From assembly GCF_003112435.1 (NCBI RefSeq), contig NZ_BDOQ01000006.1, positions 124,001 to 188,000 on the forward strand: a stretch of 64,000 bases of DNA. The letters run 5' to 3'. Position numbers and translations under genes: made by a program. This DNA is from Novimethylophilus kurashikiensis (GTDB lineage: Bacteria > Pseudomonadota > Gammaproteobacteria > Burkholderiales > Methylophilaceae). The notes beneath the pieces are model-generated. The model saw nothing but the letters and a program-made list of their open reading frames with translations, was not told the DNA's origin and made no database searches. Shown piece by piece: positions 1-64,000 of this stretch; within the stretch, counting starts at the first letter, position 1; the number at the start of each line of letters is the position of its first letter.

Positions 1-699
1 CACGAGATAATTGAAAGCAGGACTAGCCAACCTCGACAACACTCCTCCGCCCCAGGGCCACAGGCTGTTGATCGTTCTCTGCCCGTTGGCTTCCCGCGCC
101 TGATTAACGGGGTGATCGTGCAACAGCATCTGCGCCTCGTTGACCCAGCGGTGCCATGCCATTGCCGCATCGCCCTGCGGCAACAACGAATCGACGTCGC
201 GACCAATGGCTTCTGCCGCCGGGGTCGTCGATATCTGCGGCAAACTCGGCAATCGTGCATACCAGCGATTTGGCACAGGGGCGTGCAGCGCAATATCGTC
301 GGCGGCAAAGTGTCCATTGAGGGTTTCCAGCAAGTCAGCCGCCTCGCCTTCGGATAAATCTGCTAGCTGGGCATCCGCGACGATGAGGCTATCCCGCATC
401 AATTGCAGGTGTACCGGGTCGACGCGCAGCCAGGCTTCATTCTCGGCAAGCTGCAAACCCTCTCCTACTGCCGCAAACGGTGCGGCCGTACAGGTGGCGA
501 GACCGAACTGCTGACAGAGCCAGGTTTCCGCACCGAAGTCATCTACCGACGGCTTGCCGGTGAGTGCCAACAATCGCGTCAACCCAGGCAAATCGAGGCC
601 TGGCGGAATCAGCTCCGGCAACAATCCGGTCAGCAAAACATGGCATTGCAACAAAGGTTTTACTTTCAAGTGAGTGCGGCCGGAGTTAAGATTTGCCAT
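1..699 (-). CDS. RpfE-type / phosphoglycerate mutase-like protein, 3' end cut off by the window
   Basis: An open frame runs on the minus strand from an ATG at 699 to the window edge, giving 233 codons with no stop, so the C-terminus lies outside. The N-terminus reads MANLNSGRTHLKVKPLLQ. A segment near the cut end, REANGQRTINSLWPWGGG, resembles the conserved block of the RpfE/COG4255 family, which is annotated as regulatory or as phosphoglycerate-mutase-like; I know this family only from memory. No signal peptide or membrane segment is visible. The gene is divergent from sixA with 28 bp between the start codons, so the two probably share a promoter region. In related bacteria this family often precedes recJ, which could be checked beyond the edge. 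The frame is certain; the function is not established. Confidence 0.7.
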   Translation of the reverse strand, partial: MANLNSGRTHLKVKPLLQCHVLLTGLLPELIPPGLDLPGLTRLLALTGKPSVDDFGAETWLCQQFGLATCTAAPFAAVGEGLQLAENEAWLRVDPVHLQLMRDSLIVADAQLADLSEGEAADLLETLNGHFAADDIALHAPVPNRWYARLPSLPQISTTPAAEAIGRDVDSLLPQGDAAMAWHRWVNEAQMLLHDHPVNQAREANGQRTINSLWPWGGGVLSRLASPAFNYLV

Positions 700-727
700 T
701 CCAAATCAGTCAACCACGATCGCACTT

Positions 728-1180
728 ATGGACCTCATTCTCTGGCGTCATGCGGAAGCGGAAGAAGGCTCTCCCGACATCCAGCGCGCATTGACGGAAA
801 AAGGCCACAAGCAGGCTAAAAAAATGGCGCAATGGCTCAAGGCGCGCTTGCCGGAAGACGCCCGCATCCTGGTGAGTCCAGCAGTGCGCGCTCAGCAAAC
901 GGCTTCGGCCTTGATGCAGGATTTTATCACGGTGGACGAGATCGCCCCGGAGGCAACGCCGCAAGCCGTGCTGAAGGCGGCAGGCTGGCCGCGCGCCGGC
1001 GGCACCGTGCTCATCGTCGGCCATCAGCCGACCTTAGGACGCGTCATCGGCCAATTGCTCACGCAAGAAAACGAAAGCTGGAGCGTAAAAAAAGGCGCAG
1101 TCTGGTGGCTGTGCAACCGCAAACGCGGCAATACCTCGGAAACCATCCTGCGCGCCTCGATTGCGCCAGACCTGCTGTAA
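728..1180 (+). CDS. sixA: Phosphohistidine phosphatase SixA
   Basis: A 150-residue histidine-phosphatase-superfamily protein. The start at 728 gives [14 protein letters not shown], which puts the catalytic RHA motif (R7, H8) at the N-terminus as in SixA; a longer upstream reading would spoil this. The second catalytic histidine is in the block [14 protein letters not shown]. Members of the family remove phosphate from phosphohistidine on signalling or phosphotransferase proteins and are cytoplasmic. It is followed after 41 bp by a ParA-type ATPase and then by a CYTH-CHAD protein on the same strand, which suggests a small operon dealing with phosphorylated or polyphosphate ligands, although that link is inference. 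Length is normal for SixA (about 150-160 residues). Confidence 0.88.
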
Positions 1181-1221
1181 ATGCCCGCTATCAGCCTCAT
1201 CCGTGCCGGAGCAGGATTGCC

Positions 1222-1854
1222 ATGAAAACCATCCTCATTGCCAATCCAAAGGGCGGTAGCGGCAAGACCACGCTCGCCACCAATCTGGCAGGCTACTTTG
1301 CCACGCGCGGACGCCGCGTCGTGCTGGCCGATCTCGATCGCCAGCAATCCGCCGTGCAATGGCTGCAACGCCGCCCCTACAAGTTGCCGCTGATTCACCA
1401 GCACCAGCCCGATCGGAAATCCTCGGTGTTCGATCCCGAGTGGCTCATCGCCGATTCCCCAGCAGGATTGCGCGAAGAAAAGTTATCGAACGCGGTGAAA
1501 CGTGCCGATTGCGTCATCGTGCCGGTACAGCCTTCCGCCTTCGACATCGGCGCCACCCGTACTTTTCTGGAAGTACTCGCCGAGGAAAAAGCGGTGCGCA
1601 AGCAGAAAACCTTTGTCGCGATGGTCGGCATGCGGGTGGATAGCCGCACCCGCTCTGCCGCGCTGCTCAACGATTTCATGAAGCAAGCCGGGTTTCCCGT
1701 GCTGACCTGCCTGCGCGATTCCCAGGTCTATGCCCTCGCCGCAGAGCAAGGTGCCAGCCTGTTCGATATCCGCCCCTCGCAAGTTGCGCGCGATTTGCAG
1801 CAATGGGCTCCGCTGCTGCATTGGATTATGAAAGTAAACGACCTTGCCGAATGA
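1222..1854 (+). CDS. ParA/MinD-type P-loop ATPase (orphan)
   Basis: A 210-residue protein that opens with a deviant Walker A motif, [17 protein letters not shown] (lysines 10 and 15), followed by [11 protein letters not shown] and WLIADSPAG as the switch and Walker B regions. This is the fold of ParA-like ATPases that position DNA or protein cargo. No parB-like gene or centromere-like repeats lie next to it, so it is an orphan copy rather than the chromosome-segregation pair. The start at 1222 was chosen because upstream residues are in the wrong composition and the family begins directly before the P-loop. The stop overlaps the next gene by 11 bp, so translation of the two is probably coupled. 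Confidence 0.8.
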
Positions 1855-3364
1855 AGTCGAACTGAAGCTGCGAATCGCCCGCAAGGACGCGGCCCGATTA
1901 CGCAAGCACCCCGCCATTCTCGCGGCCACGGTCGATAAACCGGTCACGCGCAAGCTCACCAGCATTTATTACGACACGCCCGATCTCCAGTTGCTCGATG
2001 CCGAAATCAGCCTGCGCGTGCGGCGCATGTCGGGCGGATGGTTCCAGGCGGTGAAAGCAGCCGGGAGTTCACTCGCCGGCCTGCACCAGCGCATGGAGTG
2101 GGAAGACATCATTGCCAGCGGCCAGCCAGATTTCACCCGGATTCTCGACCCGCAACTGGTCAGGATTTTCGGGGATGAAGCCTTGCGCGCGGCCCTCGCG
2201 CCGATTTTCAGGACTGAAGTCCAACGCACCGAATGGCAGCTTAAGTTCGACAACGGCGACGCCGTCGAACTCGCCCTCGACCTCGGCCATCTCGTCGCCG
2301 GTAAAAAACGCGAGCCGATCACGGAAATCGAGCTGGAACTCAAGAGCGGCAATGCAGCTCGACTGTTCGACCTCGCACTGATCCTGCAACAAGACATCCC
2401 ACTCTCGCTGGAAAACGTCAGCAAGGCCCAACGCGGCTATGCGCATTACCGTCCGCAACCGCCTACCGTATTCAAGGCCAAGCTGCCGCAGCTGAGCCGC
2501 CAGGAAAAAGCATCCGTCGCATTCAGGAAAATCGCCTGGGAATGTATCACCCACCTGCAGGGCAATCAGGACGTTGTGCTGCACGGCAACGACGTAGAGG
2601 GTGTGCACCAGATGCGCGTGTCATTGCGCCGTCTGCGTTCGGCGTTTTCCGTGTTCCGCGGCTTGCTGGGGCGCGAGACGACCGATCCGATCATTGAAGA
2701 ACTGCGCTGGATTACCGACATTCTCGGCGCGGCACGCGACCTCGACGTCTTCGTCACGCAAACGCTGCCGCCGCTGCAGGAGCGCTTCGAGCAGCATGCA
2801 GGCCTCGTCAAGCTCGGCGAAAAAGCCGCGTTGCTGCAAACCCGTGCTTACCGCGACGTCCGTGCCGCATTGAATTCCCAGCGTTATCATCGGCTCCTGC
2901 TATCCCTGGCTGCGTGGCTGGAAAACGAGCGCTGGAAAACCGAGGGCACGCTCGATCCGGACGTTGCCGCCCTCGCCGACGCGACGCTCGCCAATCGCCA
3001 CAAACAACTGCGCCGCCACGGCAAACGGCTTCAGGAGATGCCGGCGGAAGAACGTCATCAAACCCGCATAGCCGCCAAAAAACTGCGCTATACCGCCGAG
3101 TTTTTCCTGAGCCTGTATTCCGGAGGAAAATCCCACGCTTTCATCCATCGGCTGGCCCAATTGCAAGATCGCCTCGGCGTACTCAACGACATCGCCGTCA
3201 CCGAACAACTGTTGCGTAGACTCGCCGGTTCACGTCCCGATAAACCCGTGGCCGAAGCCTTGCTGCTGTTCAAAGGCTGGAACGCCTGCAATATCGAGCA
3301 CAGCCTGGCCCACATGGATGAGGCCTGGCATCGCTTCGTCCACCATAAACCGTTCTGGGGCTGA
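1844..3364 (+). CDS. CYTH and CHAD domain protein (triphosphatase/polyphosphate-binding type)
   Basis: A 506-residue protein. Residues 1-200 form a CYTH domain, opening with the ExExK signature as EVELKL; residues about 215-500 form a CHAD domain with the histidine- and arginine-rich helices typical of it, for example [16 protein letters not shown] and [16 protein letters not shown] proteins hydrolyse or bind triphosphates, and CHAD helices bind inorganic polyphosphate, so the protein probably acts on polyphosphate or tripolyphosphate in the cytoplasm (family knowledge, not proof). The only start that keeps the CYTH signature is TTG at 1844, inside the end of the ParA-type gene. No strong ribosome binding site is seen, which fits translational coupling to the upstream gene. 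Confidence 0.85.
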
Positions 3365-3488
3365 TTCATCAATTCTCACGGCCGAGAGGCCAAATAGCAC
3401 AAGCGCAGCCGAACTAATCCAGCTGCCCTAGTGTCACAATTCACGTTGCATGGATGACCATGCAAAAATAAAACTCATTGGGGACATT

Positions 3489-4358
3489 ATGAAGGCTCAC
3501 AAAATCCAGTTAGTGGCAGCGTTGATGCTGGCCTCGGCCGCCGCACCCGTGATGGCGGATGAAGTTGAAGAATTTCTCGGCAACGGCGCACCCGGCCTGC
3601 CGACGCAAACCGAAGACCCCGGCGTATTCCGCGTTTGTGCACCCAAGGATAACTTGCCGTTTTCCAATGAAGCCGGCCAAGGTTACGAGAACAAGATTGC
3701 AGAAGTCCTCGCCAAGGATCTGGGCAAAAAACTCCAGTATTTCTTCTGGTATGACCGCCAAGGTTTCTACCGGAACTCGCTGAACGCTCACCGCTGCGAC
3801 GTCGTCATCGGCACCGCATCTGATGTCGATATGACGCTCAACTCCAAGCCCTATTACCGTTCCGGCTATGCATTCGTGTATAAAAAGAGCAGCGGCTACA
3901 ACATCAAGGATTACGATTCCCCCGATCTGCGCAAAGCCAAGATCGGCGTGATCATGGAATCGCCTCCGACCCGTCCGCTGTTCGACAAGGGCCTGCTGGA
4001 CAACTCCCGCCCCTACCGCATCCAGCGCGACCTCAACTTGCCACCCAGCTTCCTGATCGACGATCTGGTCAAGGGCGACATCGATGTAGCCATCGTCTGG
4101 GGTCCGATCGCCGGGTACTTCGCCAAGCAAGCCAAGGAAGAACTGGTGGTCAACCTGGCGCCTGAATACGAGGCGGAAAACCCGCACGGTAAGGAGTACT
4201 GGAATATCTCCGTCGGTGTGCGCAAGAAGGAAAAAGACCGCATCGCCATGATCAACGAGGCGCTTGAACGCCATAAGGACGAGATCAACAAGATTCTCGA
4301 CGATTACGGCATTCCGCACGTGCCCGTCGTGGAAACGAAAAAGGAAGCAAACCGCTAA
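3489..4358 (+). CDS. MxaJ-like quinoprotein-dehydrogenase-associated solute-binding protein
   Basis: A 289-residue periplasmic binding protein. The start at 3489 gives MKAHKIQLVAALMLASAAAP followed by VMADE, a clear Sec signal peptide cut near residue 23; the in-frame ATG at 3450 would bury it. The mature part carries FRVCAPKDNLPFSNE and later WGPIAGYF, blocks typical of the family named after MxaJ/XoxJ, which accompanies PQQ-dependent methanol dehydrogenases. No dehydrogenase, cytochrome or PQQ gene is adjacent, so its partner must be elsewhere or its role differs. It is transcribed alone, with a hairpin 13 bp after the stop. Assignment to the family is good; the exact substrate is unknown. 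Confidence 0.75.
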   Translation: MKAHKIQLVAALMLASAAAPVMADEVEEFLGNGAPGLPTQTEDPGVFRVCAPKDNLPFSNEAGQGYENKIAEVLAKDLGKKLQYFFWYDRQGFYRNSLNAHRCDVVIGTASDVDMTLNSKPYYRSGYAFVYKKSSGYNIKDYDSPDLRKAKIGVIMESPPTRPLFDKGLLDNSRPYRIQRDLNLPPSFLIDDLVKGDIDVAIVWGPIAGYFAKQAKEELVVNLAPEYEAENPHGKEYWNISVGVRKKEKDRIAMINEALERHKDEINKILDDYGIPHVPVVETKKEANR

Positions 4359-4371
4359 TACGATCCAGCCT

Positions 4372-4394
4372 CCCGCACACCCCGTGTGTGCGGG
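4372..4394 (+). terminator. Hairpin after the MxaJ-like gene
   Basis: A perfect 9-bp inverted repeat, CCCGCACAC (4372-4380) and GTGTGCGGG (4386-4394), with a 5-base loop lies 13 bp after the stop codon. It is followed by ATTATTCC rather than a long T run, so it may be a weak intrinsic terminator or a transcript-stabilising hairpin. Confidence 0.55.
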
Positions 4395-4481
4395 ATTATT
4401 CCTACGGCCTCAACCCACCTGCTTGAAAACGCAAGGAAAACATGGGATTGAGGATTTCTGTAACCTACGGCGAAAAACACT

Positions 4482-4509
4482 TTGCCGCCATGCAATAACA
4501 GTGCATAAT
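4482..4509 (+). promoter_or_regulatory. Candidate sigma-70 promoter for the NRAMP leader
   Basis: TTGCCG at 4482-4487 and CATAAT at 4504-4509 are separated by 16 bp and resemble -35 and -10 boxes. Transcription would then begin near 4516 and produce an untranslated leader of about 245 bases before the transporter gene. This is pattern matching only. Confidence 0.4.
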
Positions 4510-4515
4510 CCGCGC

Positions 4516-4760
4516 CGTTCCATTTTTTAGAAACGAACATGAACCCAGGCCCTAGTTACAGGCCTTGCGTCTAAAAGACTTCCCCGGCACCTCGTGCCGT
4601 CCCGGCTGTCGTTGGGCGTCAAGGCTTTAAAACCGAAACACCCAGCGGGCAAGCCGTGAGCCTCGTTGCACACTCTCTTGCTCCTTAGAAAAACCGCTCA
4701 GGCCCACCTGAGCCGCGTGGCCGCGCTGCATCGGTCTCGCCTTAGCACCAAGGAGTCGTC
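4516..4760 (+). promoter_or_regulatory. Structured 5' leader of the NRAMP gene (candidate cis-regulatory RNA)
   Basis: The 402 bases between the MxaJ-like gene and the NRAMP gene hold no convincing gene. The last 245 bases contain a series of short perfect hairpins: AGGCC/GGCCT at 4547-4551 and 4561-4565, GTCT/AGAC at 4569-4579, CGGCAC/GTGCCG at 4585-4599, GCTCAGG/CCTGAGC at 4696-4713, and CGCG/CGCG at 4714-4725. The spacing from a candidate promoter makes an RNA leader plausible. I could not match it to the yybP-ykoY (manganese) or M-box (magnesium) consensus, so it is either unrelated or a class I do not recognise. A ribosome binding site AAGGAG lies directly before the start codon. Confidence 0.4.
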
Positions 4761-6035
4761 ATGAACGCACAAATCAACCAACTCGCGCGCAAGCTCGGAC
4801 CCGGCCTCATCACCGGCGCAGCGGATGACGATCCCAGCGGCATCGCCACCTACTCCCAGGCCGGTTCGCAATTCCGCTTCGGCCTGGTGTGGACGCTCTG
4901 CCTCACGACCCCTCTCATGATCGGCATCCAGATGCTCTCGGCGCGCATCGGCTGGGTGACGCGGCAGGGGCTCGCCGCCAACATCGCCAAGGTCTGCCCG
5001 CGCTGGCTTACGTTATCGCTGGTCCTGCTGCTGGTCGTCGCCAATACCATCAACATCGCGGCCGACCTGGGCGCCATGGGCGAAGCCTGTCGCCTGCTGG
5101 GCGGCGGCCACGTTGCGCCTTACATCATCGGCTTGGGTCTGCTGTCGATGGCGGGACAAGTCTTTTTCTCCTACGAAGGCACGGTGAGTATCCTCAAATG
5201 GCTGACGCTAGCCTTGTTTTCCTATGTCGCGGTGATTTTGTCGGTCAACGTCCCGTGGAAGCACGTCACTATTGAATCACTGCAGCCCTGGGCGTACCTG
5301 CCCAAGGGCATCTCGTTGAGCGACTACGCCGAGATCGTCGTCGCTGTGCTGGGCACCACCATCAGCCCGTATCTGTTCTTCTGGCAGGCCTCGCAAGAGG
5401 TGGAAGACAACGCACGACGCCCCGAGGCTGCAGCCTTGCACGACAACCCGGAATACGCCGCGGAGCACTTGGCGCGCATCAAGCAGGATACGGTCATCGG
5501 CATGCTGTTTTCTAACGGCATCGCCTTGTGCATCGTCCTGGCGACGGCGGTCACGCTCAACACCCACGGCGTCACCAACATCCTTACTGCGGCTCAGGCA
5601 GCGGAAGCCCTGAAACCCATCGCCGGGGAATTCGCTTTCGTCTTGTTTGCACTGGGCATCGTGGGCACCGGTATGTTGGCAGTGCCGGTACTGGCAGGCT
5701 CTGCGGCGTTTGCAGTGAGCGAAGTCTTCGGCTGGAAAGCTGGGTTATCGCATGGTTTCCACGAGGCGCGCGGCTTCTACGCCATCATCATTGCCGCTAC
5801 CGCACTGGGCACTATCATGGGCTCCCGCGAGGTCGACCCGATCCGGGCCTTGCTGTGGAGTGCCGTGATCAACGGCGTGATCTCGGTGCCGATCATGTTC
5901 GTGATGATGAAAATCGGTCAGTCGGAGACCATCATGGGCGATTTCATCATCGCCGCGCGTCACCGGTTTCTAGGCTGGGCTGCGACGGGAGTGATGGCGC
6001 TGGCGGTGGGATTCATGCTGGTCTCCAGCTTCTGA
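4761..6035 (+). CDS. NRAMP-family divalent metal transporter, atypical binding site
   Basis: A 424-residue inner-membrane protein with about eleven hydrophobic helices. Helix 1 reads GLITGAADDDPSGIATYSQA, so the canonical metal-binding DPGN of MntH-type NRAMP is replaced by DPSG. Helix 6 reads GTTISPYLFFWQASQE, where the methionine that selects transition metals in classical NRAMP is replaced by serine. These changes place it in the NRAMP-related branch rather than with MntH, and by analogy magnesium or another hard cation may be the substrate, but this is inference. The ribosome binding site AAGGAG is well placed. It stands alone, between a long structured leader and a convergent two-component system. 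Confidence 0.85.
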   Translation: MNAQINQLARKLGPGLITGAADDDPSGIATYSQAGSQFRFGLVWTLCLTTPLMIGIQMLSARIGWVTRQGLAANIAKVCPRWLTLSLVLLLVVANTINIAADLGAMGEACRLLGGGHVAPYIIGLGLLSMAGQVFFSYEGTVSILKWLTLALFSYVAVILSVNVPWKHVTIESLQPWAYLPKGISLSDYAEIVVAVLGTTISPYLFFWQASQEVEDNARRPEAAALHDNPEYAAEHLARIKQDTVIGMLFSNGIALCIVLATAVTLNTHGVTNILTAAQAAEALKPIAGEFAFVLFALGIVGTGMLAVPVLAGSAAFAVSEVFGWKAGLSHGFHEARGFYAIIIAATALGTIMGSREVDPIRALLWSAVINGVISVPIMFVMMKIGQSETIMGDFIIAARHRFLGWAATGVMALAVGFMLVSSF

Positions 6036-6083
6036 TGGAGTAAAACCGGGCCTTGAGTAAAGCCGGAACCCAGCAGGCATTGC

Positions 6084-7508
6084 TCAGGTCCTGGAAGTCG
6101 GCAAGGCGTTCAGCACGATCCTGACGCTCAACCCGCCCTCGCTTGAACGCCCGAACATCACCTCGGCTTGATGCAGCCTGGCGATTTCTCGCACGATGGC
6201 CAGGCCCAGCCCGCAACCGCTCTCGTCGCTAGCCAAGCGATGAAAGGGCTTGCCCAAGGTAGTCAACGCTGATTCGGGCACCCCGGGACCGCTATCGTTG
6301 ACGGCAAGCGCGCACTGCTTGCCCTCCTGTTCCAGCGTTAGCCACACATGGCCGTCTTCCGGCGTATACCGCACCGCGTTATCGAGCAAGTTCATGATCA
6401 ATTCGCGCAGCAGCAAGGCATTGCCCTGGACGGTGCAGGGCACCAACCGAAACTCCAGGTCGAGGTTCTTATCCGCCGCCCGCCCGATAAAATCCGCCGC
6501 GGCAGCCCGCACCACCTCGCTCAGCTCCACCGGCCCGTGGGTAAATACGTCCTGCTCCGTATGCTCCAGCCGTGCCATGGACAGCAATTGATTGGCGAGA
6601 TGCGAGGTGCGATTCGTCGTTGCCAACAGTTGCTGGAGCAGCGCACGGACATTCTGCGGCGGCTGTTGCAGGCCGACCTCGATCTGGCTGCCCAGCACCG
6701 CCAGCGGCGTACGCAGCTGATGCGCCGCATCGGCGATGAAACGACGATGGCCCGCGAACGAGGCCGAAAGCTTTTCCAATAGTTCGTTCACGCCGTGGAT
6801 GATGGGCTGCAGCTCGGCAGGCGCGCGATTCTCGTCGATCCGACTCAAATCCTGCGGCGAACGCTTGAGAATCTCCTCGCTCAATGCATTCACCGGAGAC
6901 AACCCACGGCGCACGCCCAGCAGCACGATGCTCATGGCCACCACGGCCAGCAATGCCTCGGGAAACAGCAGCTTGAAAAAGATATTGCGCGTTAGCCGAT
7001 TCCGGCCATGCACCGTTTGCGCCACGGCCACGAAAATGGTGCGGCCATAAAGGCTTCCCCGCAGCACGACGGCTCTACTCGCGCCATCCTGCAACTGCAC
7101 ATCCTGGAACACATGGTTTTCCTCTCCCTGCGGGATATCCAACTGCTTGAGTCCGGCATCCCCGGAAAACATGCGCCCCTGCTCGTCCCAAGCCGCATAA
7201 CGCACCCGATCTTCGTTGTTGCTCGCCAGCATTTGCCGGGCGGCAGGAGGCAGTTCCAGGGCGAGGCCGCCCTGGTGCAGGCTCACTTGTTTATCAAGGT
7301 CGAGCGCATCATCGAGCAAGCCCAGGTCGTAAGCATCGGTGGCGGCGCGCAGGGCGAAGAGATAAGCCACCACGGCGCCCAGCAACAGGATGCCGATGAG
7401 CGGCCACAGCAGGTTGCGCAGGAACTGGTGGCGCAGGCTATTCCGGATTTTTGGTCTCCTCCAGCATATACCCCAGGCCGCGCACCGTACGAATCGCCAC
7501 CCCGGCAT
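6084..7508 (-). CDS. Sensor histidine kinase of a metal-type two-component system
   Basis: About 474 residues. A transmembrane helix near residues 35-55 (NLLWPLIGILLLGAVVAYLF) and a second near 180-200 flank a periplasmic sensor domain of about 125 residues. The phosphoacceptor helix reads HRRFIADAAHQLRTPLAVLG, and the ATPase domain shows NLLDNAVRYTP, DSGPGVP and GCGLGLAIVREIA. The organisation is that of the QseC/TctE type. The only ATG in frame lies at 7508 and overlaps the upstream regulator gene by 71 bp; a later non-standard start near 7440 would give a more usual short cytoplasmic N-terminus, so the first 20 or so residues are uncertain. It probably senses a periplasmic metal for the divergent efflux operon, judging from position only. 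Confidence 0.88.
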   Translation of the reverse strand: MPGWRFVRCAAWGICWRRPKIRNSLRHQFLRNLLWPLIGILLLGAVVAYLFALRAATDAYDLGLLDDALDLDKQVSLHQGGLALELPPAARQMLASNNEDRVRYAAWDEQGRMFSGDAGLKQLDIPQGEENHVFQDVQLQDGASRAVVLRGSLYGRTIFVAVAQTVHGRNRLTRNIFFKLLFPEALLAVVAMSIVLLGVRRGLSPVNALSEEILKRSPQDLSRIDENRAPAELQPIIHGVNELLEKLSASFAGHRRFIADAAHQLRTPLAVLGSQIEVGLQQPPQNVRALLQQLLATTNRTSHLANQLLSMARLEHTEQDVFTHGPVELSEVVRAAAADFIGRAADKNLDLEFRLVPCTVQGNALLLRELIMNLLDNAVRYTPEDGHVWLTLEQEGKQCALAVNDSGPGVPESALTTLGKPFHRLASDESGCGLGLAIVREIARLHQAEVMFGRSSEGGLSVRIVLNALPTSRT

Positions 7509-8115
7509 CCGTCAGCTTGTTGCGAATCCGGTAGACATACGCCTCGATGGCGTTGCCGCTCAATTCGGTATCCCAACCGGCGATGGCCTGGATCAGCTGC
7601 TCCTTGGAAATAATGCGGCGTGCATTGAACACCAGGTATTCCAGCACCGCCCACTCCCGCCCGGACAAGTCCAGCGGCTGTCCATCCAGATAAGCACGCT
7701 TGCCCGGCGTATCGAGTTCGAGCTTGCCCAGCTGCACGCGCTGCTCGGCCTTGCCTGAGCTGCGGCGAATCAGCGCCCGAACCCGTGCGTGCAATTCGGC
7801 CATGGCGATGGGCTTGACCACGTAGTCGTCGGCGCCGAGGTCCAGCCCTTGCACGCGATCCTCCACGGCGTCACGTGCGGTCAGGATCAGCAGCGGCAGC
7901 GATTTCCCGTGCTCCCGCAAATGCCGGACCACGTCGTAACCGTCGCGGTCCGGCAGACCGAGATCGAGCACGGCGGCGTCGAAATGCTCGACCGACAACG
8001 CATGCAAGGCGGCCCCTGCGCTGCCCACCGCATCCACCGCGTAGCCGGCAAGCGTCAGCGACTGCCGCATCGCCTCGGCCAGCGCCTGATCGTCTTCGAT
8101 GATCAATACCCGCAT
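7438..8115 (-). CDS. OmpR-family response regulator
   Basis: A 225-residue regulator. The receiver domain has the acidic pair in MRVLIIEDD, phosphoacceptor D51 in LDLGLPDRDG, and the conserved lysine in VVKPIAMAEL. The C-terminal winged helix ends with IEAYVYRIRNKL and IRTVRGLGYML, typical of OmpR/PhoB-type DNA binding. The gene precedes the kinase gene and overlaps it. Its start codon is divided from the czcC-type start by only 76 bp, so the regulator probably binds in that gap and controls both its own operon and the efflux operon. The residues and architecture are seen directly; the target is inferred from position. Confidence 0.92.
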   Translation of the reverse strand: MRVLIIEDDQALAEAMRQSLTLAGYAVDAVGSAGAALHALSVEHFDAAVLDLGLPDRDGYDVVRHLREHGKSLPLLILTARDAVEDRVQGLDLGADDYVVKPIAMAELHARVRALIRRSSGKAEQRVQLGKLELDTPGKRAYLDGQPLDLSGREWAVLEYLVFNARRIISKEQLIQAIAGWDTELSGNAIEAYVYRIRNKLTDAGVAIRTVRGLGYMLEETKNPE

Positions 8116-8191
8116 CCGTCAGTTTCCCGTCAGCTGGCTCGCGCAAGATGCGCGGCCACTTAAGCATTATTCCTACATATACCAGGAAAAA
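8116..8191. promoter_or_regulatory. Divergent control region between the two-component system and the efflux operon
   Basis: Seventy-six bases separate the two start codons. The sequence is AT-richer toward the efflux gene (TTAAGCATTATTCC) and ends with the ribosome binding site AGGAAA at 8184. No clean direct repeat for the regulator could be fixed by eye. Confidence 0.4.
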
Positions 8192-9442
8192 ATGAAGAAA
8201 TTTCTAATTCTTCTCGTTCTCTGCATCTCGGCCCGGACCGCCCTCGCGGCACCGCCGGATACTGTCATGCTGCCGCACCTGACCTTGCAACAGGCAGAAC
8301 AGCTGTGGTCGCAGCATAACCGCGAATTGCAGCTGGCGCGAGACCAGGTCGAAGCCACCGCTGCCGACAAGCTCGGCGCGGCCCAGCGGCCTAATCCCCA
8401 ATTATCGATGAATACCACGGGCATCGGCACAGGACGCGATCACCGCTACCTGGGCGGCTCGGATACCGTGTTGCGACTAGACCAAACTTTCGAGCGCGGC
8501 GGCAAGCGTGAGCTGCGCATGCGCGGCGCCGACCTGCGCCACGCCGCCGCCAAGCAAGACATGCAGGACGCAATGCGCCAAGGCCGCATCGCCCTGCAAC
8601 AGGCTTATTTCGACCTCGTGCTGGCCCAGGAAAAACACCGCATCGCCGAGGATAACGCCCGTCTGTTCGGCCAGACGGTCGAGGCATCGCAGTTGCGGCT
8701 CAAGGCCGGCGATATTGCCCCGTCCGAGCTGTCGCGTATCCAGGTGGATGCATTGCGCGCCCAGAACGACGTGCGCCAAGCCATCAACGACGAGCAGCAA
8801 GCCCAAGCTGCACTTGCCTACCTGATCGGCGCCGAAGCTGACGCCCGTGCCATTCATGCCGACGATGCATGGCCAGGCAACACCGTACCGGTGGCGACCG
8901 CCGGAAATATCGATAACCGTCCGGACGTACGGTCCGCCGTCCTCCGCGTCCAGGCCGCCGAATCCGCACGCGACCTCGCACAATCGCTGAAGACCCGCGA
9001 CGTCACCGTCGGCGTGCAGGTCGAGCACAACGGCATGGACCAGCAATCCAATACGGTCGGCTTCGGCGTCAGTGTGCCGCTTATGACCGGCTACGAATAC
9101 CAGGGGGAAATCGGCCGATCCGAAGCCGACCTGATGACCGCCCGCGACGATCTGGAACGCGTTCGCGCCCAGGCCCTCACCGACATCAACAAGGCACGCG
9201 CCGACCTCGAAGCCGCAGCAGAACGCGTGCAGCGCTACGACGGCAGTTTGCTCGCCGAATCCCAACATGCACTCGACGCGGCTGAGTTCGCCTATCGCCA
9301 TGGCGCCTTGTCCGTCATGGACCTGCTCGACGCTCGCCGCACTTTCAAAGCCACCCAGATCGATGCCGTCACTGCACGCGCCGATTTCGCCAAAGCACTG
9401 GTCGCCTGGCGCTACGCAACCGGTGAAGGAGAACCCCAATGA
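8192..9442 (+). CDS. czcC: CzcC/TolC-type outer-membrane efflux channel
   Basis: A 416-residue outer-membrane factor. The start at 8192 has a good ribosome binding site and gives the signal peptide MKKFLILLVLCISARTALAA; a longer frame beginning at 8099 would overlap the response regulator start region. Two long helical repeats of the TolC family follow, with the AYFDLVLAQEK and AEFAYRHGALSVMDLLDARR blocks. The gene is first in an operon with the adaptor and pump, and its stop overlaps the next start by 4 bp. Together they form a three-part pump spanning both membranes. The metal cannot be fixed from this subunit, so the symbol is by analogy with CzcC. Confidence 0.85.
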   Translation: MKKFLILLVLCISARTALAAPPDTVMLPHLTLQQAEQLWSQHNRELQLARDQVEATAADKLGAAQRPNPQLSMNTTGIGTGRDHRYLGGSDTVLRLDQTFERGGKRELRMRGADLRHAAAKQDMQDAMRQGRIALQQAYFDLVLAQEKHRIAEDNARLFGQTVEASQLRLKAGDIAPSELSRIQVDALRAQNDVRQAINDEQQAQAALAYLIGAEADARAIHADDAWPGNTVPVATAGNIDNRPDVRSAVLRVQAAESARDLAQSLKTRDVTVGVQVEHNGMDQQSNTVGFGVSVPLMTGYEYQGEIGRSEADLMTARDDLERVRAQALTDINKARADLEAAAERVQRYDGSLLAESQHALDAAEFAYRHGALSVMDLLDARRTFKATQIDAVTARADFAKALVAWRYATGEGEPQ

Positions 9443-10566
9443 AGAAACTACTCGTCGCCCTCGCGGCTTGCGGCATCCTCGCCGTAGGCTGGTACACCGT
9501 GAAAGCGCCCGCAGATGCGGCTGCCGCCCCAGCTGCCCACGTCACGCCGCCGCGCGAACCTAATGTGCTGCGCTACGCACCGGACGCCCCGCAACTCGCT
9601 TATCTCAAGATCGCCCCGGCCGAGTCCGGCCCTGTGCCCGCCATCGAGCCGCTGCAAGGGCATGTCGCCTACGACGCGGATCGAACCTCGCGTATCAGCA
9701 CGCCGATCGCCGGACGTGTGCTGAAAATCCACGCCGAGCCGGGCGACCGCGTCAAACCCGGCCAGCCGCTCGTCACCATCGATTCGCCGGATTTCGCCCA
9801 AGCCAGCGCCGATGCGCGCAAGGCCGAATCCGACCTGATGCTGAAAAAAGCCGCGTTCGATCGCGCCCATACCTTGTTCGACGGCAATGTGCTGGCGCGC
9901 AAGGATTTCGAATCGGCGCAGGCCGACATGCAGCAATCCGAAATCGAGCTCGACCGGGCCCGTGCCAGGCTGCGCAACCTGGGGCCGGTCAACGCGAACG
10001 GCTATGTGCTGACCTCACGCATCGGCGGTATCGTCACCGAGCGCCAGGTCAATCCGGGCAGCGAGGTCCGTCCGGACGCCCCGGGTCCACTCTTCGTGGT
10101 AAGCGACCCCACGCATTTGTGGATCAACGTCGAGGTGCCGGAAAAAGACCTCGGCAAGGTGCATGAAGGCCAGCACTTCAAGATCGAGGCCGACGGTTAT
10201 CCCGGCGAAAACTTCGATGCCGTCGCCCAGATGATCGGCAAGGTCCTCGACCCCACCAGCCGCCGCATCATCGTACGTTGCAGCGTGGAAGATCGCGACG
10301 AGAAACTGAAGCCAGAAATGTACGTGCATGCCACACCGCTCGGCAGCAATCAAACCGAGCCGCACGTGCCGAACGAAGCCCTGATTACCGAAGGCCTGCA
10401 AAGTTTCATCTTTGTCGAACGCTCGCCCGGCGTGCTGGAAAAACGCCGCGTGATCCTCAACTACCGCGGCCACGAGGAAAGCTACATCGCTTCCGGCCTC
10501 AACGCGGGCGAACGCATTGCCGTGCGCGGCGCCTTGCTGCTCAACGCTGAAATGGCAGGGGAATAA
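9439..10566 (+). CDS. czcB: CzcB-type RND periplasmic adaptor
   Basis: A 375-residue membrane-fusion protein. It opens with a signal anchor (MKKLLVALAACGILAVGWYT) and an Ala/Pro-rich tether. The barrel-sandwich hybrid is visible as GRVLKIHAEPGDRVKPGQPL, followed by an alpha-hairpin of about 60 residues and the beta-barrel region VSDPTHLWINVEVPEKDLG. The family joins the inner-membrane pump to the outer-membrane channel. No N-terminal His/Met-rich metal-binding extension is seen. It overlaps czcC by 4 bp and is followed after 4 bp by the pump gene, which is consistent with fixed stoichiometry. Confidence 0.88.
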   Translation: MKKLLVALAACGILAVGWYTVKAPADAAAAPAAHVTPPREPNVLRYAPDAPQLAYLKIAPAESGPVPAIEPLQGHVAYDADRTSRISTPIAGRVLKIHAEPGDRVKPGQPLVTIDSPDFAQASADARKAESDLMLKKAAFDRAHTLFDGNVLARKDFESAQADMQQSEIELDRARARLRNLGPVNANGYVLTSRIGGIVTERQVNPGSEVRPDAPGPLFVVSDPTHLWINVEVPEKDLGKVHEGQHFKIEADGYPGENFDAVAQMIGKVLDPTSRRIIVRCSVEDRDEKLKPEMYVHATPLGSNQTEPHVPNEALITEGLQSFIFVERSPGVLEKRRVILNYRGHEESYIASGLNAGERIAVRGALLLNAEMAGE

Positions 10567-10570
10567 GCGG

Positions 10571-13500
10571 ATGCTGGATCGTCTCGTTACATTCGCCCTG
10601 CAACAGCGCGCCTTCGTGCTGGCCGGAGTGCTGGCCTTGATCGCCACGGGCTGGTACGCCGTCGCCAACCTGCCGGTGGAAGCCTTTCCCGACGTGCAGG
10701 ACGTGCAGGTGCAGATCGTCACCCAAGCGCCCGGCCTCGCGCCGGAGGAGATGGAACGCAGCATCAGCCTGCCCATCGAGCGCGAGATGAGCGGCGTGCC
10801 GCACATGACGCAGTTGCGCTCGGTATCCATCTTCGGGCTCTCGGTGGTCACGCTCACATTCCAGGACAACACCGACGATTACTTTGCCCGCCAGCAGGTG
10901 ATGGAGAAGCTGCAAAACGTCACACTGCCGCCCGGCGTACAGCCATCGCTCGCACCGCTTTCGACTGCAGTGGGCGAAATCTACCGCTACGTGATCGAAG
11001 CGCCTCCCGGCACGCCGCTGGAGCAAATCCGCGAAATCCAGGATTGGACGGTGCGCCCCGCCATTCGTACCGTATCCGGCGTCGCCGACGTGGTGAGCTT
11101 CGGCGGTGCGATCAAGGAATACCAGGTCAAGGTCGATCCTTACCTGCTGCGCAAATACGGCGTCACGCTTGATCAGGTCACCCAGGCGCTGGGCAGCGCC
11201 AACGCCAACACCGGCGGCGGCACGGTGCGCCGCGGCGACGAAGCCCTGGTGCTGCGCGCCATCGGTCTCTTCAGGAACATGGACGACATCGCCCACGTCG
11301 CCGTCGCCAGCAAGGACGGCAAGGCCATCCTGGTGGGCGATGTCGCCCAAGTCGCCCTCGGCCAGCGCACGCGCTCCGGCATCGTCGCCTACAACGGCCA
11401 GGACGACGTGGTAGAAGGCATCGTGCAGATGACCAAGGGGCAGAACCCCACCAAGGTCATCGCCGCGCTGAAGGAAAACATCGCCAAGCTGGAGCAGCGC
11501 CTGCCGCCCGGCGTGCATCTCAAGACTATCTACGACCGCACCCAACTGGTCGGCCACACCGTGCATACGGTGGAAGAGAACATGATCATGGGCGCGGCGC
11601 TGGTATTGGGGATTCTCATCCTGTTCCTGCGCTCGGCCATTTCGGCGGTCATCGTCGCGCTGGTGATCCCGCTGGCGCTCCTGTTCGCCTTTGTCTTCAT
11701 GCATCTCAAGGGGGTCTCGGCCAACCTGATCTCGCTCGGCGCGGTGGACTTCGGCATCATCGTGGACGGCGCCGTGGTGCTGGTCGAAGCCCTCATGGTG
11801 CGGCTCGCCGTGGGCAAGCTGGACGGGCTGCCGCAGCACGCGACGCCGAGCTGGCGCATCCATACGCTGAAGCACACGGCCATCGAAATGGGCCATCCCA
11901 TCCTGTTTTCCAAGGCCATCATCATCCTGGCCTTCCTGCCCATTTTCACCTTCGAGCGGGTGGAAGGAAAAATCTTCACGCCCATGACCTATACGCTGAG
12001 CTTCGCCATCCTGGGTGCGATCCTGCTGACGCTCACGCTGGTACCGGCCGTGCTCTCATACATTATCAACCGTTACGATCTGTCGGAAAAACATAGCGGG
12101 TGGATGAACGCCATGCAGGAGAGCTATCGCGGTCTCCTGACACGCGCCATCCCCGGCAGCGTGGCAATTTTCGTCGTTTCCGCACTGCTGCTGGCTGCGG
12201 CCATCGGGCTGGGGACGCGCCTGGGCAGCGAATTCCTGCCTAAGCTGGACGAAGGCAACATCTGGCTCACTATCACCCTGCCGCAAGCCACCAACCTGGA
12301 AAAGAGCAAGGAAGTGGAACGCCAGGTGCGCTTCATCCTGCAAAGCTACCCGGAAGTCGCCAGCGTGATCAGCCACGTCGGGCGACCGGACGACGGGACG
12401 GACCCCAAGGGCCCCAACAACATGGAGATCCTTGCTGATCTCAAACCGCACGAGACCTGGCGCTTTAAAGACAAGGACGCGCTGATCGAGAGCATGACCA
12501 AGAAAATCCGCACCATCCCCGGTGTGCCGACCAATTTCTCGCAGGTGATCGAGGACAACGTCGAGGAATCGCTGAGTGGGGTCAAGGGCGAAATCGCGGT
12601 CAAGATTTTCGGGCCCGACTTGGACATCCTCGAAGACAAGGCGGAGCAAGTCGCCGCAGTGCTTTCCAGTATTCGCGGCTCTACCGACGTGGCAGCCATC
12701 AAGGTCGGCGGGCAATCCGAACTGGACATTGTGCTGAAGCGCGACCAAATGGCGCGTTACGGGCTGACGGTGAACGATGTCAACACGACCATCCAGGCCG
12801 CGATGGCAGGCACCGCCGCCACCAGTTTCCACGAGGGCGACCGCCAATTCGATGTAACGGTGCGCTTGAAGGAAGAAGCGCGCGACGCGGTAGACGACGT
12901 GGCCGAGATTCCCATCGCGTTGCCTAACGGCGCGGGCACCCTGCCGCTGGGCGCCATCGCCGATGTCGAGGTCAAGCAAGGTCCGGCGCGCATCGGCCGC
13001 GAAGCCGGCGGACGCAATGTGGCCGTGAAGGCTAACCTCATCGGGCGCGACCAAGGCGGCTTCATCACCGAAGCCATGCAAAAGGTGAAGGACGAGGTCA
13101 AGCTGCCGCCCGGCTACACCATGACCTGGGGCGGCCAGTTCGAGAACCAGCAGCGCGCGATGAAGCGTCTCGCCGTGATCGTGCCGCTCTCGGTACTGGG
13201 GATATTCGTGCTGCTGTTCTGGGCCTTCCGCTCCATGGGCATGGCGGCCCTGGTGCTGGCGTTAATTCCGTTTACCTGGATCGGCGGCTTGAGCGGGCTG
13301 GCGCTGGCCGGGCTGCATCTATCCGTCTCGGCCGCCGTGGGGTTTATTGCCGTGGCGGGCATCTCCGTTCAGAACGGCGTGATCATGGTCGAGCAGTTCA
13401 TGGGCGGATTGCGTCATGGCAAGACTATCCAGGAATCCGTTCTGGACGGCGCCGCCGCGCGCCTGCGCCCCATCCTGATGACCGCGCTCATGGCCGGCCT

Positions 13501-13690
13501 GGGACTGTTGCCCGCCGCGCTCTCCCACGGGATCGGCTCGGAAACCCAACGGCCGTTCGCGGTTGTCATCGTCGGCGGCATCGTCTCCGCCACCATTTTC
13601 ACCCTGCTGCTGGCGCCGCTGATGTTCAACCGCATCTACGACTCCGGTAAGCAGCAACGCGAGGAAGCCAAACGTCTGGCGGCTGAGTGA
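10571..13690 (+). CDS. czcA: CzcA-type heavy-metal RND efflux pump
   Basis: A 1039-residue inner-membrane pump. The start at 10571 gives MLDRLVTFALQQRAFVLAGV, the usual beginning for the family. Transmembrane helix 4 carries VDFGIIVDGAVVLVE near residue 400; the two aspartates and glutamate are the proton-relay residues of heavy-metal-exporting RND pumps, and this spelling is nearer to the CzcA/CnrA group (Zn, Co, Cd, Ni) than to CusA. Two large periplasmic loops and a second set of helices after residue 850 complete the duplicated RND fold. Substrate choice is an inference from the motif. It is the last gene of the czc-type operon, followed by a small lipoprotein. Confidence 0.93.
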   Translation: MLDRLVTFALQQRAFVLAGVLALIATGWYAVANLPVEAFPDVQDVQVQIVTQAPGLAPEEMERSISLPIEREMSGVPHMTQLRSVSIFGLSVVTLTFQDNTDDYFARQQVMEKLQNVTLPPGVQPSLAPLSTAVGEIYRYVIEAPPGTPLEQIREIQDWTVRPAIRTVSGVADVVSFGGAIKEYQVKVDPYLLRKYGVTLDQVTQALGSANANTGGGTVRRGDEALVLRAIGLFRNMDDIAHVAVASKDGKAILVGDVAQVALGQRTRSGIVAYNGQDDVVEGIVQMTKGQNPTKVIAALKENIAKLEQRLPPGVHLKTIYDRTQLVGHTVHTVEENMIMGAALVLGILILFLRSAISAVIVALVIPLALLFAFVFMHLKGVSANLISLGAVDFGIIVDGAVVLVEALMVRLAVGKLDGLPQHATPSWRIHTLKHTAIEMGHPILFSKAIIILAFLPIFTFERVEGKIFTPMTYTLSFAILGAILLTLTLVPAVLSYIINRYDLSEKHSGWMNAMQESYRGLLTRAIPGSVAIFVVSALLLAAAIGLGTRLGSEFLPKLDEGNIWLTITLPQATNLEKSKEVERQVRFILQSYPEVASVISHVGRPDDGTDPKGPNNMEILADLKPHETWRFKDKDALIESMTKKIRTIPGVPTNFSQVIEDNVEESLSGVKGEIAVKIFGPDLDILEDKAEQVAAVLSSIRGSTDVAAIKVGGQSELDIVLKRDQMARYGLTVNDVNTTIQAAMAGTAATSFHEGDRQFDVTVRLKEEARDAVDDVAEIPIALPNGAGTLPLGAIADVEVKQGPARIGREAGGRNVAVKANLIGRDQGGFITEAMQKVKDEVKLPPGYTMTWGGQFENQQRAMKRLAVIVPLSVLGIFVLLFWAFRSMGMAALVLALIPFTWIGGLSGLALAGLHLSVSAAVGFIAVAGISVQNGVIMVEQFMGGLRHGKTIQESVLDGAAARLRPILMTALMAGLGLLPAALSHGIGSETQRPFAVVIVGGIVSATIFTLLLAPLMFNRIYDSGKQQREEAKRLAAE

Positions 13691-13728
13691 CATGAATCCA
13701 ACAAAATCCAAGAACAGGAGTGATGATC

Positions 13729-14103
13729 ATGACGTTGAAACGCTTAAGTCTCGCCCTCGGCGTCGCTTGGCTCTCCGCTTGCGCGACGACTGGGACGACA
13801 GAAAATCCGACGAAGGAAGCGAGGCAGGGCTGGATAGACGCGATCTACACGACGAACGATTTGCCGCAGCCGCTCCCGCCTTGTCTGGCAAATATTTCGC
13901 CATCTGAAATTGCGGCAGGGCGTATCGTGGAGGTCAGTTACTGGTCCTCGCGCAAGGTGATCTATAAACTGGCGGAACTGCCGCCGTCGATGACGGCTTC
14001 GCTGCATCAGGCGGTCGAAATCTGGCCCGAGAGTTGTGCGGCGGGCAAACTTTCCCGCCTGGCCGAGGTTCGAACCGTGTCGCATTCCCAATCGCAGAAC
14101 TGA
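13729..14103 (+). CDS. Small lipoprotein of unknown function
   Basis: About 124 residues. The N-terminus MTLKRLSLALGVAWLSACAT is a lipoprotein signal with the lipobox LSAC, so the mature protein is probably tethered to a membrane on the periplasmic side. The start at 13729 was preferred because AGGAG at 13716-13720 is at ideal distance; GTG at 13720 and ATG at 13723 are possible but crowd the site. The remaining sequence contains SYWSSRKVIYKLAELPPSM and has no motif I recognise. It follows the pump gene after 38 bp and may be transcribed with it, so an accessory role in metal efflux is possible but unproved. Confidence 0.7.
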   Translation: MTLKRLSLALGVAWLSACATTGTTENPTKEARQGWIDAIYTTNDLPQPLPPCLANISPSEIAAGRIVEVSYWSSRKVIYKLAELPPSMTASLHQAVEIWPESCAAGKLSRLAEVRTVSHSQSQN

Positions 14104-14110
14104 GCCGCTT

Positions 14111-14440
14111 ATGCCCCACTGGCCCGCTATCATTCATTACCAGGGAGACGCCGAACTCGCGTTCGTAGCCACGCGTTCGGACTGGGAAAACGACGCCGAC
14201 CTCCACCGTTTCGGTTTTCAGCAAGGTGACCGACTTATTGATTCAGACGGCGAGATTTTCGACCTGACAGGTAAGCCCGGCCGGCCGGCGAAAATTCGAT
14301 CCACCGGACAAACTGCCGATTTGGAGATGTTGTCCGAACTGGTGCGGGCGCATGCTGCTCAGGTCGGCAATAGCTGCGTCGCGAAGTTTTCCGTCGCCAC
14401 GGCGATCGAAGCGGTGCTCGCCGTTGAATCCTTGTCCTGA
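14111..14440 (+). CDS. DUF4144-like small protein
   Basis: A 109-residue soluble protein beginning MPHWPAIIHYQGDAELAFVA, a pattern I associate with the DUF4144 family from memory. It starts 7 bp after the stop of the lipoprotein gene and so is almost certainly in the same transcript. It has no signal peptide, membrane helix or cysteine cluster apart from one cysteine in GNSCVAKFS. Function is unknown. The transcript probably ends at the hairpin 21 bp downstream. Confidence 0.65.
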   Translation: MPHWPAIIHYQGDAELAFVATRSDWENDADLHRFGFQQGDRLIDSDGEIFDLTGKPGRPAKIRSTGQTADLEMLSELVRAHAAQVGNSCVAKFSVATAIEAVLAVESLS

Positions 14441-14461
14441 CACCCGTCTGCTGAAAATAAA

Positions 14462-14484
14462 AACCGCCGGGATCGCCGGCGGTT
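14462..14484. terminator. Intrinsic terminator, probably bidirectional
   Basis: A perfect 9-bp stem, AACCGCCGG (14462-14470) and CCGGCGGTT (14476-14484), with loop GATCG. An A-rich run lies on the left side and TTGCTT on the right, and genes converge on it from both sides. Confidence 0.7.
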
Positions 14485-14538
14485 GCTTGCGATGTCCAGC
14501 CTTGTGAGCCGGCACCGTCACTACTTTAACCTAATGAA

Positions 14539-15156
14539 TCAGTCGTCCCAGCGACCGTCGTGGCGACGTCCCCAGTCGCGGCGGTCGTCGTCGCGATGCC
14601 AGTCTCGGTCGTAGCGGCGATCGTTGTAGGTCACGCGCGGATTGACTTCAGGCACCACGGCTACGCGCACGCTGATGCTATCGCCCGGGTCGTTGGGCAT
14701 CACGGTCGTATAGGTACGGCCGTTGTAACGGTAGGTGACCTGGTAACCGCGATTGACGGTCTGCCAGTTGTCTACCGTAACGCAGCGGGCAACCGGCTGC
14801 GTGCTGTAGGTATCGTGATCGCGGTCGCTGTTGTCGATGCGGTCGCCGACGATGGCGCCGGTCGCGGCACCCACCGCAGCACCGGCGATGCGGCCCTTGC
14901 CCTTGCCGATCTGGCTGCCGATGAGGCCGCCGGCGATACCGCCGATGATGGAACCGCCGATATCGCGGCTGCCGGAACTGGCGGAAGGGACTTGCTCGTA
15001 TTCGGTATGGCAATCCTGGCGCGGCATGTTCACGCGCTCGGTTTGCGGAACGACGGAAAGCACGCGCGCCGTATCGTAATACGTATCGTCAGCCATGGCG
15101 GGGGCGGCAATTGCGCTGCCGATCAACATTGCCACGGTCATCTTCAAAACTTTCAC
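14539..15156 (-). CDS. Glycine-zipper 2TM-domain envelope protein
   Basis: About 205 residues. The likely start is GTG at 15156, which has AAGGAG just upstream and gives a signal peptide VKVLKMTVAMLIGSAIAAPA ending MADD; the ATG at 15204 would add a charged tail ahead of it. A glycine-zipper segment, GGSIIGGIAGGLIGSQIGKG continuing into GAAVGAATGAIVGDRID, occupies roughly residues 75-110. The C-terminus is rich in Arg, Asp and Trp (RDWHRDDDRRDWGRRHDGR). Proteins with this domain sit in the cell envelope, often near the outer membrane, and are commonly called SlyB/RcnB-like; the precise role is unknown. It is a single-gene unit converging on the terminator at 14462. Confidence 0.8.
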   Translation of the reverse strand: MKVLKMTVAMLIGSAIAAPAMADDTYYDTARVLSVVPQTERVNMPRQDCHTEYEQVPSASSGSRDIGGSIIGGIAGGLIGSQIGKGKGRIAGAAVGAATGAIVGDRIDNSDRDHDTYSTQPVARCVTVDNWQTVNRGYQVTYRYNGRTYTTVMPNDPGDSISVRVAVVPEVNPRVTYNDRRYDRDWHRDDDRRDWGRRHDGRWDD

Positions 15157-15308
15157 GTTCTTCTCCTTGGTGTAAATCGCCGAAAACTTCGGCTGGTCAT
15201 TCAACGCGGCCTGGGGTTCAGCGGTTGACAGCTGTTTCTGTACGCTACCGAACCTATTACCAGAGCATTTGTCTCAGGTTTACTGCCGAATGTTCAGGGG
15301 AGATTATC

Positions 15309-16268
15309 ATGCGTGTCTTACTGCTAGCTTTCATGATGGGGCTCGGATTCTCGGCCTATGCCGAGGAATTCAACAAGAATTGTTCCATGGGCATGGCGAT
15401 GGGGATGGAAGTCGCCACCGATTGCTCGGTGCGCTGGGAAAACGCAGGCAAGACCTACTGCTTTTCCAGCCCGGAAGCCAAGGATCAGTTCCTCATGAGT
15501 AAGGACGAAAACCTGCGCAAGGCCGAGTCGTTCGAGCAGAAAATGATGTCCAAGAAAGCCGACCAGCCGCAAGAAAAAATCAGTACCGAACGCGCTCGCG
15601 AGATGCTCAAGCAAGCCACGGCAGACAAACTGGCTGATTTTTCCGGCAAGGACTTGAGCTACCAGGATTTGAGCGGGCTTGACCTACGCCACGCCAAGTT
15701 CGTGGATACTAATCTATTCGGTGCCGACCTGCGCGGCTCCAACCTGAGCGGCACGGACATGACCAACGCCTACCTCAACCTCGCCCGCATCGAAAACGCC
15801 AATTTCAGCAACGCTAATCTCACCGACGCTACGATCTTCCAGCCGATTTTCGACAAGAACAATTTCAAAGGCGCCAAGCTGGTCAACGCCCGTGTGATCG
15901 GGACGCTTGGGGCAGTCGACATGAGCGAGGCGGATATCCGCAAGGGCCGTTTCGGCCTGGATATCGGCAATCAGCCCATGGGCCAGATGAAGTTCGACAG
16001 CGTGGGCGGCAAATTCGCGGGGTCTAATTTCGAAGGCGCCGACATCAACCGCGCCAACCTCAGTTTTGCCGACCTGCGCGGTGCCAACTTACGCGGCACT
16101 AATCTGTTCCGCGTCGATTTCAGCAAGGCCGACATGACGGGTGCCGATCTCACCGGTGCCGACGTCGGCGAAGCTATCTTCGACGGCACCGTGATGAAGG
16201 ACGTCAAGGGCTGGGACAAGGTAAAGGGAATGGACACCATCAAGGGCAAGTGCGACGGCTGCAAGTAG
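15309..16268 (+). CDS. Secreted pentapeptide-repeat protein with N-terminal YHS-like Cys/Met domain
   Basis: A 319-residue protein with a signal peptide (MRVLLLAFMMGLGFSAYA). Residues 20-65 hold NCSMGMAMGMEVATDCSVRW and TYCFSSPEAKDQF, with cysteines 25, 39 and 51 and several methionines, resembling a YHS/TRASH metal-binding module. From about residue 115 to 300 the protein is made of pentapeptide repeats (A[D/N]LXX), for example LFGADLRGSNLSGTDM, which fold as a right-handed quadrilateral helix. The C-terminus ends KGKCDGCK, a CxxC pair at 315 and 318. The start at 15309 has AGGGGAGA upstream. The combination suggests a periplasmic metal-related protein; that is inference. It stands alone between divergent and convergent neighbours. 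Confidence 0.82.
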   Translation: MRVLLLAFMMGLGFSAYAEEFNKNCSMGMAMGMEVATDCSVRWENAGKTYCFSSPEAKDQFLMSKDENLRKAESFEQKMMSKKADQPQEKISTERAREMLKQATADKLADFSGKDLSYQDLSGLDLRHAKFVDTNLFGADLRGSNLSGTDMTNAYLNLARIENANFSNANLTDATIFQPIFDKNNFKGAKLVNARVIGTLGAVDMSEADIRKGRFGLDIGNQPMGQMKFDSVGGKFAGSNFEGADINRANLSFADLRGANLRGTNLFRVDFSKADMTGADLTGADVGEAIFDGTVMKDVKGWDKVKGMDTIKGKCDGCK

Positions 16269-16313
16269 GCGTCGCGAACTTGGCCGAGGCAGCGCGCCCC
16301 GGCCAGTAAAGCG

Positions 16314-17759
16314 TTAAATCTCCTGCAACAAGGCCAGGCTCAACGCCACGCCGAAGCCCGTGGTATCGCTTGCCACGGCCCCCAAGCCGCCCTTGCTGAC
16401 CACAGCGGACAAATCCACATGCAGCCACGGCACGTCGTTCTCGATGAACTTGGAGAGAAAGCGCGCCGCGAGGATATGGTCGGCCTCACCGTCCAGGGTG
16501 CATTGCTTGATATCGGCGATCTTTGAATCCAGCTCCGGATCGTAATCCTCGTCGAACGGGAAAGCGCAAACCCGCTCGCCTGTCGCCTGCCCTGCTGCGA
16601 TCGCCTTCTGGAGCAATTCCTGTCGATTGCCAAGGACGCCGCTGTAGCGGGTGCCCAGCGCCGTCACCATGCTGCCGGTAAGCGTGGCGTAGTCGATCAT
16701 AGCTTGGGGCTTGCCGCGGGAGGCTAGCGTCAGGGTATCGGACAACACCATTCGGCCTTCGGCGTCGGTATGCACCACCTCAATGGTCATGCCGTTGAGC
16801 GCCTTCACCACGTCGTTCTGCTTGTAGGCCTTGGCGCTGATATGGTTCTGCGCCAGTGCCAGCCAGCAATCGATCTTGATAGAAAGTTTGGATTTCGTCG
16901 CCGCGAGCAGCGTGCCCAGCACCACGGCTGAGCCGTTCATGTCCTCATGCATGCCTTGCATGTACCGCGCCGGCTTGAGGTTGTGTCCGCCGGTATCGAA
17001 GCAGATGCCTTTGCCGACCAGGGCGATGTGCTTCTTGGCCTTCTCTGGCGTATAAGTGAGATGCACGATGGCAGCGTCTTCGGGGTCGGAGCCTTGCGCC
17101 ACGGCGACGAAAGCACCCGCCCCCAGCTTACGCAGCTTTTTCATGTCGAATTCTTCGTGCTGCCAACCGTGTTGCTCGGCGAGTTCCTTGATTTTGTCGC
17201 GGTAGATGCCCGGCGTGAGTTCGTTGGGCGGCAGCACCGACAGCGTGCGAGTCAGCGTGTTGCCTTCGGCGACGGCCTTGATGCGCACGAAGTCGTCGTC
17301 CTGCTGCCAGCCGTGGAGCACGATTTTCTTGAGCGGCTTGTGATCGGATTTTTTCTTGCGCGTCGGCAGTTCGGCTGCGTTGACCAGCGCGACATAGATT
17401 GCGGCTTCAGCAGCAGATTTACGCTGGGTTTCGTCGCCGAACACGGCAATCGTGAGTTGCGACGGGCCTTCCTCCAATAACAACGCCACGGCCTTGCGCA
17501 AGGCCGTATTGCGTTCGAAGGCCGATTTCTTTTCATCCGCCACCACCCATACCACGCGTCCGCCGCCCGCCAAATCAGCCGCCACCGGCGCTTTTGCAAG
17601 CTCGTCGTACTTGGCGTCGCGACGCTTCAAACGGGCTTCAAGAAGCTGGTTTAGCGGTGCATCGGCTTTTTTCTGCGGCAGCACCATGAGCAGATGCTGT
17701 GTTTGTGACGCCGAAGCTTCGTCAATAGGAGACTGATTTTGAATGATTTTTGCGGTCAT
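16314..17759 (-). CDS. M17 leucyl aminopeptidase family protein
   Basis: A 481-residue cytosolic metallopeptidase. The C-terminal catalytic half shows GKGICFDTGGHNLKP, with the metal-binding lysine and aspartate, and VVHTDAEGRMVLSD, the M17 signature in which the usual Asn before TDAEGR is His. These residues hold two divalent ions and remove N-terminal amino acids. The N-terminal half is weakly conserved, as expected. The start at 17759 gives MTAKIIQNQSPIDEA; the longer frame to 17846 runs into the promoter region and was not chosen. It is divergent from aceE, with 156 bp between the starts. It is likely a housekeeping peptidase, a relative of PepA/PepB. Confidence 0.88.
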   Translation of the reverse strand: MTAKIIQNQSPIDEASASQTQHLLMVLPQKKADAPLNQLLEARLKRRDAKYDELAKAPVAADLAGGGRVVWVVADEKKSAFERNTALRKAVALLLEEGPSQLTIAVFGDETQRKSAAEAAIYVALVNAAELPTRKKKSDHKPLKKIVLHGWQQDDDFVRIKAVAEGNTLTRTLSVLPPNELTPGIYRDKIKELAEQHGWQHEEFDMKKLRKLGAGAFVAVAQGSDPEDAAIVHLTYTPEKAKKHIALVGKGICFDTGGHNLKPARYMQGMHEDMNGSAVVLGTLLAATKSKLSIKIDCWLALAQNHISAKAYKQNDVVKALNGMTIEVVHTDAEGRMVLSDTLTLASRGKPQAMIDYATLTGSMVTALGTRYSGVLGNRQELLQKAIAAGQATGERVCAFPFDEDYDPELDSKIADIKQCTLDGEADHILAARFLSKFIENDVPWLHVDLSAVVSKGGLGAVASDTTGFGVALSLALLQEI

Positions 17760-17786
17760 ACGCGGGGTCCTGGAGGCAGTTTTAAC

Positions 17787-17803
17787 TTGACCGGGACGGT
17801 CAA
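17787..17803. promoter_or_regulatory. Palindromic site between the aminopeptidase and aceE
   Basis: TTGACCG (17787-17793) and CGGTCAA (17797-17803) form a perfect 7-bp inverted repeat around GGA, 28 bp upstream of the aminopeptidase start and 113 bp upstream of aceE. It has the size of a repressor operator. I do not recognise the regulator, and it does not match the PdhR box as I remember it. Confidence 0.4.
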
Positions 17804-17915
17804 AATGGCGAATATAGCGCCTTTCGCTAGCAGCCAGGCGCTGCAATCGTAAGGTCGCGATGCGTAAAGATTATACGTGAGCGGCCAGCCCAAAAGTATC
17901 CAGGAGAGCAAGCCC

Positions 17916-20579
17916 ATGGCATTTGTGCCCGATAGCCCTGACATCGACCCGCAAGAAACTCAAGAATGGCTAGACGCCATCGATGCGGTGCTGGAACAGG
18001 AGGGAACTGAACGCGCCCATTTCCTGCTGGAGGCGCTGATTGATAAATCGCGTCGCTCCGGCGCCAACCTGCCGTTCAACGCAACGACAGCCTATCTGAA
18101 CACCATTCCGACGCACCAGCAAGCCAAGCTGCCGGGCGATCCGACCATGGAACGCCGCATTCGCGCGCTGATCCGCTGGAACGCCATCGTCACCGTGATG
18201 CGCGCCAACGAGAAATCGCCGGGCGTAGGCGGCCACATCGCCAGCTTCCAGTCCGCGGCGACCTTGTACGATGTCGGTTTCAACCATTTCTTCCGCTCCG
18301 CCGATCATCCGTCCGGCGGCGACCTGGTCATGTTCCAGGGCCACTCCTCGCCCGGCATCTATGCCCGCGCCTTCGTCGAAGGCCGCTTGAGCGAAGAGCA
18401 AATGGAGAATTTCCGCCAGGAAACGGGCGGCAACGGCTTGTCTTCCTATCCGCACCCGTGGCTGATGCCGGATTTCTGGCAGTTCCCCACCGTGTCGATG
18501 GGCCTCGGTCCGTTGCAAGGCATCTACACTGCTCGCTTCCTCAAGTACCTGCACGACCGCGGTATCGCCGACACGTCTGACCGCAAGGTCTGGGTGTTCT
18601 GCGGCGACGGCGAAATGGACGAGCCGGAATCGCTGGGTGCTATCTCCCTGGCTGCGCGCGAAAAACTGGACAACCTGATTTTCGTCATTAACTGCAACCT
18701 GCAGCGCCTGGACGGCCCGGTGCGTGGTAACGGCAAGATCATCCAGGAACTGGAAGCCGATTTCCGCGGCTCCGGCTGGAATGTGCTCAAGGTCATCTGG
18801 GGTTCGTACTGGGATCCGTTGCTCGCCATGGACAAGGACGGCCTGCTGCGCCAGCGCATGGAAGAAGCTGTTGACGGCGAGTACCAGAACTTCAAGGCCA
18901 AGGGCGGTGCGTATACCCGCGAACACTTCTTCGGCAAGTATCCTGAGCTGAAAGAAATGGTGGCAGCGATGTCCGACCAGGACATCTGGCGCCTCAACCG
19001 CGGCGGTCACGATCCGCACAAGGTATTTGCCGCCTATGACGCTGCGACCAAGCACGTCGGCCAACCGACCGTAATTTTGGCGAAGACCGTCAAGGGCTAC
19101 GGCATGGGCGCCGCGGGCGAAGCACAGAACCCGACGCACCAGCAGAAGGGCCTGGATCTCGACTCGCTCAAGGCATTCCGCGACCGCTTCGACATTCCGA
19201 TCTCGGATGCTGAAATCGAGAAGCTGCCGTTCTACCGTCCGGCCGACGACAGCCCCGAAATGCAATACCTGCGCGAGCGCCGTAATGCGCTGGGCGGTTT
19301 CGTGCCATCCCGTCGCCGCAAGGGCAACGAACTGCAAACGCCCGATCTCTCTGCGTTCGAGAATATGCTGGGCGCCACCGGCGACCGCGAAATCTCGACC
19401 ACGATGGCGTTCGTGCGCATCCTCTCGACGCTGGTCAAAGACAAGCAAATCGGCAAGTACGTGGTGCCTATCGTCCCTGACGAAGCCCGTACCTTCGGCA
19501 TGGAAGGCATGTTCCGCCAGTTGGGCATCTACTCCTCCGTCGGCCAGTTGTATGAGCCGGTAGACTCCGACCAGGTGATGTTCTACAAGGAATCCAAGAC
19601 CGGCCAGATTTTGGAAGAAGGCATCAACGAAGCCGGTGCGTTCTCGTCCTGGCTGGCTGCTGCGACGTCCTACAGCGTCACCGGCACGCAGATGATTCCG
19701 TTCTACATCTACTACTCGATGTTCGGCTTCCAGCGTATCGGCGACCTGGCTTGGGCAGCCGGCGACAGCCGTGCCCGCGGCTTCCTGCTGGGTGCCACTG
19801 CCGGCCGTACCACGCTGAACGGCGAAGGTTTGCAGCACGAGGACGGTCATAGCCACCTCCTGGCTGCGACGATCCCGAATTGCATCTCCTACGATCCGAC
19901 CTTCGCCTACGAAGTCGCGGTCATCATCCAGGACGGTCTGCGCCGCATGGTGCAGAACCAGGAGGACGTGTTCTACTACCTCACCCTGATGAACGAGAAT
20001 TACAGCCATCCGGAAATGCCCAAGGGCGCCGAGGAAGGCATCATCAAGGGCTTGTATTCGTTCTCTAAGAACAAGTCCAAGGGTCCAAAGGTTCAGCTCA
20101 TGGGCAGCGGCGTCATCCTGCGCGAAGTTATTGCAGCCGCCGAGTTGCTGGAGAAGGACTGGGGCGTTTCCGCCGATATCTGGAGCGCGCCGAGCTTCAA
20201 CGAACTGCGTCGCGAAGGCCTGGACGTCGAGCGCTGGAATCTGCTGCACCCCGACCAGCCGCAAAAGGAAAGCTTTGTTGCGAAGTGCCTCAAGAAGGCG
20301 GAAGGCCCGGTCATCGCCTCTACCGACTATATGAAGGCGTTCGCCGACCAGATTCGTCCGTTCGTCCAGCAGCGTTTCGTCGTACTGGGCACCGATGGTT
20401 TCGGCCGCTCGGATTCCCGCGAGGCCCTGCGTCGCCACTTCGAAGTCGACCGTTACTACATCGTCCTGGCCGCCCTGAAGGCGCTGGCCGACGAAGGTAA
20501 GCTACCCGCCGCCAAGGCCGCAGAAGCCATCAAGAAGTACGGCATCGACCCGAACAAGCCGAATCCGGTAACCGTTTAA
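17916..20579 (+). CDS. aceE: Pyruvate dehydrogenase E1 component, homodimeric type
   Basis: An 887-residue protein, the same length as E. coli AceE. The thiamine-diphosphate motif reads FCGDGEMDEPESLGAI and continues to NLIFVINCNLQRLDGPV. The block GHSSPGIYARAFVEGRL and the loop YPHPWLMPDFWQFPTVSMGL are typical of AceE. It decarboxylates pyruvate and passes the acetyl group to the lipoyl arm of AceF. The start at 17916 gives MAFVPDSPDIDPQETQEWLD after the ribosome binding site CAGGAGA. It leads the aceE-aceF-lpdA operon, and its codon use is markedly regular, fitting high expression. Confidence 0.97.
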   Translation: MAFVPDSPDIDPQETQEWLDAIDAVLEQEGTERAHFLLEALIDKSRRSGANLPFNATTAYLNTIPTHQQAKLPGDPTMERRIRALIRWNAIVTVMRANEKSPGVGGHIASFQSAATLYDVGFNHFFRSADHPSGGDLVMFQGHSSPGIYARAFVEGRLSEEQMENFRQETGGNGLSSYPHPWLMPDFWQFPTVSMGLGPLQGIYTARFLKYLHDRGIADTSDRKVWVFCGDGEMDEPESLGAISLAAREKLDNLIFVINCNLQRLDGPVRGNGKIIQELEADFRGSGWNVLKVIWGSYWDPLLAMDKDGLLRQRMEEAVDGEYQNFKAKGGAYTREHFFGKYPELKEMVAAMSDQDIWRLNRGGHDPHKVFAAYDAATKHVGQPTVILAKTVKGYGMGAAGEAQNPTHQQKGLDLDSLKAFRDRFDIPISDAEIEKLPFYRPADDSPEMQYLRERRNALGGFVPSRRRKGNELQTPDLSAFENMLGATGDREISTTMAFVRILSTLVKDKQIGKYVVPIVPDEARTFGMEGMFRQLGIYSSVGQLYEPVDSDQVMFYKESKTGQILEEGINEAGAFSSWLAAATSYSVTGTQMIPFYIYYSMFGFQRIGDLAWAAGDSRARGFLLGATAGRTTLNGEGLQHEDGHSHLLAATIPNCISYDPTFAYEVAVIIQDGLRRMVQNQEDVFYYLTLMNENYSHPEMPKGAEEGIIKGLYSFSKNKSKGPKVQLMGSGVILREVIAAAELLEKDWGVSADIWSAPSFNELRREGLDVERWNLLHPDQPQKESFVAKCLKKAEGPVIASTDYMKAFADQIRPFVQQRFVVLGTDGFGRSDSREALRRHFEVDRYYIVLAALKALADEGKLPAAKAAEAIKKYGIDPNKPNPVTV

Positions 20580-20593
20580 AAATCAATAACCAA

Positions 20594-20620
20594 GAGGGCC
20601 GCCAGCAGTAAGCGGCCCTC
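20594..20620 (+). other. Hairpin between aceE and aceF
   Basis: GAGGGCCGC (20594-20602) and GCGGCCCTC (20612-20620) form a perfect 9-bp stem with a 9-base loop in the 64-bp gap. There is no T run after it, so it more likely tunes mRNA stability or attenuates transcription between E1 and E2 than fully stops it. Confidence 0.5.
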
Positions 20621-20643
20621 GCGGTATATAGAAGGCGTTATCT

Positions 20644-21987
20644 ATGAGCAACGTGATTGAAGTCAAAGTCCCCGATATCGGCAATTTCGATAGCGTGGAC
20701 GTCATCGAGGTGCTGGTGAAGGCCGGCGATACGATCGCCAAGGACGATTCCCTGATTACGCTGGAATCCGACAAGGCCTCGATGGATATTCCCGCGCCCG
20801 CCGCCGGCACCGTGAAGGACGTGCAGATCAAGGTGGGCGACAAGGCATCGCAAGGCACCGTGATCCTGACGCTGGAAGCTGCAGAATCCGGCAAGTCCGA
20901 TACCAGCAAAGAACAGACAGTCGCATCCGCGGCCCCTGCACCGGTCGTGACTTCCGTGGCCGCTGCAGAAGTGCCGCCGCCGTCGAAGCCGATGCCCGAT
21001 GTGCCCAAGCCCATCGCGCCGCAACACACGCCCAACCCCATCAGCGAGCGTGCCGAATTCGCTCCCGGCAAGATGCCGCATGCCAGCCCCTCGGTGCGCA
21101 AGTTCGCCCGCGAACTGGGCGCCAACCTGGCTTTCGTCAAGGGTACCGGTCCCAAGGGCCGCATCCTCAAGGAAGACATCCAGGCCTACGTCAAGGGCGA
21201 ACTCGCCAAGCCGCGCAGCGAAGCCTTGACCACCGGCGGTGGTTTGAGCGCGCTGCAAATGCCGGTGATCGATTTCAGCCAATTCGGCGCCACCGAAATC
21301 CAGCCGCTGGCACGCATCAAGAAGATTTCGGGTGCAAACCTGCATCGTAACTGGGTGACCGCGCCGCATGTCACGCAGTTCGACGCCGCCGACATCACCG
21401 ACCTGGAAGACTTCCGCAAGTCCATGCAGGACGAAGCGGCCAAGCGCGGCGTCAAGCTGACCATGCTGGCTTTCCTGATGAAGGCCGTGGTCAACGCCCT
21501 GCGCGCCTACCCCAACTTCAACGCCTCGCTGTCGCCCGACGGAGAAAGCCTGATCACGAAGAAATACTTCCACGTCGGCTTCGCCTGCGATACGCCGGAC
21601 GGCCTAGTTGTGCCCGTGATCCGCGACGTCAACCAGAAAGATGTACTCGACATTGCCCGCGAACTGGGCGAACTCTCGGCCAAGGCACGCGAGCGGAAAT
21701 TGAAGCTCGAAGAAATGCAAGGCGGCTGCTTCACCATCTCCAGCCTGGGCGGCATCGGTGGTACGGCGTTCACGCCCATCATCAATTGCCCGGAAGTCGC
21801 CATCCTCGGCGTTTCCCGCTCCAGCATCGAGCCAGTGTGGGATGCCAAGAGCAAGACGTTCGAGCCGCGCCTCATGCTGCCGCTGTCGTTGTCCTACGAC
21901 CACCGCGTGATCGACGGTGCCGACGGAGCCCGCTTCACCAGCCACCTGCGTATGATGCTGTCCGACGTACGCCGCCTGCTGCTGTAA
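20644..21987 (+). CDS. aceF: Pyruvate dehydrogenase E2, dihydrolipoamide acetyltransferase
   Basis: A 447-residue E2. It has a single lipoyl domain (residues 1-78, lipoyl lysine K44 in ESDKASMD), a Pro/Ala linker, a peripheral-subunit-binding domain near residues 140-178 (ASPSVRKFARELG) and the acetyltransferase core ending in the catalytic block SYDHRVIDGADGARF. E. coli AceF carries three lipoyl domains; one is common in other bacteria. It transfers the acetyl group from the lipoyl arm to coenzyme A. It lies between aceE and lpdA, and the third subunit carries a lipoyl domain very like this one. Confidence 0.96.
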   Translation: MSNVIEVKVPDIGNFDSVDVIEVLVKAGDTIAKDDSLITLESDKASMDIPAPAAGTVKDVQIKVGDKASQGTVILTLEAAESGKSDTSKEQTVASAAPAPVVTSVAAAEVPPPSKPMPDVPKPIAPQHTPNPISERAEFAPGKMPHASPSVRKFARELGANLAFVKGTGPKGRILKEDIQAYVKGELAKPRSEALTTGGGLSALQMPVIDFSQFGATEIQPLARIKKISGANLHRNWVTAPHVTQFDAADITDLEDFRKSMQDEAAKRGVKLTMLAFLMKAVVNALRAYPNFNASLSPDGESLITKKYFHVGFACDTPDGLVVPVIRDVNQKDVLDIARELGELSAKARERKLKLEEMQGGCFTISSLGGIGGTAFTPIINCPEVAILGVSRSSIEPVWDAKSKTFEPRLMLPLSLSYDHRVIDGADGARFTSHLRMMLSDVRRLLL

Positions 21988-21992
21988 TTTTT

Positions 21993-22059
21993 CCACGGAG
22001 AACACGGAGCGCACGGAGCCTCCGTGTTGTCTCTGTGGTTCTGAATGAGCTCCGTGGTT
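21993..22059. repeat. CACGGAG/CTCCGTG repeat in the aceF-lpdA gap
   Basis: The 84-bp gap holds CCACGGAGAACACGGAG, another CACGGAG, then CTCCGTG, CTCTGTGG and CTCCGTGG, so copies of one heptamer appear in both orientations and can fold on each other. Such CACGGAG strings are common intergenic repeats in environmental bacteria; their function is not known to me. Confidence 0.6.
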
Positions 22060-22071
22060 CAAGAGGTTGTT

Positions 22072-23811
22072 ATGAGCCAAATAATTGAAGTTAACGTGCC
22101 GGATATCGGCAATTTCGATTCGGTGGACGTCATCGAAGTCCACGTGAAGCCCGGCGACAGCATCGGTGTCGACGATTCGCTGATCACCCTGGAGTCCGAC
22201 AAGGCCTCGATGGACATTCCGTCCACTCACGCCGGTACGGTCAAGGAAGTCAAAGTGAAGGTCGGCGATAAGGTTGCCAAGGGTTCCCCTATCCTGACGC
22301 TGACCATGGAAGGCGCTGCTGCAGCCCCTGCGCCTAGCCCCGCGCCTGCTGCACCGACGCCCGCGCCTGCCGCTTCCGGCTCTTCCGACTTGCATGCCGA
22401 AGTGCTTGTACTGGGTGCCGGCCCCGGTGGCTATACCGCCGCTTTCCGCGCAGCAGACCTCGGCAAGAAGGTCGTGCTGGTCGAGCGCTATCCTTCACTG
22501 GGCGGCGTCTGCCTCAACGTGGGTTGCATCCCGTCCAAGGCCCTGCTGCACGCGGCCAAGGTAATTACCGAAGCGGAAGAAATGGCCGAGCACGGCATTT
22601 CCTTCGGCAAACCGCAGATCGATATCGAGAAGCTCACGGCCTGGAAAGAAAAAGACGTGGTGGGTAAGCTCACCGGTGGTCTTTCCGGCTTGGCCAAGCA
22701 GCGCAATGTGACCGTGGTCAACGGCCGCGGCGAATTTACCAATCCGAACCAGATTGCCGTGACCAGTGCGGACGGCAAAGTCACCACAGTTTCCTTCGAC
22801 TACGCCATCATCGCCGCCGGTTCGCAAGCCACCAAGATGCCAGGCTTGGCTCCTGAACATCAAAACGACCCGCGCATCCTGGATTCCACTAGCGCCCTGG
22901 CCCTGGAAGGCATCCCCAAACGCATGCTGGTTGTCGGCGGTGGCATCATCGGCCTGGAAATGGGCACGGTGTATGACGCCTTCGGCGCCAAGGTGAGCGT
23001 GGTAGAACTTTCCGACGGCCTGATCCCCGGCTGCGACCGCGACCTCGTCCGTCCGCTGCACAAGCGCATGGAAAAGCGTTTCGAGAAGATCATGCTCAAG
23101 ACCAAGGTCTCCAAGCTGGAACCCAAGAAGGACGGCATCCACGTGACCTTCGAAGGCGAACAAGCCGTCGAGCCGCAGGTCTACGATAAGGTGCTCGTGG
23201 CCATCGGCCGCCGCCCCAATGGCAAGAACATCGGCGCCGACAAGGCCGGCGTATTCGTCAACGAATACGGTTTCATCCCGGTCGACAAGCAGATGCGCAC
23301 CAACGTGCCGCACATCTTTGCGATTGGAGATATTGTGGGCCAGCCCATGCTCGCCCACAAGGCCGTGCACGAAGGCAAGGTCGCAGCCGAAGTCATCGAC
23401 GGCCACAAGGTGGAATTCCAGGCCCTGGCAATTCCGTCCGTGGCCTATACCGACCCGGAAGTAGCCTGGGCTGGTGTTTCTGAGACAGACGCCAAGGCCA
23501 AAGGCATCGAGATCGAAAAAGCGAGCTTCCCATGGGTCGCCAGCGGCCGTGCACTTTCTATTGCCCGTACCGAAGGCATGACCAAGCTCATCATGGAGAA
23601 GGACACCCGTCGCATCATCGGCGCCGGCATCGTCGGTCCGAACGCGGGCGAACTGCTTGCGGAAGCGGTATTGGCCATCGAGATGGGCGCAGATGCCGAA
23701 GACATCGGCCTCACCATCCATGCCCATCCGACGCTATCGGAAACCGTGTGTTTTGCGGCGGAAATGGCGGAAGGTACGATTACCGATTTGCTGCCGCCTA
23801 AAAAGCGGTAA
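22072..23811 (+). CDS. lpdA: Dihydrolipoamide dehydrogenase (E3) with N-terminal lipoyl domain
   Basis: A 579-residue E3. Residues 1-80 form a lipoyl domain with K44 in ESDKASMD, followed by an Ala/Pro linker to about residue 105. The FAD-binding start is [18 protein letters not shown], the redox disulfide is [13 protein letters not shown] (C147, C152), the NAD site is [14 protein letters not shown], and the C-terminal active-site block is [10 protein letters not shown]. It reoxidises dihydrolipoyl groups with NAD. The fused lipoyl domain is typical of neisserial and betaproteobacterial pyruvate dehydrogenase E3. The start at 22072 matches the AceF N-terminus; the upstream ATG at 22045 lies in the repeat region. 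Confidence 0.96.
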
Positions 23812-23832
23812 ATCCTTCTGTTCTTGGTAAGA

Positions 23833-23860
23833 AAAAATCGGCGCTTTGGCGCCGATTTTT
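23833..23860 (+). terminator. Strong intrinsic terminator of the pdh operon
   Basis: A perfect 12-bp stem, AAAAATCGGCGC (23833-23844) and GCGCCGATTTTT (23849-23860), with a four-base loop. The right arm ends in a T run, 22 bp after the lpdA stop. Confidence 0.9.
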
Positions 23861-23934
23861 ATGTCCAGTCCAAGTTCTCAATCCTGTAGACTGCTATCCG
23901 CATTTCGTAAAAACAAAACTAATAAGGAACAATA

Positions 23935-24453
23935 ATGAAAATAATTTTTCGCACGTCTCCACTGGTTTTTCTGATTGCAGCTTCTTTAACCGGCTGTGCC
24001 ACCATCACAAAGGATGCCAATCAAAGCGTCCAGATTGAAACTTACTCCAAGGATAATCAGCCGGTTTCAGGTGCAAAATGTGTTGCTCAAAACGACCGCG
24101 GTCAATGGAATACTTCTGCGCCAGGAACCATTAGCGTTCATCGATCTGGAGAAAATCTCATCGTCAATTGTGAAAAAGATGGCGAACAACCAGGAAAAGG
24201 CACGGTAATCTCTCGCGCCAACGGCGGCATGTTTGGCAACATCGTATTCGGCGGTGGTATAGGTGCCATCATCGATCACAATAAGGGTACTGCATATACT
24301 TACCCCTCCTGGATTCGAATCATCATGGGTGAAACCTTGATTTTCGACCGTAAGGTCGAAGTGGAAAACCAGCCAATGGCAGGCGTCCCTGCAAGCGCTA
24401 CTCCGTTAAAATCCACGGAAACAGCATCTACACAGGCACAGCCTCAACCTTAA
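23935..24453 (+). CDS. Lipoprotein of unknown function
   Basis: A 172-residue protein. MKIIFRTSPLVFLIAASLTG followed by cysteine is a lipoprotein signal with lipobox LTGC. The mature part contains VQIETYSKDNQPVSGAKCVAQ and CEKDGEQPGKGT and a Gly-rich hydrophobic stretch MFGNIVFGGGIGAIID, which could touch or span a membrane. The C-terminus is a Ser/Thr/Ala/Gln-rich tail. Its base composition is clearly AT-richer than the neighbouring genes, which may mean recent transfer or weak expression. It resembles small lipoproteins found beside diverse genes, and no function can be given. The start at 23935 follows AAGGAA. Confidence 0.75.
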   Translation: MKIIFRTSPLVFLIAASLTGCATITKDANQSVQIETYSKDNQPVSGAKCVAQNDRGQWNTSAPGTISVHRSGENLIVNCEKDGEQPGKGTVISRANGGMFGNIVFGGGIGAIIDHNKGTAYTYPSWIRIIMGETLIFDRKVEVENQPMAGVPASATPLKSTETASTQAQPQP

Positions 24454-24464
24454 TTTTCATCCTG

Positions 24465-24487
24465 GAGGCGGTGTAATAAGCCGCCTC
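24465..24487 (+). terminator. Hairpin after the lipoprotein gene
   Basis: GAGGCGG (24465-24471) and CCGCCTC (24481-24487) form a 7-bp stem with a 9-base loop just after the stop. No T run follows, so termination is uncertain. Confidence 0.4.
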
Positions 24488-24506
24488 AATATGCTAGATT
24501 CACGAG

Positions 24507-25886
24507 ATGCTAGATTCTCACCTTCTTGATCGATTAAGCGCTCTTTTCCCTTCCGATCGTATGTTTACCGACCCGGTCGATTGCTACGCCTACAGCTATG
24601 ATAACTCCCGTAATTTCCGTCCGCCCATTGCAGTGGTGTTTCCGCTGACGGCGGAAGAAGTGCAAGCGGTAGTGCGACTGTGCAATGAGCATAAAGTCCC
24701 GTTGGTGCCGCGTGGTCGCGGCACGGGAACGGCGGGGGGCAGCGTGCCCGAACAAGGCGGCGTGGCACTCTCGCTGGAGCGCATGAACCGCATTCTTTCC
24801 ATCGATCCTGACAATCGCATGGCGATTGTCGAGCCAGGCGTGTTGAACCAGGAGTTGCAGGACGCCATTCGCCCCCAAGGCTTTTTCTGGCCGCCAGACC
24901 CTTCCAGCGCGCCTTATTGCAGCGTGGGCGGTAACCTCGCTACCTGTGCGGCTGGTCCGCATGCCGTCAAATACGGCGTGGCTCGGGATCACATCCTTGG
25001 TCTGAAGGCTGTCACGGGCAGCGGTGATTTGATCAAGACCGGCTGTTACACCACCAAGGGGGTCGTCGGATACGATCTGACGCGTCTCATCGTTGGTTCG
25101 GAAGGGACTTTGGCAGTGATTATCGAGGCGACCTTGAAGCTCACTCCGCTGCCGCGTGCTGTCGGCGGTTTGACTGCGCAATATCGCGATACCACGAGTT
25201 GCGCCCATGCCATTGCCGCCATCATGGCACAATCGTTTGTGCCCTCAGCACTTGAGTTCCTGGACAACAATGCCCTCAACCTGATCCGCAACCGTCATCC
25301 CGGCATGCTGCCTGAGGATATGCGGGCTTTGCTGATGATCGAAGTGGACGGCTCGGAACAGGAGATTGCAGAAGCTAGAGCTGCTATTTTGAAGGCATGC
25401 GAAGTCGATGGGCTTATCGAAGCCAAAGAGGCGCACGATACCAAGTCGCTGTGGGCGGCACGCAAGGCGCTTTCCCCGCTATTGCGTGACATCGCACCGA
25501 AGAAGATCAACGAGGACGTGGCCGTGCCGGTATCGCGACTGCCGGAACTGTTGGGTGGTATCGAGAAACTAGCGACGCAATATCAAGTCGCCAACGTCAA
25601 TTTCGGCCATGCCGGCAACGGGAACATTCACGTCAACCTGCTGGTCAACCCCGATAATCCGGAAGAAATGCAGCGCGCCGAGAAATGCCTGGACGAAGTG
25701 TTCTCGCTGGTGCTCGGCCTGGATGGCACATTATCTGGCGAGCACGGGGTAGGCATGGCGAAACGACCGTTCGTGGATCGCGAGATCGATGCTGTGACGC
25801 TCGATTTCATGCGCAATATCAAGCGCACTTTCGATCCGGCGAACATCCTCAATCCGGGCAAGCTGTTCCCAGCGGTTGGGCACTGA
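24507..25886 (+). CDS. GlcD-type FAD-linked oxidase (D-lactate/glycolate dehydrogenase family)
   Basis: A 459-residue flavoprotein. The FAD-binding domain of the vanillyl-alcohol-oxidase fold shows VPLVPRGRGTGTAGGSVPEQ and the later SVGGNLATCAAGPHAVKYG; the C-terminal domain has NFGHAGNGNIHVNLL and the end block SGEHGVGMAKRPFV, both typical of GlcD/DLD enzymes that oxidise 2-hydroxyacids. No glcE, glcF or iron-sulfur partner is adjacent, so it is probably a single-subunit D-lactate dehydrogenase (cytochrome) type. The start at 24507 gives MLDSHLLDRLSALFPSDRMF. It is followed by the flagellar promoter and is a separate transcription unit. Confidence 0.88.
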   Translation: MLDSHLLDRLSALFPSDRMFTDPVDCYAYSYDNSRNFRPPIAVVFPLTAEEVQAVVRLCNEHKVPLVPRGRGTGTAGGSVPEQGGVALSLERMNRILSIDPDNRMAIVEPGVLNQELQDAIRPQGFFWPPDPSSAPYCSVGGNLATCAAGPHAVKYGVARDHILGLKAVTGSGDLIKTGCYTTKGVVGYDLTRLIVGSEGTLAVIIEATLKLTPLPRAVGGLTAQYRDTTSCAHAIAAIMAQSFVPSALEFLDNNALNLIRNRHPGMLPEDMRALLMIEVDGSEQEIAEARAAILKACEVDGLIEAKEAHDTKSLWAARKALSPLLRDIAPKKINEDVAVPVSRLPELLGGIEKLATQYQVANVNFGHAGNGNIHVNLLVNPDNPEEMQRAEKCLDEVFSLVLGLDGTLSGEHGVGMAKRPFVDREIDAVTLDFMRNIKRTFDPANILNPGKLFPAVGH

Positions 25887-25905
25887 TAAAACTTCATAAT
25901 TTTCT

Positions 25906-25932
25906 TAAAGTTATCGCTGGCAATGCCGATAG
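25906..25932 (+). promoter_or_regulatory. FliA (sigma-28) promoter of flgMN
   Basis: TAAAGTTA at 25906-25913 and GCCGATAG at 25925-25932 are separated by 11 bp, which is close to the flagellar sigma-28 consensus (TAAAGTTT, 11 bp, GCCGATAA). It lies 39 bp before flgM, so the anti-sigma factor of FliA is itself expressed from a FliA promoter, as in enterobacteria. Confidence 0.85.
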
Positions 25933-25971
25933 CAGGGTATGCTAGAATGCAGGTAAATTAAGAGGTACGCC

Positions 25972-26268
25972 ATGAAAATCGACGGATCACTACGCGGAAC
26001 ACCCCTCGCCGGCACCGGTGTCAACCAGGCTGCCACGCGCGCCAAAGGCAATACGACCACCACGACTAAGCAGGACAGCGTCAGTCTTTCCGATGCATCC
26101 TCACAATTGAACGCGCTCGAAACCAGCGTTAATCAATCATCCGGCTTCGACACCGCCAAGGTCGAGGCGATCAAGCAGGCCATCAGCGAAGGCCGCTTCA
26201 AGATCAATCCGGAACGCATCGCAGACGGTCTGCTTTCCTATTCCCGCGACCTCGTCTCCCAGCAATAA
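25972..26268 (+). CDS. flgM: Anti-sigma-28 factor FlgM
   Basis: A 98-residue FlgM. The N-terminus MKIDGSLRGTPLAGTGVNQ is flexible and low in order, and the C-terminal FliA-binding helix is seen in TAKVEAIKQAISEGRFKINP and ERIADGLL, both diagnostic. It holds FliA inactive until the hook is complete and is then exported through the flagellum. It lies directly behind a sigma-28 promoter and is followed after 9 bp by flgN. fliA lies about 2.2 kb away on the opposite strand. Confidence 0.93.
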   Translation: MKIDGSLRGTPLAGTGVNQAATRAKGNTTTTTKQDSVSLSDASSQLNALETSVNQSSGFDTAKVEAIKQAISEGRFKINPERIADGLLSYSRDLVSQQ

Positions 26269-26277
26269 GGCCTCGTA

Positions 26278-26772
26278 TTGAAGTCTCACGATTCGGCTTC
26301 TGATCGGCTCATCGCCACATTGCTTTCGGAAGCCGAAGTCCTTCGGTCGTTCAAATCACTGCTCAATTCCGAGCAGCAAGCTATCCTTGCGGGCGAAGTC
26401 GAATCTTTGGAAAACATTGCTCAATCCAAGCTACAGCTTGTCGAGCAGCTCAATCGTTTCTCCGCCGAACGGCAACAATTCATCATTTCGCTTGGCATCG
26501 GCTCAGATCGTGCCAGCATGCAGCAATGGGCAGATAATACCGGCAATCAGGCGCGTGAAGCCTGGACCGCCCTCCTCCATGCAGCAGAGGAAGCGCAGCA
26601 AGCGAACAGCTTTAACGGCGCGTTGATCCAAACCCATCTGCAGCATAATCAGCAAGCGCTGGCGGCCCTGCTCGCCGCCGCGAATCAAGCCAGCCTATAC
26701 GGACCCGACGGCCAAAAAACCACGACGGCCAACCCTGCAAGCTCGGGGCGCAGCATCATCGGCAAAGCTTAA
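26278..26772 (+). CDS. flgN: Flagellar export chaperone FlgN
   Basis: A 164-residue, highly helical protein with the FlgN-type pattern RLIATLLSEAEVLRSFKSLL and LENIAQSKLQLVEQLN. FlgN is a cytoplasmic chaperone for the hook-filament junction proteins FlgK and FlgL. The only sensible start is TTG at 26278, 9 bp after flgM. Sequence conservation in the family is low, so the call rests on coiled-coil pattern, length and position after flgM. It converges with motD, with 50 bp between the two stops and no clear terminator. Confidence 0.85.
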   Translation: MKSHDSASDRLIATLLSEAEVLRSFKSLLNSEQQAILAGEVESLENIAQSKLQLVEQLNRFSAERQQFIISLGIGSDRASMQQWADNTGNQAREAWTALLHAAEEAQQANSFNGALIQTHLQHNQQALAALLAAANQASLYGPDGQKTTTANPASSGRSIIGKA

Positions 26773-26822
26773 ACAGCTCTTCCTGCTTTCCTCTTACTCT
26801 AATTCCTGCTTTTATCTGGAAG

Positions 26823-27731
26823 TTACCGCACCGGAGCGATGGGTGCTGTAGGAGTAGTTGTCGCCGAGACCGGCTGAGGGACGGCCGTACCAGTGGGCAA
26901 TGGCGGAGGTGTTTGAATTGGCGCAGGGCGGGTATCCGGATCGAGTTTCACATCCTGGATATTGCCCTGGTTTTCGGCCAGGATCATGACTGTTACCCGG
27001 CGATTCCTGGCGCGACCTTCGGGGGTAGCGTTATCTTCCACAGGGCGATTGTCGGCATAACCGATCGCCACCATACGATCGCCACTTACCCCTGCGCTTG
27101 CAAACAAGCGGATAACGCTACCGGCCCGCGCCGCGGACAATTCCCAATTGGAGGGAAAGACCGGCGAGTTGATCGGTTGATTATCCGTATGACCCTCGAC
27201 CTGGATCTGATGATTATCCCCGGCCAATACCTTAGCGACAGCAGTCAGCACGGAAATCGAACTACGGTTGAGCTCAGCCTTGGCAACGTCGAACAGCAAG
27301 CTGGCATTGATTTCAATCGCGATGCCGCGATTGCTTTCAGTCACCTTGACTTGCCCACCTTTAACCAAGGGATCCATCACCTTGAGGATATCCGTGGCAA
27401 CGGACTTCATATTCTCGCGGCGTTGTTGCTTCTCTGTCTCTACCGGAGAACTCGGATCGACCTGCATGGGAATGATTTGCGGAATAGGCTTGCCGGTATC
27501 CAGGGCGGATTGCGGCATCGGAGATTGCACGTAGATGATCTTGTCACTCGTAGGCGCGCTCTTGAAAGCCTCGACGATGGAGTCCGAGAGGATTTTGTAC
27601 TTGCCTTCGTTGATGGATGAAATGGCGTACATCACCACGAAAAACGCGAAGAGCAGCGTAATGAAATCGGCGTAGGAAACCAACCAGCGCTCGTGGTTCT
27701 CGTGTTCTTCGTGCTTGGGTTTGCGCGCCAT
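26823..27731 (-). CDS. motD: Flagellar motor stator protein MotD (MotB family)
   Basis: A 302-residue MotB-like protein. The single N-terminal membrane helix reads WLVSYADFITLLFAFFVVMY, whose aspartate is the proton-binding residue of the stator. The OmpA-like peptidoglycan-binding domain covers about residues 150-260, with IQVEGHTDNQPINSPVFPSN and ARAGSVIRLF. A Pro/Thr/Ala-rich tail ends the protein. It pairs with MotC, whose gene lies 12 bp upstream, to form a stator that couples proton flow to rotation. The absence of chemotaxis genes here means this is a second-type MotCD-like pair rather than the MotAB pair near cheA, by comparison with pseudomonads. Confidence 0.9.
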   Translation of the reverse strand: MARKPKHEEHENHERWLVSYADFITLLFAFFVVMYAISSINEGKYKILSDSIVEAFKSAPTSDKIIYVQSPMPQSALDTGKPIPQIIPMQVDPSSPVETEKQQRRENMKSVATDILKVMDPLVKGGQVKVTESNRGIAIEINASLLFDVAKAELNRSSISVLTAVAKVLAGDNHQIQVEGHTDNQPINSPVFPSNWELSAARAGSVIRLFASAGVSGDRMVAIGYADNRPVEDNATPEGRARNRRVTVMILAENQGNIQDVKLDPDTRPAPIQTPPPLPTGTAVPQPVSATTTPTAPIAPVR

Positions 27732-27743
27732 GGGACGGGATGA

Positions 27744-28499
27744 TCAGGCAATGAAGCCGCGCAGCTTGGTCTCGATCAGACGCGGATTCTCGCCGTTGGC
27801 TATAGACACCAGGCCATCCACCACCATCTGGCGCTTTACCATCTCTCGGCCGACGATGGTTTTGATCTTGCTGGAAATCGGCAGGAAAAACAGGTTGGCC
27901 GAACCCACGCCATAGATCGTGGCGACAAAAGCGACCGCAATCCCTGCGCCCAGCTTGGAAGGATCGGAAAGGTTCTCCATGACATGGATCAGCCCCATGA
28001 CAGCGCCGATAATCCCAATGGTCGGCGAGTATCCGCCTGCTGACTCCCACACCTTGGCAGCCAAACGATAATGTTCGTCGTACGCGTCCATTTCGACCTC
28101 CAGCGCTTCACGCAGTTTTTCCGGCTCCGCTCCGTCCACCAGCATCTGCAAGCCTTTCTTGATGAATGGATCATCCATTTCCATCAGGAAAGGTTCCAGC
28201 GAAAGCAGGCCACCACGTCGGGCAGTATTGCCCCAGTTAATAATCAGATCGACAACCTCCTCAAGGTCGATCTTGGGCGGGATGAACCCCCAACCGATGA
28301 GTTTCAGCCCTAGCAGGAAAACCGGTAGCGAATACTGGATCATCACGGCACCCAGCGTCCCGCCGATGACGATGATGAACGCAGTCAGTTGCATCAGCGT
28401 ACCGACATGTCCACCCTCCAGCATTTGCCCACCCAGGATGGCAGACAGCGCAATAACGATACCGACGAATGTCGTGATTTCGATCGGAAGATTTTTCAA
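27744..28499 (-). CDS. motC: Flagellar motor stator protein MotC (MotA family)
   Basis: A 251-residue membrane protein with four transmembrane helices, beginning ITTFVGIVIALSAILGGQML. The cytoplasmic loop between helices 2 and 3 contains TARRGGLLSLEPFLME, and helix 3 begins with the conserved SAGGYSPTIGIIGAVMGLIH. It assembles around MotD in the inner membrane. It starts 3 bp after the fliA stop, so it is transcribed and probably translated with fliA. The spelling is nearer to MotC/PomA-type than to enteric MotA. Confidence 0.9.
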   Translation of the reverse strand: MKNLPIEITTFVGIVIALSAILGGQMLEGGHVGTLMQLTAFIIVIGGTLGAVMIQYSLPVFLLGLKLIGWGFIPPKIDLEEVVDLIINWGNTARRGGLLSLEPFLMEMDDPFIKKGLQMLVDGAEPEKLREALEVEMDAYDEHYRLAAKVWESAGGYSPTIGIIGAVMGLIHVMENLSDPSKLGAGIAVAFVATIYGVGSANLFFLPISSKIKTIVGREMVKRQMVVDGLVSIANGENPRLIETKLRGFIA

Positions 28500-28502
28500 T
28501 TG

Positions 28503-29213
28503 TTATCCTATCCAATCCCTGAGCTTGCTGCGTAGCCGCATGACGGCCTGGGAGTGTATCTGGCACACCCGCGATTCGCTGACCCCGAGCACAGCCCCGA
28601 TTTCCTTGAGGTTGAGATCCTCCTGATAATACATCGCCATCATGAGTTTCTCGCGCTCAGGCAATTCATCAATAGCCTCGATCAGCGCCCGGCGCATCCC
28701 CTCGTCCTGAATCGTTTCGAAAGGATTCGGCCGTCCGTCGCTTAAGTTCAATTCGATCGGATCGCCATCGTCGTTGTGAAAATCCTCGTAATAAACCAGT
28801 TGATGCCCCCGTGCATCAGCCAGCATGTCCTGGTATTCAGCCAGAGGAACCTGCATATGCTCGGCGATTTCCTGCTCTGTCGGCGCACGCCCGAGGTTTT
28901 GCTGCAGTGCGGTCATGGCACGTTCGATGCCGCGCGCATTCTTGCGCACCGAACGAGGCACCCAGTCGATTTCCCGCAACTCGTCCAGCATGGCACCGCG
29001 GATGCGTTGTGATGCATAGGTTTCGAATTGGGCGCCTTGGTTGGCATCGAAGTGGCCGATTGCGTCCAGCAGACCGATCATGCCGGCTTGCATGAGGTCT
29101 TCAACCTGCACACTAGCCGGCAACTTGGCCGCCAATTGATAAGCTATTTTCTTGACCAGCGGGGCAAATTCAACGGCCGAGCGGTTTTCTACGTAATGAA
29201 GGGGCATCGTCAA
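28503..29213 (-). CDS. fliA: Flagellar sigma factor FliA (sigma-28)
   Basis: A 236-residue sigma factor of the FliA group. Region 2 shows VEDLMQAGMIGLLDAIGHFD and FETYASQRIRGAMLDELREI; region 4 shows LNLKEIGAVLGVSESRVCQI for the -35 helix-turn-helix. It directs RNA polymerase to late flagellar genes, including flgMN in this window, whose promoter matches its consensus. The start at 29213 gives MTMPLHYVENRSAVEFAPLV; a second ATG two codons later is also possible. It lies between flhG and motC in an operon. Confidence 0.95.
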   Translation of the reverse strand: MTMPLHYVENRSAVEFAPLVKKIAYQLAAKLPASVQVEDLMQAGMIGLLDAIGHFDANQGAQFETYASQRIRGAMLDELREIDWVPRSVRKNARGIERAMTALQQNLGRAPTEQEIAEHMQVPLAEYQDMLADARGHQLVYYEDFHNDDGDPIELNLSDGRPNPFETIQDEGMRRALIEAIDELPEREKLMMAMYYQEDLNLKEIGAVLGVSESRVCQIHSQAVMRLRSKLRDWIG

Positions 29214-29310
29214 TCTGCCGTTTTCGCAATCATGCCCGCCACCTGCGACATTACTGAAGACGCAGGCACGGTGAATCTGCTGTAAGGCAGTAGAATGAGC
29301 ATGGAATCGC

Positions 29311-30123
29311 CTAATGTTCTGTTGTTGTTGGGCGACGACTACCGGTCACGCTAAGCAGTCGCCGCATAAAAGCTTCGAAGCGGCTATCGTCGCGCTCCGG
29401 CAAAGGCCAGGCAGTCATGCCGGCAGCCAACGCCTCTAGCGTATCGGCGGCAGCAAATCGCTGCTCAGGCAATACGCCGGCAAAATCCGGCATCAGTTTC
29501 AGATGTTGTCGACATACTGCGGCGAGATTACGGAACAGGATTTTCGCCATAGCCTCTTCCGTCCCCTGGAACAACAAGCGAAAGTGCCGATCCCCGGGCG
29601 TTCCCGCCGTCGTCTTGATTTGTGCGTAAGCAGCAGTAATACCTTCGGAAGTCCCCTTGCACAGCACGATCACTTCGGGGGCCGCCAAGGCAAAACCAAA
29701 GCTGGGACGATTAAGCGCAGAGGGTGCGGCGTGGATGAGCACCACGTCGAACATGCCGATCAAGGCATGGAATGCGGCAAGCAAGCGAACTCGGGCGGCG
29801 TCTGCGTTTTGCACCGCACGGGTGATACCCGCCGGAAGTAGCGTGATGCCCGCCGTGGGAATGGCGATTTCCTGCAAGCTTTTTTCACTGCGAAGCACGC
29901 TACTGATGTCGTGACGGACGAACGAGGAGAGCAAGGTGTGATTGTCGCCGGCGCGTAGCGCTTCATCCAGCAACAAGACTTTTTTGCCCTGGCCGCACAG
30001 CGCGACTGCCAAGGCTGCGGCAATATCGTCCTGGTCATCGCCAAGCATGGCCACCATGTGTGCAGCGTCGGCTGCGAACATGCGGCGCAATCCCTCGGCT
30101 TGATCGATGACCGTCCGGTTCAT
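29311..30123 (-). CDS. flhG: FlhG/MinD-like protein with degenerate P-loop
   Basis: A 270-residue protein whose place directly after flhF, with a 4-bp overlap, and whose opening VIDQAEGLRRMF identify it as FlhG, the partner that limits flagellar number. Where FlhG and MinD carry a Walker A lysine motif, this protein has MVAMLGDDQDDIAAALAVAL (about residues 23-42), without the GK[S/T] needed for nucleotide phosphate binding. Later parts keep the fold (KKVLLLDEALRAGDNH, FDVVLIHAAPSAL). It probably cannot bind ATP normally and may act as a non-hydrolysing partner of FlhF; that is inference. It is followed by fliA after 97 bp. Confidence 0.85.
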   Translation of the reverse strand: MNRTVIDQAEGLRRMFAADAAHMVAMLGDDQDDIAAALAVALCGQGKKVLLLDEALRAGDNHTLLSSFVRHDISSVLRSEKSLQEIAIPTAGITLLPAGITRAVQNADAARVRLLAAFHALIGMFDVVLIHAAPSALNRPSFGFALAAPEVIVLCKGTSEGITAAYAQIKTTAGTPGDRHFRLLFQGTEEAMAKILFRNLAAVCRQHLKLMPDFAGVLPEQRFAAADTLEALAAGMTAWPLPERDDSRFEAFMRRLLSVTGSRRPTTTEH

Positions 30124-31622
30124 GGCGCGTCGCTTCCGGCCCAGGCATCCTGCAAGGCCATTTCCTCGGGCGTCAGTCCGGCAGCGCCCACCCGGCCCTT
30201 GAATGCGCGATCGACCAAATACGCGGCGTTAGCGAGGTGCATGTCTTCTGGCACGCGCTGGCCGTTGGTGACGTAATGCAGGTCGAGTCCGTAGCGGATG
30301 AGGCAATCCAGCGCCGGTGCAAGGGATACGGACTCGTCGATCTTGGTCAGGATGCAACCGTCCATGCCGGCGCCGCGATAGGCCCGTACGATGTCGTCCA
30401 GCGTCACACCCTGCGCCGTTGCCGGCAACAACAGTTGTCGCTGCACGCGATTGCCGCGTCCACAGAGGAACTCGATCTGCTCTGCGATGCGTCTGTCCCT
30501 TTGGCTCATGCCGACAGTATCGATCAGCACCAGATGACTGCGGCGCAGATCGGCAAGGGTCAATTCAAGCTCGGCTTCGTCCTTCACGGCATGGACCGGT
30601 ACGTTGAGGATTCGGCCGTAAATGCGTAGTTGTTCGTGAGCACCGATCCGGTAGCTGTCAGTCGTCAGCAAGGCCACGTTTTGTGCGCCGAACTTCAGCA
30701 CGGCGCGCGCGGCGAGCTTGGCGACCGTGGTGGTCTTGCCTACGCCGGTAGGGCCAACCAAGGCAATGATGCCGCCGCGCTCGATGACATCAGCACCTGG
30801 TTCGACTGCCCGAAGATTGTGTGTAACGGCGGCACGCAGCCACTTCATGCCCCTTTCGAAATCCAATCCGCGCGGCATTGCATCGGTTAGCTTGCGCGAC
30901 AAGGTCGGGCTAAATCCGGCCGAGAACATGGCGCGCAGCAACTCGGCCTTAAGCGGATCGTTGCGTGCGAGTTCGCCCCAGGCAAAACCGGACAATTGCC
31001 CTTCAAGCAAGTTGCGCATGCGTTTCAGCTCTCGCGCCATTTCGGCGACAAGGGCTTCGGAAGAATTGGCAGGGATATCGAAATCCAACTCGCGCAACGG
31101 CTCTCGCTGATTCAGCCGGAAAGGGTCTTCCTGACGCTGCTGCGGTTCGGGTTCAGGCTCGGCCTGTGGGGGCGGCGTGAAATCGCGGGCGATAGTTGGG
31201 CGAGAATAGGTCGGCGGCTCGTCTTCCTGGTCCGGAGCAGCTGCAGCTGGTTGCGGCGTCGTGCGTATGGTCTCGAATACCGGCGCACGAATCGTTTGCG
31301 CCGGACCGATATTGCTGTTCGACTCGGATTGACGACGATGCAGAATCGCAGCAATGGTTTCGGCACCAATCGCCGGGACCGGCTGAGATGAACGTGGCTC
31401 TGCAGGTTTGACCTGGGTTGGTTGGGAAGGTTGTTTGGTCGTCAAGTGTTGACGGGGATTTTCATAGGTGAGTGCAGCAACTTCACCATCGGCCACTGCC
31501 ATGATCTCGACACCGCCGTCCACCTTGCGATTAGAGAGGATGAGCGCATCGGCCCCGAGGGCATCTCGCACTTGCCTGAGCGCGTCGCGAGTATTGGAGC
31601 CGAAGAATTTTCTAACGTTCAT
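30120..31622 (-). CDS. flhF: Flagellar-placement SRP-type GTPase FlhF
   Basis: A 500-residue protein. An N-terminal basic region (MNVRKFFGSNTRDALRQVRD) is followed by a long Pro/Gln-rich linker, an N domain and the SRP-type GTPase domain with GPTGVGKTTTVAKLAARAVL, LIDTVGMSQRD and ILTKIDE. FlhF recruits the first flagellar ring to the cell pole. It is the first gene of the flhF-flhG-fliA-motC-motD operon on this strand. The usual upstream neighbour flhA is absent; the DoxX gene of the peptide operon lies upstream instead, separated by 227 bp. Confidence 0.95.
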   Translation of the reverse strand: MNVRKFFGSNTRDALRQVRDALGADALILSNRKVDGGVEIMAVADGEVAALTYENPRQHLTTKQPSQPTQVKPAEPRSSQPVPAIGAETIAAILHRRQSESNSNIGPAQTIRAPVFETIRTTPQPAAAAPDQEDEPPTYSRPTIARDFTPPPQAEPEPEPQQRQEDPFRLNQREPLRELDFDIPANSSEALVAEMARELKRMRNLLEGQLSGFAWGELARNDPLKAELLRAMFSAGFSPTLSRKLTDAMPRGLDFERGMKWLRAAVTHNLRAVEPGADVIERGGIIALVGPTGVGKTTTVAKLAARAVLKFGAQNVALLTTDSYRIGAHEQLRIYGRILNVPVHAVKDEAELELTLADLRRSHLVLIDTVGMSQRDRRIAEQIEFLCGRGNRVQRQLLLPATAQGVTLDDIVRAYRGAGMDGCILTKIDESVSLAPALDCLIRYGLDLHYVTNGQRVPEDMHLANAAYLVDRAFKGRVGAAGLTPEEMALQDAWAGSDAP

Positions 31623-31849
31623 AGGGCCTTTTTCGAGAGGACAAGACCCTGTTGCGTTACCAACGAACGCTCACGGGTTAAATCGGACGTGGTTGAAATT
31701 TGCGCCGCCATGTCTGCGCAAGTTTAACACGGGAAAACGGGCACAAAAAGCACATTTACCGGATTCTTGCTGGCCTCTGCTTTTCCTTACAATACAAGCG
31801 CTTTCGACCGACATCAAAACTCGTTCCAAAAGACGGGAAACACCGTCAG
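31623..31849. other. Non-coding gap between flhF and the hvf operon
   Basis: No gene or strong hairpin is seen in these 227 bases. The part next to hvfX is AT-richer. It presumably contains the 3' end of the hvf operon and the promoter of flhF, but no sigma-54 (GG-N10-GC) box was clear by eye. Confidence 0.4.
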
Positions 31850-32383
31850 TTACTGCACGAGCGATGCCCTATGCCCCTTTAAAAAATAACGGGATAACCA
31901 GCCATCCAGGCTCAAGTACCCCGCTCCTCCAAACAATAACGGCAGAAACATCGCCAAATAAATAACAGGCAACTTGTAATTTCCAAATCCGTCCCCGTCT
32001 TCATCGACGATACGATAGCCCTTGAGCAACTCGCCCACGGTATGCCAATGCTCAGGCCAATGGACAGCCGCGATTGCCACTGTCGTCAGGACCATCAGCG
32101 AAATCGCAAAAAATCGCGTTGCCACCCCCAACAGCAGCGCCAATGCACCGACCAGTTCGAACCACATCGACAACTGCCAACTCACATCGGCAGGCAGCAA
32201 GCTGAAAGGAAAGGGAAACGTCACATCGGCAAACCAGTTTGTCCCCATCAGCTTCTCATAGCCGGATTCCCCGAATTCCCAGGCGAGGATCAAGCGCAAG
32301 GCCAGGGGCGGAATCACGGGGGCAATGCGCTGCATCCATGCAGCAAGCACAAGATAAAATGAAATTACTTTTGGCATCGTCAT
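31850..32383 (-). CDS. hvfX: DoxX-like membrane protein of the modified-peptide operon (HvfX-type)
   Basis: A 177-residue membrane protein with four hydrophobic helices of the DoxX fold, for example PLALRLILAWEFGESGYEKL and WFELVGALALLLGVATRFF. The loop IVDEDGDGFGNYKLPVIYLA has a DxDGDG acidic pattern like a calcium-binding loop, which I recall as common in HvfX-type DoxX proteins. It is the last gene of the operon, and its start overlaps the DUF2063 stop by 4 bp (ATGA). In the HvfABCX system it helps mature or handle the copper-binding peptide at the membrane. Its biochemistry here is inferred from operon position. Confidence 0.8.
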   Translation of the reverse strand: MTMPKVISFYLVLAAWMQRIAPVIPPLALRLILAWEFGESGYEKLMGTNWFADVTFPFPFSLLPADVSWQLSMWFELVGALALLLGVATRFFAISLMVLTTVAIAAVHWPEHWHTVGELLKGYRIVDEDGDGFGNYKLPVIYLAMFLPLLFGGAGYLSLDGWLSRYFLKGHRASLVQ

Positions 32384-33135
32384 GTTGTCCTTGCTCCTAA
32401 AATAGCCTGCTCTGCCCGCAGATTTTCAAGAATGGCGAGCCCTCCACGGAGAATCACCTCAGGCTGAGGATGATTCAGCTCCTCCGCAATATTCATAAGC
32501 GCCTTCCTACCCGATTCGCCCTGCTGGATGCGTTGCAACAAACCAATGCTTAGCTGGTTCAGCACAATAAACTTGACCTCATGATCCGGCCGACGGAACG
32601 CTACGATATGCGTAGGCTCAGTATCGGCTTGCGTAGGTTTATAGCGCGGCCCGATGCGGTGGACGGGGAAATCGTAAGTCAACAACATGAGCGCCGATGC
32701 CAGGACTGGTATACCATCCAGCAAGCTCCCGGAAGGTTCCCATGCATCATCAGGACAAACGGCATCGGAAAGCGCCAACGCCAATTCAACCCACTCGTAA
32801 TGGGCGAGGTTAGCAAGAAATGGAGGAAGCGCATCCTCACACGGTGCGCTCTGCAAATAATCCAGAAACGCTTCCGGAATCTGCCGAAACAGCGGCGTGG
32901 CGCACCGATGCTCGGCGATAAATGCACGTACCAGCTTCGTCCACACCCGCTTGCCAAGCACTTTGCGCGAGACCGGAAAACACGCTGATAAAGTTTCGTC
33001 GAAATTGGCATGGACAATCTCGGCATAGACTTTCATGCCACGTGCCTTTGTCCCTGCCGGTCGACAGACCTGCTGCGGATCGCGAATATAGTCTGTGAAG
33101 GCGTGTTGATATTGTTGAAAGTCGAGCGTTCTCAT
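32380..33135 (-). CDS. hvfC: DUF2063 partner protein (HvfC/BufC-type)
   Basis: A 251-residue soluble protein. The N-terminal DUF2063 domain spans about residues 5-95, with [18 protein letters not shown] and [20 protein letters not shown]. The start at 33135 was chosen because it overlaps the DUF692 stop as ATGA and gives [12 protein letters not shown]; a longer start at 33156 is possible. DUF2063 proteins pair with MNIO enzymes and bind the peptide substrate to present it to the iron centre. The C-terminal half, including [20 protein letters not shown], resembles a small winged-helix-like domain, which I cannot assign. The gene lies between hvfB and hvfX. Confidence 0.85.
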
Positions 33136-33980
33136 GCCGCGTCCCTGCTCGCCCATTGGTCTGAAGCGGTTAGTAGACTGGCAATCCGCCCGACCTCGCC
33201 GATTAACTCGGGGAGCGGCGGAATGTTGATATCGCGTTCAAGCAAGGTCGGAACTGCACCGAACAGGCGGTAAGCCTCTGCCAACAGCTCCCACACCGGC
33301 TCTATCACCGGTTCGCCATGGGTGTCTATGATGAGGTCCGGCGCCTCTTGCCAATGCCCGGCGGTATGTATGTAGACGACACGCTCGGCAGGGATGGCAT
33401 TCAGGAATTCATAAGGATCGAAATCGAAATTGACGCTGTTGACGTAGACGTTGTTCACGTCCAGATGCAAATCGCAATCCGCTTCGGTCAGCACGGCCAG
33501 CACGAATTCGATTTCGCTCATTTCAGCGATGGGTGCCGCGACATAGAAGGAAGCATTTTCGACTGCAATGCGCCGCTCCAGGATGTCTTGGGTCCGTCGA
33601 ATACGGGCGGCGACATGACGGACAGCCTCTTCAGTAAATGGAATAGGCAGCAGATCGTAGAGATACCCCCCGGCGCTGCAATAACTCAGGTGCTCGGTGT
33701 AGAGCGCAATCCCATGCCGATCGAGAAACGCTTTGGTCTGCCGTAAAAAGGCTTCATTGAGCGGATCAGGCCCACCCAGCGATAACGATAGACCATGCGC
33801 AACGAAGGGATAACGTTCTATGAACCACGCTAACTGCTCGGCTCGACGCCCACCTACACCGATCCAGTTCTCGGGAGCGATTTCGAAGAAATCGATGACA
33901 GGGGGAACGCCCGCTTGAAGCGGGCTCATCAGTTCCCGCTTCAAGCCAAGGCCAGCCCCCGTGAGTCCACGGGGTTTCAT
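33132..33980 (-). CDS. hvfB: DUF692 multinuclear non-heme iron oxidative enzyme (HvfB/BufB-type maturase)
   Basis: A 282-residue TIM-barrel enzyme of the DUF692/MNIO family. Expected metal ligands are present: H62 ([12 protein letters not shown]), E96 and H97 ([13 protein letters not shown]), E141 and N142 (VENASFY), D174 with N176-N177 ([10 protein letters not shown]), H205 and H209 (IHTAGHW), and D219, H221 and E223 (IDTHGEPV). The family uses two or three iron ions to oxidise cysteine side chains and backbones of a precursor peptide into thiooxazole or oxazolone/thioamide groups. It starts 12 bp after the small precursor gene and overlaps the DUF2063 gene by 4 bp. Which product it makes here cannot be told from sequence. 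Confidence 0.92.
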
Positions 33981-33992
33981 TGCATTCCCCGA

Positions 33993-34322
33993 TTAGTGCT
34001 TCATATCGGAACTGCAGTTGCCGTCCTTCATTTTCTTGTCGGCGCTGCAATTACCTTCCTTGGCCTTGGCATCGGCTTCAGCCTGCTTTTCCTTCATTGC
34101 TTTTTTCTTGCTGCTGCCGCACTTGCCGGTGGAACACTTGCCGTCCTTCATCTTGCCGTCGGCGCTGTCCATGGCCTTTTCTGCGTCAGCCACCATGTAG
34201 CCATGGGCAAGCGGTTGCATGGAGAACGGATTCTGTTCGGCCTGGGCGACAGGCGCCATGCTCAGTGATGCAGCGACCGCTCCGCCCAATGCAACTGCCA
34301 CCATCTTTTTCTGTACCTTCAT
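33993..34322 (-). CDS. hvfA: Secreted cysteine-motif precursor peptide (HvfA/bufferin-like)
   Basis: A 109-residue protein. A Sec signal peptide (MKVQKKMVAVALGGAVAASL, cut after APVAQA near residue 28) precedes a mature part rich in Lys, Ala, Asp and Gly. It has only four cysteines, at 63, 68, 92 and 103, each in the frame G[K/N]C[S/G]: DGKCS, TGKCG, EGNCS and DGNCS. Classical members carry repeated EGKCG, where the cysteine is oxidised and then binds copper. Here only the second core is exact at GKCG, so it is a divergent member. A good ribosome binding site, AAGGAG, precedes the start. It lies directly upstream of its maturase gene. The modification is inferred, not observed. Confidence 0.82.
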   Translation of the reverse strand: MKVQKKMVAVALGGAVAASLSMAPVAQAEQNPFSMQPLAHGYMVADAEKAMDSADGKMKDGKCSTGKCGSSKKKAMKEKQAEADAKAKEGNCSADKKMKDGNCSSDMKH

Positions 34323-34361
34323 TGCAAACTCCTTGTTGATGTTAAAAGATCGGGTAATCGC

Positions 34362-34610
34362 TCAATCATGCCCGTGCAAGGCTCGACGGATGCGTTCTGC
34401 GGCTTCTGACGGCAGCCTCACTGTTTCATCCTGTTCAGCCCGCAGCGCAAAATGCCGCAGCGCCTGACGCAACCACGCCATCTGCCGGGAAAACTCGCGA
34501 CAGGCGTCGCACACCGCCAGATGCAGCCGCAACGCCATACGTTCACGCCAGCCGAGCCGTCGATCCTGCGACTGCGAAACGAGCCGGCTGGCTTCCTTAC
34601 AGCTCAGCAT
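34362..34610 (-). CDS. Zinc-finger anti-sigma factor
   Basis: An 82-residue soluble protein. It begins MLSCKEASRLVSQSQD and holds the zinc-binding anti-sigma pattern H30-x3-C34-x2-C37 (LHLAVCDACREF). No membrane helix is seen, so it is a cytoplasmic ZAS-type sensor of the ChrR/zf-HC2 sort, in which loss of zinc or oxidation of the cysteines frees the sigma factor. Its start lies inside the end of the sigma-factor gene (14-bp overlap), a usual arrangement for cognate pairs. Forty bases downstream begins the precursor peptide gene, so it is probably part of the same operon. Confidence 0.85.
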   Translation of the reverse strand: MLSCKEASRLVSQSQDRRLGWRERMALRLHLAVCDACREFSRQMAWLRQALRHFALRAEQDETVRLPSEAAERIRRALHGHD

Positions 34611-35217
34611 TACGATCTCCCAGCCAGTTCATTTCCAGACATTTCCTCAGGCCCATCCGAGCGCGATACAGCATCACCCATGCATTGGTCGTGCTGACTT
34701 CGAGTTCCTTACAAATTTCTTCATTTTCTTTTTCCTCGATCTCGCGCAGCAGGAAAATCCGCGCCAACGCTTTGGGCAACCGGTCGAGGCAGGTCTGCAG
34801 CACGCCCCAGAACTGCTGCTGTTCCAGCAACGCAGCCGGGTTGCCCAACGATGACGGCGGCTCCGTCCAATGTCCGTCTTCCAGAAAGAAATCATCCATG
34901 CCCGGCGGCAAGTCACCATCGGAAAATTCCCCATCGGGCAAGGGCGCTTCGCGTTGAGCGCGGCGGAAGTGGTCGATGATCTTGTGTTTGAGGATGCCGG
35001 TCAGCCAAGTGCGAACGGCGGATTTTGCGGCAAAACCCTGGCCGTTTTTCGCAGACAATGCCGCAAGCAGGGTTTCCTGCACGGCGTCTTCGGCGAGGTG
35101 CGGATCGCGCAGGCGCAGCAAGGCGTAGCGGTAGAGATAATCGCCGTGCTCGACAAGCAAAGCGTCTCCGGAAATGTGGGTCACCGTGAATACCTGAGAT
35201 CGAGATACGGCAAGCAT
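34597..35217 (-). CDS. ECF-type sigma factor of the modified-peptide operon
   Basis: A sigma-70 family protein of up to 206 residues. Region 2 shows GDYLYRYALLRLRDPHLAED and VRTWLTGILKHKIIDHFRRA; region 4 shows ARIFLLREIEEKENEEICKE and VSTTNAWVMLYRAR. The acidic linker between them is long. The start at 35217 gives MLAVSRSQVF; GTG at 35184 (VTHISGDALLVEHGDYLYRY) is a better match to the family beginning, so the first 11 residues are uncertain. The pair with the zinc-finger gene immediately downstream suggests self-regulation and control of the following four genes. No convincing ECF promoter could be fixed by eye. Confidence 0.88.
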   Translation of the reverse strand: MLAVSRSQVFTVTHISGDALLVEHGDYLYRYALLRLRDPHLAEDAVQETLLAALSAKNGQGFAAKSAVRTWLTGILKHKIIDHFRRAQREAPLPDGEFSDGDLPPGMDDFFLEDGHWTEPPSSLGNPAALLEQQQFWGVLQTCLDRLPKALARIFLLREIEEKENEEICKELEVSTTNAWVMLYRARMGLRKCLEMNWLGDRNAEL

Positions 35218-35256
35218 ACCAGCAAGGCGGGCCGCATCGAATGCCCAGTGGCTAGC

Positions 35257-35694
35257 TTACTCGGCAGCCCGTTTGCGCATGCATTCCAGATATGCGCCGG
35301 CATCGGGTGGAGTCTTATCCCGCTGGGCACGCCATACTGTTTCGGCAAGGCATTCCATCAGTCCGTGGAGCGCTTCGTGCTGATCATCAAGCCTTTGCTG
35401 CAAGGCGCGGTAGGCCGCGGCAATGCCGGGCGGCTGGTCAATGGAAAGCTGTTCGAGGATAGAAAGATGCAGGCTCATGTGGAGGAAAGGATTGGTCTCG
35501 CCCATTTCTGGGAAATAGTCCTGGTCCCGATAGCGATCCGGCGCATCCAGCACGGCATGGTATTCCGGATGCAAGGCAATCACTTCGACGGCCATGCCTT
35601 CCAATGCGGTCAAGGGCTCGGAAACGCGATATTTGCGCCAGGCTTCAAAGAAGAATTGGCGGACTTCGTCGCGACTGGGGTTGAACAGGGCCAT
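35257..35694 (-). CDS. DUF1841 family protein
   Basis: A 145-residue soluble protein that opens MALFNPSRDEVRQFFFEAWR, the signature of DUF1841 as I know it. It also contains ETNPFLHMSLHLSILEQLS and ends with MECLAETVWRAQRD. The family is common in Proteobacteria and functionally undefined. It starts 9 bp after the stop of the FIST gene and so is probably the last gene of the rnf-nth transcript. The ECF sigma gene begins 39 bp (or 72 bp with the later start) downstream on the same strand. Confidence 0.8.
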   Translation of the reverse strand: MALFNPSRDEVRQFFFEAWRKYRVSEPLTALEGMAVEVIALHPEYHAVLDAPDRYRDQDYFPEMGETNPFLHMSLHLSILEQLSIDQPPGIAAAYRALQQRLDDQHEALHGLMECLAETVWRAQRDKTPPDAGAYLECMRKRAAE

Positions 35695-35703
35695 GCATAA
35701 ATC

Positions 35704-36768
35704 CTAATGAAACAGGCCTAAGACGGCCGAATATTGCAGCAACTCGTTGGTCCCATTAATCGGCGCGATTTCTCCGTTGCCGTAGAACCCGATGAAAGGC
35801 ATGCCCGGAAAGCGTTGTTGCAAGCGCTCCAGATCGCGGTCGATGCCGCTGTAGAGATACGGCCCACGCCCCAGGCACGAAAACAACAGGCCGAACTGCG
35901 GGGCTGCGCCTAATCCTGCTGCTAGCTTATCGATGGTATGGGCGAGGTCGGCCTCGGCTGCATCGGCCTCGCGCAGCGCCCAGAATACCAACTGTTCCGG
36001 TTCCACCAAGCGTGCCAACGTCACCGTTCGGTCGGTCTCGTTTGCACATACCAGGGGCGCCAGTCGATAGTTGCCATGCTTGAAAGCCTCAAGGGAGTCA
36101 GCAATACCCGCCATCAGCCGGTGTAAAGGCAAGTCCGGTTGGTCTGGATATGCGCGTTGCAGGGTATCCAGTGCCGGCTTGCCGCCGAGAAATACGATGT
36201 CGTGGCCGACGGCAGCTGTCACCGGCTTGGGTTCGCTCAAGACGCGCACGCCGTGTGCCGCCCCCACCGCCCCTGTCGCTCCCTGAATGGCCAGTTCGCA
36301 ATGTCCGTCGGCGACGCCTTTACCGTTCCGCCAGATCGAAAACGGCCCTTGCCCGGTGGCATCGCCCGAAATGCCACCGAAACGGCGCCCGGGGGTAGCC
36401 AACCAAGTCGTATTGACCGCATTGGGCGCAGCCAGCGACAGCAATAACTGCTGGGCCTCAGGGCGCGGCTCGGCCGCCAATCCGTAGCCATTGCCGAACA
36501 CCATGGCAGCAGCGGCAGGAGCGTCGAGCACCCAGTCCTGCTCGGTAAAGATTCCGGGTGCGGAACACCCCACAACCTGCACGCAACTCGCGGCAGCCCC
36601 AGCGGCCATCAGTGCAGGTTCGGGGTTGCGAGCGAATTCGGAAGTTAAAAACAGCAGGACGCTGTTGGCCACCTGGAGATCGGCGTTTGCCAGCGCCTCG
36701 CTGACGGCGCGCCGCGCCAATTCCGGCTTGTGCTCGCGCCCCAGTGCCAGCCCCGTGCCGACGTTCAT
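35704..36768 (-). CDS. FIST-domain sensor protein
   Basis: A 354-residue protein of FIST_N and FIST_C type. The N-terminal part shows ANSVLLFLTSEFARNPEPAL and CVQVVGCSAPGIFTEQDW; the C-terminal part shows FGLLFSCLGRGPYLYSGIDR and FIGFYGNGEIAPINGTNELL. FIST domains are thought to bind small ligands such as amino acids and are often coupled to signalling, but no kinase or cyclase domain is fused here. The start at 36768 overlaps the nth stop as ATGA; a longer frame to 36849 overlaps nth by 85 bp and was not chosen. Its position between nth and DUF1841 gives no clear clue to the ligand. Confidence 0.82.
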   Translation of the reverse strand: MNVGTGLALGREHKPELARRAVSEALANADLQVANSVLLFLTSEFARNPEPALMAAGAAASCVQVVGCSAPGIFTEQDWVLDAPAAAAMVFGNGYGLAAEPRPEAQQLLLSLAAPNAVNTTWLATPGRRFGGISGDATGQGPFSIWRNGKGVADGHCELAIQGATGAVGAAHGVRVLSEPKPVTAAVGHDIVFLGGKPALDTLQRAYPDQPDLPLHRLMAGIADSLEAFKHGNYRLAPLVCANETDRTVTLARLVEPEQLVFWALREADAAEADLAHTIDKLAAGLGAAPQFGLLFSCLGRGPYLYSGIDRDLERLQQRFPGMPFIGFYGNGEIAPINGTNELLQYSAVLGLFH

Positions 36769-37406
36769 GCCATGAAGCCCGTTTTGGCCTTGTATTCGCA
36801 AAGCTCGACCAGCACACATTCCGGACATTTGGGTTGCCGAGCGATGCAAACGTAGCGCCCATGCAGGATAAGCAGGTGATGGGCATCGTGCAGATATTCC
36901 TTGGGCACGACTTTCACCAGTTTTTGCTCGACCTCCAGCGGCGTTTTTCCCGGCGCGAGACCAATGCGATTGCCGAGGCGGAATATATGAGTATCGACGG
37001 CGATGGTGGGTTGGCCGAAGGCGGTGTTGAGGATGACGTTGGCGGTCTTGCGCCCCACGCCGGGCAAGGCTTCCAGCGCCTCCCGTGTATTCGGCACTTC
37101 GCCGCCGTGTTGTTCGACCAGAATGCGGCAGGTCTCGATGACGTTCTTGGCCTTGCTGCGATACAAGCCGATGGTACGGATATATTGTTCTAGCCCTTCT
37201 ACACCCAGCGCCAGGATGGCAGCGGGGGTATTGGCGACCGGAAACAGCTTGGCCGTCGCGATGTTGACGCCCTTGTCAGTCGCCTGCGCGGAAAGGATCA
37301 CCGCAATCAGCAACTCGAACGTGCTGGAGTGGTTAAGCTCGGTGGTGGGATTGGGAATGGCGACCGCCAGCCGGCGGAAAATCTCGCGGACGGTGGCGGC
37401 CTTCAT
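36765..37406 (-). CDS. nth: Endonuclease III
   Basis: A 213-residue DNA glycosylase/AP lyase of base-excision repair that removes oxidised pyrimidines. The helix-hairpin-helix and catalytic lysine are in LEALPGVGRKTANVILNTAF, the catalytic aspartate is in VDTHIFRLGNRIG, and the iron-sulfur site is C-x6-C-x2-C-x5-C at the end (CIARQPKCPECVLVELC). It lies 7 bp after rnfE, the same neighbourhood as the rsxABCDGE-nth cluster of E. coli. The iron-sulfur cofactor connects it with the isc genes elsewhere in the window only by function. Confidence 0.96.
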   Translation of the reverse strand: MKAATVREIFRRLAVAIPNPTTELNHSSTFELLIAVILSAQATDKGVNIATAKLFPVANTPAAILALGVEGLEQYIRTIGLYRSKAKNVIETCRILVEQHGGEVPNTREALEALPGVGRKTANVILNTAFGQPTIAVDTHIFRLGNRIGLAPGKTPLEVEQKLVKVVPKEYLHDAHHLLILHGRYVCIARQPKCPECVLVELCEYKAKTGFMA

Positions 37407-37413
37407 TCAGCGA

Positions 37414-38118
37414 TTAGTGGCCGTGCGCCATCGCCGTATCCACCGGCGCAGAGCTCGCGTTGCCGGCCTTTGCCTGCCGGCGTTGTTCCAGCCAGTTGCG
37501 AGTGGCAACAAGCAATGCCAGGCCCATGAAGGCACCGGGCGGCAACACGGCCAATAAGAAGCCTTGATAATGCGGCACCACGGTAATCACGAACTGCTTG
37601 GCTGCCGGACCGAGTGCGAGATCGATGCCGGAGAACAGCGTCCCCTTGCCGATGACTTCGCGGATACCTCCCAGGATCGCCAGCACCAACGCCAGGCCCA
37701 GGCCCATCATCAAGCCATCCAATGCGGAAGGCGCCGTATTGTTCTTGGCCGCGAAGGCCTCCACCCGTGCCAGCACAATGCAGTTGGTCACGATGAGCGG
37801 GATGAAAATTCCCAGCACCAGATGCAGCGCGTGCAGGTAGGCGTGCATAGCCAAGTCGCCCACCGTCACCAGCGCGGCGATGATAAGGATGAATACGGGA
37901 ATCCGAATCTCGCTCGGTACCCAACGGCGCACCGGCGATACCGACGCATTGCTGGCCGCCATCACCAGTGCCGTCAGCAGGCCCAGGCTGAAGCCGTTGA
38001 CTACACTGGTGGTCACCGCCAGCGTGGGGCACAGGCCCAAGAGCTGGACGACACCGGGATTCTGCCGCCACAGGCCGTTTTGGACGATTTCCTGATACTG
38101 ATTGGTTCCCTGGCTCAT
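37414..38118 (-). CDS. rnfE: Rnf/Rsx complex membrane subunit E
   Basis: A 234-residue inner-membrane protein with about six helices, beginning IVQNGLWRQNPGVVQLLGLC and containing GIFIPLIVTNCIVLARVEAF. The paired cysteine-bearing helices resemble RnfA and are thought to hold an in-membrane [2Fe-2S] centre between the two subunits. It is the last subunit gene of the rnfABCDGE cluster and overlaps rnfG by 4 bp. The hydrophilic C-terminus (QRRQAKAGNASSAP) is longer than usual for enteric RsxE. Confidence 0.95.
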   Translation of the reverse strand: MSQGTNQYQEIVQNGLWRQNPGVVQLLGLCPTLAVTTSVVNGFSLGLLTALVMAASNASVSPVRRWVPSEIRIPVFILIIAALVTVGDLAMHAYLHALHLVLGIFIPLIVTNCIVLARVEAFAAKNNTAPSALDGLMMGLGLALVLAILGGIREVIGKGTLFSGIDLALGPAAKQFVITVVPHYQGFLLAVLPPGAFMGLALLVATRNWLEQRRQAKAGNASSAPVDTAMAHGH

Positions 38119-38762
38119 GATGCGTTTCCTTGTTTGGCCGCGGCGAATAATTCGTCACGATGCGCGCCGAAATACTGCAAGGTCTTATGCACGGCCTTGA
38201 CCACTGCGCGCGGCGTAATGGTGGCGCCGGTCATGTAATCGAAGGTGCCGCCGTCCTTCTTCACTTTCCATGCGTCGTCAGGCGTTTTGGCAAGCGATTG
38301 GCCGTCGAAGTTCTTCTTGATCCAATCGCTATGACCGATATCGATGTAATCACCTAGCCCCGGCGTCTCCTTGTGAGCCAACACACGCACGCCGACAATC
38401 TCACCATCGGCCTTGAGCGCTACCAGCATCTTGATATCGCCGCTATAGCCGTCCGGCGCCGTGGTTTCCAGGATCACCGCCGAGGGTTGGCCGTTCAATC
38501 GAGCGCGCACGGCTTCCGTCTCATCGCGGTTGCCGAGTTCGCCACCGGCGGGAATTTTCTTCACGTCTTTCAGCAAATCGTTGTCGTGCATCGACTCCGG
38601 CAGAATCTGGCGGAATAAAGCCATGCGTGCTTCCGCCTCGCTCTTGGCGATAGGCGCACGCGTGGTGCTGAAGGTGAAAGCCAGGATGGCGGTACCGATG
38701 ATGGTGAAACCGATCATCACACCAGTCGTGCTCAGCGTATGTTTAATTAAAGATTCGCTCAT
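38115..38762 (-). CDS. rnfG: Rnf/Rsx complex subunit G, covalent FMN carrier
   Basis: A 215-residue protein with one N-terminal membrane anchor (LSTTGVMIGFTIIGTAILAF) and a periplasmic domain. The flavinylation site is FDYMTGATITPRAVVKAV, where the second threonine of the TGAT motif receives FMN through ApbE. The start at 38762 overlaps the rnfD stop as ATGA; a longer frame to 38816 was not chosen. Together with rnfD it passes electrons through the outer side of the membrane during ferredoxin:NAD exchange coupled to ion movement. Confidence 0.95.
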   Translation of the reverse strand: MSESLIKHTLSTTGVMIGFTIIGTAILAFTFSTTRAPIAKSEAEARMALFRQILPESMHDNDLLKDVKKIPAGGELGNRDETEAVRARLNGQPSAVILETTAPDGYSGDIKMLVALKADGEIVGVRVLAHKETPGLGDYIDIGHSDWIKKNFDGQSLAKTPDDAWKVKKDGGTFDYMTGATITPRAVVKAVHKTLQYFGAHRDELFAAAKQGNAS

Positions 38763-39784
38763 TTGGGATGACCGAAAACACGCGGTTGGGTATTGGCGTC
38801 GATCAGCGGCACGCAAATATTGAGCAGCAGCACCGCAAAGGCCACGCCGTCAGGATAGCCGCCGTAGACCCGGACCAGCCATGTCAGCACACCGATGGCC
38901 GCGGCAAAAATCAACTTGCCCCGCGGCGTGGTGGGTCCGCTGATCGGATCCGTCGCGATAAAGAACGCGCACAGCATGGAAGCGCCACTAAACAAATGGA
39001 ACAGTGGGCCGGCATAGTGCTCGGGATTGACCACATGCGCCACACCGGACATCAAGGCGAGCGCGCCGAGAAACGCAACCGGAATGTGCCAAGTGATGAT
39101 GCGCTGCTGCCACATGTAGAGACCTCCCAGTAGGTACGCTCCAGCAACCACCTCGCCGCCTTTTCCACCGAACTGGCCGAACAACGGTGCAGAGGTAATG
39201 CTTTCCATGCTGTGTTGCAAGCGCAGCTGGGTCTTCAGCGTATCGAGCGGCGTGGCGCTACTGATGGCATCCAGGCCGATACCGCCGGGTAACACGCGAT
39301 TAAAAATGTAGTTCCACTGATCCATGAACGACAGCTTGGCACCGGCAATGGCCAGCGGCGCAGGCCATTGCGTCATCAGCACCGGGAAGGAAATCAGCAG
39401 CACGGCATAGCCCACCATGGCCGGGTTGAACGGGTTGTAGCCCAACCCCCCGTAGAGCTGCTTGGCGACGACGATGGCAAACAAAGTACCTACGACGATG
39501 AGCCACCACGGCGCGAGCGGCGGCAAGGCCAAGGCCAGCAACCAGGCCGTAACCATGGCGCTGCCGTCGAGTAGAAAAGGCATCACCGGACGGCTGCGCA
39601 CCTTGAGCATGGCGGCTTCGGCCACTAGCGCTGTCACACTCGCCAGGGCCAGGCTGATCAACACGCCGCTGCCGAACATCCAGACATAAGCGACGATGCC
39701 CGGCACCAGCGCAAGCATCACCTTGAGCATGATGACGCTCACACTGGGACTTTCGGTCACATAAGGGGAACGATCCACGATCAA
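38759..39784 (-). CDS. rnfD: Rnf/Rsx complex subunit D
   Basis: A 341-residue inner-membrane protein with about nine helices. It begins VDRSPYVTESPSVSVIML and contains the FMN-binding loop LDAISSATPLDTLKTQ, in which the threonine of SATP is the flavinylated residue of the family. It is homologous to NqrB. RnfD forms the membrane electron path with RnfG. It overlaps rnfC and rnfG by 4 bp each, so the operon is tightly coupled. Confidence 0.95.
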   Translation of the reverse strand: MIVDRSPYVTESPSVSVIMLKVMLALVPGIVAYVWMFGSGVLISLALASVTALVAEAAMLKVRSRPVMPFLLDGSAMVTAWLLALALPPLAPWWLIVVGTLFAIVVAKQLYGGLGYNPFNPAMVGYAVLLISFPVLMTQWPAPLAIAGAKLSFMDQWNYIFNRVLPGGIGLDAISSATPLDTLKTQLRLQHSMESITSAPLFGQFGGKGGEVVAGAYLLGGLYMWQQRIITWHIPVAFLGALALMSGVAHVVNPEHYAGPLFHLFSGASMLCAFFIATDPISGPTTPRGKLIFAAAIGVLTWLVRVYGGYPDGVAFAVLLLNICVPLIDANTQPRVFGHPK

Positions 39785-41430
39785 CCTTCCTGTTGTTCTT
39801 GATTAGCCGCATCGACGGCAGAGGCGCCCTCCGCCTCGGCACGACGAGCATCCGCTTCGGCGATTTCAGCCTGCACCTTAGGGCTCAGGTTTTCCGTGTT
39901 CTGCGGCGTCACTTCGGTCTTTTGCGCCTGGGCACGCGCCATGGCGGCCTGGATAGCAGCTTTCTTGGCATCGTCCGCAGGCGCAGCGTCAGCCTTGGCA
40001 CCAGCGGCCTTCTGGGCATGCTTGGCCGCACGTTCCTGTTTCTCACGCTCAATGCGGGAAAGACGGAATTCGTTGCGTTCGCGCGCCAAATTGGCGGCTT
40101 CCTTGGCCTTGTCCTGCGCGATGATCTCGCTCTTGGCGAAGCGGTAATACTGCACCAGAGGAATATCGCTCGGGCAGACATAGCTGCAGCAACCGCACTC
40201 GATGCAGTCGAACAACTGGTAATCCCGCGCCTTTTCCAGGTTCTTGGCACGCGAGAACCAGTAAAGCTCCTGCGGCTGCAAACTAACCGGGCAAGCATCG
40301 GCGCAGCGTGCGCAACGGATGCACGGCATGGCCGGCGGCGGCTCTGGGAAAAGACGCGGTGCAGAAGCAATGATGCAGTTGGTCGCCTTGATGACTGGCA
40401 CCTTGGCGGCAGGCAACTGGAAGCCCATCATGGGGCCGCCCATGATCAAGCCGTTGGTGTCGGATAAGGCACCGCCAGCGGCTTCAAGCAGGAACTCGAC
40501 TGGCGTACCCAGCAATACCTCATAGTTGCCGGGATTCCGCACGTTGCCCGTCACGGTCACAATGCGCGAAGTCGTCGTTTCACCGAAGGTCAGGTAGCGA
40601 TAGACGGACAGCAGCGTGGCAACGTTGAATACCTGCACGCCCACATCGGTAGAGCGCTTCCCGCTCGGCACTTCAATGCCGGTCACCAGCGCCGTCAAGC
40701 GACGGGCATCGCCGCTCGGATACAGCGTTGGGACGACAGCCACGGTAATCTTGAGGCTGCTCTTGGCGCAGGCTTCGCGCATGGCACGCTCGGCTTCGGG
40801 CTTGTTGTCCTCGATACCGACGATGCAGTTTTCTGCCTTGAGCAGATGCTGGGCGATTTCGATGCCCTTGACGATCTCGTCGGCGCGTTCGCGCATCAGC
40901 AAGTCATCGCAAGTGATATACGGCTCACACTCGGCACCGTTGACGATCAGGTATTTAAGTCCAGGACCGCTGGCAGGACGCAGCTTGACCTGCGTCGGAA
41001 ACGCGGCCCCGCCCAAACCGACGATGCCGGATTCGCGCAGGCTTTTCGCCAAATCGGCAGGCGCCAGTTGCTGCCAATCGATAGCCTGGTGCGGCAGCCA
41101 TTGATCCTGGCCATCCGTCTTGAGCGTGATGGACACGTCCGGCAAACCGGAGGGGTGAGGGATCAGCTGTTCTTCAATGGAAACAATCGTGCCGGAAGTC
41201 GGGGCATGCACCGCAGCGGAAATCGTACCTTCGGCCTCGGCCAGCAATTGGCCCTTGAGCACATGGTCGCCCGCTTGCACACGCAACTTGGGCAAATTGC
41301 CGATGTGCTGGCGCAGCGGCAGTACCAGTTGGTCTGGAATGCCGAGCTTCTGGATCGGCCGTCCGGTCGATTCCAGCTTGTTTTCCGGCGGATGAACGCC
41401 GCCGTTGAACTTGAAGATTTTTGAAAGCAT
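39781..41430 (-). CDS. rnfC: Rnf/Rsx complex subunit C, NADH- and iron-sulfur-binding
   Basis: A 549-residue protein. The N-terminal region begins KIFKFNGGVHPPENKLES and contains an NAD/FMN-binding Rossmann-like part (GIVGLGGAAFPTQVKLRP). Two [4Fe-4S] motifs follow, CIRCARCADACPVSLQPQEL and CIECGCCSYVCPSDIPLV. The last roughly 110 residues are an Ala/Lys/Glu-rich, coiled-coil-like tail (AKHAQKAAGAKADAAPAD), as in many proteobacterial RnfC proteins. The subunit exchanges electrons with NADH. It sits between rnfB and rnfD. Confidence 0.96.
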   Translation of the reverse strand: MLSKIFKFNGGVHPPENKLESTGRPIQKLGIPDQLVLPLRQHIGNLPKLRVQAGDHVLKGQLLAEAEGTISAAVHAPTSGTIVSIEEQLIPHPSGLPDVSITLKTDGQDQWLPHQAIDWQQLAPADLAKSLRESGIVGLGGAAFPTQVKLRPASGPGLKYLIVNGAECEPYITCDDLLMRERADEIVKGIEIAQHLLKAENCIVGIEDNKPEAERAMREACAKSSLKITVAVVPTLYPSGDARRLTALVTGIEVPSGKRSTDVGVQVFNVATLLSVYRYLTFGETTTSRIVTVTGNVRNPGNYEVLLGTPVEFLLEAAGGALSDTNGLIMGGPMMGFQLPAAKVPVIKATNCIIASAPRLFPEPPPAMPCIRCARCADACPVSLQPQELYWFSRAKNLEKARDYQLFDCIECGCCSYVCPSDIPLVQYYRFAKSEIIAQDKAKEAANLARERNEFRLSRIEREKQERAAKHAQKAAGAKADAAPADDAKKAAIQAAMARAQAQKTEVTPQNTENLSPKVQAEIAEADARRAEAEGASAVDAANQEQQEG

Positions 41431-41436
41431 GTTGGG

Positions 41437-41988
41437 TTAGGCTGCCTGCTTGATTTCGAACACCGGATAGCGCCACTTCCAATTATCGACGTGCTCGCCG
41501 ATGGGCTGCATGCTGATGCAATCCACAGGGCACGGGGCCACGCAAAGCTCACAGCCCGTGCATTCGGAAGCGATGACGGTATGCATGTGCTTGGCCGCAC
41601 CGAGGATGGCATCGACCGGGCAAGCCTGGATGCAAAGCGTGCAGCCGATGCAGGTATTTTCGTCGATCACCGCCACTGATTTTGGCTTAGGCGTACCATG
41701 CTCGGCATTGAGCGGCTTGGGTTCTACGCCCAGCAGGTCTGCCAGCGCCTTGACGCCAGGCTCCCCTCCCGGCGGGCATTGATTGATATCGGCTTCACCG
41801 CTGGCAATAGCCTGCGCATAAGGTTTGCACCCGGGAAAACCGCACTGGCCGCACTGCGTCTGGGGCAGGATAGCGTCGATCTTGTCGACCAAGGGGTCTC
41901 CATCGACCTTGAATTTGATCGACGAATAGCCCAGCACCGCGCCCAGCGCCAGCGCCAGCCCAGCCATGACTAACAATGCGATCAACAT
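41437..41988 (-). CDS. rnfB: Rnf/Rsx complex subunit B, ferredoxin-type
   Basis: A 183-residue protein with an N-terminal membrane anchor ([20 protein letters not shown]). A first cluster motif is [16 protein letters not shown], followed later by CPPGGE, and two bacterial-type ferredoxin motifs follow, [16 protein letters not shown] and [16 protein letters not shown]. It accepts electrons from or gives them to soluble ferredoxin at the cytoplasmic side. Its stop lies 6 bp before the rnfC start. Length and motif order agree with RnfB/RsxB. Confidence 0.96.
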
Positions 41989-42567
41989 TTAGCGTACCAA
42001 TCCCGCAAAACCCATGAACGCGAGGCTCATCAGGCCGGCCGTCACCATTGCAATCGCCGCCCCCTGAAAAGGCGCGGGCACATCGGCAGCCTCCATGCGT
42101 TCCCGGATGGAGGCGAACAGCACCAGCACCAGCGAGAAGCCCACCGCGCCACCGAAACCGAACAGCAGGGATTCTGCAAAACCGTGCTTGGCCTGCACGT
42201 TAAGCAGCGGAATGCCCAGCACCGCGCAATTGGTCGTGATCAACGGCAAATAAATACCGAGCACCTGATGCAGCACGGGACTGGTTTTCTCGATGGCCAT
42301 TTCGGTGAATTGCACAACGCCCGCGATGACCACGATAAAAGACAAGGTGCGCAGATAGAAGAGATCCGTACCGAGCAGGTATTCGTTGATCAGATAGCTA
42401 GTCCCCGAACCGATGGTCAGCACGAAAGCAGTCGCCGCGCCCATGGCAATCGAGGCCTCGAGCTTCTTGGAAACCCCCATGAAAGGGCACAAGCCGAGGA
42501 TTTTGACCAGTACGATGTTATTGACGAACACCGTGCCGAAAAGAATAAGTAGGTAGTTTTCCAGCAT
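41989..42567 (-). CDS. rnfA: Rnf/Rsx complex membrane subunit A
   Basis: A 192-residue inner-membrane protein with about six helices. It begins [20 protein letters not shown] and contains [20 protein letters not shown], the conserved cysteine helix shared with RnfE and thought to carry a [2Fe-2S] cluster. The start at 42567 agrees with the usual length (193 residues in E. coli RsxA); an upstream reading to 42627 extends into the promoter gap. It is the first gene of the rnf operon and is divergent from dapA, with 237 bp between. Confidence 0.96.
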
Positions 42568-42804
42568 TGCCGAGCAATTCGCTAAAAGGACGAAATTATC
42601 CCCCTTCAAGGGCTCACAACGCAACATTCACGAGCCCCGGGAACGAGTTTGAGCGAATATACCAGCAGACGTTCGATTAAAAAAAGAATAAATGGTTATG
42701 GCTTATACCTATGACTTATATGTAAAGGCGCTAATCCTATACACGCCAAATACGGCTTTACTGTAGAATAATCTGATTTAAATAATTAGATTCTGGACGC
42801 TTTC
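42568..42804. promoter_or_regulatory. Divergent promoter region of rnfA and dapA
   Basis: This 237-bp gap becomes strongly AT-rich toward dapA (TGATTTAAATAATTAG at 42774-42789, with TAGAATAAT at 42764 as a possible -10 element). No protein or RNA gene is seen. No SoxR- or Fur-type box was recognised. Confidence 0.45.
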
Positions 42805-43680
42805 ATGCTCAAAGGTAGTCTTGTTGCCATCGTGACGCCCATGCACGACGACGGCACCCTGGATTTCGCAGCACTCCGTTCTTTGATTGATTGGCATATT
42901 GACCAAGGCACCGACGGCATCGTCATCGTCGGCACCACTGGCGAATCCCCGACTGTAGATGTAGACGAGCACTGCGAGCTCATCCGCGTGACTGTGCAAC
43001 AAGTCGCCGAACGTGTCCCTGTTATTGCCGGAACCGGCGCCAACAGCACGCAGGAAGCTATCGAGCTCACCGCGCATGCCAAGAACCTGGGTGCCGACGC
43101 CACGCTACTGGTCACCCCCTACTACAATCGCCCCACTCAGGAAGGCCTGTACCAGCACTTCAAGGCGATTGCCGAAGCCGTTGATATTCCCCAAATCCTC
43201 TACAACGTACCCGGACGTACGGGCTGCGACTTGTCCAACGATACCGCCCTGCGTCTCGCCGAAATCACCAACATCGTCGGGATCAAGGATGCCACCGGCA
43301 GTATCGAGCGCAACACCGATTTAATTATGCGTGCGCCCGCCGATTTCGCCATCTACACCGGCGACGACGCAAGCGCCCTAGCCTGTATGCTGATGGGTGG
43401 CCACGGGGTTATTTCCGTCACGGCCAATGTGGCACCCAAGCTGATGCACGATATGTGCGAGGCGGCTTTCGCTGGGGAACTTACCACCGCTCGCAGGATC
43501 AATCAGGCGCTCTTCCCCTTGCACAAGAAATTGTTCATCGAAGCCAATCCGATTCCTGTGAAGTGGGTTCTGCATCAAATGGGGCGCATCGGCGGCGGTA
43601 TCCGCCTGCCGCTCACCCCGCTCTCCGCTGCACATCACGAAGCGCTGCGCGCCGCCATGCAAGCGGCTGACATTCAATAA
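42805..43680 (+). CDS. dapA: 4-hydroxy-tetrahydrodipicolinate synthase
   Basis: A 291-residue enzyme of lysine and diaminopimelate synthesis that condenses pyruvate with aspartate semialdehyde. The Schiff-base lysine K161 is in [11 protein letters not shown], the proton-relay tyrosine is in [11 protein letters not shown], and the early motif [10 protein letters not shown] binds the substrate carboxylate. The start [20 protein letters not shown] agrees with E. coli DapA (292 residues). It is followed after 8 bp by bamC, the same gene pair as dapA-nlpB in E. coli. Confidence 0.97.
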
Positions 43681-43688
43681 GGACTTCC

Positions 43689-44972
43689 ATGCTGAAACTC
43701 AACGCCCATAAAACCGTTGCGCTGATGCTGCTCGCAGCCACCTTGACCGGCTGCGACTCCATCCCCTTCATCGACAACTCCTCCGATTACAAGGGCGCTA
43801 GCCGCGGCCGGCCATTGGAAGTCCCGCCGGACCTGACCGCACTCTCGACCGACGATGCGTATTCGGTACCGGGCAGCATGACCTACTCCGAATACAGTCA
43901 GGACAAGGGCCAGCAGGAAGACCAGACGCAAGTGCTACTTCCAGAGCCGGACAGCGTACGTTACGAGCGTGCTGGCTCCCAGCGCTGGCTCGTAGTGAAG
44001 GCCCCGCCGGAAAAAATCTGGCCGGTGGTGCGTGAATTCTGGACTGACCTCGGCTTTGCGGTGCGAGTGGAAGACCCCAAGACCGGCGTGATGGAAACCG
44101 AATGGGTAGACCCCTCCACCTTGACCAAAGACGAGAAAGGCAATTACCTGGAAAAATTCCAGGGCTGGCTCGACAAGCTGGAAGGCCTTAATAATCGTCA
44201 AAAATTCCGCACCCGTCTGGATCGTGGCGAAGATACAGGTGTGACCGAAATCTATATGAGCCATCGCTCGCTCAACAATGTGCCGGACGATGGCAAGGTA
44301 CGGGTTCGTACCATCTACGGTGAAGTCGAAACCGGCTACAAGCGTGAAGACTTCGATAAGAAGAAGAGCCAGGATGCACGTGCTGTGGCAGAGGATATCG
44401 ACGCTGAGTTGCTGCGCCGCCTCATGGTGAAACTGGGCGTAGCCGAGAAACAGTCTCGTAACGTCATTGCCAACCCATCGCAGGAAAAACGCGCGACCAT
44501 TGGCAAGTCGGCTGACGGCACTGTCACTCTTGCCATGAACGACCAATTCGACCGCGCCTGGCGCCGTGTCGGCCTCGCCCTGGACCGTATCGGTTTCGTG
44601 GTGGAAGACCGCAACCGCTCGCAAGGCATTTACTACGTTCGCTACTCGGACCTGGCAACAGACTCTGGACCGGAAGATTCCGGCAAGAAGAAGGGCTTGC
44701 TCGACAAGCTCAAGTTCTGGGGCGATGACGAAGAAGACAAGAAGGAAGCCCCCAAGCCCGAGCCCAAGAAGGAAGACAAGGGTGTTGTCGATAAGCTCAA
44801 GTTCTGGGATAGCGGCGAGAAAGACAAGCCTGCTACCGAACTTCAATATCGTGTCAAGCTGGAACGCTCGGGCGACGGCACATCGGTCTCGGTCCTGGAC
44901 AGCAACAACAAGACCGACCGCACCGCGACGGCCGGTCGCATCCTGAACATGCTCTACGAGCAACTCAAGTAA
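43689..44972 (+). CDS. bamC: Outer-membrane assembly lipoprotein BamC
   Basis: A 427-residue lipoprotein with the signal LMLLAATLTGC. The unstructured N-terminus is typical of BamC (GRPLEVPPDLTALSTDDAYS) and would sit on BamD. Two helix-grip domains follow, with RWLVVKAPPEKIWPVVREFW in the first. Between the start of the second domain (VTLAMNDQFDRAWRRVGLAL) and its end lies an acidic/Lys-rich insert that contains the block DKLKFW twice, near residues 338 and 368. It takes part in inserting beta-barrel proteins. E. coli BamC is shorter (344 residues), mainly because it lacks this insert. Confidence 0.9.
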   Translation: MLKLNAHKTVALMLLAATLTGCDSIPFIDNSSDYKGASRGRPLEVPPDLTALSTDDAYSVPGSMTYSEYSQDKGQQEDQTQVLLPEPDSVRYERAGSQRWLVVKAPPEKIWPVVREFWTDLGFAVRVEDPKTGVMETEWVDPSTLTKDEKGNYLEKFQGWLDKLEGLNNRQKFRTRLDRGEDTGVTEIYMSHRSLNNVPDDGKVRVRTIYGEVETGYKREDFDKKKSQDARAVAEDIDAELLRRLMVKLGVAEKQSRNVIANPSQEKRATIGKSADGTVTLAMNDQFDRAWRRVGLALDRIGFVVEDRNRSQGIYYVRYSDLATDSGPEDSGKKKGLLDKLKFWGDDEEDKKEAPKPEPKKEDKGVVDKLKFWDSGEKDKPATELQYRVKLERSGDGTSVSVLDSNNKTDRTATAGRILNMLYEQLK

Positions 44973-44987
44973 CAAGCATGACCACCC

Positions 44988-45022
44988 AGGCGAGGTCGGC
45001 AACAAGCCACCTCGCCTTTTTT
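44988..45022 (+). terminator. Intrinsic terminator of dapA-bamC
   Basis: AGGCGAGGT (44988-44996) and ACCTCGCCT (45009-45017) form a 9-bp stem followed by a T run to 45022, 15 bp after the bamC stop. The next gene begins 22 bp later, so its promoter may overlap the terminator or it may depend on readthrough. Confidence 0.8.
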
Positions 45023-45044
45023 GTTTCTAGGCCGTTCTATCCTT

Positions 45045-45812
45045 ATGCGATTCGCCTTATTAGGCAGCGGCAGCGCCGGTAACAGCCTGGTGGTGCAAGA
45101 AGGTCACACCACCCTATTGTTAGACTGCGGGTTCAGCCTGCGCGAGACTATTCTGCGCCTCGCACGCCTTGGGCTGGAGCCGGAGCAAGTATCCGGGCTT
45201 CTGCTCACACATGAGCACGTAGACCATTCTCGCGGTGCCTACCGCTTCTCCGGTCACTTCAAGGCGCCCCTCTACATAACACATGGCACGCGCGTCATGC
45301 TAGAGCCGCCACCAGACCACCTCGATCTCCGTATCATCGACGTGCATGACACCTTTACCGTACAGGACATTGAGGTTCATCCCTATCCTGTGCCTCACGA
45401 CGCGAGAGAGCCAGCCCAATATGTATTCAGCAACGGCCAATCAAGATTAGGTGTGCTTACCGACACCGGCAACAGCACGCCGCATATCGAATCCATGCTG
45501 ACCGGTTGTCACGCCTTGGTGCTGGAATGCAACCACGATATCGACATGCTGATGACCAACCCGCGTTACCCGTATCCGCTCAAGCAACGGATCCGCGGCG
45601 ACTATGGCCATCTGGACAACATGACATCCAAGGCCTTGCTATCGCGATTAGATAACAGCAGCCTACGCCATATAGTAGCCGCTCACTTGAGCGAGAAAAA
45701 CAATCGACCAGAATTGGCAAGGGCTGCATTAAGTGAGGCACTTAACTGCAGCGAAGACTGGATTAACGTGGCAACGCAGACAGAGGGTACCGGCTGGCTT
45801 GATCTTGAGTAA
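45045..45812 (+). CDS. MBL-fold metallo-hydrolase, YycJ/WalJ-like
   Basis: A 255-residue metallo-beta-lactamase-fold protein. The start at 45045 gives MRFALLGSGSAGNSLVVQEG, the typical YycJ-like beginning. The metal motif HxHxDH is LLLTHEHVDHSRGAYRFS, and further ligands are in LTDTGNSTPHI and LECNHDIDMLM. The group contains single-domain hydrolases and nucleases of poorly known substrate; a role in DNA or cell-envelope care is reported for some, so none is assigned here. It is a single gene after the dapA-bamC terminator and ends before another terminator. Confidence 0.85.
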   Translation: MRFALLGSGSAGNSLVVQEGHTTLLLDCGFSLRETILRLARLGLEPEQVSGLLLTHEHVDHSRGAYRFSGHFKAPLYITHGTRVMLEPPPDHLDLRIIDVHDTFTVQDIEVHPYPVPHDAREPAQYVFSNGQSRLGVLTDTGNSTPHIESMLTGCHALVLECNHDIDMLMTNPRYPYPLKQRIRGDYGHLDNMTSKALLSRLDNSSLRHIVAAHLSEKNNRPELARAALSEALNCSEDWINVATQTEGTGWLDLE

Positions 45813-45860
45813 CCACTCAAGACTGAGAAATTAAGGGTTAAAGGAAATGAATAGGCAATA

Positions 45861-45888
45861 AAAAAGCCGGCTTGCGCCGGCTTTTTTT
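45861..45888. terminator. Bidirectional intrinsic terminator
   Basis: AAAAAGCCGGC (45861-45871) and GCCGGCTTTTT (45876-45886) form a perfect stem with loop TTGC, with A and T runs on either side. It serves the MBL gene on the plus strand and the Ala-rich lipoprotein gene on the minus strand. Confidence 0.9.
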
Positions 45889-45909
45889 GTGAAGCTCAAG
45901 AAGCGTTGA

Positions 45910-46149
45910 TTACTTCTTTTCTTCAGCAGGAGCTGCAGGAGCAGCTTCCGGAGCAGCAGCAGGAGCAGCGGCTTCAGGAGCAGCGGCCGGAGCAGCAGCT
46001 TCAGGAGCGGCCGGTGCTGCGGGAGCAGCAGGAGCAGCAGCTTCAGGAGCAGCAGCGGGTGCAGCTTCAGGAGCAGCAGCTTCTTCCTTCTTGCCGCAAG
46101 CGGTCAGAGCCAGAGCCAGCAGGGTAGCGAGCAGAGCGGAACGGATCAT
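45910..46149 (-). CDS. Small Ala/Pro-rich lipoprotein
   Basis: A 79-residue protein. [20 protein letters not shown] is a lipoprotein signal with lipobox LTAC. Nearly all of the mature part consists of Ala, Pro and Glu in an imperfect repeat (AAPEAAPAAAPEAAAPAAPA), ending AEEKK. Such proteins probably form an extended, flexible tether between the membrane and cell wall. The DNA is a run of GGAGCAGC-type repeats, prone to length change. A plausible ribosome binding site, AAGGGAAAT, lies before the start. The frame on the other strand is a repeat artefact. Its function is unknown. Confidence 0.75.
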   Translation of the reverse strand: MIRSALLATLLALALTACGKKEEAAAPEAAPAAAPEAAAPAAPAAPAAPEAAAPAAAPEAAAPAAAPEAAPAAPAEEKK

Positions 46150-46320
46150 TTTATTTCCCTTATGAAGTAGTCACAAAAAATCATTATCGGCCTCCTTTGC
46201 GTTCAAGGATTTTCCGAGCATCAATATTTTATACACGCCTTTATAAAAATACCAGTGGTTTATATTTTTAAAGGACTTTTTGGATTTTAAGAAGCAAAAC
46301 AGCACTACCGGCACAAATAC
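46150..46320. other. AT-rich non-coding gap
   Basis: These 171 bases are clearly AT-richer than average, with TTTATATTTTTAAAGGACTT near 46259. They probably contain the promoter of the Ala-rich lipoprotein gene and the 3' end of the DUF7931-like gene transcript. No gene or strong hairpin is seen. Confidence 0.4.
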
Positions 46321-46815
46321 CTATAAACCCAAGGTCGTCGCAGAAACAGCAGGTTGCGCAGTTTCGAGCAATTGTTGAAACCGCTCATCCAACGCTGATG
46401 CGCCAGCATGATCGTCCCAACCCACCTTGCTGCGCGTGCCGTCCGCATGAAATCGGTGCACATAATGCATCTCGTCGGCGATCAAGAAAGGATCGTTCGC
46501 CGACCGGCCTTGCTCCTGGGTTTGAAGCACGCTGATACGATGGCTGTACAGCTTGAGCAGATTCATCAACCTGGGGCAGTACCGCTCAAAATAAGCCGTA
46601 TCGTGCAATACAAACACTAACGTGGAATTGCGGCTACGCACCATGAAGTCACGCAACGCCTCGTAGCGCTGAACCGACTGATAGCCTGCCGATGAGAGAT
46701 CGATATCAAAAATATGCAAGGTACGTTGCGCCTTTTCGATCACTTCGGAAATCGCAGCCACATACTCCTGCTCGCCTTCCAGATTGCGGTGTACCGGCTG
46801 CCTGGTTTCGCTCAT
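46321..46815 (-). CDS. Uncharacterised protein, DUF7931-like
   Basis: A 164-residue soluble protein beginning MSETRQPVHRNLEGEQEYVA. It contains AQRTLHIFDIDLSSAGYQSV and RNSTLVFVLHDTAYFERYCP and PFLIADEMHYVHRFHADGTR, which recalls a phospholipase-D-like half domain (substrate-exposed His and an internal strand order), but the HKD motif is not present. I link it to DUF7931 from memory only. The start at 46815 was chosen over 46869, which overlaps the RoxA-type gene. It lies 14 bp after that gene and is probably in the same transcript, so the two may be functionally connected. Confidence 0.65.
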   Translation of the reverse strand: MSETRQPVHRNLEGEQEYVAAISEVIEKAQRTLHIFDIDLSSAGYQSVQRYEALRDFMVRSRNSTLVFVLHDTAYFERYCPRLMNLLKLYSHRISVLQTQEQGRSANDPFLIADEMHYVHRFHADGTRSKVGWDDHAGASALDERFQQLLETAQPAVSATTLGL

Positions 46816-46829
46816 GCTGTTCTCCAGGA

Positions 46830-47942
46830 TCAATCGAAGTGTAGATAACCGGCCGAGTACCAGGGCCACAGCAGTTCGACCAAGGCATCGGGAAGTGCAT
46901 CACTAGCCGGCAACATCCGGTGATCGGCCAATGTCCTCAACAAATCCAGGCCGCCTTCCACGGACACCTTCTCGCCATTCATGAATACCTGGTTTTCCCG
47001 GGTCAGCATCTGGCTACGCAAATCCAGACGCAGATCTTTCTTGGCGAACTGCTCGCGGAACTTGGCAAGCGTCATGCGACGCGGAGGATCAAATACGATA
47101 TGCGACTTGGGCTCGGTAAGATACTCCCCGAGAAAACTGGCGATGTCAGCCTTGTTCCAGCGGATGGCATTGAGCATTGCCTCGACCTTATCCACCATCT
47201 GGTCCGATATTTCAGCGGGATGCAGTTGCAACTCAAGGTCGGGGTCGGCGTAGATACCTTCCAGCTTCATATGCTCCTGCATGTAACCGAGAAATTGGCT
47301 TCCCAGTTCTTGCGCCGAAGGCGCACGAAAACCCACCGACCACGTCATGCATGGCCCGACAGCGATGCCCCAATGAGCCAGTCGTGGCGGCAGGTAGAGC
47401 ATGTCGCCCGGCTCCAGCAGCCACTCATCCAACGTATCGAAGCGCTTGAGAATACGTAGCGGCGCGCCCTCGACCAGTTCCAGGTCCTGCTGTTCACTGA
47501 CGCGCCAGGTGCGTTGCCCATAGCCTTGCAGCAAAAACACATCATAAGAATCGAAATGCGGCCCCACCCCGCCGCCATCCGGCGCGTAGCTCACCATCAG
47601 GTCGTCGAGCCGGGCGGTGGGAATAAAATCGAACTTTCCCAGCAGTTCCTGGCCATCCTCCAGAAAATGATTGACGCCCTGCACCAGCAAGCTCCAACCT
47701 TTCTTGGGCAGGGAAGCGAAACGTGCTTCCTCGAACGGCCCATTCTCCACTTGCCATTTGCCGCTGTTTTCCAGCACCAGCCGCGACTGTGCATCCTCCT
47801 CGCAGGCCAGCCCTGCCAGTTCGTCGGGGCTCATTACATCGCCAAAACCGGGGAAGGCTTGGCGAATCAGCAGCGGCTTTTTCTGCCAGTATTCTTCAAG
47901 GAATTGTTCTGCGGTCAGACCGCCCAGGTGATCGAGTTTCAT
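46830..47942 (-). CDS. roxA: JmjC/cupin 2-oxoglutarate oxygenase, RoxA (YcfD)-type
   Basis: A 370-residue protein. The cupin fold shows the iron ligands H129 and D131 in GVGPHFDSYDVFLLQGYG and H190 in PPRLAHWGIAVG. The beginning, AEQFLEEYWQKKPLLIRQAF, is the family start. The C-terminal domain (IRWNKADIASFLGEYLTEPK) is the winged-helix part of RoxA. Members hydroxylate an arginine of ribosomal protein L16 using 2-oxoglutarate and oxygen. The start at 47942 is preferred; ATG at 47951 adds three residues. It is divergent from bcp with 79 bp between. Confidence 0.88.
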   Translation of the reverse strand: MKLDHLGGLTAEQFLEEYWQKKPLLIRQAFPGFGDVMSPDELAGLACEEDAQSRLVLENSGKWQVENGPFEEARFASLPKKGWSLLVQGVNHFLEDGQELLGKFDFIPTARLDDLMVSYAPDGGGVGPHFDSYDVFLLQGYGQRTWRVSEQQDLELVEGAPLRILKRFDTLDEWLLEPGDMLYLPPRLAHWGIAVGPCMTWSVGFRAPSAQELGSQFLGYMQEHMKLEGIYADPDLELQLHPAEISDQMVDKVEAMLNAIRWNKADIASFLGEYLTEPKSHIVFDPPRRMTLAKFREQFAKKDLRLDLRSQMLTRENQVFMNGEKVSVEGGLDLLRTLADHRMLPASDALPDALVELLWPWYSAGYLHFD

Positions 47943-48021
47943 GGACGGCATAATAGCGCTTGCTTGTGGCTCGGGGAAATGGTTTAAAATGGGTTTCGAC
48001 GCTTCCTCCTTGCGAGAAACT

Positions 48022-48486
48022 ATGCCGCAACTTGGTTCGCACGCTCCCGACTTCACGCTTCCCGATGCCGATATGGAGCTGATCAAACTCTCCCGGTATA
48101 AAGGAAAAAACGTCGTACTCTACTTCTACCCCAAGGATGACACGCCCAGCTGTACGCAAGAAGCCATCGAATTCAGTGATTTAATCGAGGAATTCACCAA
48201 ACGAAATACCGAAGTCGTGGGCGTTTCGCGCGATGACTGCCTCAGCCATGCGGAGTTTCGCGATAAGCACGGGCTGGCGATTCAGCTGTTATCCGACGTC
48301 GACGGCAAAGTCTGCGAAAAATACGGCGTGTGGAAGGAGCATGAGAAAGAAGGCGTTCGCAAGATGGGCATCCTCCGCTCCACGTTCGTCATCGACAAGA
48401 GCGGAACGATCCGTCAGGCGCTCTACGGCGTGACAGCCAAAGGCCATGCGGCGGAAATATTAAATATCATCAAGGAATTACAATGA
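48022..48486 (+). CDS. bcp: Peroxiredoxin Bcp/PrxQ, resolving Cys absent
   Basis: A 154-residue thioredoxin-fold peroxidase. The peroxidatic cysteine C44 is in YPKDDTPSCTQEAIEF. In E. coli Bcp the resolving cysteine is five residues later; here that place is isoleucine (I49), so the enzyme cannot form that disulfide and must be recycled otherwise, possibly through C in RDDCLSH or GKVCEKYG. The start at 48022 gives MPQLGSHAPDFTLPDADMEL. It reduces peroxides in the cytoplasm. Its stop overlaps the SlyD-like start by 4 bp, so the two are translationally coupled. Confidence 0.9.
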   Translation: MPQLGSHAPDFTLPDADMELIKLSRYKGKNVVLYFYPKDDTPSCTQEAIEFSDLIEEFTKRNTEVVGVSRDDCLSHAEFRDKHGLAIQLLSDVDGKVCEKYGVWKEHEKEGVRKMGILRSTFVIDKSGTIRQALYGVTAKGHAAEILNIIKELQ

Positions 48487-48962
48487 AAATCGCAATGAAC
48501 ACCGTGGTCTCCATCACCTATGAGCTGCGCGACAGCGACGGCAATGTGCTGGAATCCACTTCCGAGCCGGTGAGCTACCTGCACGGCGGCTACGACGGAA
48601 TTTTCCCGCGTGTCGAGGAAGAACTGCACGGCAAGGACGTCGGCGATACCGTCGAGCTGACGCTGGAGCCTGCCGACGCGTTCGGCGATTACGATGAAGA
48701 ACTGGTGCAGATCGAGCCTGCTTCAGCCTTCCCCACCGACAAGCTGGAAGTCGGCATGCAGTTCGAGGGTGAAGACGAAAGCGGCGACGTGATTCTTTAC
48801 ACCATCACCGATGTCGCCGACGGCAAGGTCGTGGTGGACGGCAACCACCCTTGGGCTGGCGAACGTTTGATGTTCAAGTGCACGGTGAACAATGTGCGCC
48901 CGGCAAACAAGGAAGAGGTGGATCACGGGCACATCCACGGCGAAGGCGGCCACCACCACTAA
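48483..48962 (+). CDS. slyD: SlyD-like FKBP-type peptidyl-prolyl isomerase
   Basis: A 159-residue protein. The FKBP domain begins MKIAMNTVVSITYELRDSDG and includes YLHGGYDGIFPRVEEELHGK; the inserted flap domain carries MQFEGEDESGDVILYTITDV. The C-terminus is histidine-rich (HGHIHGEGGHHH), the metal-binding tail of SlyD, here short. SlyD folds proteins and delivers nickel to hydrogenase in E. coli; whether it does so here is unknown, and no hydrogenase is in the window. It overlaps bcp by 4 bp. Confidence 0.92.
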   Translation: MKIAMNTVVSITYELRDSDGNVLESTSEPVSYLHGGYDGIFPRVEEELHGKDVGDTVELTLEPADAFGDYDEELVQIEPASAFPTDKLEVGMQFEGEDESGDVILYTITDVADGKVVVDGNHPWAGERLMFKCTVNNVRPANKEEVDHGHIHGEGGHHH

Positions 48963-49081
48963 AAACTTGTTACAAGGAGCGCCTGCGGCGTTGCGCGGTG
49001 CGCGGAATCCTCATGTACTTTTAGTACATTCTGGTTCCTGTGCTCCGTGCGCCTTGCATCCATCTCCTTGAAACAAGTTTT
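48962..49081. repeat. 120-bp imperfect palindrome (candidate MITE or large hairpin)
   Basis: The left end AAAACTTGTTACAAGGAG (48962-48979) is matched by the reverse complement of the right end CTCCTTGAAACAAGTTTT (49064-49081) with one mismatch. The centre is ATGTACTTTTAGTACAT, a 7-bp perfect stem with a TTT loop, and GGAA/TTCC and GCGC-rich stretches match between. The whole could fold into a long stem. It fills the gap between slyD and the cupin gene, which converge. It may also terminate transcription. Confidence 0.75.
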
Positions 49082-49101
49082 GCCATCGTTGTAGCAGCCA
49101 G

Positions 49102-49410
49102 TTAAAGCCTCACCGCATCGAGGCTAATCACAACCTCTTCCCCCACTACCTCCGCGCTATGCAGCACCCCGCGCGGCACTTCCAGCATATCTCCCGCTTC
49201 CAAAATCACCGTACCTTCCTGCATTCCCATGCGGAATCGTCCGGCCAGCACACCGTCTATCTTGTCTACGCCATGCGTATGCGGCGAAAAGTAGGTGCCG
49301 GGAGCGTAGGTGTAGCGGGTGACCGAATAGCCCATTCGCTCCAGCTTGAGCCGCATCGCGGCCTCGCTTAACGGACCGTCCTGCTCGGAATTCCACGGCA
49401 TCAGGTTCAT
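49102..49410 (-). CDS. Small cupin-fold protein
   Basis: A 102-residue single-domain cupin. The metal-binding histidines are in [19 protein letters not shown], and a second motif near the end is [17 protein letters not shown]. No fused domain is seen. Function cannot be told; such proteins are often small-molecule sensors or isomerases. The start overlaps the mutS stop by 4 bp, so it is made from the mutS transcript. Confidence 0.8.
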
Positions 49411-51980
49411 AGCAATCCTTTCAGGCGATACAGCGCTTCCAACGCCTCCTTGGGACTCATCTCGTCCGGCTCGAGGTCCATGACGGCTTCAACTACAGGT
49501 GAAGGCACCGGTGTAACGGCTTCAGGAGCAGCAAACATGTCGGCCTGCGGACCAGCCTGGATGCTTTGCTGCTCCAGTTGCGCCAAACGCCGCCTGGCCG
49601 CTGCGATCACACTCTTTGGAATGCCCGCCAGCTGCGCCACCTGCAAGCCATAGCTCTGGCTCGCCGGCCCTTCCTCAACGCTATGCAAGAACACGATGCC
49701 GTCGCCGTGTTCGACCGCATCCAGATGGACGTTCGCCACCTGCTTGTAATCTTCCACCAGCCTTGTGAGCTCGAAATAATGGGTCGCGAACAAGGTATAG
49801 CTGCGGTTGCGCTCAAGCAGATGCCGCGCGCAGGCCCAAGCCAAAGCCAGGCCATCGAAGGTAGAGGTCCCGCGGCCAATCTCGTCCAACAGCACCAAGC
49901 TATGCTCGGTGGAGTTATGCAAGATATTCGCGGTTTCCGTCATTTCCACCATGAAGGTCGAACGTCCGCCCGCAAGGTCATCCGATGCGCCGATACGGGT
50001 GAAAATCCGGTCCACCGGACCGATGACCGCACTTTGTGCCGGCACGAAGCAGCCGCAATGCGCCAGCAGCACGATCAGCGCCGTCTGTCGCATGAAGGTC
50101 GATTTACCACCCATGTTGGGGCCGGTGATCAGCAGCAATTGTCGGAACGGTGTCAGCACCGTGTCGTTGGCGATGAAGGGATGCACCAGCTGCGACACTA
50201 CGGGATGGCGTCCGCCGTGGATGTCGATACCAGGCTCGTCGCGGAACTCAGGACACACATAGTCCAGCGTCTCCGCCCGCTCGGTAAAGCACGCTAGCAG
50301 ATCCAGCTCGGCCGTAGCGGCGGCATTGGCCTGCAATTGCGGGATATGCGGGGCGAGCCGGTCCAGCACCTCCTCGTACAGTGCTTTTTCCTTAGCCAGA
50401 GCACGCTCGTTGGCCGACAGCACCTTATCCTCGAACGCCTTGAGTTCTGGGGTGATGTAGCGCTCGGCATTTTTCAAAGTCTGGCGACGTCGATATTCGG
50501 GCGGGGCGCTCTCGGCTTGGGCTCGGGTCAGCTCGATGTAAAAGCCGTGCACGCTGTTGTATTCCACCTTGAGCGTAGCAATACCAGTACGTTCGCGCTC
50601 CTGGGCTTCGTATTGCAGCAGGTAATCGCCGCAATTGGCCTGCAAGCCGCGGAGTTCGTCGAGTTCGGGGTCAAAGCCATCGGCAATGACGCCGCCTTCG
50701 CGCAGTACGGCAGAAGGCTCCGCGCGAATAGCGCGTTCAAGCAATTCGGCAGCATCGGGGGCGGCAACCAGCTGCTGCGTCAATTGTTCCAGCCGTCCCG
50801 TTGACAGGGCGAGCGCCGAAGATAATCCCGGCAGTAATTTCAGACTTTCGCGCAATGCCGCCAAATCGCGGGGCCGCGCGGTTCTCAATGCCACCCGCGC
50901 CGTAATGCGTTCGATATCCGCCACTTGCCTCAAGAGCGGGCGCAAGGTTTCGTGCAAGCCGCTCTCGCGCAACTCGGTCACGGCCTGATGTCGCGCCGTA
51001 ATGGCGCCGCGATCGCGCAGGGGATGATGCAGCCAATGCCGCAACAAGCGCGTTCCCATAGCTGTACAGGTCGTATCCAGCAAGGAGTGCAAGGTAGGCG
51101 ACGACTCGCCGCGCAGGGTCAAGTCGATTTCCAGATTGCGACGTGTGGCGGCATCCAGCTGGATGTAAGCGCCTGCTTGCTCTGCCGACAGCCCCAGGAT
51201 ATGCGGCAAGGCACTACGCTGGGTGTTGCGCACATAATCCAGCAAGGCGCCAGCCGCTGCGATGGCGGCATTCATTCCCTCCACTCCGAAACTGCCCAGG
51301 TCATGGGTACCGAATTGCTTGGTAAGGATCAGCTGTGCAGTTTCCAGATCGAACTGCCACGGGGCGAGCCGTTTCTTGGCGCATTTCAAGCTATCGAGCA
51401 CCGGATGGCGCAAGTGATCCGGCAGCAACAATTCAGCCGGGCCGATCCGTTCCAACTCGTGCGCCAGGGCTGATTCCGGCACTTCGCACAGGATGAAGCG
51501 GCCCGAGGCTAGATTGATGCGAGCAAGGCCCAATTGCCCTTCCATCACGCACATTGCCAGCAGTACATTGTCGCGAGTGTCGTCCAGCAAGGCGCTGTCA
51601 GTCAGCGTGCCGGGGGTGAGGATGCGCGTCACCTTGCGCTCCACCGGGCCTTTGCTGGTCGCCGGGTCGCCTACCTGCTCGCAGATGGCGACCGCTTCGC
51701 CCAGCTTCACCAGCTTGGCGAGATATTGCTCGACCGAGTGATATGGCACCCCGGCCATCTTGATGGGCTCGCCGTTGCTCGACCCGCGCTTGGTCAACGT
51801 GATATCGAGGAGCCGCGCCGCCTTCTCCGCATCGTCGAAAAATAGCTCGTAGAAATCCCCCATGCGATAGAACACCAGCATGTCCGGATGCTCCGCCTTG
51901 ATGCTGAGGTACTGGCGCATCATGGGCGTATGTTTTTCGAGTCCGCTGGCGATGGCCGGGTCGGGGGTGATTTGGTTCAA
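49407..51980 (-). CDS. mutS: DNA mismatch repair protein MutS
   Basis: An 857-residue protein. The mismatch-binding phenylalanine motif is in [20 protein letters not shown] (F-x-E), the ATPase P-loop is [20 protein letters not shown], and the Walker B/signature part is [20 protein letters not shown]. The C-terminal helix-turn-helix follows. It recognises mispaired bases. The start [20 protein letters not shown] agrees with the family. It is followed in the operon by the cupin gene; upstream lies the P-type ATPase on the same strand after 63 bp. Confidence 0.98.
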
Positions 51981-52043
51981 CGTGAAATCCTGCCTGAAAG
52001 AGTTTGCCGGAAGTTTAGCTCAGGGCCGCCTCAGCGCCAAAAC

Positions 52044-54590
52044 TCACCGGCATGCAAGGTAGCGCGCGCAGAAGCGTCGGAGCCCTTCGAACGCACCGAT
52101 AGAGGCCAGCAGCGCCACTGCCAGGGCTCCCGCATCGCGAATGGACAATCCGTCGAAATAAAACAAATGGCGTAAGCCAGGCACGGCGAGTACCAGTACC
52201 AGGAAAACGGCCGCGCCTCCGAGTATCCACCACAACGCATGGTTGCGGATGCTCAAGGTCGCGGCGATGCTGTGGTGATGGGAGCGATTGGCAAAGATCA
52301 GCCCGAGGTTGGCGAGCACCATGCCGCTGAATGCTAGTGCGCGGGCTTCCCCTGCGGGCTGCCCCAGCCACAAGGCACCGCCATACAGGACCAGCAACAC
52401 CCCGAGCAGTGCAGCACCCTGCAGGAATCCCAGCCAGAGCACGTGCCGATCGAACAAGCTGGCATGAACGCCTCGCGGTGACCGCTTCATATTGCCCGGC
52501 TCATCCGGTTCCGCCTCGAACACGACGGAACAAGCCGGATCGATGATGAGTTGCAAGAACAGGATATGCACCGGCATCAGCATGAGCGGCCAACCCAGTG
52601 CGACAGGAATGATGGATAGGCCGACGATGGGGAGATGGACGCCGATGAGAAAAGCCGCTGCCTTGCGCAGGTTGTCGAAGATGCGCCGCCCCATGCGCAC
52701 AGCAGCCACTAATGCAGCAAAATCGTCATCAAGCAGCACCAGATCGGCCGCTTCCCGCGCCACGTCGGTCCCGCGAGCACCCATGGCAATGCCGATGTGT
52801 GCGGCCTTGAGGGCGGGTGCGTCGTTGACGCCGTCCCCCGTCATGGCGACGATCTCGCCGTCAGCCTTGAGCGCCTCGACCAGACGCAGCTTGTGCTCCG
52901 GCACTGCCCGGCAGAATACGTTGACCTCGCGTATGCGCTCACGCAACTCGGCATCGCTCATGGCATCGAGTTCGCTGCCGCTCAGCAGACCACCTTCGAT
53001 GCCGAGCCCGACCTGACGTGCGATATTCATGGCCGTGGCCGGGTGATCGCCGGTAATCATGACAACGCGCACCCCGGCTGTGCGGCTTTCGGCAATAGCG
53101 GCCGGAACATCCGGACGGATGGGGTCGGCTAACCCCAACAGCCCGAGAAACGTGAATTCGAAATCGTGTTGGATGGGCGGCAATACCGTGGAATCGAAGC
53201 TCGATTTGGCAACGCCTAGCACCCGCAGTCCTTGTTCTGCCAAAGTATGTGCCTCTTGCATCAGGGCCTGCGCGGTTTCGGGGGTAAGATGACACAGGTC
53301 GAAAATCGCTTCCGGCGAGCCCTTGGCGCCGATGACATACTGCGCACGATCAGGCGACTGCCATACCCGCGACATCGCCAGCAGTTCGCGCGACAGCGGA
53401 TACTCTTCCACCAGCGTCCAGTCGCGGTGGATGTGCTCGGTGCCTTCCAGCGTTTTCTCGATAGCTTGCTTGATCGCCAGTTCCATCGGGTCGAACGGAT
53501 CGCGATGGCTGGCGAGGCGGCCGAACTCCAGCACTTCGTGATACGTCTCCGGCAAAGCCGCAATGCCGAGGTTAGTCAGATCGCAATGCCCGGACGTAGT
53601 CCATACGCTTTTGAGCGCCATGCGGTTTTGGGTCAGCGTGCCGGTCTTGTCCACGCACAGCACCGTGGCGGCGCCCAGCATTTCGATCGCCGGAATGCGC
53701 CGGGTGAGCACCCGCTTTTGCGACAAGCGCCATGCGCCAAGGGCGAAGAAGATCGAGAGCACGACCGGCAGTTCCTCCGGCAATACGGCCATGGCAAAGG
53801 TGATACCGACCAGAAAGCCGTTGAGCCAATCGCTGTGGGTCAATCCGTAATAGGCGCCCACCGCCAGGCTCAACGACAGGCTGAACCAGGCGATGCGCTT
53901 CACAATCCGTGCCATGTCGCGCTGCAACCGCGTCTCGTCGGAGGTAATTTGTTGCAGCCGTTTGCCGATCTTGCCCAGCTGCGTTTCCACCCCGATCGCC
54001 ATCACCTGGGCGATGCCCTTGCCCTGCACGACCAAAGTACCAGAGTAGAGCCCAAAGGCCGATTCGGCTCCGGGCACTGGCATTGTTTGAGGCAAACGCT
54101 CGACTGCCTCCTTGTGTACCGGCACAGACTCCCCGGTGAGTAAGGACTCATCCACCGCCAAATTGATGCCGGACAGCAACACGGCGTCAGCCGGTACGCG
54201 GTCGCCTTCGCTCAGCACCAGCAAATCGCCGCGCACCACGTCGTGCCCGGGGATTCGATGCTGCTTGCCATCGCGAATCACCAAAGCGCGCGGACTGGAA
54301 AGATCGCGCAGGGCCTCCAGCGCCCGTTCACTCTTGCGGCTCTGGACGAAACTGATGCCGATGATGACGAAGACGAAAGCGAGCAGCATGGCCGCTTCCG
54401 TCTTGTCGCCCAGCAGGAGATAAAGCGTGCCGCAGGCGATCAGCAGCAAAAACATGGGCTCACGTACCACGTCGATAGCAATCGCCCATACCTTGCGCGG
54501 ATTGGCGCTGGGGAGTTGGTTGGGCCCGTCGTGGGCGAGTCGTGCGGCGGCGGCCTGGTGCGATAGTCCTTGCTGGAGATCGACGGCCAT
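52044..54590 (-). CDS. P-type cation-transporting ATPase (P2 type)
   Basis: An 848-residue pump. The phosphorylated aspartate is D314 in VLCVDKTGTLTQNRMALKSV; the actuator loop is LLTGESVPVHKEA; the hinge is MTGDGVNDAPALKAAHIGIA. Transmembrane helix 4 reads FAMAVLPEELPVVLSIFFAL, the PEEL type of calcium/manganese-like pumps, and helix 6 has QLIIDPACSVVFEAEP with a single acidic site. No N-terminal heavy-metal-binding domain is present, so it is not a CPx metal ATPase. The ion may be calcium, magnesium or another; this is not settled. Ten helices are expected. It follows DUF1992 after 9 bp. Confidence 0.9.
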   Translation of the reverse strand: MAVDLQQGLSHQAAAARLAHDGPNQLPSANPRKVWAIAIDVVREPMFLLLIACGTLYLLLGDKTEAAMLLAFVFVIIGISFVQSRKSERALEALRDLSSPRALVIRDGKQHRIPGHDVVRGDLLVLSEGDRVPADAVLLSGINLAVDESLLTGESVPVHKEAVERLPQTMPVPGAESAFGLYSGTLVVQGKGIAQVMAIGVETQLGKIGKRLQQITSDETRLQRDMARIVKRIAWFSLSLSLAVGAYYGLTHSDWLNGFLVGITFAMAVLPEELPVVLSIFFALGAWRLSQKRVLTRRIPAIEMLGAATVLCVDKTGTLTQNRMALKSVWTTSGHCDLTNLGIAALPETYHEVLEFGRLASHRDPFDPMELAIKQAIEKTLEGTEHIHRDWTLVEEYPLSRELLAMSRVWQSPDRAQYVIGAKGSPEAIFDLCHLTPETAQALMQEAHTLAEQGLRVLGVAKSSFDSTVLPPIQHDFEFTFLGLLGLADPIRPDVPAAIAESRTAGVRVVMITGDHPATAMNIARQVGLGIEGGLLSGSELDAMSDAELRERIREVNVFCRAVPEHKLRLVEALKADGEIVAMTGDGVNDAPALKAAHIGIAMGARGTDVAREAADLVLLDDDFAALVAAVRMGRRIFDNLRKAAAFLIGVHLPIVGLSIIPVALGWPLMLMPVHILFLQLIIDPACSVVFEAEPDEPGNMKRSPRGVHASLFDRHVLWLGFLQGAALLGVLLVLYGGALWLGQPAGEARALAFSGMVLANLGLIFANRSHHHSIAATLSIRNHALWWILGGAAVFLVLVLAVPGLRHLFYFDGLSIRDAGALAVALLASIGAFEGLRRFCARYLACR

Positions 54591-54599
54591 CAGGAAAGG

Positions 54600-54959
54600 C
54601 TAGGTGAGGCGGTTTAGCAATTGACTGTAATAGCCCGCCTCGACTTGCAGGCTGGTGTTGCGCAACTCGCCAAGTTGCAGGCTCAGCACGCGCAATTTCT
54701 TCATGGCCTGGCTGCGGGCTTCGCCTTCTTCGAGGGAATGCACCAGGCGTTCGAGATCGGCGAATTCCTTGAACGCTTCGACTTCGGGCGGCACGTAGCC
54801 GGCGTTCTTGAGGATGCGATAAGCCAGGCGCAAATCTTCCGGCACCAGCGGATCGTCGTCCAGGTTGAGCGGCTGGCCGGCGCCGGGAAGATTGTCGAGT
54901 TCGCCCTTGGCGACCGCTTCGCTGATACGCTGCTCGGCGATGGACTCGAAGGCATGCAT
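54600..54959 (-). CDS. DUF1992 / DnaJC28-like protein
   Basis: A 119-residue protein beginning FESIAEQRISEAVAKGELDN and continuing LPGAGQPLNLDDDPLVPEDL, the signature of the DUF1992 domain found alone in bacteria and beside a J domain in eukaryotic DNAJC28. No J domain is here. The second half is helical (LERLVHSLEEGEARSQAMKK). Function is unknown. It lies between suhB and the ATPase in an operon of three with tight spacing (9 bp on both sides). Confidence 0.85.
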   Translation of the reverse strand: MHAFESIAEQRISEAVAKGELDNLPGAGQPLNLDDDPLVPEDLRLAYRILKNAGYVPPEVEAFKEFADLERLVHSLEEGEARSQAMKKLRVLSLQLGELRNTSLQVEAGYYSQLLNRLT

Positions 54960-54968
54960 GGCTGGTAG

Positions 54969-55778
54969 TTACTCGGCCGGCGTCTTGAGTTCCGGCGTGA
55001 GGTGGGGTGCCAGCACTTGCAGCATCTGGCCGAACACCTTGGGGTTGCCCGCGGCGATATTGCCGGTCGCCATCCAGCTTTCGTTGCCTTCGAAATCGCC
55101 CACCAGGCCACCCGCTTCCAGCACCAGCAAACCGCCAGCGGCGACATCCCACTTGGATAAACCGATTTCCCAGAAACCGTCGTACCAACCGCAGGCCACA
55201 TAGGCGAGGTCAAGCGCGGCAGAACCCGGACGACGAATACCGGAGGTCTTCTGCATCATGTCCTTGAACATGCCGAGGTAGGTATCGACGTGGGTGAAAT
55301 CGCGGAACGGCAAACCGGTGCCGATCAACGATTCTTGCAGCTTGGTACGCTTGCTGACGCGGATACGGCGATCGTTGAGGAAAGCACCGCGGCCCTTGGT
55401 CGCCGTGAACAGATCATTGCGGTTGGGATCGTACACCACGGCTTGTTCCAGCACGCCGCGATGCTGCAATGCGATGGAAATGCAGTATTGGGGAAAGCCG
55501 TGGAGGAAATTGGTGGTGCCGTCGAGCGGATCGATGATCCACAGATAATCTGCATCCCCGCCCTGCTTGCCACCCTCCTCGCCCAGGATGGCGTGGTTGG
55601 GATAGGCTTCCAGCAGCGTTTCGACAATCGCTTGTTCAGCGGCGTGATCGACTTCGCTCACGTAGTCGTTGTGGCGCTTGTTGCGCACCGTGAGTGCGTC
55701 GATGTTTTGCGAAGCACGCGTAATAATGGAGCCTGCGCGGCGGGCGGCTTTCACCGCCGTGTTGAGCATGGGATGCAT
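54969..55778 (-). CDS. suhB: Inositol monophosphatase family protein SuhB
   Basis: A 269-residue magnesium-dependent phosphatase. The metal-binding blocks are [20 protein letters not shown] and [15 protein letters not shown], and the C-terminal one is [20 protein letters not shown]. SuhB hydrolyses inositol phosphate and in E. coli also joins the ribosomal RNA antitermination complex. The start at 55778 ([16 protein letters not shown]) is the family start; the ORF extends six residues further upstream to 55796. It is divergent from trmJ with 87 bp between. Confidence 0.93.
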
Positions 55779-55865
55779 AATTTGGATAAAGAACAATTAG
55801 AATAGCTGCGCATTTTACCCTACCCGCCCCCTTCTCGTGAACAAAGTCCTTGGGAAACCAGCGCC

Positions 55866-56597
55866 TTGAACAAGCTCGCCAACATCCGTATCGTCCTCTG
55901 CCAGACCAGCCATCCCGGCAATATCGGCTCCGCTGCCCGTGCCATGAAGACCATGGGGCTATCCCGTCTTTATCTGGTACGACCCAAGGAATTCCCGCAC
56001 CCCAACTCCTACGCCATGGCCTCGGGGGCTACGGATGTGCTGGAAAGCATTGTGGTGTGCGATACGCTGGAACAAGCATTGACGGGTTGCGGTTTCGTCA
56101 TCGGCCTCTCGGCACGCAAACGTGAACTGTCCCATGTGCCGGTCACACCCCGCGACGCTGCGGAAGAAGTACTGGAGATTGCCGCAGAGCAGGAAGTCGC
56201 GCTGGTGTTCGGCAACGAAACCAACGGCCTATCGAACGAAGAACTGATCCGCTGCCAGCGGCTGGCACATATCCCCGCCAATCCGGAATACTCCTCGCTC
56301 AATCTGGCCGCCGCAGTACAGGTCATGGCGTATGAATTACGCATGAAAAACGAGGAAACACCCCAACCCAAGGCCGGGCGTGAGAAATACGCCACACACG
56401 ACGAGACGGAAGGCTTTTACCAGCATCTGGAGCAAACCCTGGTCGATATCGGCTATCTCGACGTCGCCCAGCCCAAGCGCCTGATGTCGCGCCTGCGTCG
56501 ATTGTTTGCCAGAACCCGCCTGCATGAGGAAGAAATCAATATCCTGCGCGGCATTCTCAAATCGGTTCAGAAAAACAATTCCCGAACCAATCGCTAA
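55866..56597 (+). CDS. trmJ: tRNA (cytidine/uridine-2'-O-) methyltransferase TrmJ
   Basis: A 243-residue SPOUT methyltransferase. The conserved parts are IRIVLCQTSHPGNIGSAARA, VALVFGNETNGLSNEELIRC and SSLNLAAAVQVMAYELRM, which form the knotted S-adenosylmethionine site. It methylates the ribose at position 32 of tRNAs. The start is TTG at 55866 (MNKLANIRIVLCQT); no ATG is placed to fit the family. The C-terminal tail from about residue 165 is a helical extension common in TrmJ. The gene stands alone, before cysE. Confidence 0.93.
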   Translation: MNKLANIRIVLCQTSHPGNIGSAARAMKTMGLSRLYLVRPKEFPHPNSYAMASGATDVLESIVVCDTLEQALTGCGFVIGLSARKRELSHVPVTPRDAAEEVLEIAAEQEVALVFGNETNGLSNEELIRCQRLAHIPANPEYSSLNLAAAVQVMAYELRMKNEETPQPKAGREKYATHDETEGFYQHLEQTLVDIGYLDVAQPKRLMSRLRRLFARTRLHEEEINILRGILKSVQKNNSRTNR

Positions 56598-56697
56598 TTT
56601 CCACGTTCGAAACCAGACAGCAGTTAGATCGCGGCATTTTGCCCTTTATGGCATAATTCCCCGATAAATTGCTCAACTTTTCGGCTGCCTGAAATTC

Positions 56698-57450
56698 ATG
56701 TTTAACCACCTGCGCGAAGACATCGCCGTCGTTTTCGAGCGCGACCCTGCTGCTCGCAACACCTGGGAAGTGCTGACCACTTACCCCGGCGTGCATGCGC
56801 TGATTTTTCACCGTTTTTCGCACTGGCTGTGGAATCTAGGCCTGCGCTGGCTGGCACGGGTGTTTTCGCACCTTGGCCGCTTTTTCACCGGTATTGAAAT
56901 TCATCCGGGCGCGACCATCGGCCGCCGCGTCTTCATCGATCACGGCATGGGCGTTGTAATCGGCGAAACCGCCGTCATCAGCGACGATTGCACGCTATAT
57001 CACGGCGTCACCCTGGGCGGCACCTCGTGGAACAAGGGCAAGCGCCATCCGACCTTGATGGAAGGCGTCGTCATCGGCGCCGGTGCCAAGGTGCTCGGCC
57101 CGATTACCGTAGGTGCAGGGGCAAAAATCGGCTCCAACGCGGTGGTGGTCAAGGATGTTCCCGCAGGAGCGACCGCTGTTGGGATTCCGGCACGCATCCT
57201 GGATCAGGAAAAAGCCCGGCAGCGCAACGAGACCGCAGAGAAGATGGGATTCTCCGCCTACGCCGTAGGCGACGACCACAACGACCCTATGACCAAGGCC
57301 ATCCATGCGCTGCTCGACCATGCCGCCGAGCAGGACAAGCGCCTGCAGGACATGGCCGAGCAATTAGCCAAACTGGGCGCAGATCTGGAAGTCGACGAAA
57401 AGGTTGGTGAAGCTTTCGATGTGAACTATCTGAACAAGATAGTTGACTGA
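56698..57450 (+). CDS. cysE: Serine O-acetyltransferase
   Basis: A 250-residue enzyme that makes O-acetylserine for cysteine synthesis. The catalytic histidines are in [16 protein letters not shown] and [20 protein letters not shown], and the left-handed beta-helix hexapeptide repeats follow ([20 protein letters not shown]). The C-terminal extension past residue 190 ([20 protein letters not shown]) is a coiled-coil-like tail seen in the long CysE forms. Its position directly before iscR ties cysteine supply to iron-sulfur assembly, as in several bacteria. Confidence 0.96.
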
Positions 57451-57454
57451 ATAA

Positions 57455-57482
57455 GTAAGGTATTAGACAATGAAGTCCTTAC
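57455..57482. promoter_or_regulatory. Inverted repeat before iscR
   Basis: GTAAGG (57455-57460) and CCTTAC (57477-57482) form a 6-bp inverted repeat in the 60-bp gap between cysE and iscR. It could be an IscR target or a weak hairpin. It does not closely match the E. coli type 1 IscR box as I know it. Confidence 0.35.
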
Positions 57483-57510
57483 CTGACCTCATGCGAAAGC
57501 ACAAAAACCT

Positions 57511-57975
57511 ATGCGATTGACTACCAAAGGGCGCTTTGCCGTCACCGCCATGCTTGATATTGCCCTCAACGAAACGGGGCGTCCGGTCACGTTGACCACC
57601 ATCAGCGAACGGCAGGATATTTCCCTGTCTTACCTCGAACAATTGTTTAGCCGCCTGCGCAAGAACGGCCTCGTCAAGAGCGTGCGCGGCCCCGGCGGCG
57701 GCTACCGCATCGCCATGGACCCCAAGTCCATTTCCGTATCCGACATCATCCGCGCCGTGGACGAGCAGATCGACGCCACCCAGTGCGGCGGCAACGAAAA
57801 CTGCCATGACGACCACCGCTGCATGACCCACGACCTGTGGACGGCGCTCAACGTCAAGATTCTGGAATACCTCGAAGGCGTCAGCCTGGCCCAACTCGTG
57901 GCTTCGCAGCGCGGCGGCAAGAAGGTCGTCATCGCCGAGCCCAAGCGCACCAGGAGCGCCGCGCAAGCAGCTTAA
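57511..57975 (+). CDS. iscR: Iron-sulfur cluster regulator IscR
   Basis: A 154-residue Rrf2-type regulator. The winged helix is at [20 protein letters not shown] and [20 protein letters not shown]. The [2Fe-2S] ligands are C92, C98 and C104 with H107 (QCGGNENC and HRCMTHDLW), in the same places as E. coli IscR. Holo-IscR represses the isc operon, so enough clusters shut off supply. It is the first gene of a tight operon that runs to fdx. Confidence 0.97.
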
Positions 57976-57982
57976 GGAAGGC

Positions 57983-59116
57983 ATGACGAGAAGCGTTTAT
58001 TTCGACCACAACGCGACCACGCCGCTCAACCCGGCGGTCAAGGAAGCGATGTGGCCCTGGCTGGGCATTCCGGCCAATGCTTCGAGTCGTCATCAATTCG
58101 GGCGCGCCGCCCGGCAAGCACTTGAAACCGCAAGGGAACAAGTCGCCGCTGCCGTCGGCGCGCATCCGTCGCAGCTCGTATTTACCAGTGGCGGCACCGA
58201 GGCGGATAATCTAGCCATTCGCGGCATTTGCGATGGATTGAAGCCGTCTTCACTTGCAGTGAGCTCGATCGAGCATCCCGCCGTCATGCGTCCGGCGCAG
58301 TCCATGCAACAGCGCGGTTGGAAACTTGCAGTTATCGGCGTCGAGGCGGATGGTCGTATCAGCGCCGACCAACTCGCTGATACATTAGCCCAGCCGGTGG
58401 CCCTGGTTTCCATGATGCTGGCGAATAATGAAACCGGCGTCTTGCAGGATATTCCTGCATTGGCCGAAATGGCCCGCAAGCGCGGCGCATTGGTGCATAC
58501 CGATGCAGTGCAGGCACTGGGAAAAACGAGATTGAATTTCGCCGAACTGAACGTCAACGCAATGAGCGTTTCCGGTCACAAAATCGGCGGGCCGCAAGGC
58601 ACAGGCGCATTGATCGTCGACAAACGCGTCGACATGCAAGCATTGCTTTACGGCGGCGGACAGGAAAAAGGCCGCCGCAGCGGCACGGAAAACATTGCTG
58701 CTATCGTCGGCTTCGGCAGGGCTTGTGAATTACTGGCTTCGTACCCATATCAGGGAGAAGCAGTGCGCAACTCGCTGGAAACCGGCTTGAAACAAGCTGG
58801 CGCTATTATCTTCGGTGAGAACGCCCCACGACTGCCTAATACGACGTTTTTCGCGATCCCCGGTATCGATGGCGAAACCTTGGTGATGGCGCTTGATCGA
58901 GCAGGCTTTGCAGTGGCAAGCGGCTCGGCTTGTTCCAGCGATAGCTCGGACCCTAGCCCGGTGTTAATGGCAATGGGTGTCGACCCATCATTGGCACAAG
59001 GCGCGGTACGCATCAGCCTGGGGCCGGAGAATACGGCAGAAGAAGTACAAGGATTTTTATTGGCGCTGCAATACGAATTGTCGCGCATGCAAAATATGAC
59101 CGCGATTGCGGTTTGA
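57983..59116 (+). CDS. Cysteine desulfurase family protein, second copy next to iscS
   Basis: A 377-residue PLP enzyme of the NifS/IscS family. The PLP lysine is in [16 protein letters not shown], and the persulfide cysteine loop is [18 protein letters not shown]. It differs clearly from iscS next to it (different substrate-loop sequence, 27 residues shorter). It begins 7 bp after iscR and ends 7 bp before iscS. It probably supplies sulfur to another acceptor or under other conditions; both copies look intact. Its precise role is unknown, so no symbol is given. Confidence 0.9.
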
Positions 59117-59123
59117 GGAAACC

Positions 59124-60338
59124 ATGACTGTTCATACCCCGATCTACCTCGATTACTCTGCGACGACGCCGGTGGACCCGCGCGTGGCGGAGAAGATGAT
59201 TCCCTATCTCACCGAGCATTTCGGCAATCCGGCCTCGCGTTCGCACGTGTTCGGCTGGGTGGCAGACAAGGCGGTGGAAGACGCGCGCGCCGAAGTGGCG
59301 GCACTGGTCAATTGCGACCCCAAGGAAATCGTCTGGACCTCGGGAGCGACCGAATCGGATAACCTCGCCATCAAAGGTGCCGCCCAGTTCTACCAGGGAC
59401 GCGGCAAGCACCTCATCACGGTCAAGACGGAACATAAGGCTGTGATCGACCCGTGCCGTGAATTGGAACGCCACGGCTTCGAAGTCACCTACCTCGATCC
59501 CGAACCCAACGGCCTGATCGACCTGGAGAAGTTCAAGGCTGCGATCCGGCCCGACACCATCCTGGTTTCGGTCATGTTCGTGAACAACGAGATCGGCGTG
59601 ATCCAGGACATTACAGCCATCGGCAATATCTGCCGCGAGAAAAGCATCGTGTTCCACGTCGATGCAGCCCAGGCCACCGGCAAGGTCGAGATCGATCTGG
59701 AAAAACTCCCCGTCGACTTGATGAGCTTCTCCGCCCACAAGACCTACGGCCCCAAGGGCATCGGCGCCTTGTATGTGCGCCGCAAGCCGCGCGTCCGCCT
59801 CGAAGCCCAGATGCACGGCGGCGGTCATGAACGCGGCATGCGCTCGGGCACGCTCGCGACCCATCAAATCGTCGGCATGGGTGAAGCCTTCCGCATCGCT
59901 CGCGAAGAAATGGCGCAGGAAAATGCACGAATCCGCAAACTGCGCGACCGTCTCTATGCCGGTCTCAATGAGATCGAAGAGGTGTATCTCAACGGCGACC
60001 TCGATCAACGCGTGCCGCACAACCTCAACATGAGCTTCAACTTCGTCGAAGGCGAATCGCTCATCATGGCGGTGAAGGACATCGCGGTGTCTTCCGGCTC
60101 GGCTTGTACCTCGGCCAGCCTGGAACCGTCCTACGTGCTGCGTGCCCTGGGCCGCAGCGACGAACTCGCCCACAGCTCCATCCGCTTCTCCATCGGCCGC
60201 TTTACCACCGAGGAAGAAGTCGATTACACGATCAACCTGCTCAAGGGCAAGATCGGCAAGCTGCGCGAACTCTCGCCCTTATGGGAGATGTATCAGGAAG
60301 GCGTGGATCTCGAAAAAGTTGAATGGGCAGCGCACTAG
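59124..60338 (+). CDS. iscS: Cysteine desulfurase IscS
   Basis: A 404-residue enzyme, the same length as E. coli IscS. The PLP lysine is K206 in [16 protein letters not shown], and the catalytic cysteine is C328 in [17 protein letters not shown]. It takes sulfur from cysteine and gives it to IscU for cluster assembly and to tRNA thiolation. The start at 59124 follows the ribosome binding site GAGGAA; the frame reaches back to 59106, within the previous gene. The following iscU begins after 74 bp. Confidence 0.97.
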
Positions 60339-60412
60339 GCAAAGCCCCGTTCGCCTGACGACGTTGTCGGGTAAACGAATCGAATGCACGCAAATATTGA
60401 AGGAGCAACAAA

Positions 60413-60844
60413 ATGGCATACAGCGATAAAGTACTGGATCACTACGAAAACCCGCGCAACGTGGGCTCGTTCGACAAGAACGACACCAATGTCGGCACCG
60501 GCATGGTGGGGGCGCCTGCATGCGGCGACGTGATGAAATTGCAGATCAAGGTGAACGACGAAGGCGTGATCGAAGACGCCAAGTTCAAGACCTACGGTTG
60601 CGGCAGCGCCATTGCATCGTCTTCGCTGGTAACGGAATGGATCAAGGGCAAGACGCTGGACGAGGCGTTGCAGATCAAGAATTCGGATATCGCCGAAGAG
60701 CTCGCGTTGCCGCCGGTGAAAATCCACTGCTCGGTACTGGCTGAAGACGCCATCAAGGCCGCGATTGCAGATTTGAAGCAGAAGTCGGGCGAGAGTGCCG
60801 AAAGCAAGGTGTGCGAACCAGAAACCCAGGCCGCCGCCAAGTAA
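60413..60844 (+). CDS. iscU: Iron-sulfur cluster scaffold IscU with C-terminal extension
   Basis: A 143-residue scaffold. The cluster ligands C37 ([11 protein letters not shown] with D39), C63 ([12 protein letters not shown]) and C106 with H105 ([12 protein letters not shown], next to the LPPVK chaperone motif) are at the E. coli numbers. The protein has about 15 residues more than E. coli IscU, ending [18 protein letters not shown], which brings a fourth cysteine at 134. Function as scaffold is expected to be normal. It is between iscS and iscA. Confidence 0.96.
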
Positions 60845-60857
60845 CAGGAACATCATC

Positions 60858-61181
60858 ATGGCAATCACATTGACAGAAGCCGCTGCGGCACGCGTTCAGA
60901 AATTCCTCGACAACCGTGGCAAGGGCGTGGGCCTACGCCTTGGCGTGAAGACTTCCGGCTGCTCCGGCATGGCTTACACGATTGAATTCGCCGACGAGAT
61001 CGCCAGCGAAGACGTGACTTTCCAAAGCCACGGCGTCACCGTGCTGCTCGATCCCAAGAGCCTAGTTTATCTGGACGGCACCGAACTGGATTACACCAAG
61101 GAAGGGCTGAACGAAGGCTTCAAGTTCAACAACCCCAACGTCAAGGGCGAGTGCGGCTGCGGCGAGAGCTTTACTGTCTGA
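60858..61181 (+). CDS. iscA: Iron-sulfur cluster assembly protein IscA
   Basis: A 107-residue A-type carrier. The three conserved cysteines are C35 in [11 protein letters not shown] and C99 and C101 in [11 protein letters not shown], exactly as in E. coli IscA. It passes clusters to target proteins. The start at 60858 ([16 protein letters not shown]) is the family start; the frame extends upstream into iscU. Confidence 0.96.
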
Positions 61182-61256
61182 TCGCTGGCCGGGCGAACCG
61201 GCGCAGCGAGGCGCTTGACCCTGCCGACCGTTGACCGCCACTGCTGATCTGGAAAT

Positions 61257-61778
61257 ATGCAAAGAACTTATTTCGAGCTGTTCGGACTCCCCCCCGCATT
61301 CAACATCGACCTCGCACGTCTGGACCAAGCCTACCGCCAGCTACAGGCCGAGGTGCATCCCGACCGTTTCGTCGCCGCATCCGATACCGAACGCCGCCGC
61401 TCGCTGCAGTGGGCGACGCACGCTAACGAGGCTTACCAGACCCTCAAGAATCCGCTGGATCGCGCCCGCTACCTGCTGCGACTTCACGGTGTAGATACGC
61501 AGGAAGAATCCAACACGGCCATGCCACCTGACTTCCTCATGCGCCAGATGGAATGGCGCGAGGCGATCGAGGAAGCCCAGTCAGCGACCGATGTCAATGC
61601 GCTCGATGCACTCAGCCGCGAGTTGCGCCAGGAGTCGCGCGACATGCAGCTGGCGTTGGCAGGCCAGCTCGATTCCAATGCAGATTATTCCAGCGCCAGC
61701 GAAACGGTGCGCAAGCTGCGCTTTCTTGATAAAGTGCAGGCCGAAATAGATCAGGCAATTGAAGCGTTAGAAGAATAA
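61257..61778 (+). CDS. hscB: Fe-S co-chaperone HscB
   Basis: A 173-residue J-type co-chaperone. The HPD motif is H34-P35-D36 in [10 protein letters not shown], preceded by [20 protein letters not shown]. The C-terminal helical bundle ([14 protein letters not shown]) binds IscU. HscB brings IscU to HscA. Its stop overlaps the hscA start by 1 bp. Confidence 0.95.
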
Positions 61779-63643
61779 TGGCTCTTCTCCAAATATCCGA
61801 ACCCGGCATGAGTGCCGCGCCGCACCAGCATCGGCTGGCGGTAGGCATCGACCTCGGGACAACTAACTCCCTGGTAGCGACCGTCCGTAGCGGCTTGAGC
61901 GTCGTCCTGCATGACGAGGACGGCCGCGCCCTGCTGCCTTCCGTGGTGCGTTTTCTCGCCGACGAAGAACCGCACGTAGGCGCAGCTGCGCAAAAACAGC
62001 AAAGCAACGATCCGCAGAACACCATCGCTTCGGCCAAGCGCTTCATGGGACGCGGCTTGCACGACATCGCCGACGTCATCCATCTGCCGTACCGATTCGT
62101 CGATTCGCCGGGCATGTTGCAGATCAAGACTGCCGCCGGGCCCAAGAGCCCCGTCGAAGTCGCGGCGGAAATCCTCAAGGTGCTCAAGGCTCGCGCCGAA
62201 AAATCCCTGGGTGGCGAATTGACTGGGGCCGTGATCACGGTGCCCGCTTATTTTGATGATGCCCAGCGCCAAGCCACCAAGGACGCAGCCCGCCTCGCCG
62301 GCCTGAATGTGCTGCGTCTGCTCAACGAGCCCACTGCAGCCGCCGTCGCCTACGGGCTGGATAACGGTTCTGAAGGCGTCTATGTGGTCTATGACCTGGG
62401 TGGCGGGACGTTTGACGTATCGGTACTCAAGCTTTCCAAGGGCGTATTCGAAGTACTGGCTACCAATGGCGATTCCGCCTTGGGCGGCGACGATTTCGAC
62501 CAGCGCATTTATTGCTGGATGCTGGAACAGGCCAAGCTACCGCCGCTCTCGCCGGAAGACAACAGCCTGTTGCTTACTAAGGCGCGCGAAGCCAAGGAAT
62601 GGCTAAGCGAGCACGCCGAAGCCAACATTACGTGCGTGCTGAGAAGCGGCGACATCATCAACCTGACATTGACGACCCAGATTTTCCACGCACTGACGCA
62701 AACCCTGGTTGCCAAAACCATGGCTCCGGTGAGAAAAGCACTGCGAGACGCCAAACTAGGCGTGGAAGATGTGCAAGGCGTGGTGATGGTGGGCGGCGCG
62801 ACGCGCATGCCGCAAATCCAGCACGCTGTGGCGGAGTTTTTCGGCCAGGAGCCGCTCACCAACCTCGATCCGGACAAGGTCGTCGCTCTCGGCGCCGCCA
62901 TCCAGGCTAACGTGCTGGCGGGCAACCGTAGCGAGGACGACTTGCTGCTGCTGGACGTGGTGCCGCTGTCGCTAGGCTTGGAAACCATGGGCGGCCTCGT
63001 CGAGAAAATCATTCCGCGCAACTCGACAATTCCCGTCGCCCGCGCGCAGGATTTCACCACCTACAAGGACGGCCAGACCGCTATGGGCATCCACGTGGTG
63101 CAAGGCGAACGCGAAATGGTGTCCGACTGCCGTTCGCTGGCGCGCTTCGAATTGCGCGGCATTCCGCCGATGGCCGCAGGAGCGGCGCGCATTCGCGTTA
63201 CCTTCCAGGTCGATGCCGACGGGCTGCTCTCGGTTTCGGCGCAGGAACAAACCAGCGGCGTGGAAGCTCACATCACGGTGAAGCCGTCTTATGGACTGTC
63301 GGAAAGCGAAATCGCCGACATGCTGCAAGCGTCGTTCTCGCATGCCGGTGAAGACAAACAAGCCCGCGCCCTGCGCGAAGCCCAGGTAGAAGCCGAGCGC
63401 CTGATCGTAGCGATCAATGCCGCCTTGGAAAAGGACGGCGATAAATTCCTGAGTGCGGAAGAGCGCAAGGCGCTCGAAAATCAGATCGCTGCTTTGCGCG
63501 AAACATCGCAGGGTGCCGATGCGACCGCGATCAGCCGCGAAATGGAAGCCCTTAATAAAGCCACTGAGCCGTTTGCCGCCCGCCGCATGGACGCCAGCGT
63601 GCAACAAGCCCTGACCGGCCACAAACTGGAAGAACTCAACTGA
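61778..63643 (+). CDS. hscA: Fe-S chaperone HscA (Hsp70 class)
   Basis: A 621-residue Hsp70. The ATPase domain shows [36 protein letters not shown] and [17 protein letters not shown]; the substrate-binding domain begins near residue 395 ([18 protein letters not shown]). HscA acts on the LPPVK motif of IscU to release clusters. The order hscB-hscA-fdx with 1-bp overlaps is the standard isc arrangement. Confidence 0.97.
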
Positions 63644-63984
63644 TGCCGAAAATCATCGTATTGCCCCACGTCGAGATTTGCCCGGAAGGCGCCGTGATCG
63701 AAGCACAGTCGGGTGCTTCCGTCTGCGACACTCTGCTCGACAACGATATCGACATCGAACACGCATGCGACAAGGTTTGCGCCTGCACAACCTGCCATGT
63801 CATCGTGCGCGAAGGCTACAATAGCCTGCCGGCACCTGAGGAAAACGAAGAAGACCTATTGGATAAGGCCTGGGGACTGGAGCCGAATTCGCGTTTATCG
63901 TGCCAGGCCATCGTGCAGAACACGGATTTGGTCGTCGAAATCCCCAAGTACAGCATCAACATGGCCAAGGAAGGCAAGCACTAG
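63643..63984 (+). CDS. fdx: [2Fe-2S] ferredoxin of the isc system
   Basis: A 113-residue adrenodoxin-type ferredoxin. The cluster cysteines C42, C48 and C51 are in HACDKVCACTTCHVIV and C87 is in RLSCQAIV, the same numbers as E. coli Fdx; C46 is additional. It gives electrons for cluster assembly. It overlaps hscA by 1 bp. The window ends 16 bp after its stop, so an iscX gene downstream cannot be seen. Confidence 0.96.
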   Translation: MPKIIVLPHVEICPEGAVIEAQSGASVCDTLLDNDIDIEHACDKVCACTTCHVIVREGYNSLPAPEENEEDLLDKAWGLEPNSRLSCQAIVQNTDLVVEIPKYSINMAKEGKH

Positions 63985-64000
63985 GGCGCGAGGCAGTGCC

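Follow-up and report, generated by a model that had tools for sequence, protein, structure and literature searches.

A gene cluster for a secreted, cysteine-rich peptide in Novimethylophilus kurashikiensis begins with the gene of an ECF sigma factor, which raises the question of what that sigma factor switches on, and from where. The locus lies in a window of 64,000 nucleotides (the whole stretch of DNA analyzed), the minus strand of which carries all six open reading frames of the locus. Read in their own direction, these encode an ECF sigma factor of the TIGR02943 family (34597..35217), a ZAS anti-sigma factor of 82 aa (34362..34610), an HvfA-like captophorin precursor (33993..34322), an MNIO (DUF692, HvfB family) RiPP-modifying iron enzyme (33132..33980), its HvfC (DUF2063) partner protein (32380..33156), and HvfX, a DoxX-like membrane protein (31850..32383). 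As described in the original prediction, the genes follow one another with overlaps or short gaps. The overlaps measure 14 bp (sigma/ZAS), 25 bp (MNIO/HvfC), and 4 bp (HvfC/DoxX), and the gaps 39 bp (ZAS to peptide) and 12 bp (peptide to MNIO). The gene content given there was confirmed by family profiles, with scores above the cut-off for sigma (Sigma70_r2/r4 and TIGR02943, 203.7 bits; cut-off 162.2), ZAS (zf-HC2 and NF052368 “anti-sigma factor family”, 79.6; cut-off 50), MNIO (NF003818, HvfB family, 406.4; cut-off 360), HvfC (NF050145, 265.3; cut-off 142), and HvfX (NF050144, 128.4; cut-off 80). The exception is the peptide, which matches NF050188 (HvfA) weakly, at 20.2 bits against a cut-off of 95. 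HvfC also matches PDB 3DEE, the DUF2063 protein of N. gonorrhoeae.

The assignment to the HvfABCX/captophorin class likewise holds. The HvfB-family MNIO gene adjoins that of its DUF2063 partner, as expected of a captophorin/MNIO-PME1 locus, and is accompanied by HvfX and by a secreted precursor with a signal peptide (by eye), a leader, and four core cysteines. The locus is a captophorin operon, probably under sigmaE/MseR-type control, and its product, by analogy with relatives, is probably a copper-binding peptide. The ZAS is a small protein encoded next to sigma, with the pattern C/H-x(23-26)-H-x3-C-x2-C. Its predicted ligands (C4, H30, C34, and C37) have the same residue numbers as Cys4/His30/Cys34/Cys37 of MseR, and a genome search at E ≤ 0.001 gave no other zf-HC2 match. 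It was proposed to be cytoplasmic and distinct from NrsF; no membrane segment is apparent by eye, and the operon proteins gave no Pfam matches to NrsF or DUF2282 at E up to 1. A search for the same sigma/ZAS-hvf order, recommended at the outset, found the pair just upstream in 42 of 80 MNIO-found loci (absent from 32; six were too short to say). The arrangement is therefore not a matter of chance, and as a class member the operon is ordinary.

The start of the sigma gene deserves comment. From the first in-frame ATG the protein has 206 aa, but this start may be too early, since the family match begins only at residue 20 and a GTG, possibly the true start, occurs at residue 12. In several relatives, a TGnTT(G/C)AAT-like box was seen by eye 5–12 nt before the sigma start; the window has no obvious counterpart. 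A scan of both strands for sigma-70 promoters found none between 31500 and 35700.

A candidate sigma-dependent promoter is located within the sigma coding sequence itself (34685..34712, minus strand), as judged by pattern match and codon-level constraint. It consists of a candidate -35 box, GTAAGGAAC (34704–34712), and, after a 12-nt spacer, a candidate -10 box, CGACCAA (34685–34691). The element occupies codons 169–178, in the region-4 helix-turn-helix of sigma, and reads towards the anti-sigma and peptide genes. It has no mismatches to the clade consensus GTMAGGAAY-N12-CGWCYAA, which was derived and refined on the same loci on which it was scored, and is the sole match to this pattern in the window at ≤2 mismatches. 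Likewise, it is the only exact match to GTMAGGAAN{12,14}CGWCYAA in the 3.69-Mb genome. The clade element is akin to the neisserial sigmaE promoter; against the neisserial motif fixed beforehand (GTMAGBWTT-N12/13-CGTCTAAH), the window site shows 4 of 17 mismatches, about chance for the region. Among loci with sigma upstream, inspection by eye of the sequence directly before the peptide gene revealed no conserved element beyond a T-rich stretch and a ribosome-binding site.

The embedded element is likely a sigma-dependent promoter, which would be expected to drive the anti-sigma and peptide genes and not sigma. The original prediction of a sigma-driven six-gene operon thus stands in part: the sigma-ZAS pair does accompany the hvf gene set, but sigma would not belong to its own regulon, because the only exact match to the clade pattern in the genome lies past the sigma start. 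A promoter inside the regulator’s own coding sequence looks to be new for a captophorin operon.

Constraint at the level of codons was assessed with 60 distinct sigma genes upstream of MNIO, after identical proteins and ORFs >330 aa were dropped. Among 164 codon columns, the lowest third-base entropies belong to codons 169 (0.00), 176 (0.12), 170 (0.24), and 171 (0.62), and these four positions all fall within the two promoter boxes. The median is 1.68, and the spacer codons 172–175 range from 0.99 to 1.82. At codon 176, the third base is G in 59 of the 60 genes, although the residue is variously P (21), A (16), S (13), T (9), or L (1) and has changed about 20 times by parsimony. The codon of Cys169 is TGT in all 60. 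The clade pattern is matched with ≤2 mismatches in 58 of 62 upstream-placed sigma genes (sigma ORFs <420 nt or out of frame excluded) and exceeds that limit in four, whereas synonymous shuffles average 2.72 mismatches.

These data bear on an alternative in which the six genes form a single autoregulated operon, with sigma acting at a promoter ahead of its own gene and the internal element arising as a by-product of codon and protein constraint. The neisserial operons act in this way (PMC2893595), and a few relatives have a site 57–216 bp before a sigma reading frame (L046 at 4605, and L055). In addition, the helix-turn-helix peptide is conserved, and the sigma protein sequence itself favours the place of the element. 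For instance, with the neisserial motif fixed beforehand, synonymous shuffles have their best match within the sigma gene at the internal site in 586 of 1200 cases. The real genes do so in 55 of 60, which counts in favour of the embedded promoter. The alternative is nonetheless unlikely, as the minus strand from 31700 to 38200 contains no neisserial-type site at ≤3 mismatches, the G of codon 176 has been kept through all those residue changes with the cysteine codon invariant, and the element is intergenic where sigma faces the other way. Ten sigma genes located behind MNIO are without the element; shuffling of these same genes gives 5.33 mismatches on average, which makes the contrast with upstream-placed genes partly a difference of protein.

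The element is also found outside sigma genes. Over both strands of 181 loci, the clade pattern occurs 87 times at ≤1 mismatch, compared with twice for the reversed sequence. In loci with the Neisseria order (a label given by gene order, not by taxon), an element is present upstream of doxX in seven of nine at ≤3 mismatches to the neisserial motif. Three other loci (L002, L012, and L021) have it upstream of doxX with 1 mismatch each, and in four (L079, L176, L181, and L182) it separates ZAS-peptide-MNIO from a sigma gene transcribed divergently. Five of the 32 sites classed as “elsewhere” are really in sigma, in broken or short genes (L013, L046 at 5190, L047, L081 at 5314, and L144), and some sites outside sigma, such as four in L081, face no evident target.

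Such placements also speak to whether the frozen DNA is some other kind of signal, e.g., an operator, or an element for RNA processing or for translational coupling of the anti-sigma gene. Position would suit such a role: in the window, 74 nt separate the end of the element from the ZAS start, and 60 of 62 sigma genes have its beginning 92–125 nt ahead of their stop codon. Its TAAGGA also looks like a ribosome-binding sequence. We consider this quite improbable, given that the two blocks, spaced by 12 bases, are similar to a published sigma promoter and that the element has the same orientation ahead of doxX, ZAS, and peptide genes at places that involve no sigma coding sequence.

The promoter reading does not imply exclusivity to captophorin operons. 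That idea was rejected, since a looser form occurs in 21 of 40 further TIGR02943 loci, none with a same-strand MNIO or HvfC gene within 4.5 kb downstream; these 40 were hand-picked from the top of the list, with several known captophorin neighbours omitted. Four of those omitted (L208, L211, L214, and L223), beside captophorin genes, carry the element at 0–2 mismatches, and L260 has MNIO downstream yet is without it. The element may serve the anti-sigma first. Loci in which no sigma+ZAS pair was found upstream number 90, and in 34 rows of this kind, where <1800 nt precede MNIO, a pair may lie farther off. Sigma-ZAS pairs of TIGR02943-type loci without captophorin genes nearby would also fit a pair that is mainly a general stress regulator, adjacent to an ordinary captophorin operon by chance. 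This is very unlikely in view of the recurrence of the pair upstream in 42 of 80 loci, the facing of the genome’s one exact site towards the operon genes, and the control of a homologous cluster by the homologous sigma of Neisseria and Haemophilus (PMC2893595, PMC7907618). A wider sigma regulon found no support, with 17 genome matches at ≤2 mismatches versus 34 for a backwards control.

Taken as a circuit, we think it probable that the captophorin operon has a dedicated local sigma/ZAS switch and a sigma-read promoter inside the sigma gene. Expression of sigma would depend on an upstream, probably housekeeping, source, and the zinc-thiol anti-sigma would sequester the protein until oxidation of the cysteine ligands or attack by metal frees it, as may be supposed from Haemophilus and RsrA-type proteins. 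Even for Neisseria, where oxidative stimuli left sigmaE expression unchanged (PMC2893595), redox sensing is not settled. Free sigma would then initiate within the 3′ part of the sigma gene, producing a transcript that encodes anti-sigma, peptide, MNIO, HvfC, and HvfX but no intact sigma. The outcome would be effector synthesis and negative feedback without self-amplification of sigma. MNIO and HvfC would convert peptide cysteines to thiooxazoles, and the exported peptide would bind copper, as known for relatives.

The peptide and its enzyme have also shifted. The core cysteines lie in DGKCS, TGKCG, EGNCS, and DGNCS, behind a leader of the form NPF..GYMVAD; the peptides of relatives likewise have a signal peptide and a leader like ENPF..GYMVAD, and are encoded at the same place in the locus. 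There is no EGKCG, and the HvfA profile score is below its cut-off, which sets the peptide outside the Buf_EGKCG/oxazolin group proper; judging from leader and locus, it is related to that group. The MNIO has K14/R15, D250 (presumed to be the catalytic-base Asp), and I251 instead of Phe; D250/I251 correspond to Asp249/Phe250 of FonB via the ERD-F motif. In the peptides of the Methylophilaceae clade, the motif shows drift away from KCG and towards (K/S/A/N)C(S/H), and in the enzyme the equivalent of FonB Phe250, modelled to contact motif positions, has been replaced. This co-variation, which comes mainly from one clade, looks new. Before a wider search, it was predicted that non-Phe at position 251 goes with non-Gly after Cys. 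From 189 MNIO rows, 182 remained without identical cores and 168 had a usable peptide (the L114 candidate was dropped as a false ORF). Outside the clade, the shifted motif occurs in two of five non-aromatic rows versus two of 133 Phe/Tyr rows; L184, L188, and L194 are counter-examples, and independent pairs (two in agreement, none opposed, two with no difference) are not significant. The notion that non-Phe 251 alone dictates the motif was therefore rejected, and the residue appears permissive at most.

It thus seems reasonably probable that helix-turn-helix codons of sigma double as the promoter it reads, turning on inhibitor and effectors and not itself, with the element intergenic in several loci of different gene order and enzyme and substrate motif shifted together in one clade, at residues modelled to be in contact. 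Sigma genes with the embedded element occur in Methylophilaceae and Thiobacillus as well as in a Gallionellales genome and other lineages. If so, the bases that encode a regulator also form its target site, giving a built-in brake without self-amplification that has been kept over deep divergence. The locus links two literatures, on copper/thiooxazole peptides and on ZAS-controlled sigma factors, offers a specific and cheap test of peptide-operon induction, and provides a natural enzyme–substrate series for an MNIO selectivity residue earlier found by modelling and mutagenesis.

Several known systems invite comparison. The fontiphorin system FonABC, which makes 5-thiooxazoles, shares the MNIO-PME1 pair; unlike its peptide, the one here is without EGKCG repeats, and the Phe250 equivalent is Ile. 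The SigF-NrsF bufferins of Caulobacter also have an ECF sigma near MNIO peptide genes, but with an NrsF anti-sigma and a DUF2282 (Buf1) precursor. Sigma genes are described in Buf1 and not Buf2 clusters, and the text does not list any for EGKCG clusters (PMC12452194). Precedent for the circuit comes from Corynebacterium glutamicum, in which the SigH-controlled promoter PrshA lies inside sigH and drives the anti-sigma and not sigma (PMC3489674). That system differs in promoter sequence, in its actinobacterial host, and in having no peptide operon, and its internal transcript is reported to cover rshA only (PMC3489674).

ZAS-type control of a captophorin gene set is already published for Haemophilus and Neisseria. 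In H. influenzae (product oxazolin), the ZAS protein HrsE keeps RpoE2 in check, and on exposure to HOCl this sigma factor governs the DoxX/COG3767/UPF0276/DUF2063 cluster, much as proposed here for sigma over the DoxX, peptide, MNIO, and DUF2063 genes (PMC7907618). The Haemophilus pair is, however, unlinked from the hvf cluster and acts in trans on a regulon that includes msrAB (PMC7907618). In Neisseria, NMB2140-NMB2145 of N. meningitidis is one six-gene operon including sigmaE and MseR (PMC2893595), and this operon and NGO1943-1948 (product gonophorin) have the same six gene kinds as here and a promoter to which the clade element is akin (PMC2893595, PMC13097082). The neisserial order is DoxX-peptide-MNIO-HvfC-sigma-ZAS, in agreement with the locus numbers and as in L153, L183-L189, and L194. 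There the promoter precedes DoxX and sigma falls within its own regulon, whereas here sigma comes first and carries the promoter-like site inside its gene.

The six ORFs and family assignments of the original prediction were recovered in place; all lie on the minus strand, and neighbors either overlap or are spaced by ≤39 bp. In order of transcription, they are the ECF sigma factor (34597-35217), a zinc-type anti-sigma factor (ZAS; 34362-34610), the peptide (33993-34322), the DUF692 enzyme MNIO (33132-33980), HvfC (32380-33156), and the DoxX-like HvfX (31850-32383). The MNIO aligns to PDB 3BWW (E 2.9e-73) with conserved His/Asp/Glu/Asn blocks intact, including those residues which we take to bind iron, and HvfC aligns to PDB 3DEE (E 7e-12). 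At E ≤ 0.001, the genome (3.69 Mb, 32 contigs) contains one MNIO match and one zf-HC2 match. The closest named MNIO found is that of Methylobacillus sp. MM3 (78% in the best segment), and in a tree the window MNIO sits in a supported 28-row clade, mostly of Methylophilaceae.

The search for a promoter started from a scan for the published neisserial sigmaE promoter (GTMAGBWTT-N12/13-CGTCTAAH). The positive control was a set of nine loci with the gene order DoxX-peptide-MNIO-HvfC-sigma-ZAS, termed Neisseria-order regardless of taxon; the motif precedes doxX in seven of them (four with 0 mismatches, one with one, and two with three). In sigma-first loci, a weak match recurs within the sigma gene itself, where the codons are frozen at the DNA level. 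Among 164 codon columns from 60 distinct sigma genes, third-base entropy is lowest at codons 169 (0.00), 176 (0.12), 170 (0.24), and 171 (0.62), against a median of 1.68. These four codons fall in the GTMAGGAAY and CGWC portions of the clade consensus, GTMAGGAAY-N12-CGWCYAA, which was refined on the same loci and lies at 34685-34712 (minus strand) in the window. In the second box, the values for codons 177 and 178 are 1.05 and 0.92, and spacer codons 172-175 range from 0.99 to 1.82. Residue 176 is variable (P 21, A 16, S 13, T 9, L 1); parsimony on a quick sigma tree, from which the promoter-like region was left out, gives it 20 changes, yet G occupies the third position of its codon in 59 of the 60 genes. 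Cys169 is encoded by TGT in all 60. Residue 170 is Lys (AAG) in 52, Gln (CAG) in six, and Asn in two, AAG and CAG supplying the two letters that the M of the neisserial motif permits.

Several controls bear on this element. It occurs with ≤2 mismatches in 58 of 62 sigma genes upstream of MNIO, where synonymous shuffles average 2.72 mismatches, and in none of ten sigma genes behind MNIO; shuffles of the latter average 5.33, so the contrast is partly a difference in protein. When the neisserial motif was fixed in advance, the sigma-internal site ranked first in 55 of 60 genes versus 586 of 1200 shuffles. Protein sequence alone thus favors the site, and the codon evidence weighs more. Against this prefixed motif, the window site taken alone is unremarkable: it differs at 4 of 17 positions, and 31700-38200 contains six such matches versus 4.0 in shuffles. 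With ≤1 mismatch, the consensus occurs 87 times on both strands of 181 loci versus twice in reversed sequences; by the initial listing, 55 occurrences fall within sigma genes and 32 outside them, but five of the 32 are in fact in sigma genes that are broken or short. The window contains no other match with ≤2 mismatches besides the element, and GTMAGGAAN{12,14}CGWCYAA is present just once in the genome. Looser genome-wide matches are at chance level (17 versus 34 for a backwards control).

Element sites are also found outside captophorin sigma genes. For example, they precede doxX in three loci (L002, L012, and L021) and in three of Neisseria order (L185, L188, and L189). Among 90 loci in which no sigma-ZAS pair was found upstream, nine carry the pattern ≤300 bp upstream of the peptide (reversed 0, other strand 1). 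In four of these (L079, L176, L181, and L182), the site lies between a divergent sigma, ~100 bp outside its homologous region, and the ZAS-peptide-MNIO genes; the longest reading frame for ZAS in L181 and L182 opens 70 bp before the site, although the true start may differ. Some sites have no evident target, such as four in the Thiobacillus sp. locus L081. This locus contains two successive sigma-ZAS-peptide units (3296-6852), the second with a short sigma ORF and the promoter-like element still present at 5314. A looser form, GT[AC]A[GC]-N16-CG[AT]CNAA, was scored in 40 selected further TIGR02943 sigma loci. It occurs in 21 of the sigma genes, none with a same-strand MNIO or HvfC gene within 4.5 kb downstream, so the element is part of a sigma-ZAS design wider than captophorins. 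It is absent from four loci with MNIO/HvfC upstream and from one with MNIO downstream (L260); 14 loci have neither the looser form nor MNIO/HvfC.

With the spacing reported for Neisseria, a transcript would start ~6 nt past the -10 box, near 34678, and the predicted leader would run for ~70 nt up to the ZAS start (34610). Such a transcript would encode ZAS, peptide, MNIO, HvfC, and HvfX. Since the proposed internal promoter would serve ZAS and not sigma, the circuit probably has a brake without sigma self-activation, which the Neisseria circuit possesses. Sigma itself would come from another source, either a housekeeping promoter or read-through from the close-packed upstream genes: DUF1841 (35257-35694), FIST (35704-36849), and an ORF presumed to be nth-like (36765-37406). 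A promoter scan of 31500-35700 identified no housekeeping promoter for sigma. By eye, seven loci show, 5-12 nt ahead of the sigma ATG, a box resembling TGnTT(G/C)AAT, perhaps an extended -10 promoter yielding a nearly leaderless mRNA.

FIST and DUF1841 lie directly upstream of sigma in the window (35257-36849), as in many Methylophilaceae. In five Thiogranum/Thiohalobacter loci from Gammaproteobacteria, where no sigma gene turned up, DUF1841 stands before the peptide, which suggests that the location is old. Seven other gammaproteobacterial loci, with no sigma found in cis, share a box by eye upstream of the peptide, GAAACTTT(T/C) followed ~15 nt on by TGTC; it differs from the sigma-internal element and is possibly the promoter of another ECF factor.

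The four core cysteines of the window peptide occur in DGKCS, TGKCG, EGNCS, and DGNCS. Across the 28 clade rows, the residue after Cys is S 82, G 65, H 15, and others 9 times, versus G in 256 of 265 cases in the other 48 rows. In FonB, Phe250 adjoins the proposed catalytic base Asp249; AlphaFold modeling puts it in contact with positions 3 and 5 of the substrate, and the F250D enzyme processes a variant left untouched by wild-type FonB (PMC13097082). The window equivalent is I251. Among 168 rows with peptides, mostly one clade for the non-aromatic class, ≥40% non-Gly after Cys is seen in 29 of 34 rows with a non-aromatic residue at this site versus two of 134 with an aromatic one. Independent pairs (two for, none against, two neutral) are not significant. 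L002, the sole clade row retaining Phe, has only Cys-Gly, and in the non-clade row L144, which carries Leu, each of the six Cys is followed by Ala or Ser. Gly is kept throughout in two clade rows with Ser (L013 and L069) and after all or nearly all Cys in three Neisseria-order rows with Ser or Asn. Judged from sequence, loss of the aromatic residue reads as a putative permissive change. In two Methylophilaceae loci (L058 and L066), no sigma pair separates DUF1841 from the peptide, but the shifted motif is retained. Nine precursors, from Nitrosomonadaceae and some Thiobacillus, show apparent EF-hand-type segments after a short Cys core, as described for a second type of EGKCG precursor (PMC12452194).

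The window encodes a captophorin operon whose control is of the sigmaE/MseR kind. As proposed originally, the same gene order was sought in relatives: among 80 loci found through MNIO, the sigma-ZAS pair is upstream in 42, absent in 32, and too short to tell in six. The contrast drawn with the Caulobacter anti-sigma factor was correct, but the ZAS version of the gene set was already published for Neisseria and Haemophilus. In N. meningitidis, NMB2140-2145 form a single transcript encoding a DoxX-like protein, sigmaE, the ZAS protein MseR, and three proteins that were unknown at the time; MseR requires Cys4, Cys34, and Cys37 (PMC2893595). The window ZAS has Cys at identical numbers, plus His30. 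Oxidative stimuli left neisserial sigmaE expression unchanged, so redox sensing is not settled there (PMC2893595). In H. influenzae, the ZAS protein HrsE restrains RpoE2, and after HOCl each of the four genes in the homologous cluster depends on RpoE2 (PMC7907618). Haemophilus and Neisseria products contain 5-thiooxazoles, and copper binding is described as a general trait of the class (PMC13097082); for the window system, copper, redox sensing, and chemistry would follow from family knowledge. The main text of the MNIO landscape paper gives sigma genes for Buf1, not Buf2, clusters and lists none for EGKCG clusters (PMC12452194). A literature search, mostly of papers outside subscription, found no report of a sigma-internal promoter in this family. 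As a whole, the window operon adds a member to a known kind, and what is new in it is the proposed embedded promoter together with the altered substrate motif. For the former, the nearest proven case is in C. glutamicum, in which rshA alone is driven by a promoter that lies inside sigH and is under SigH control (PMC3489674), the window promoter being predicted from sequence.
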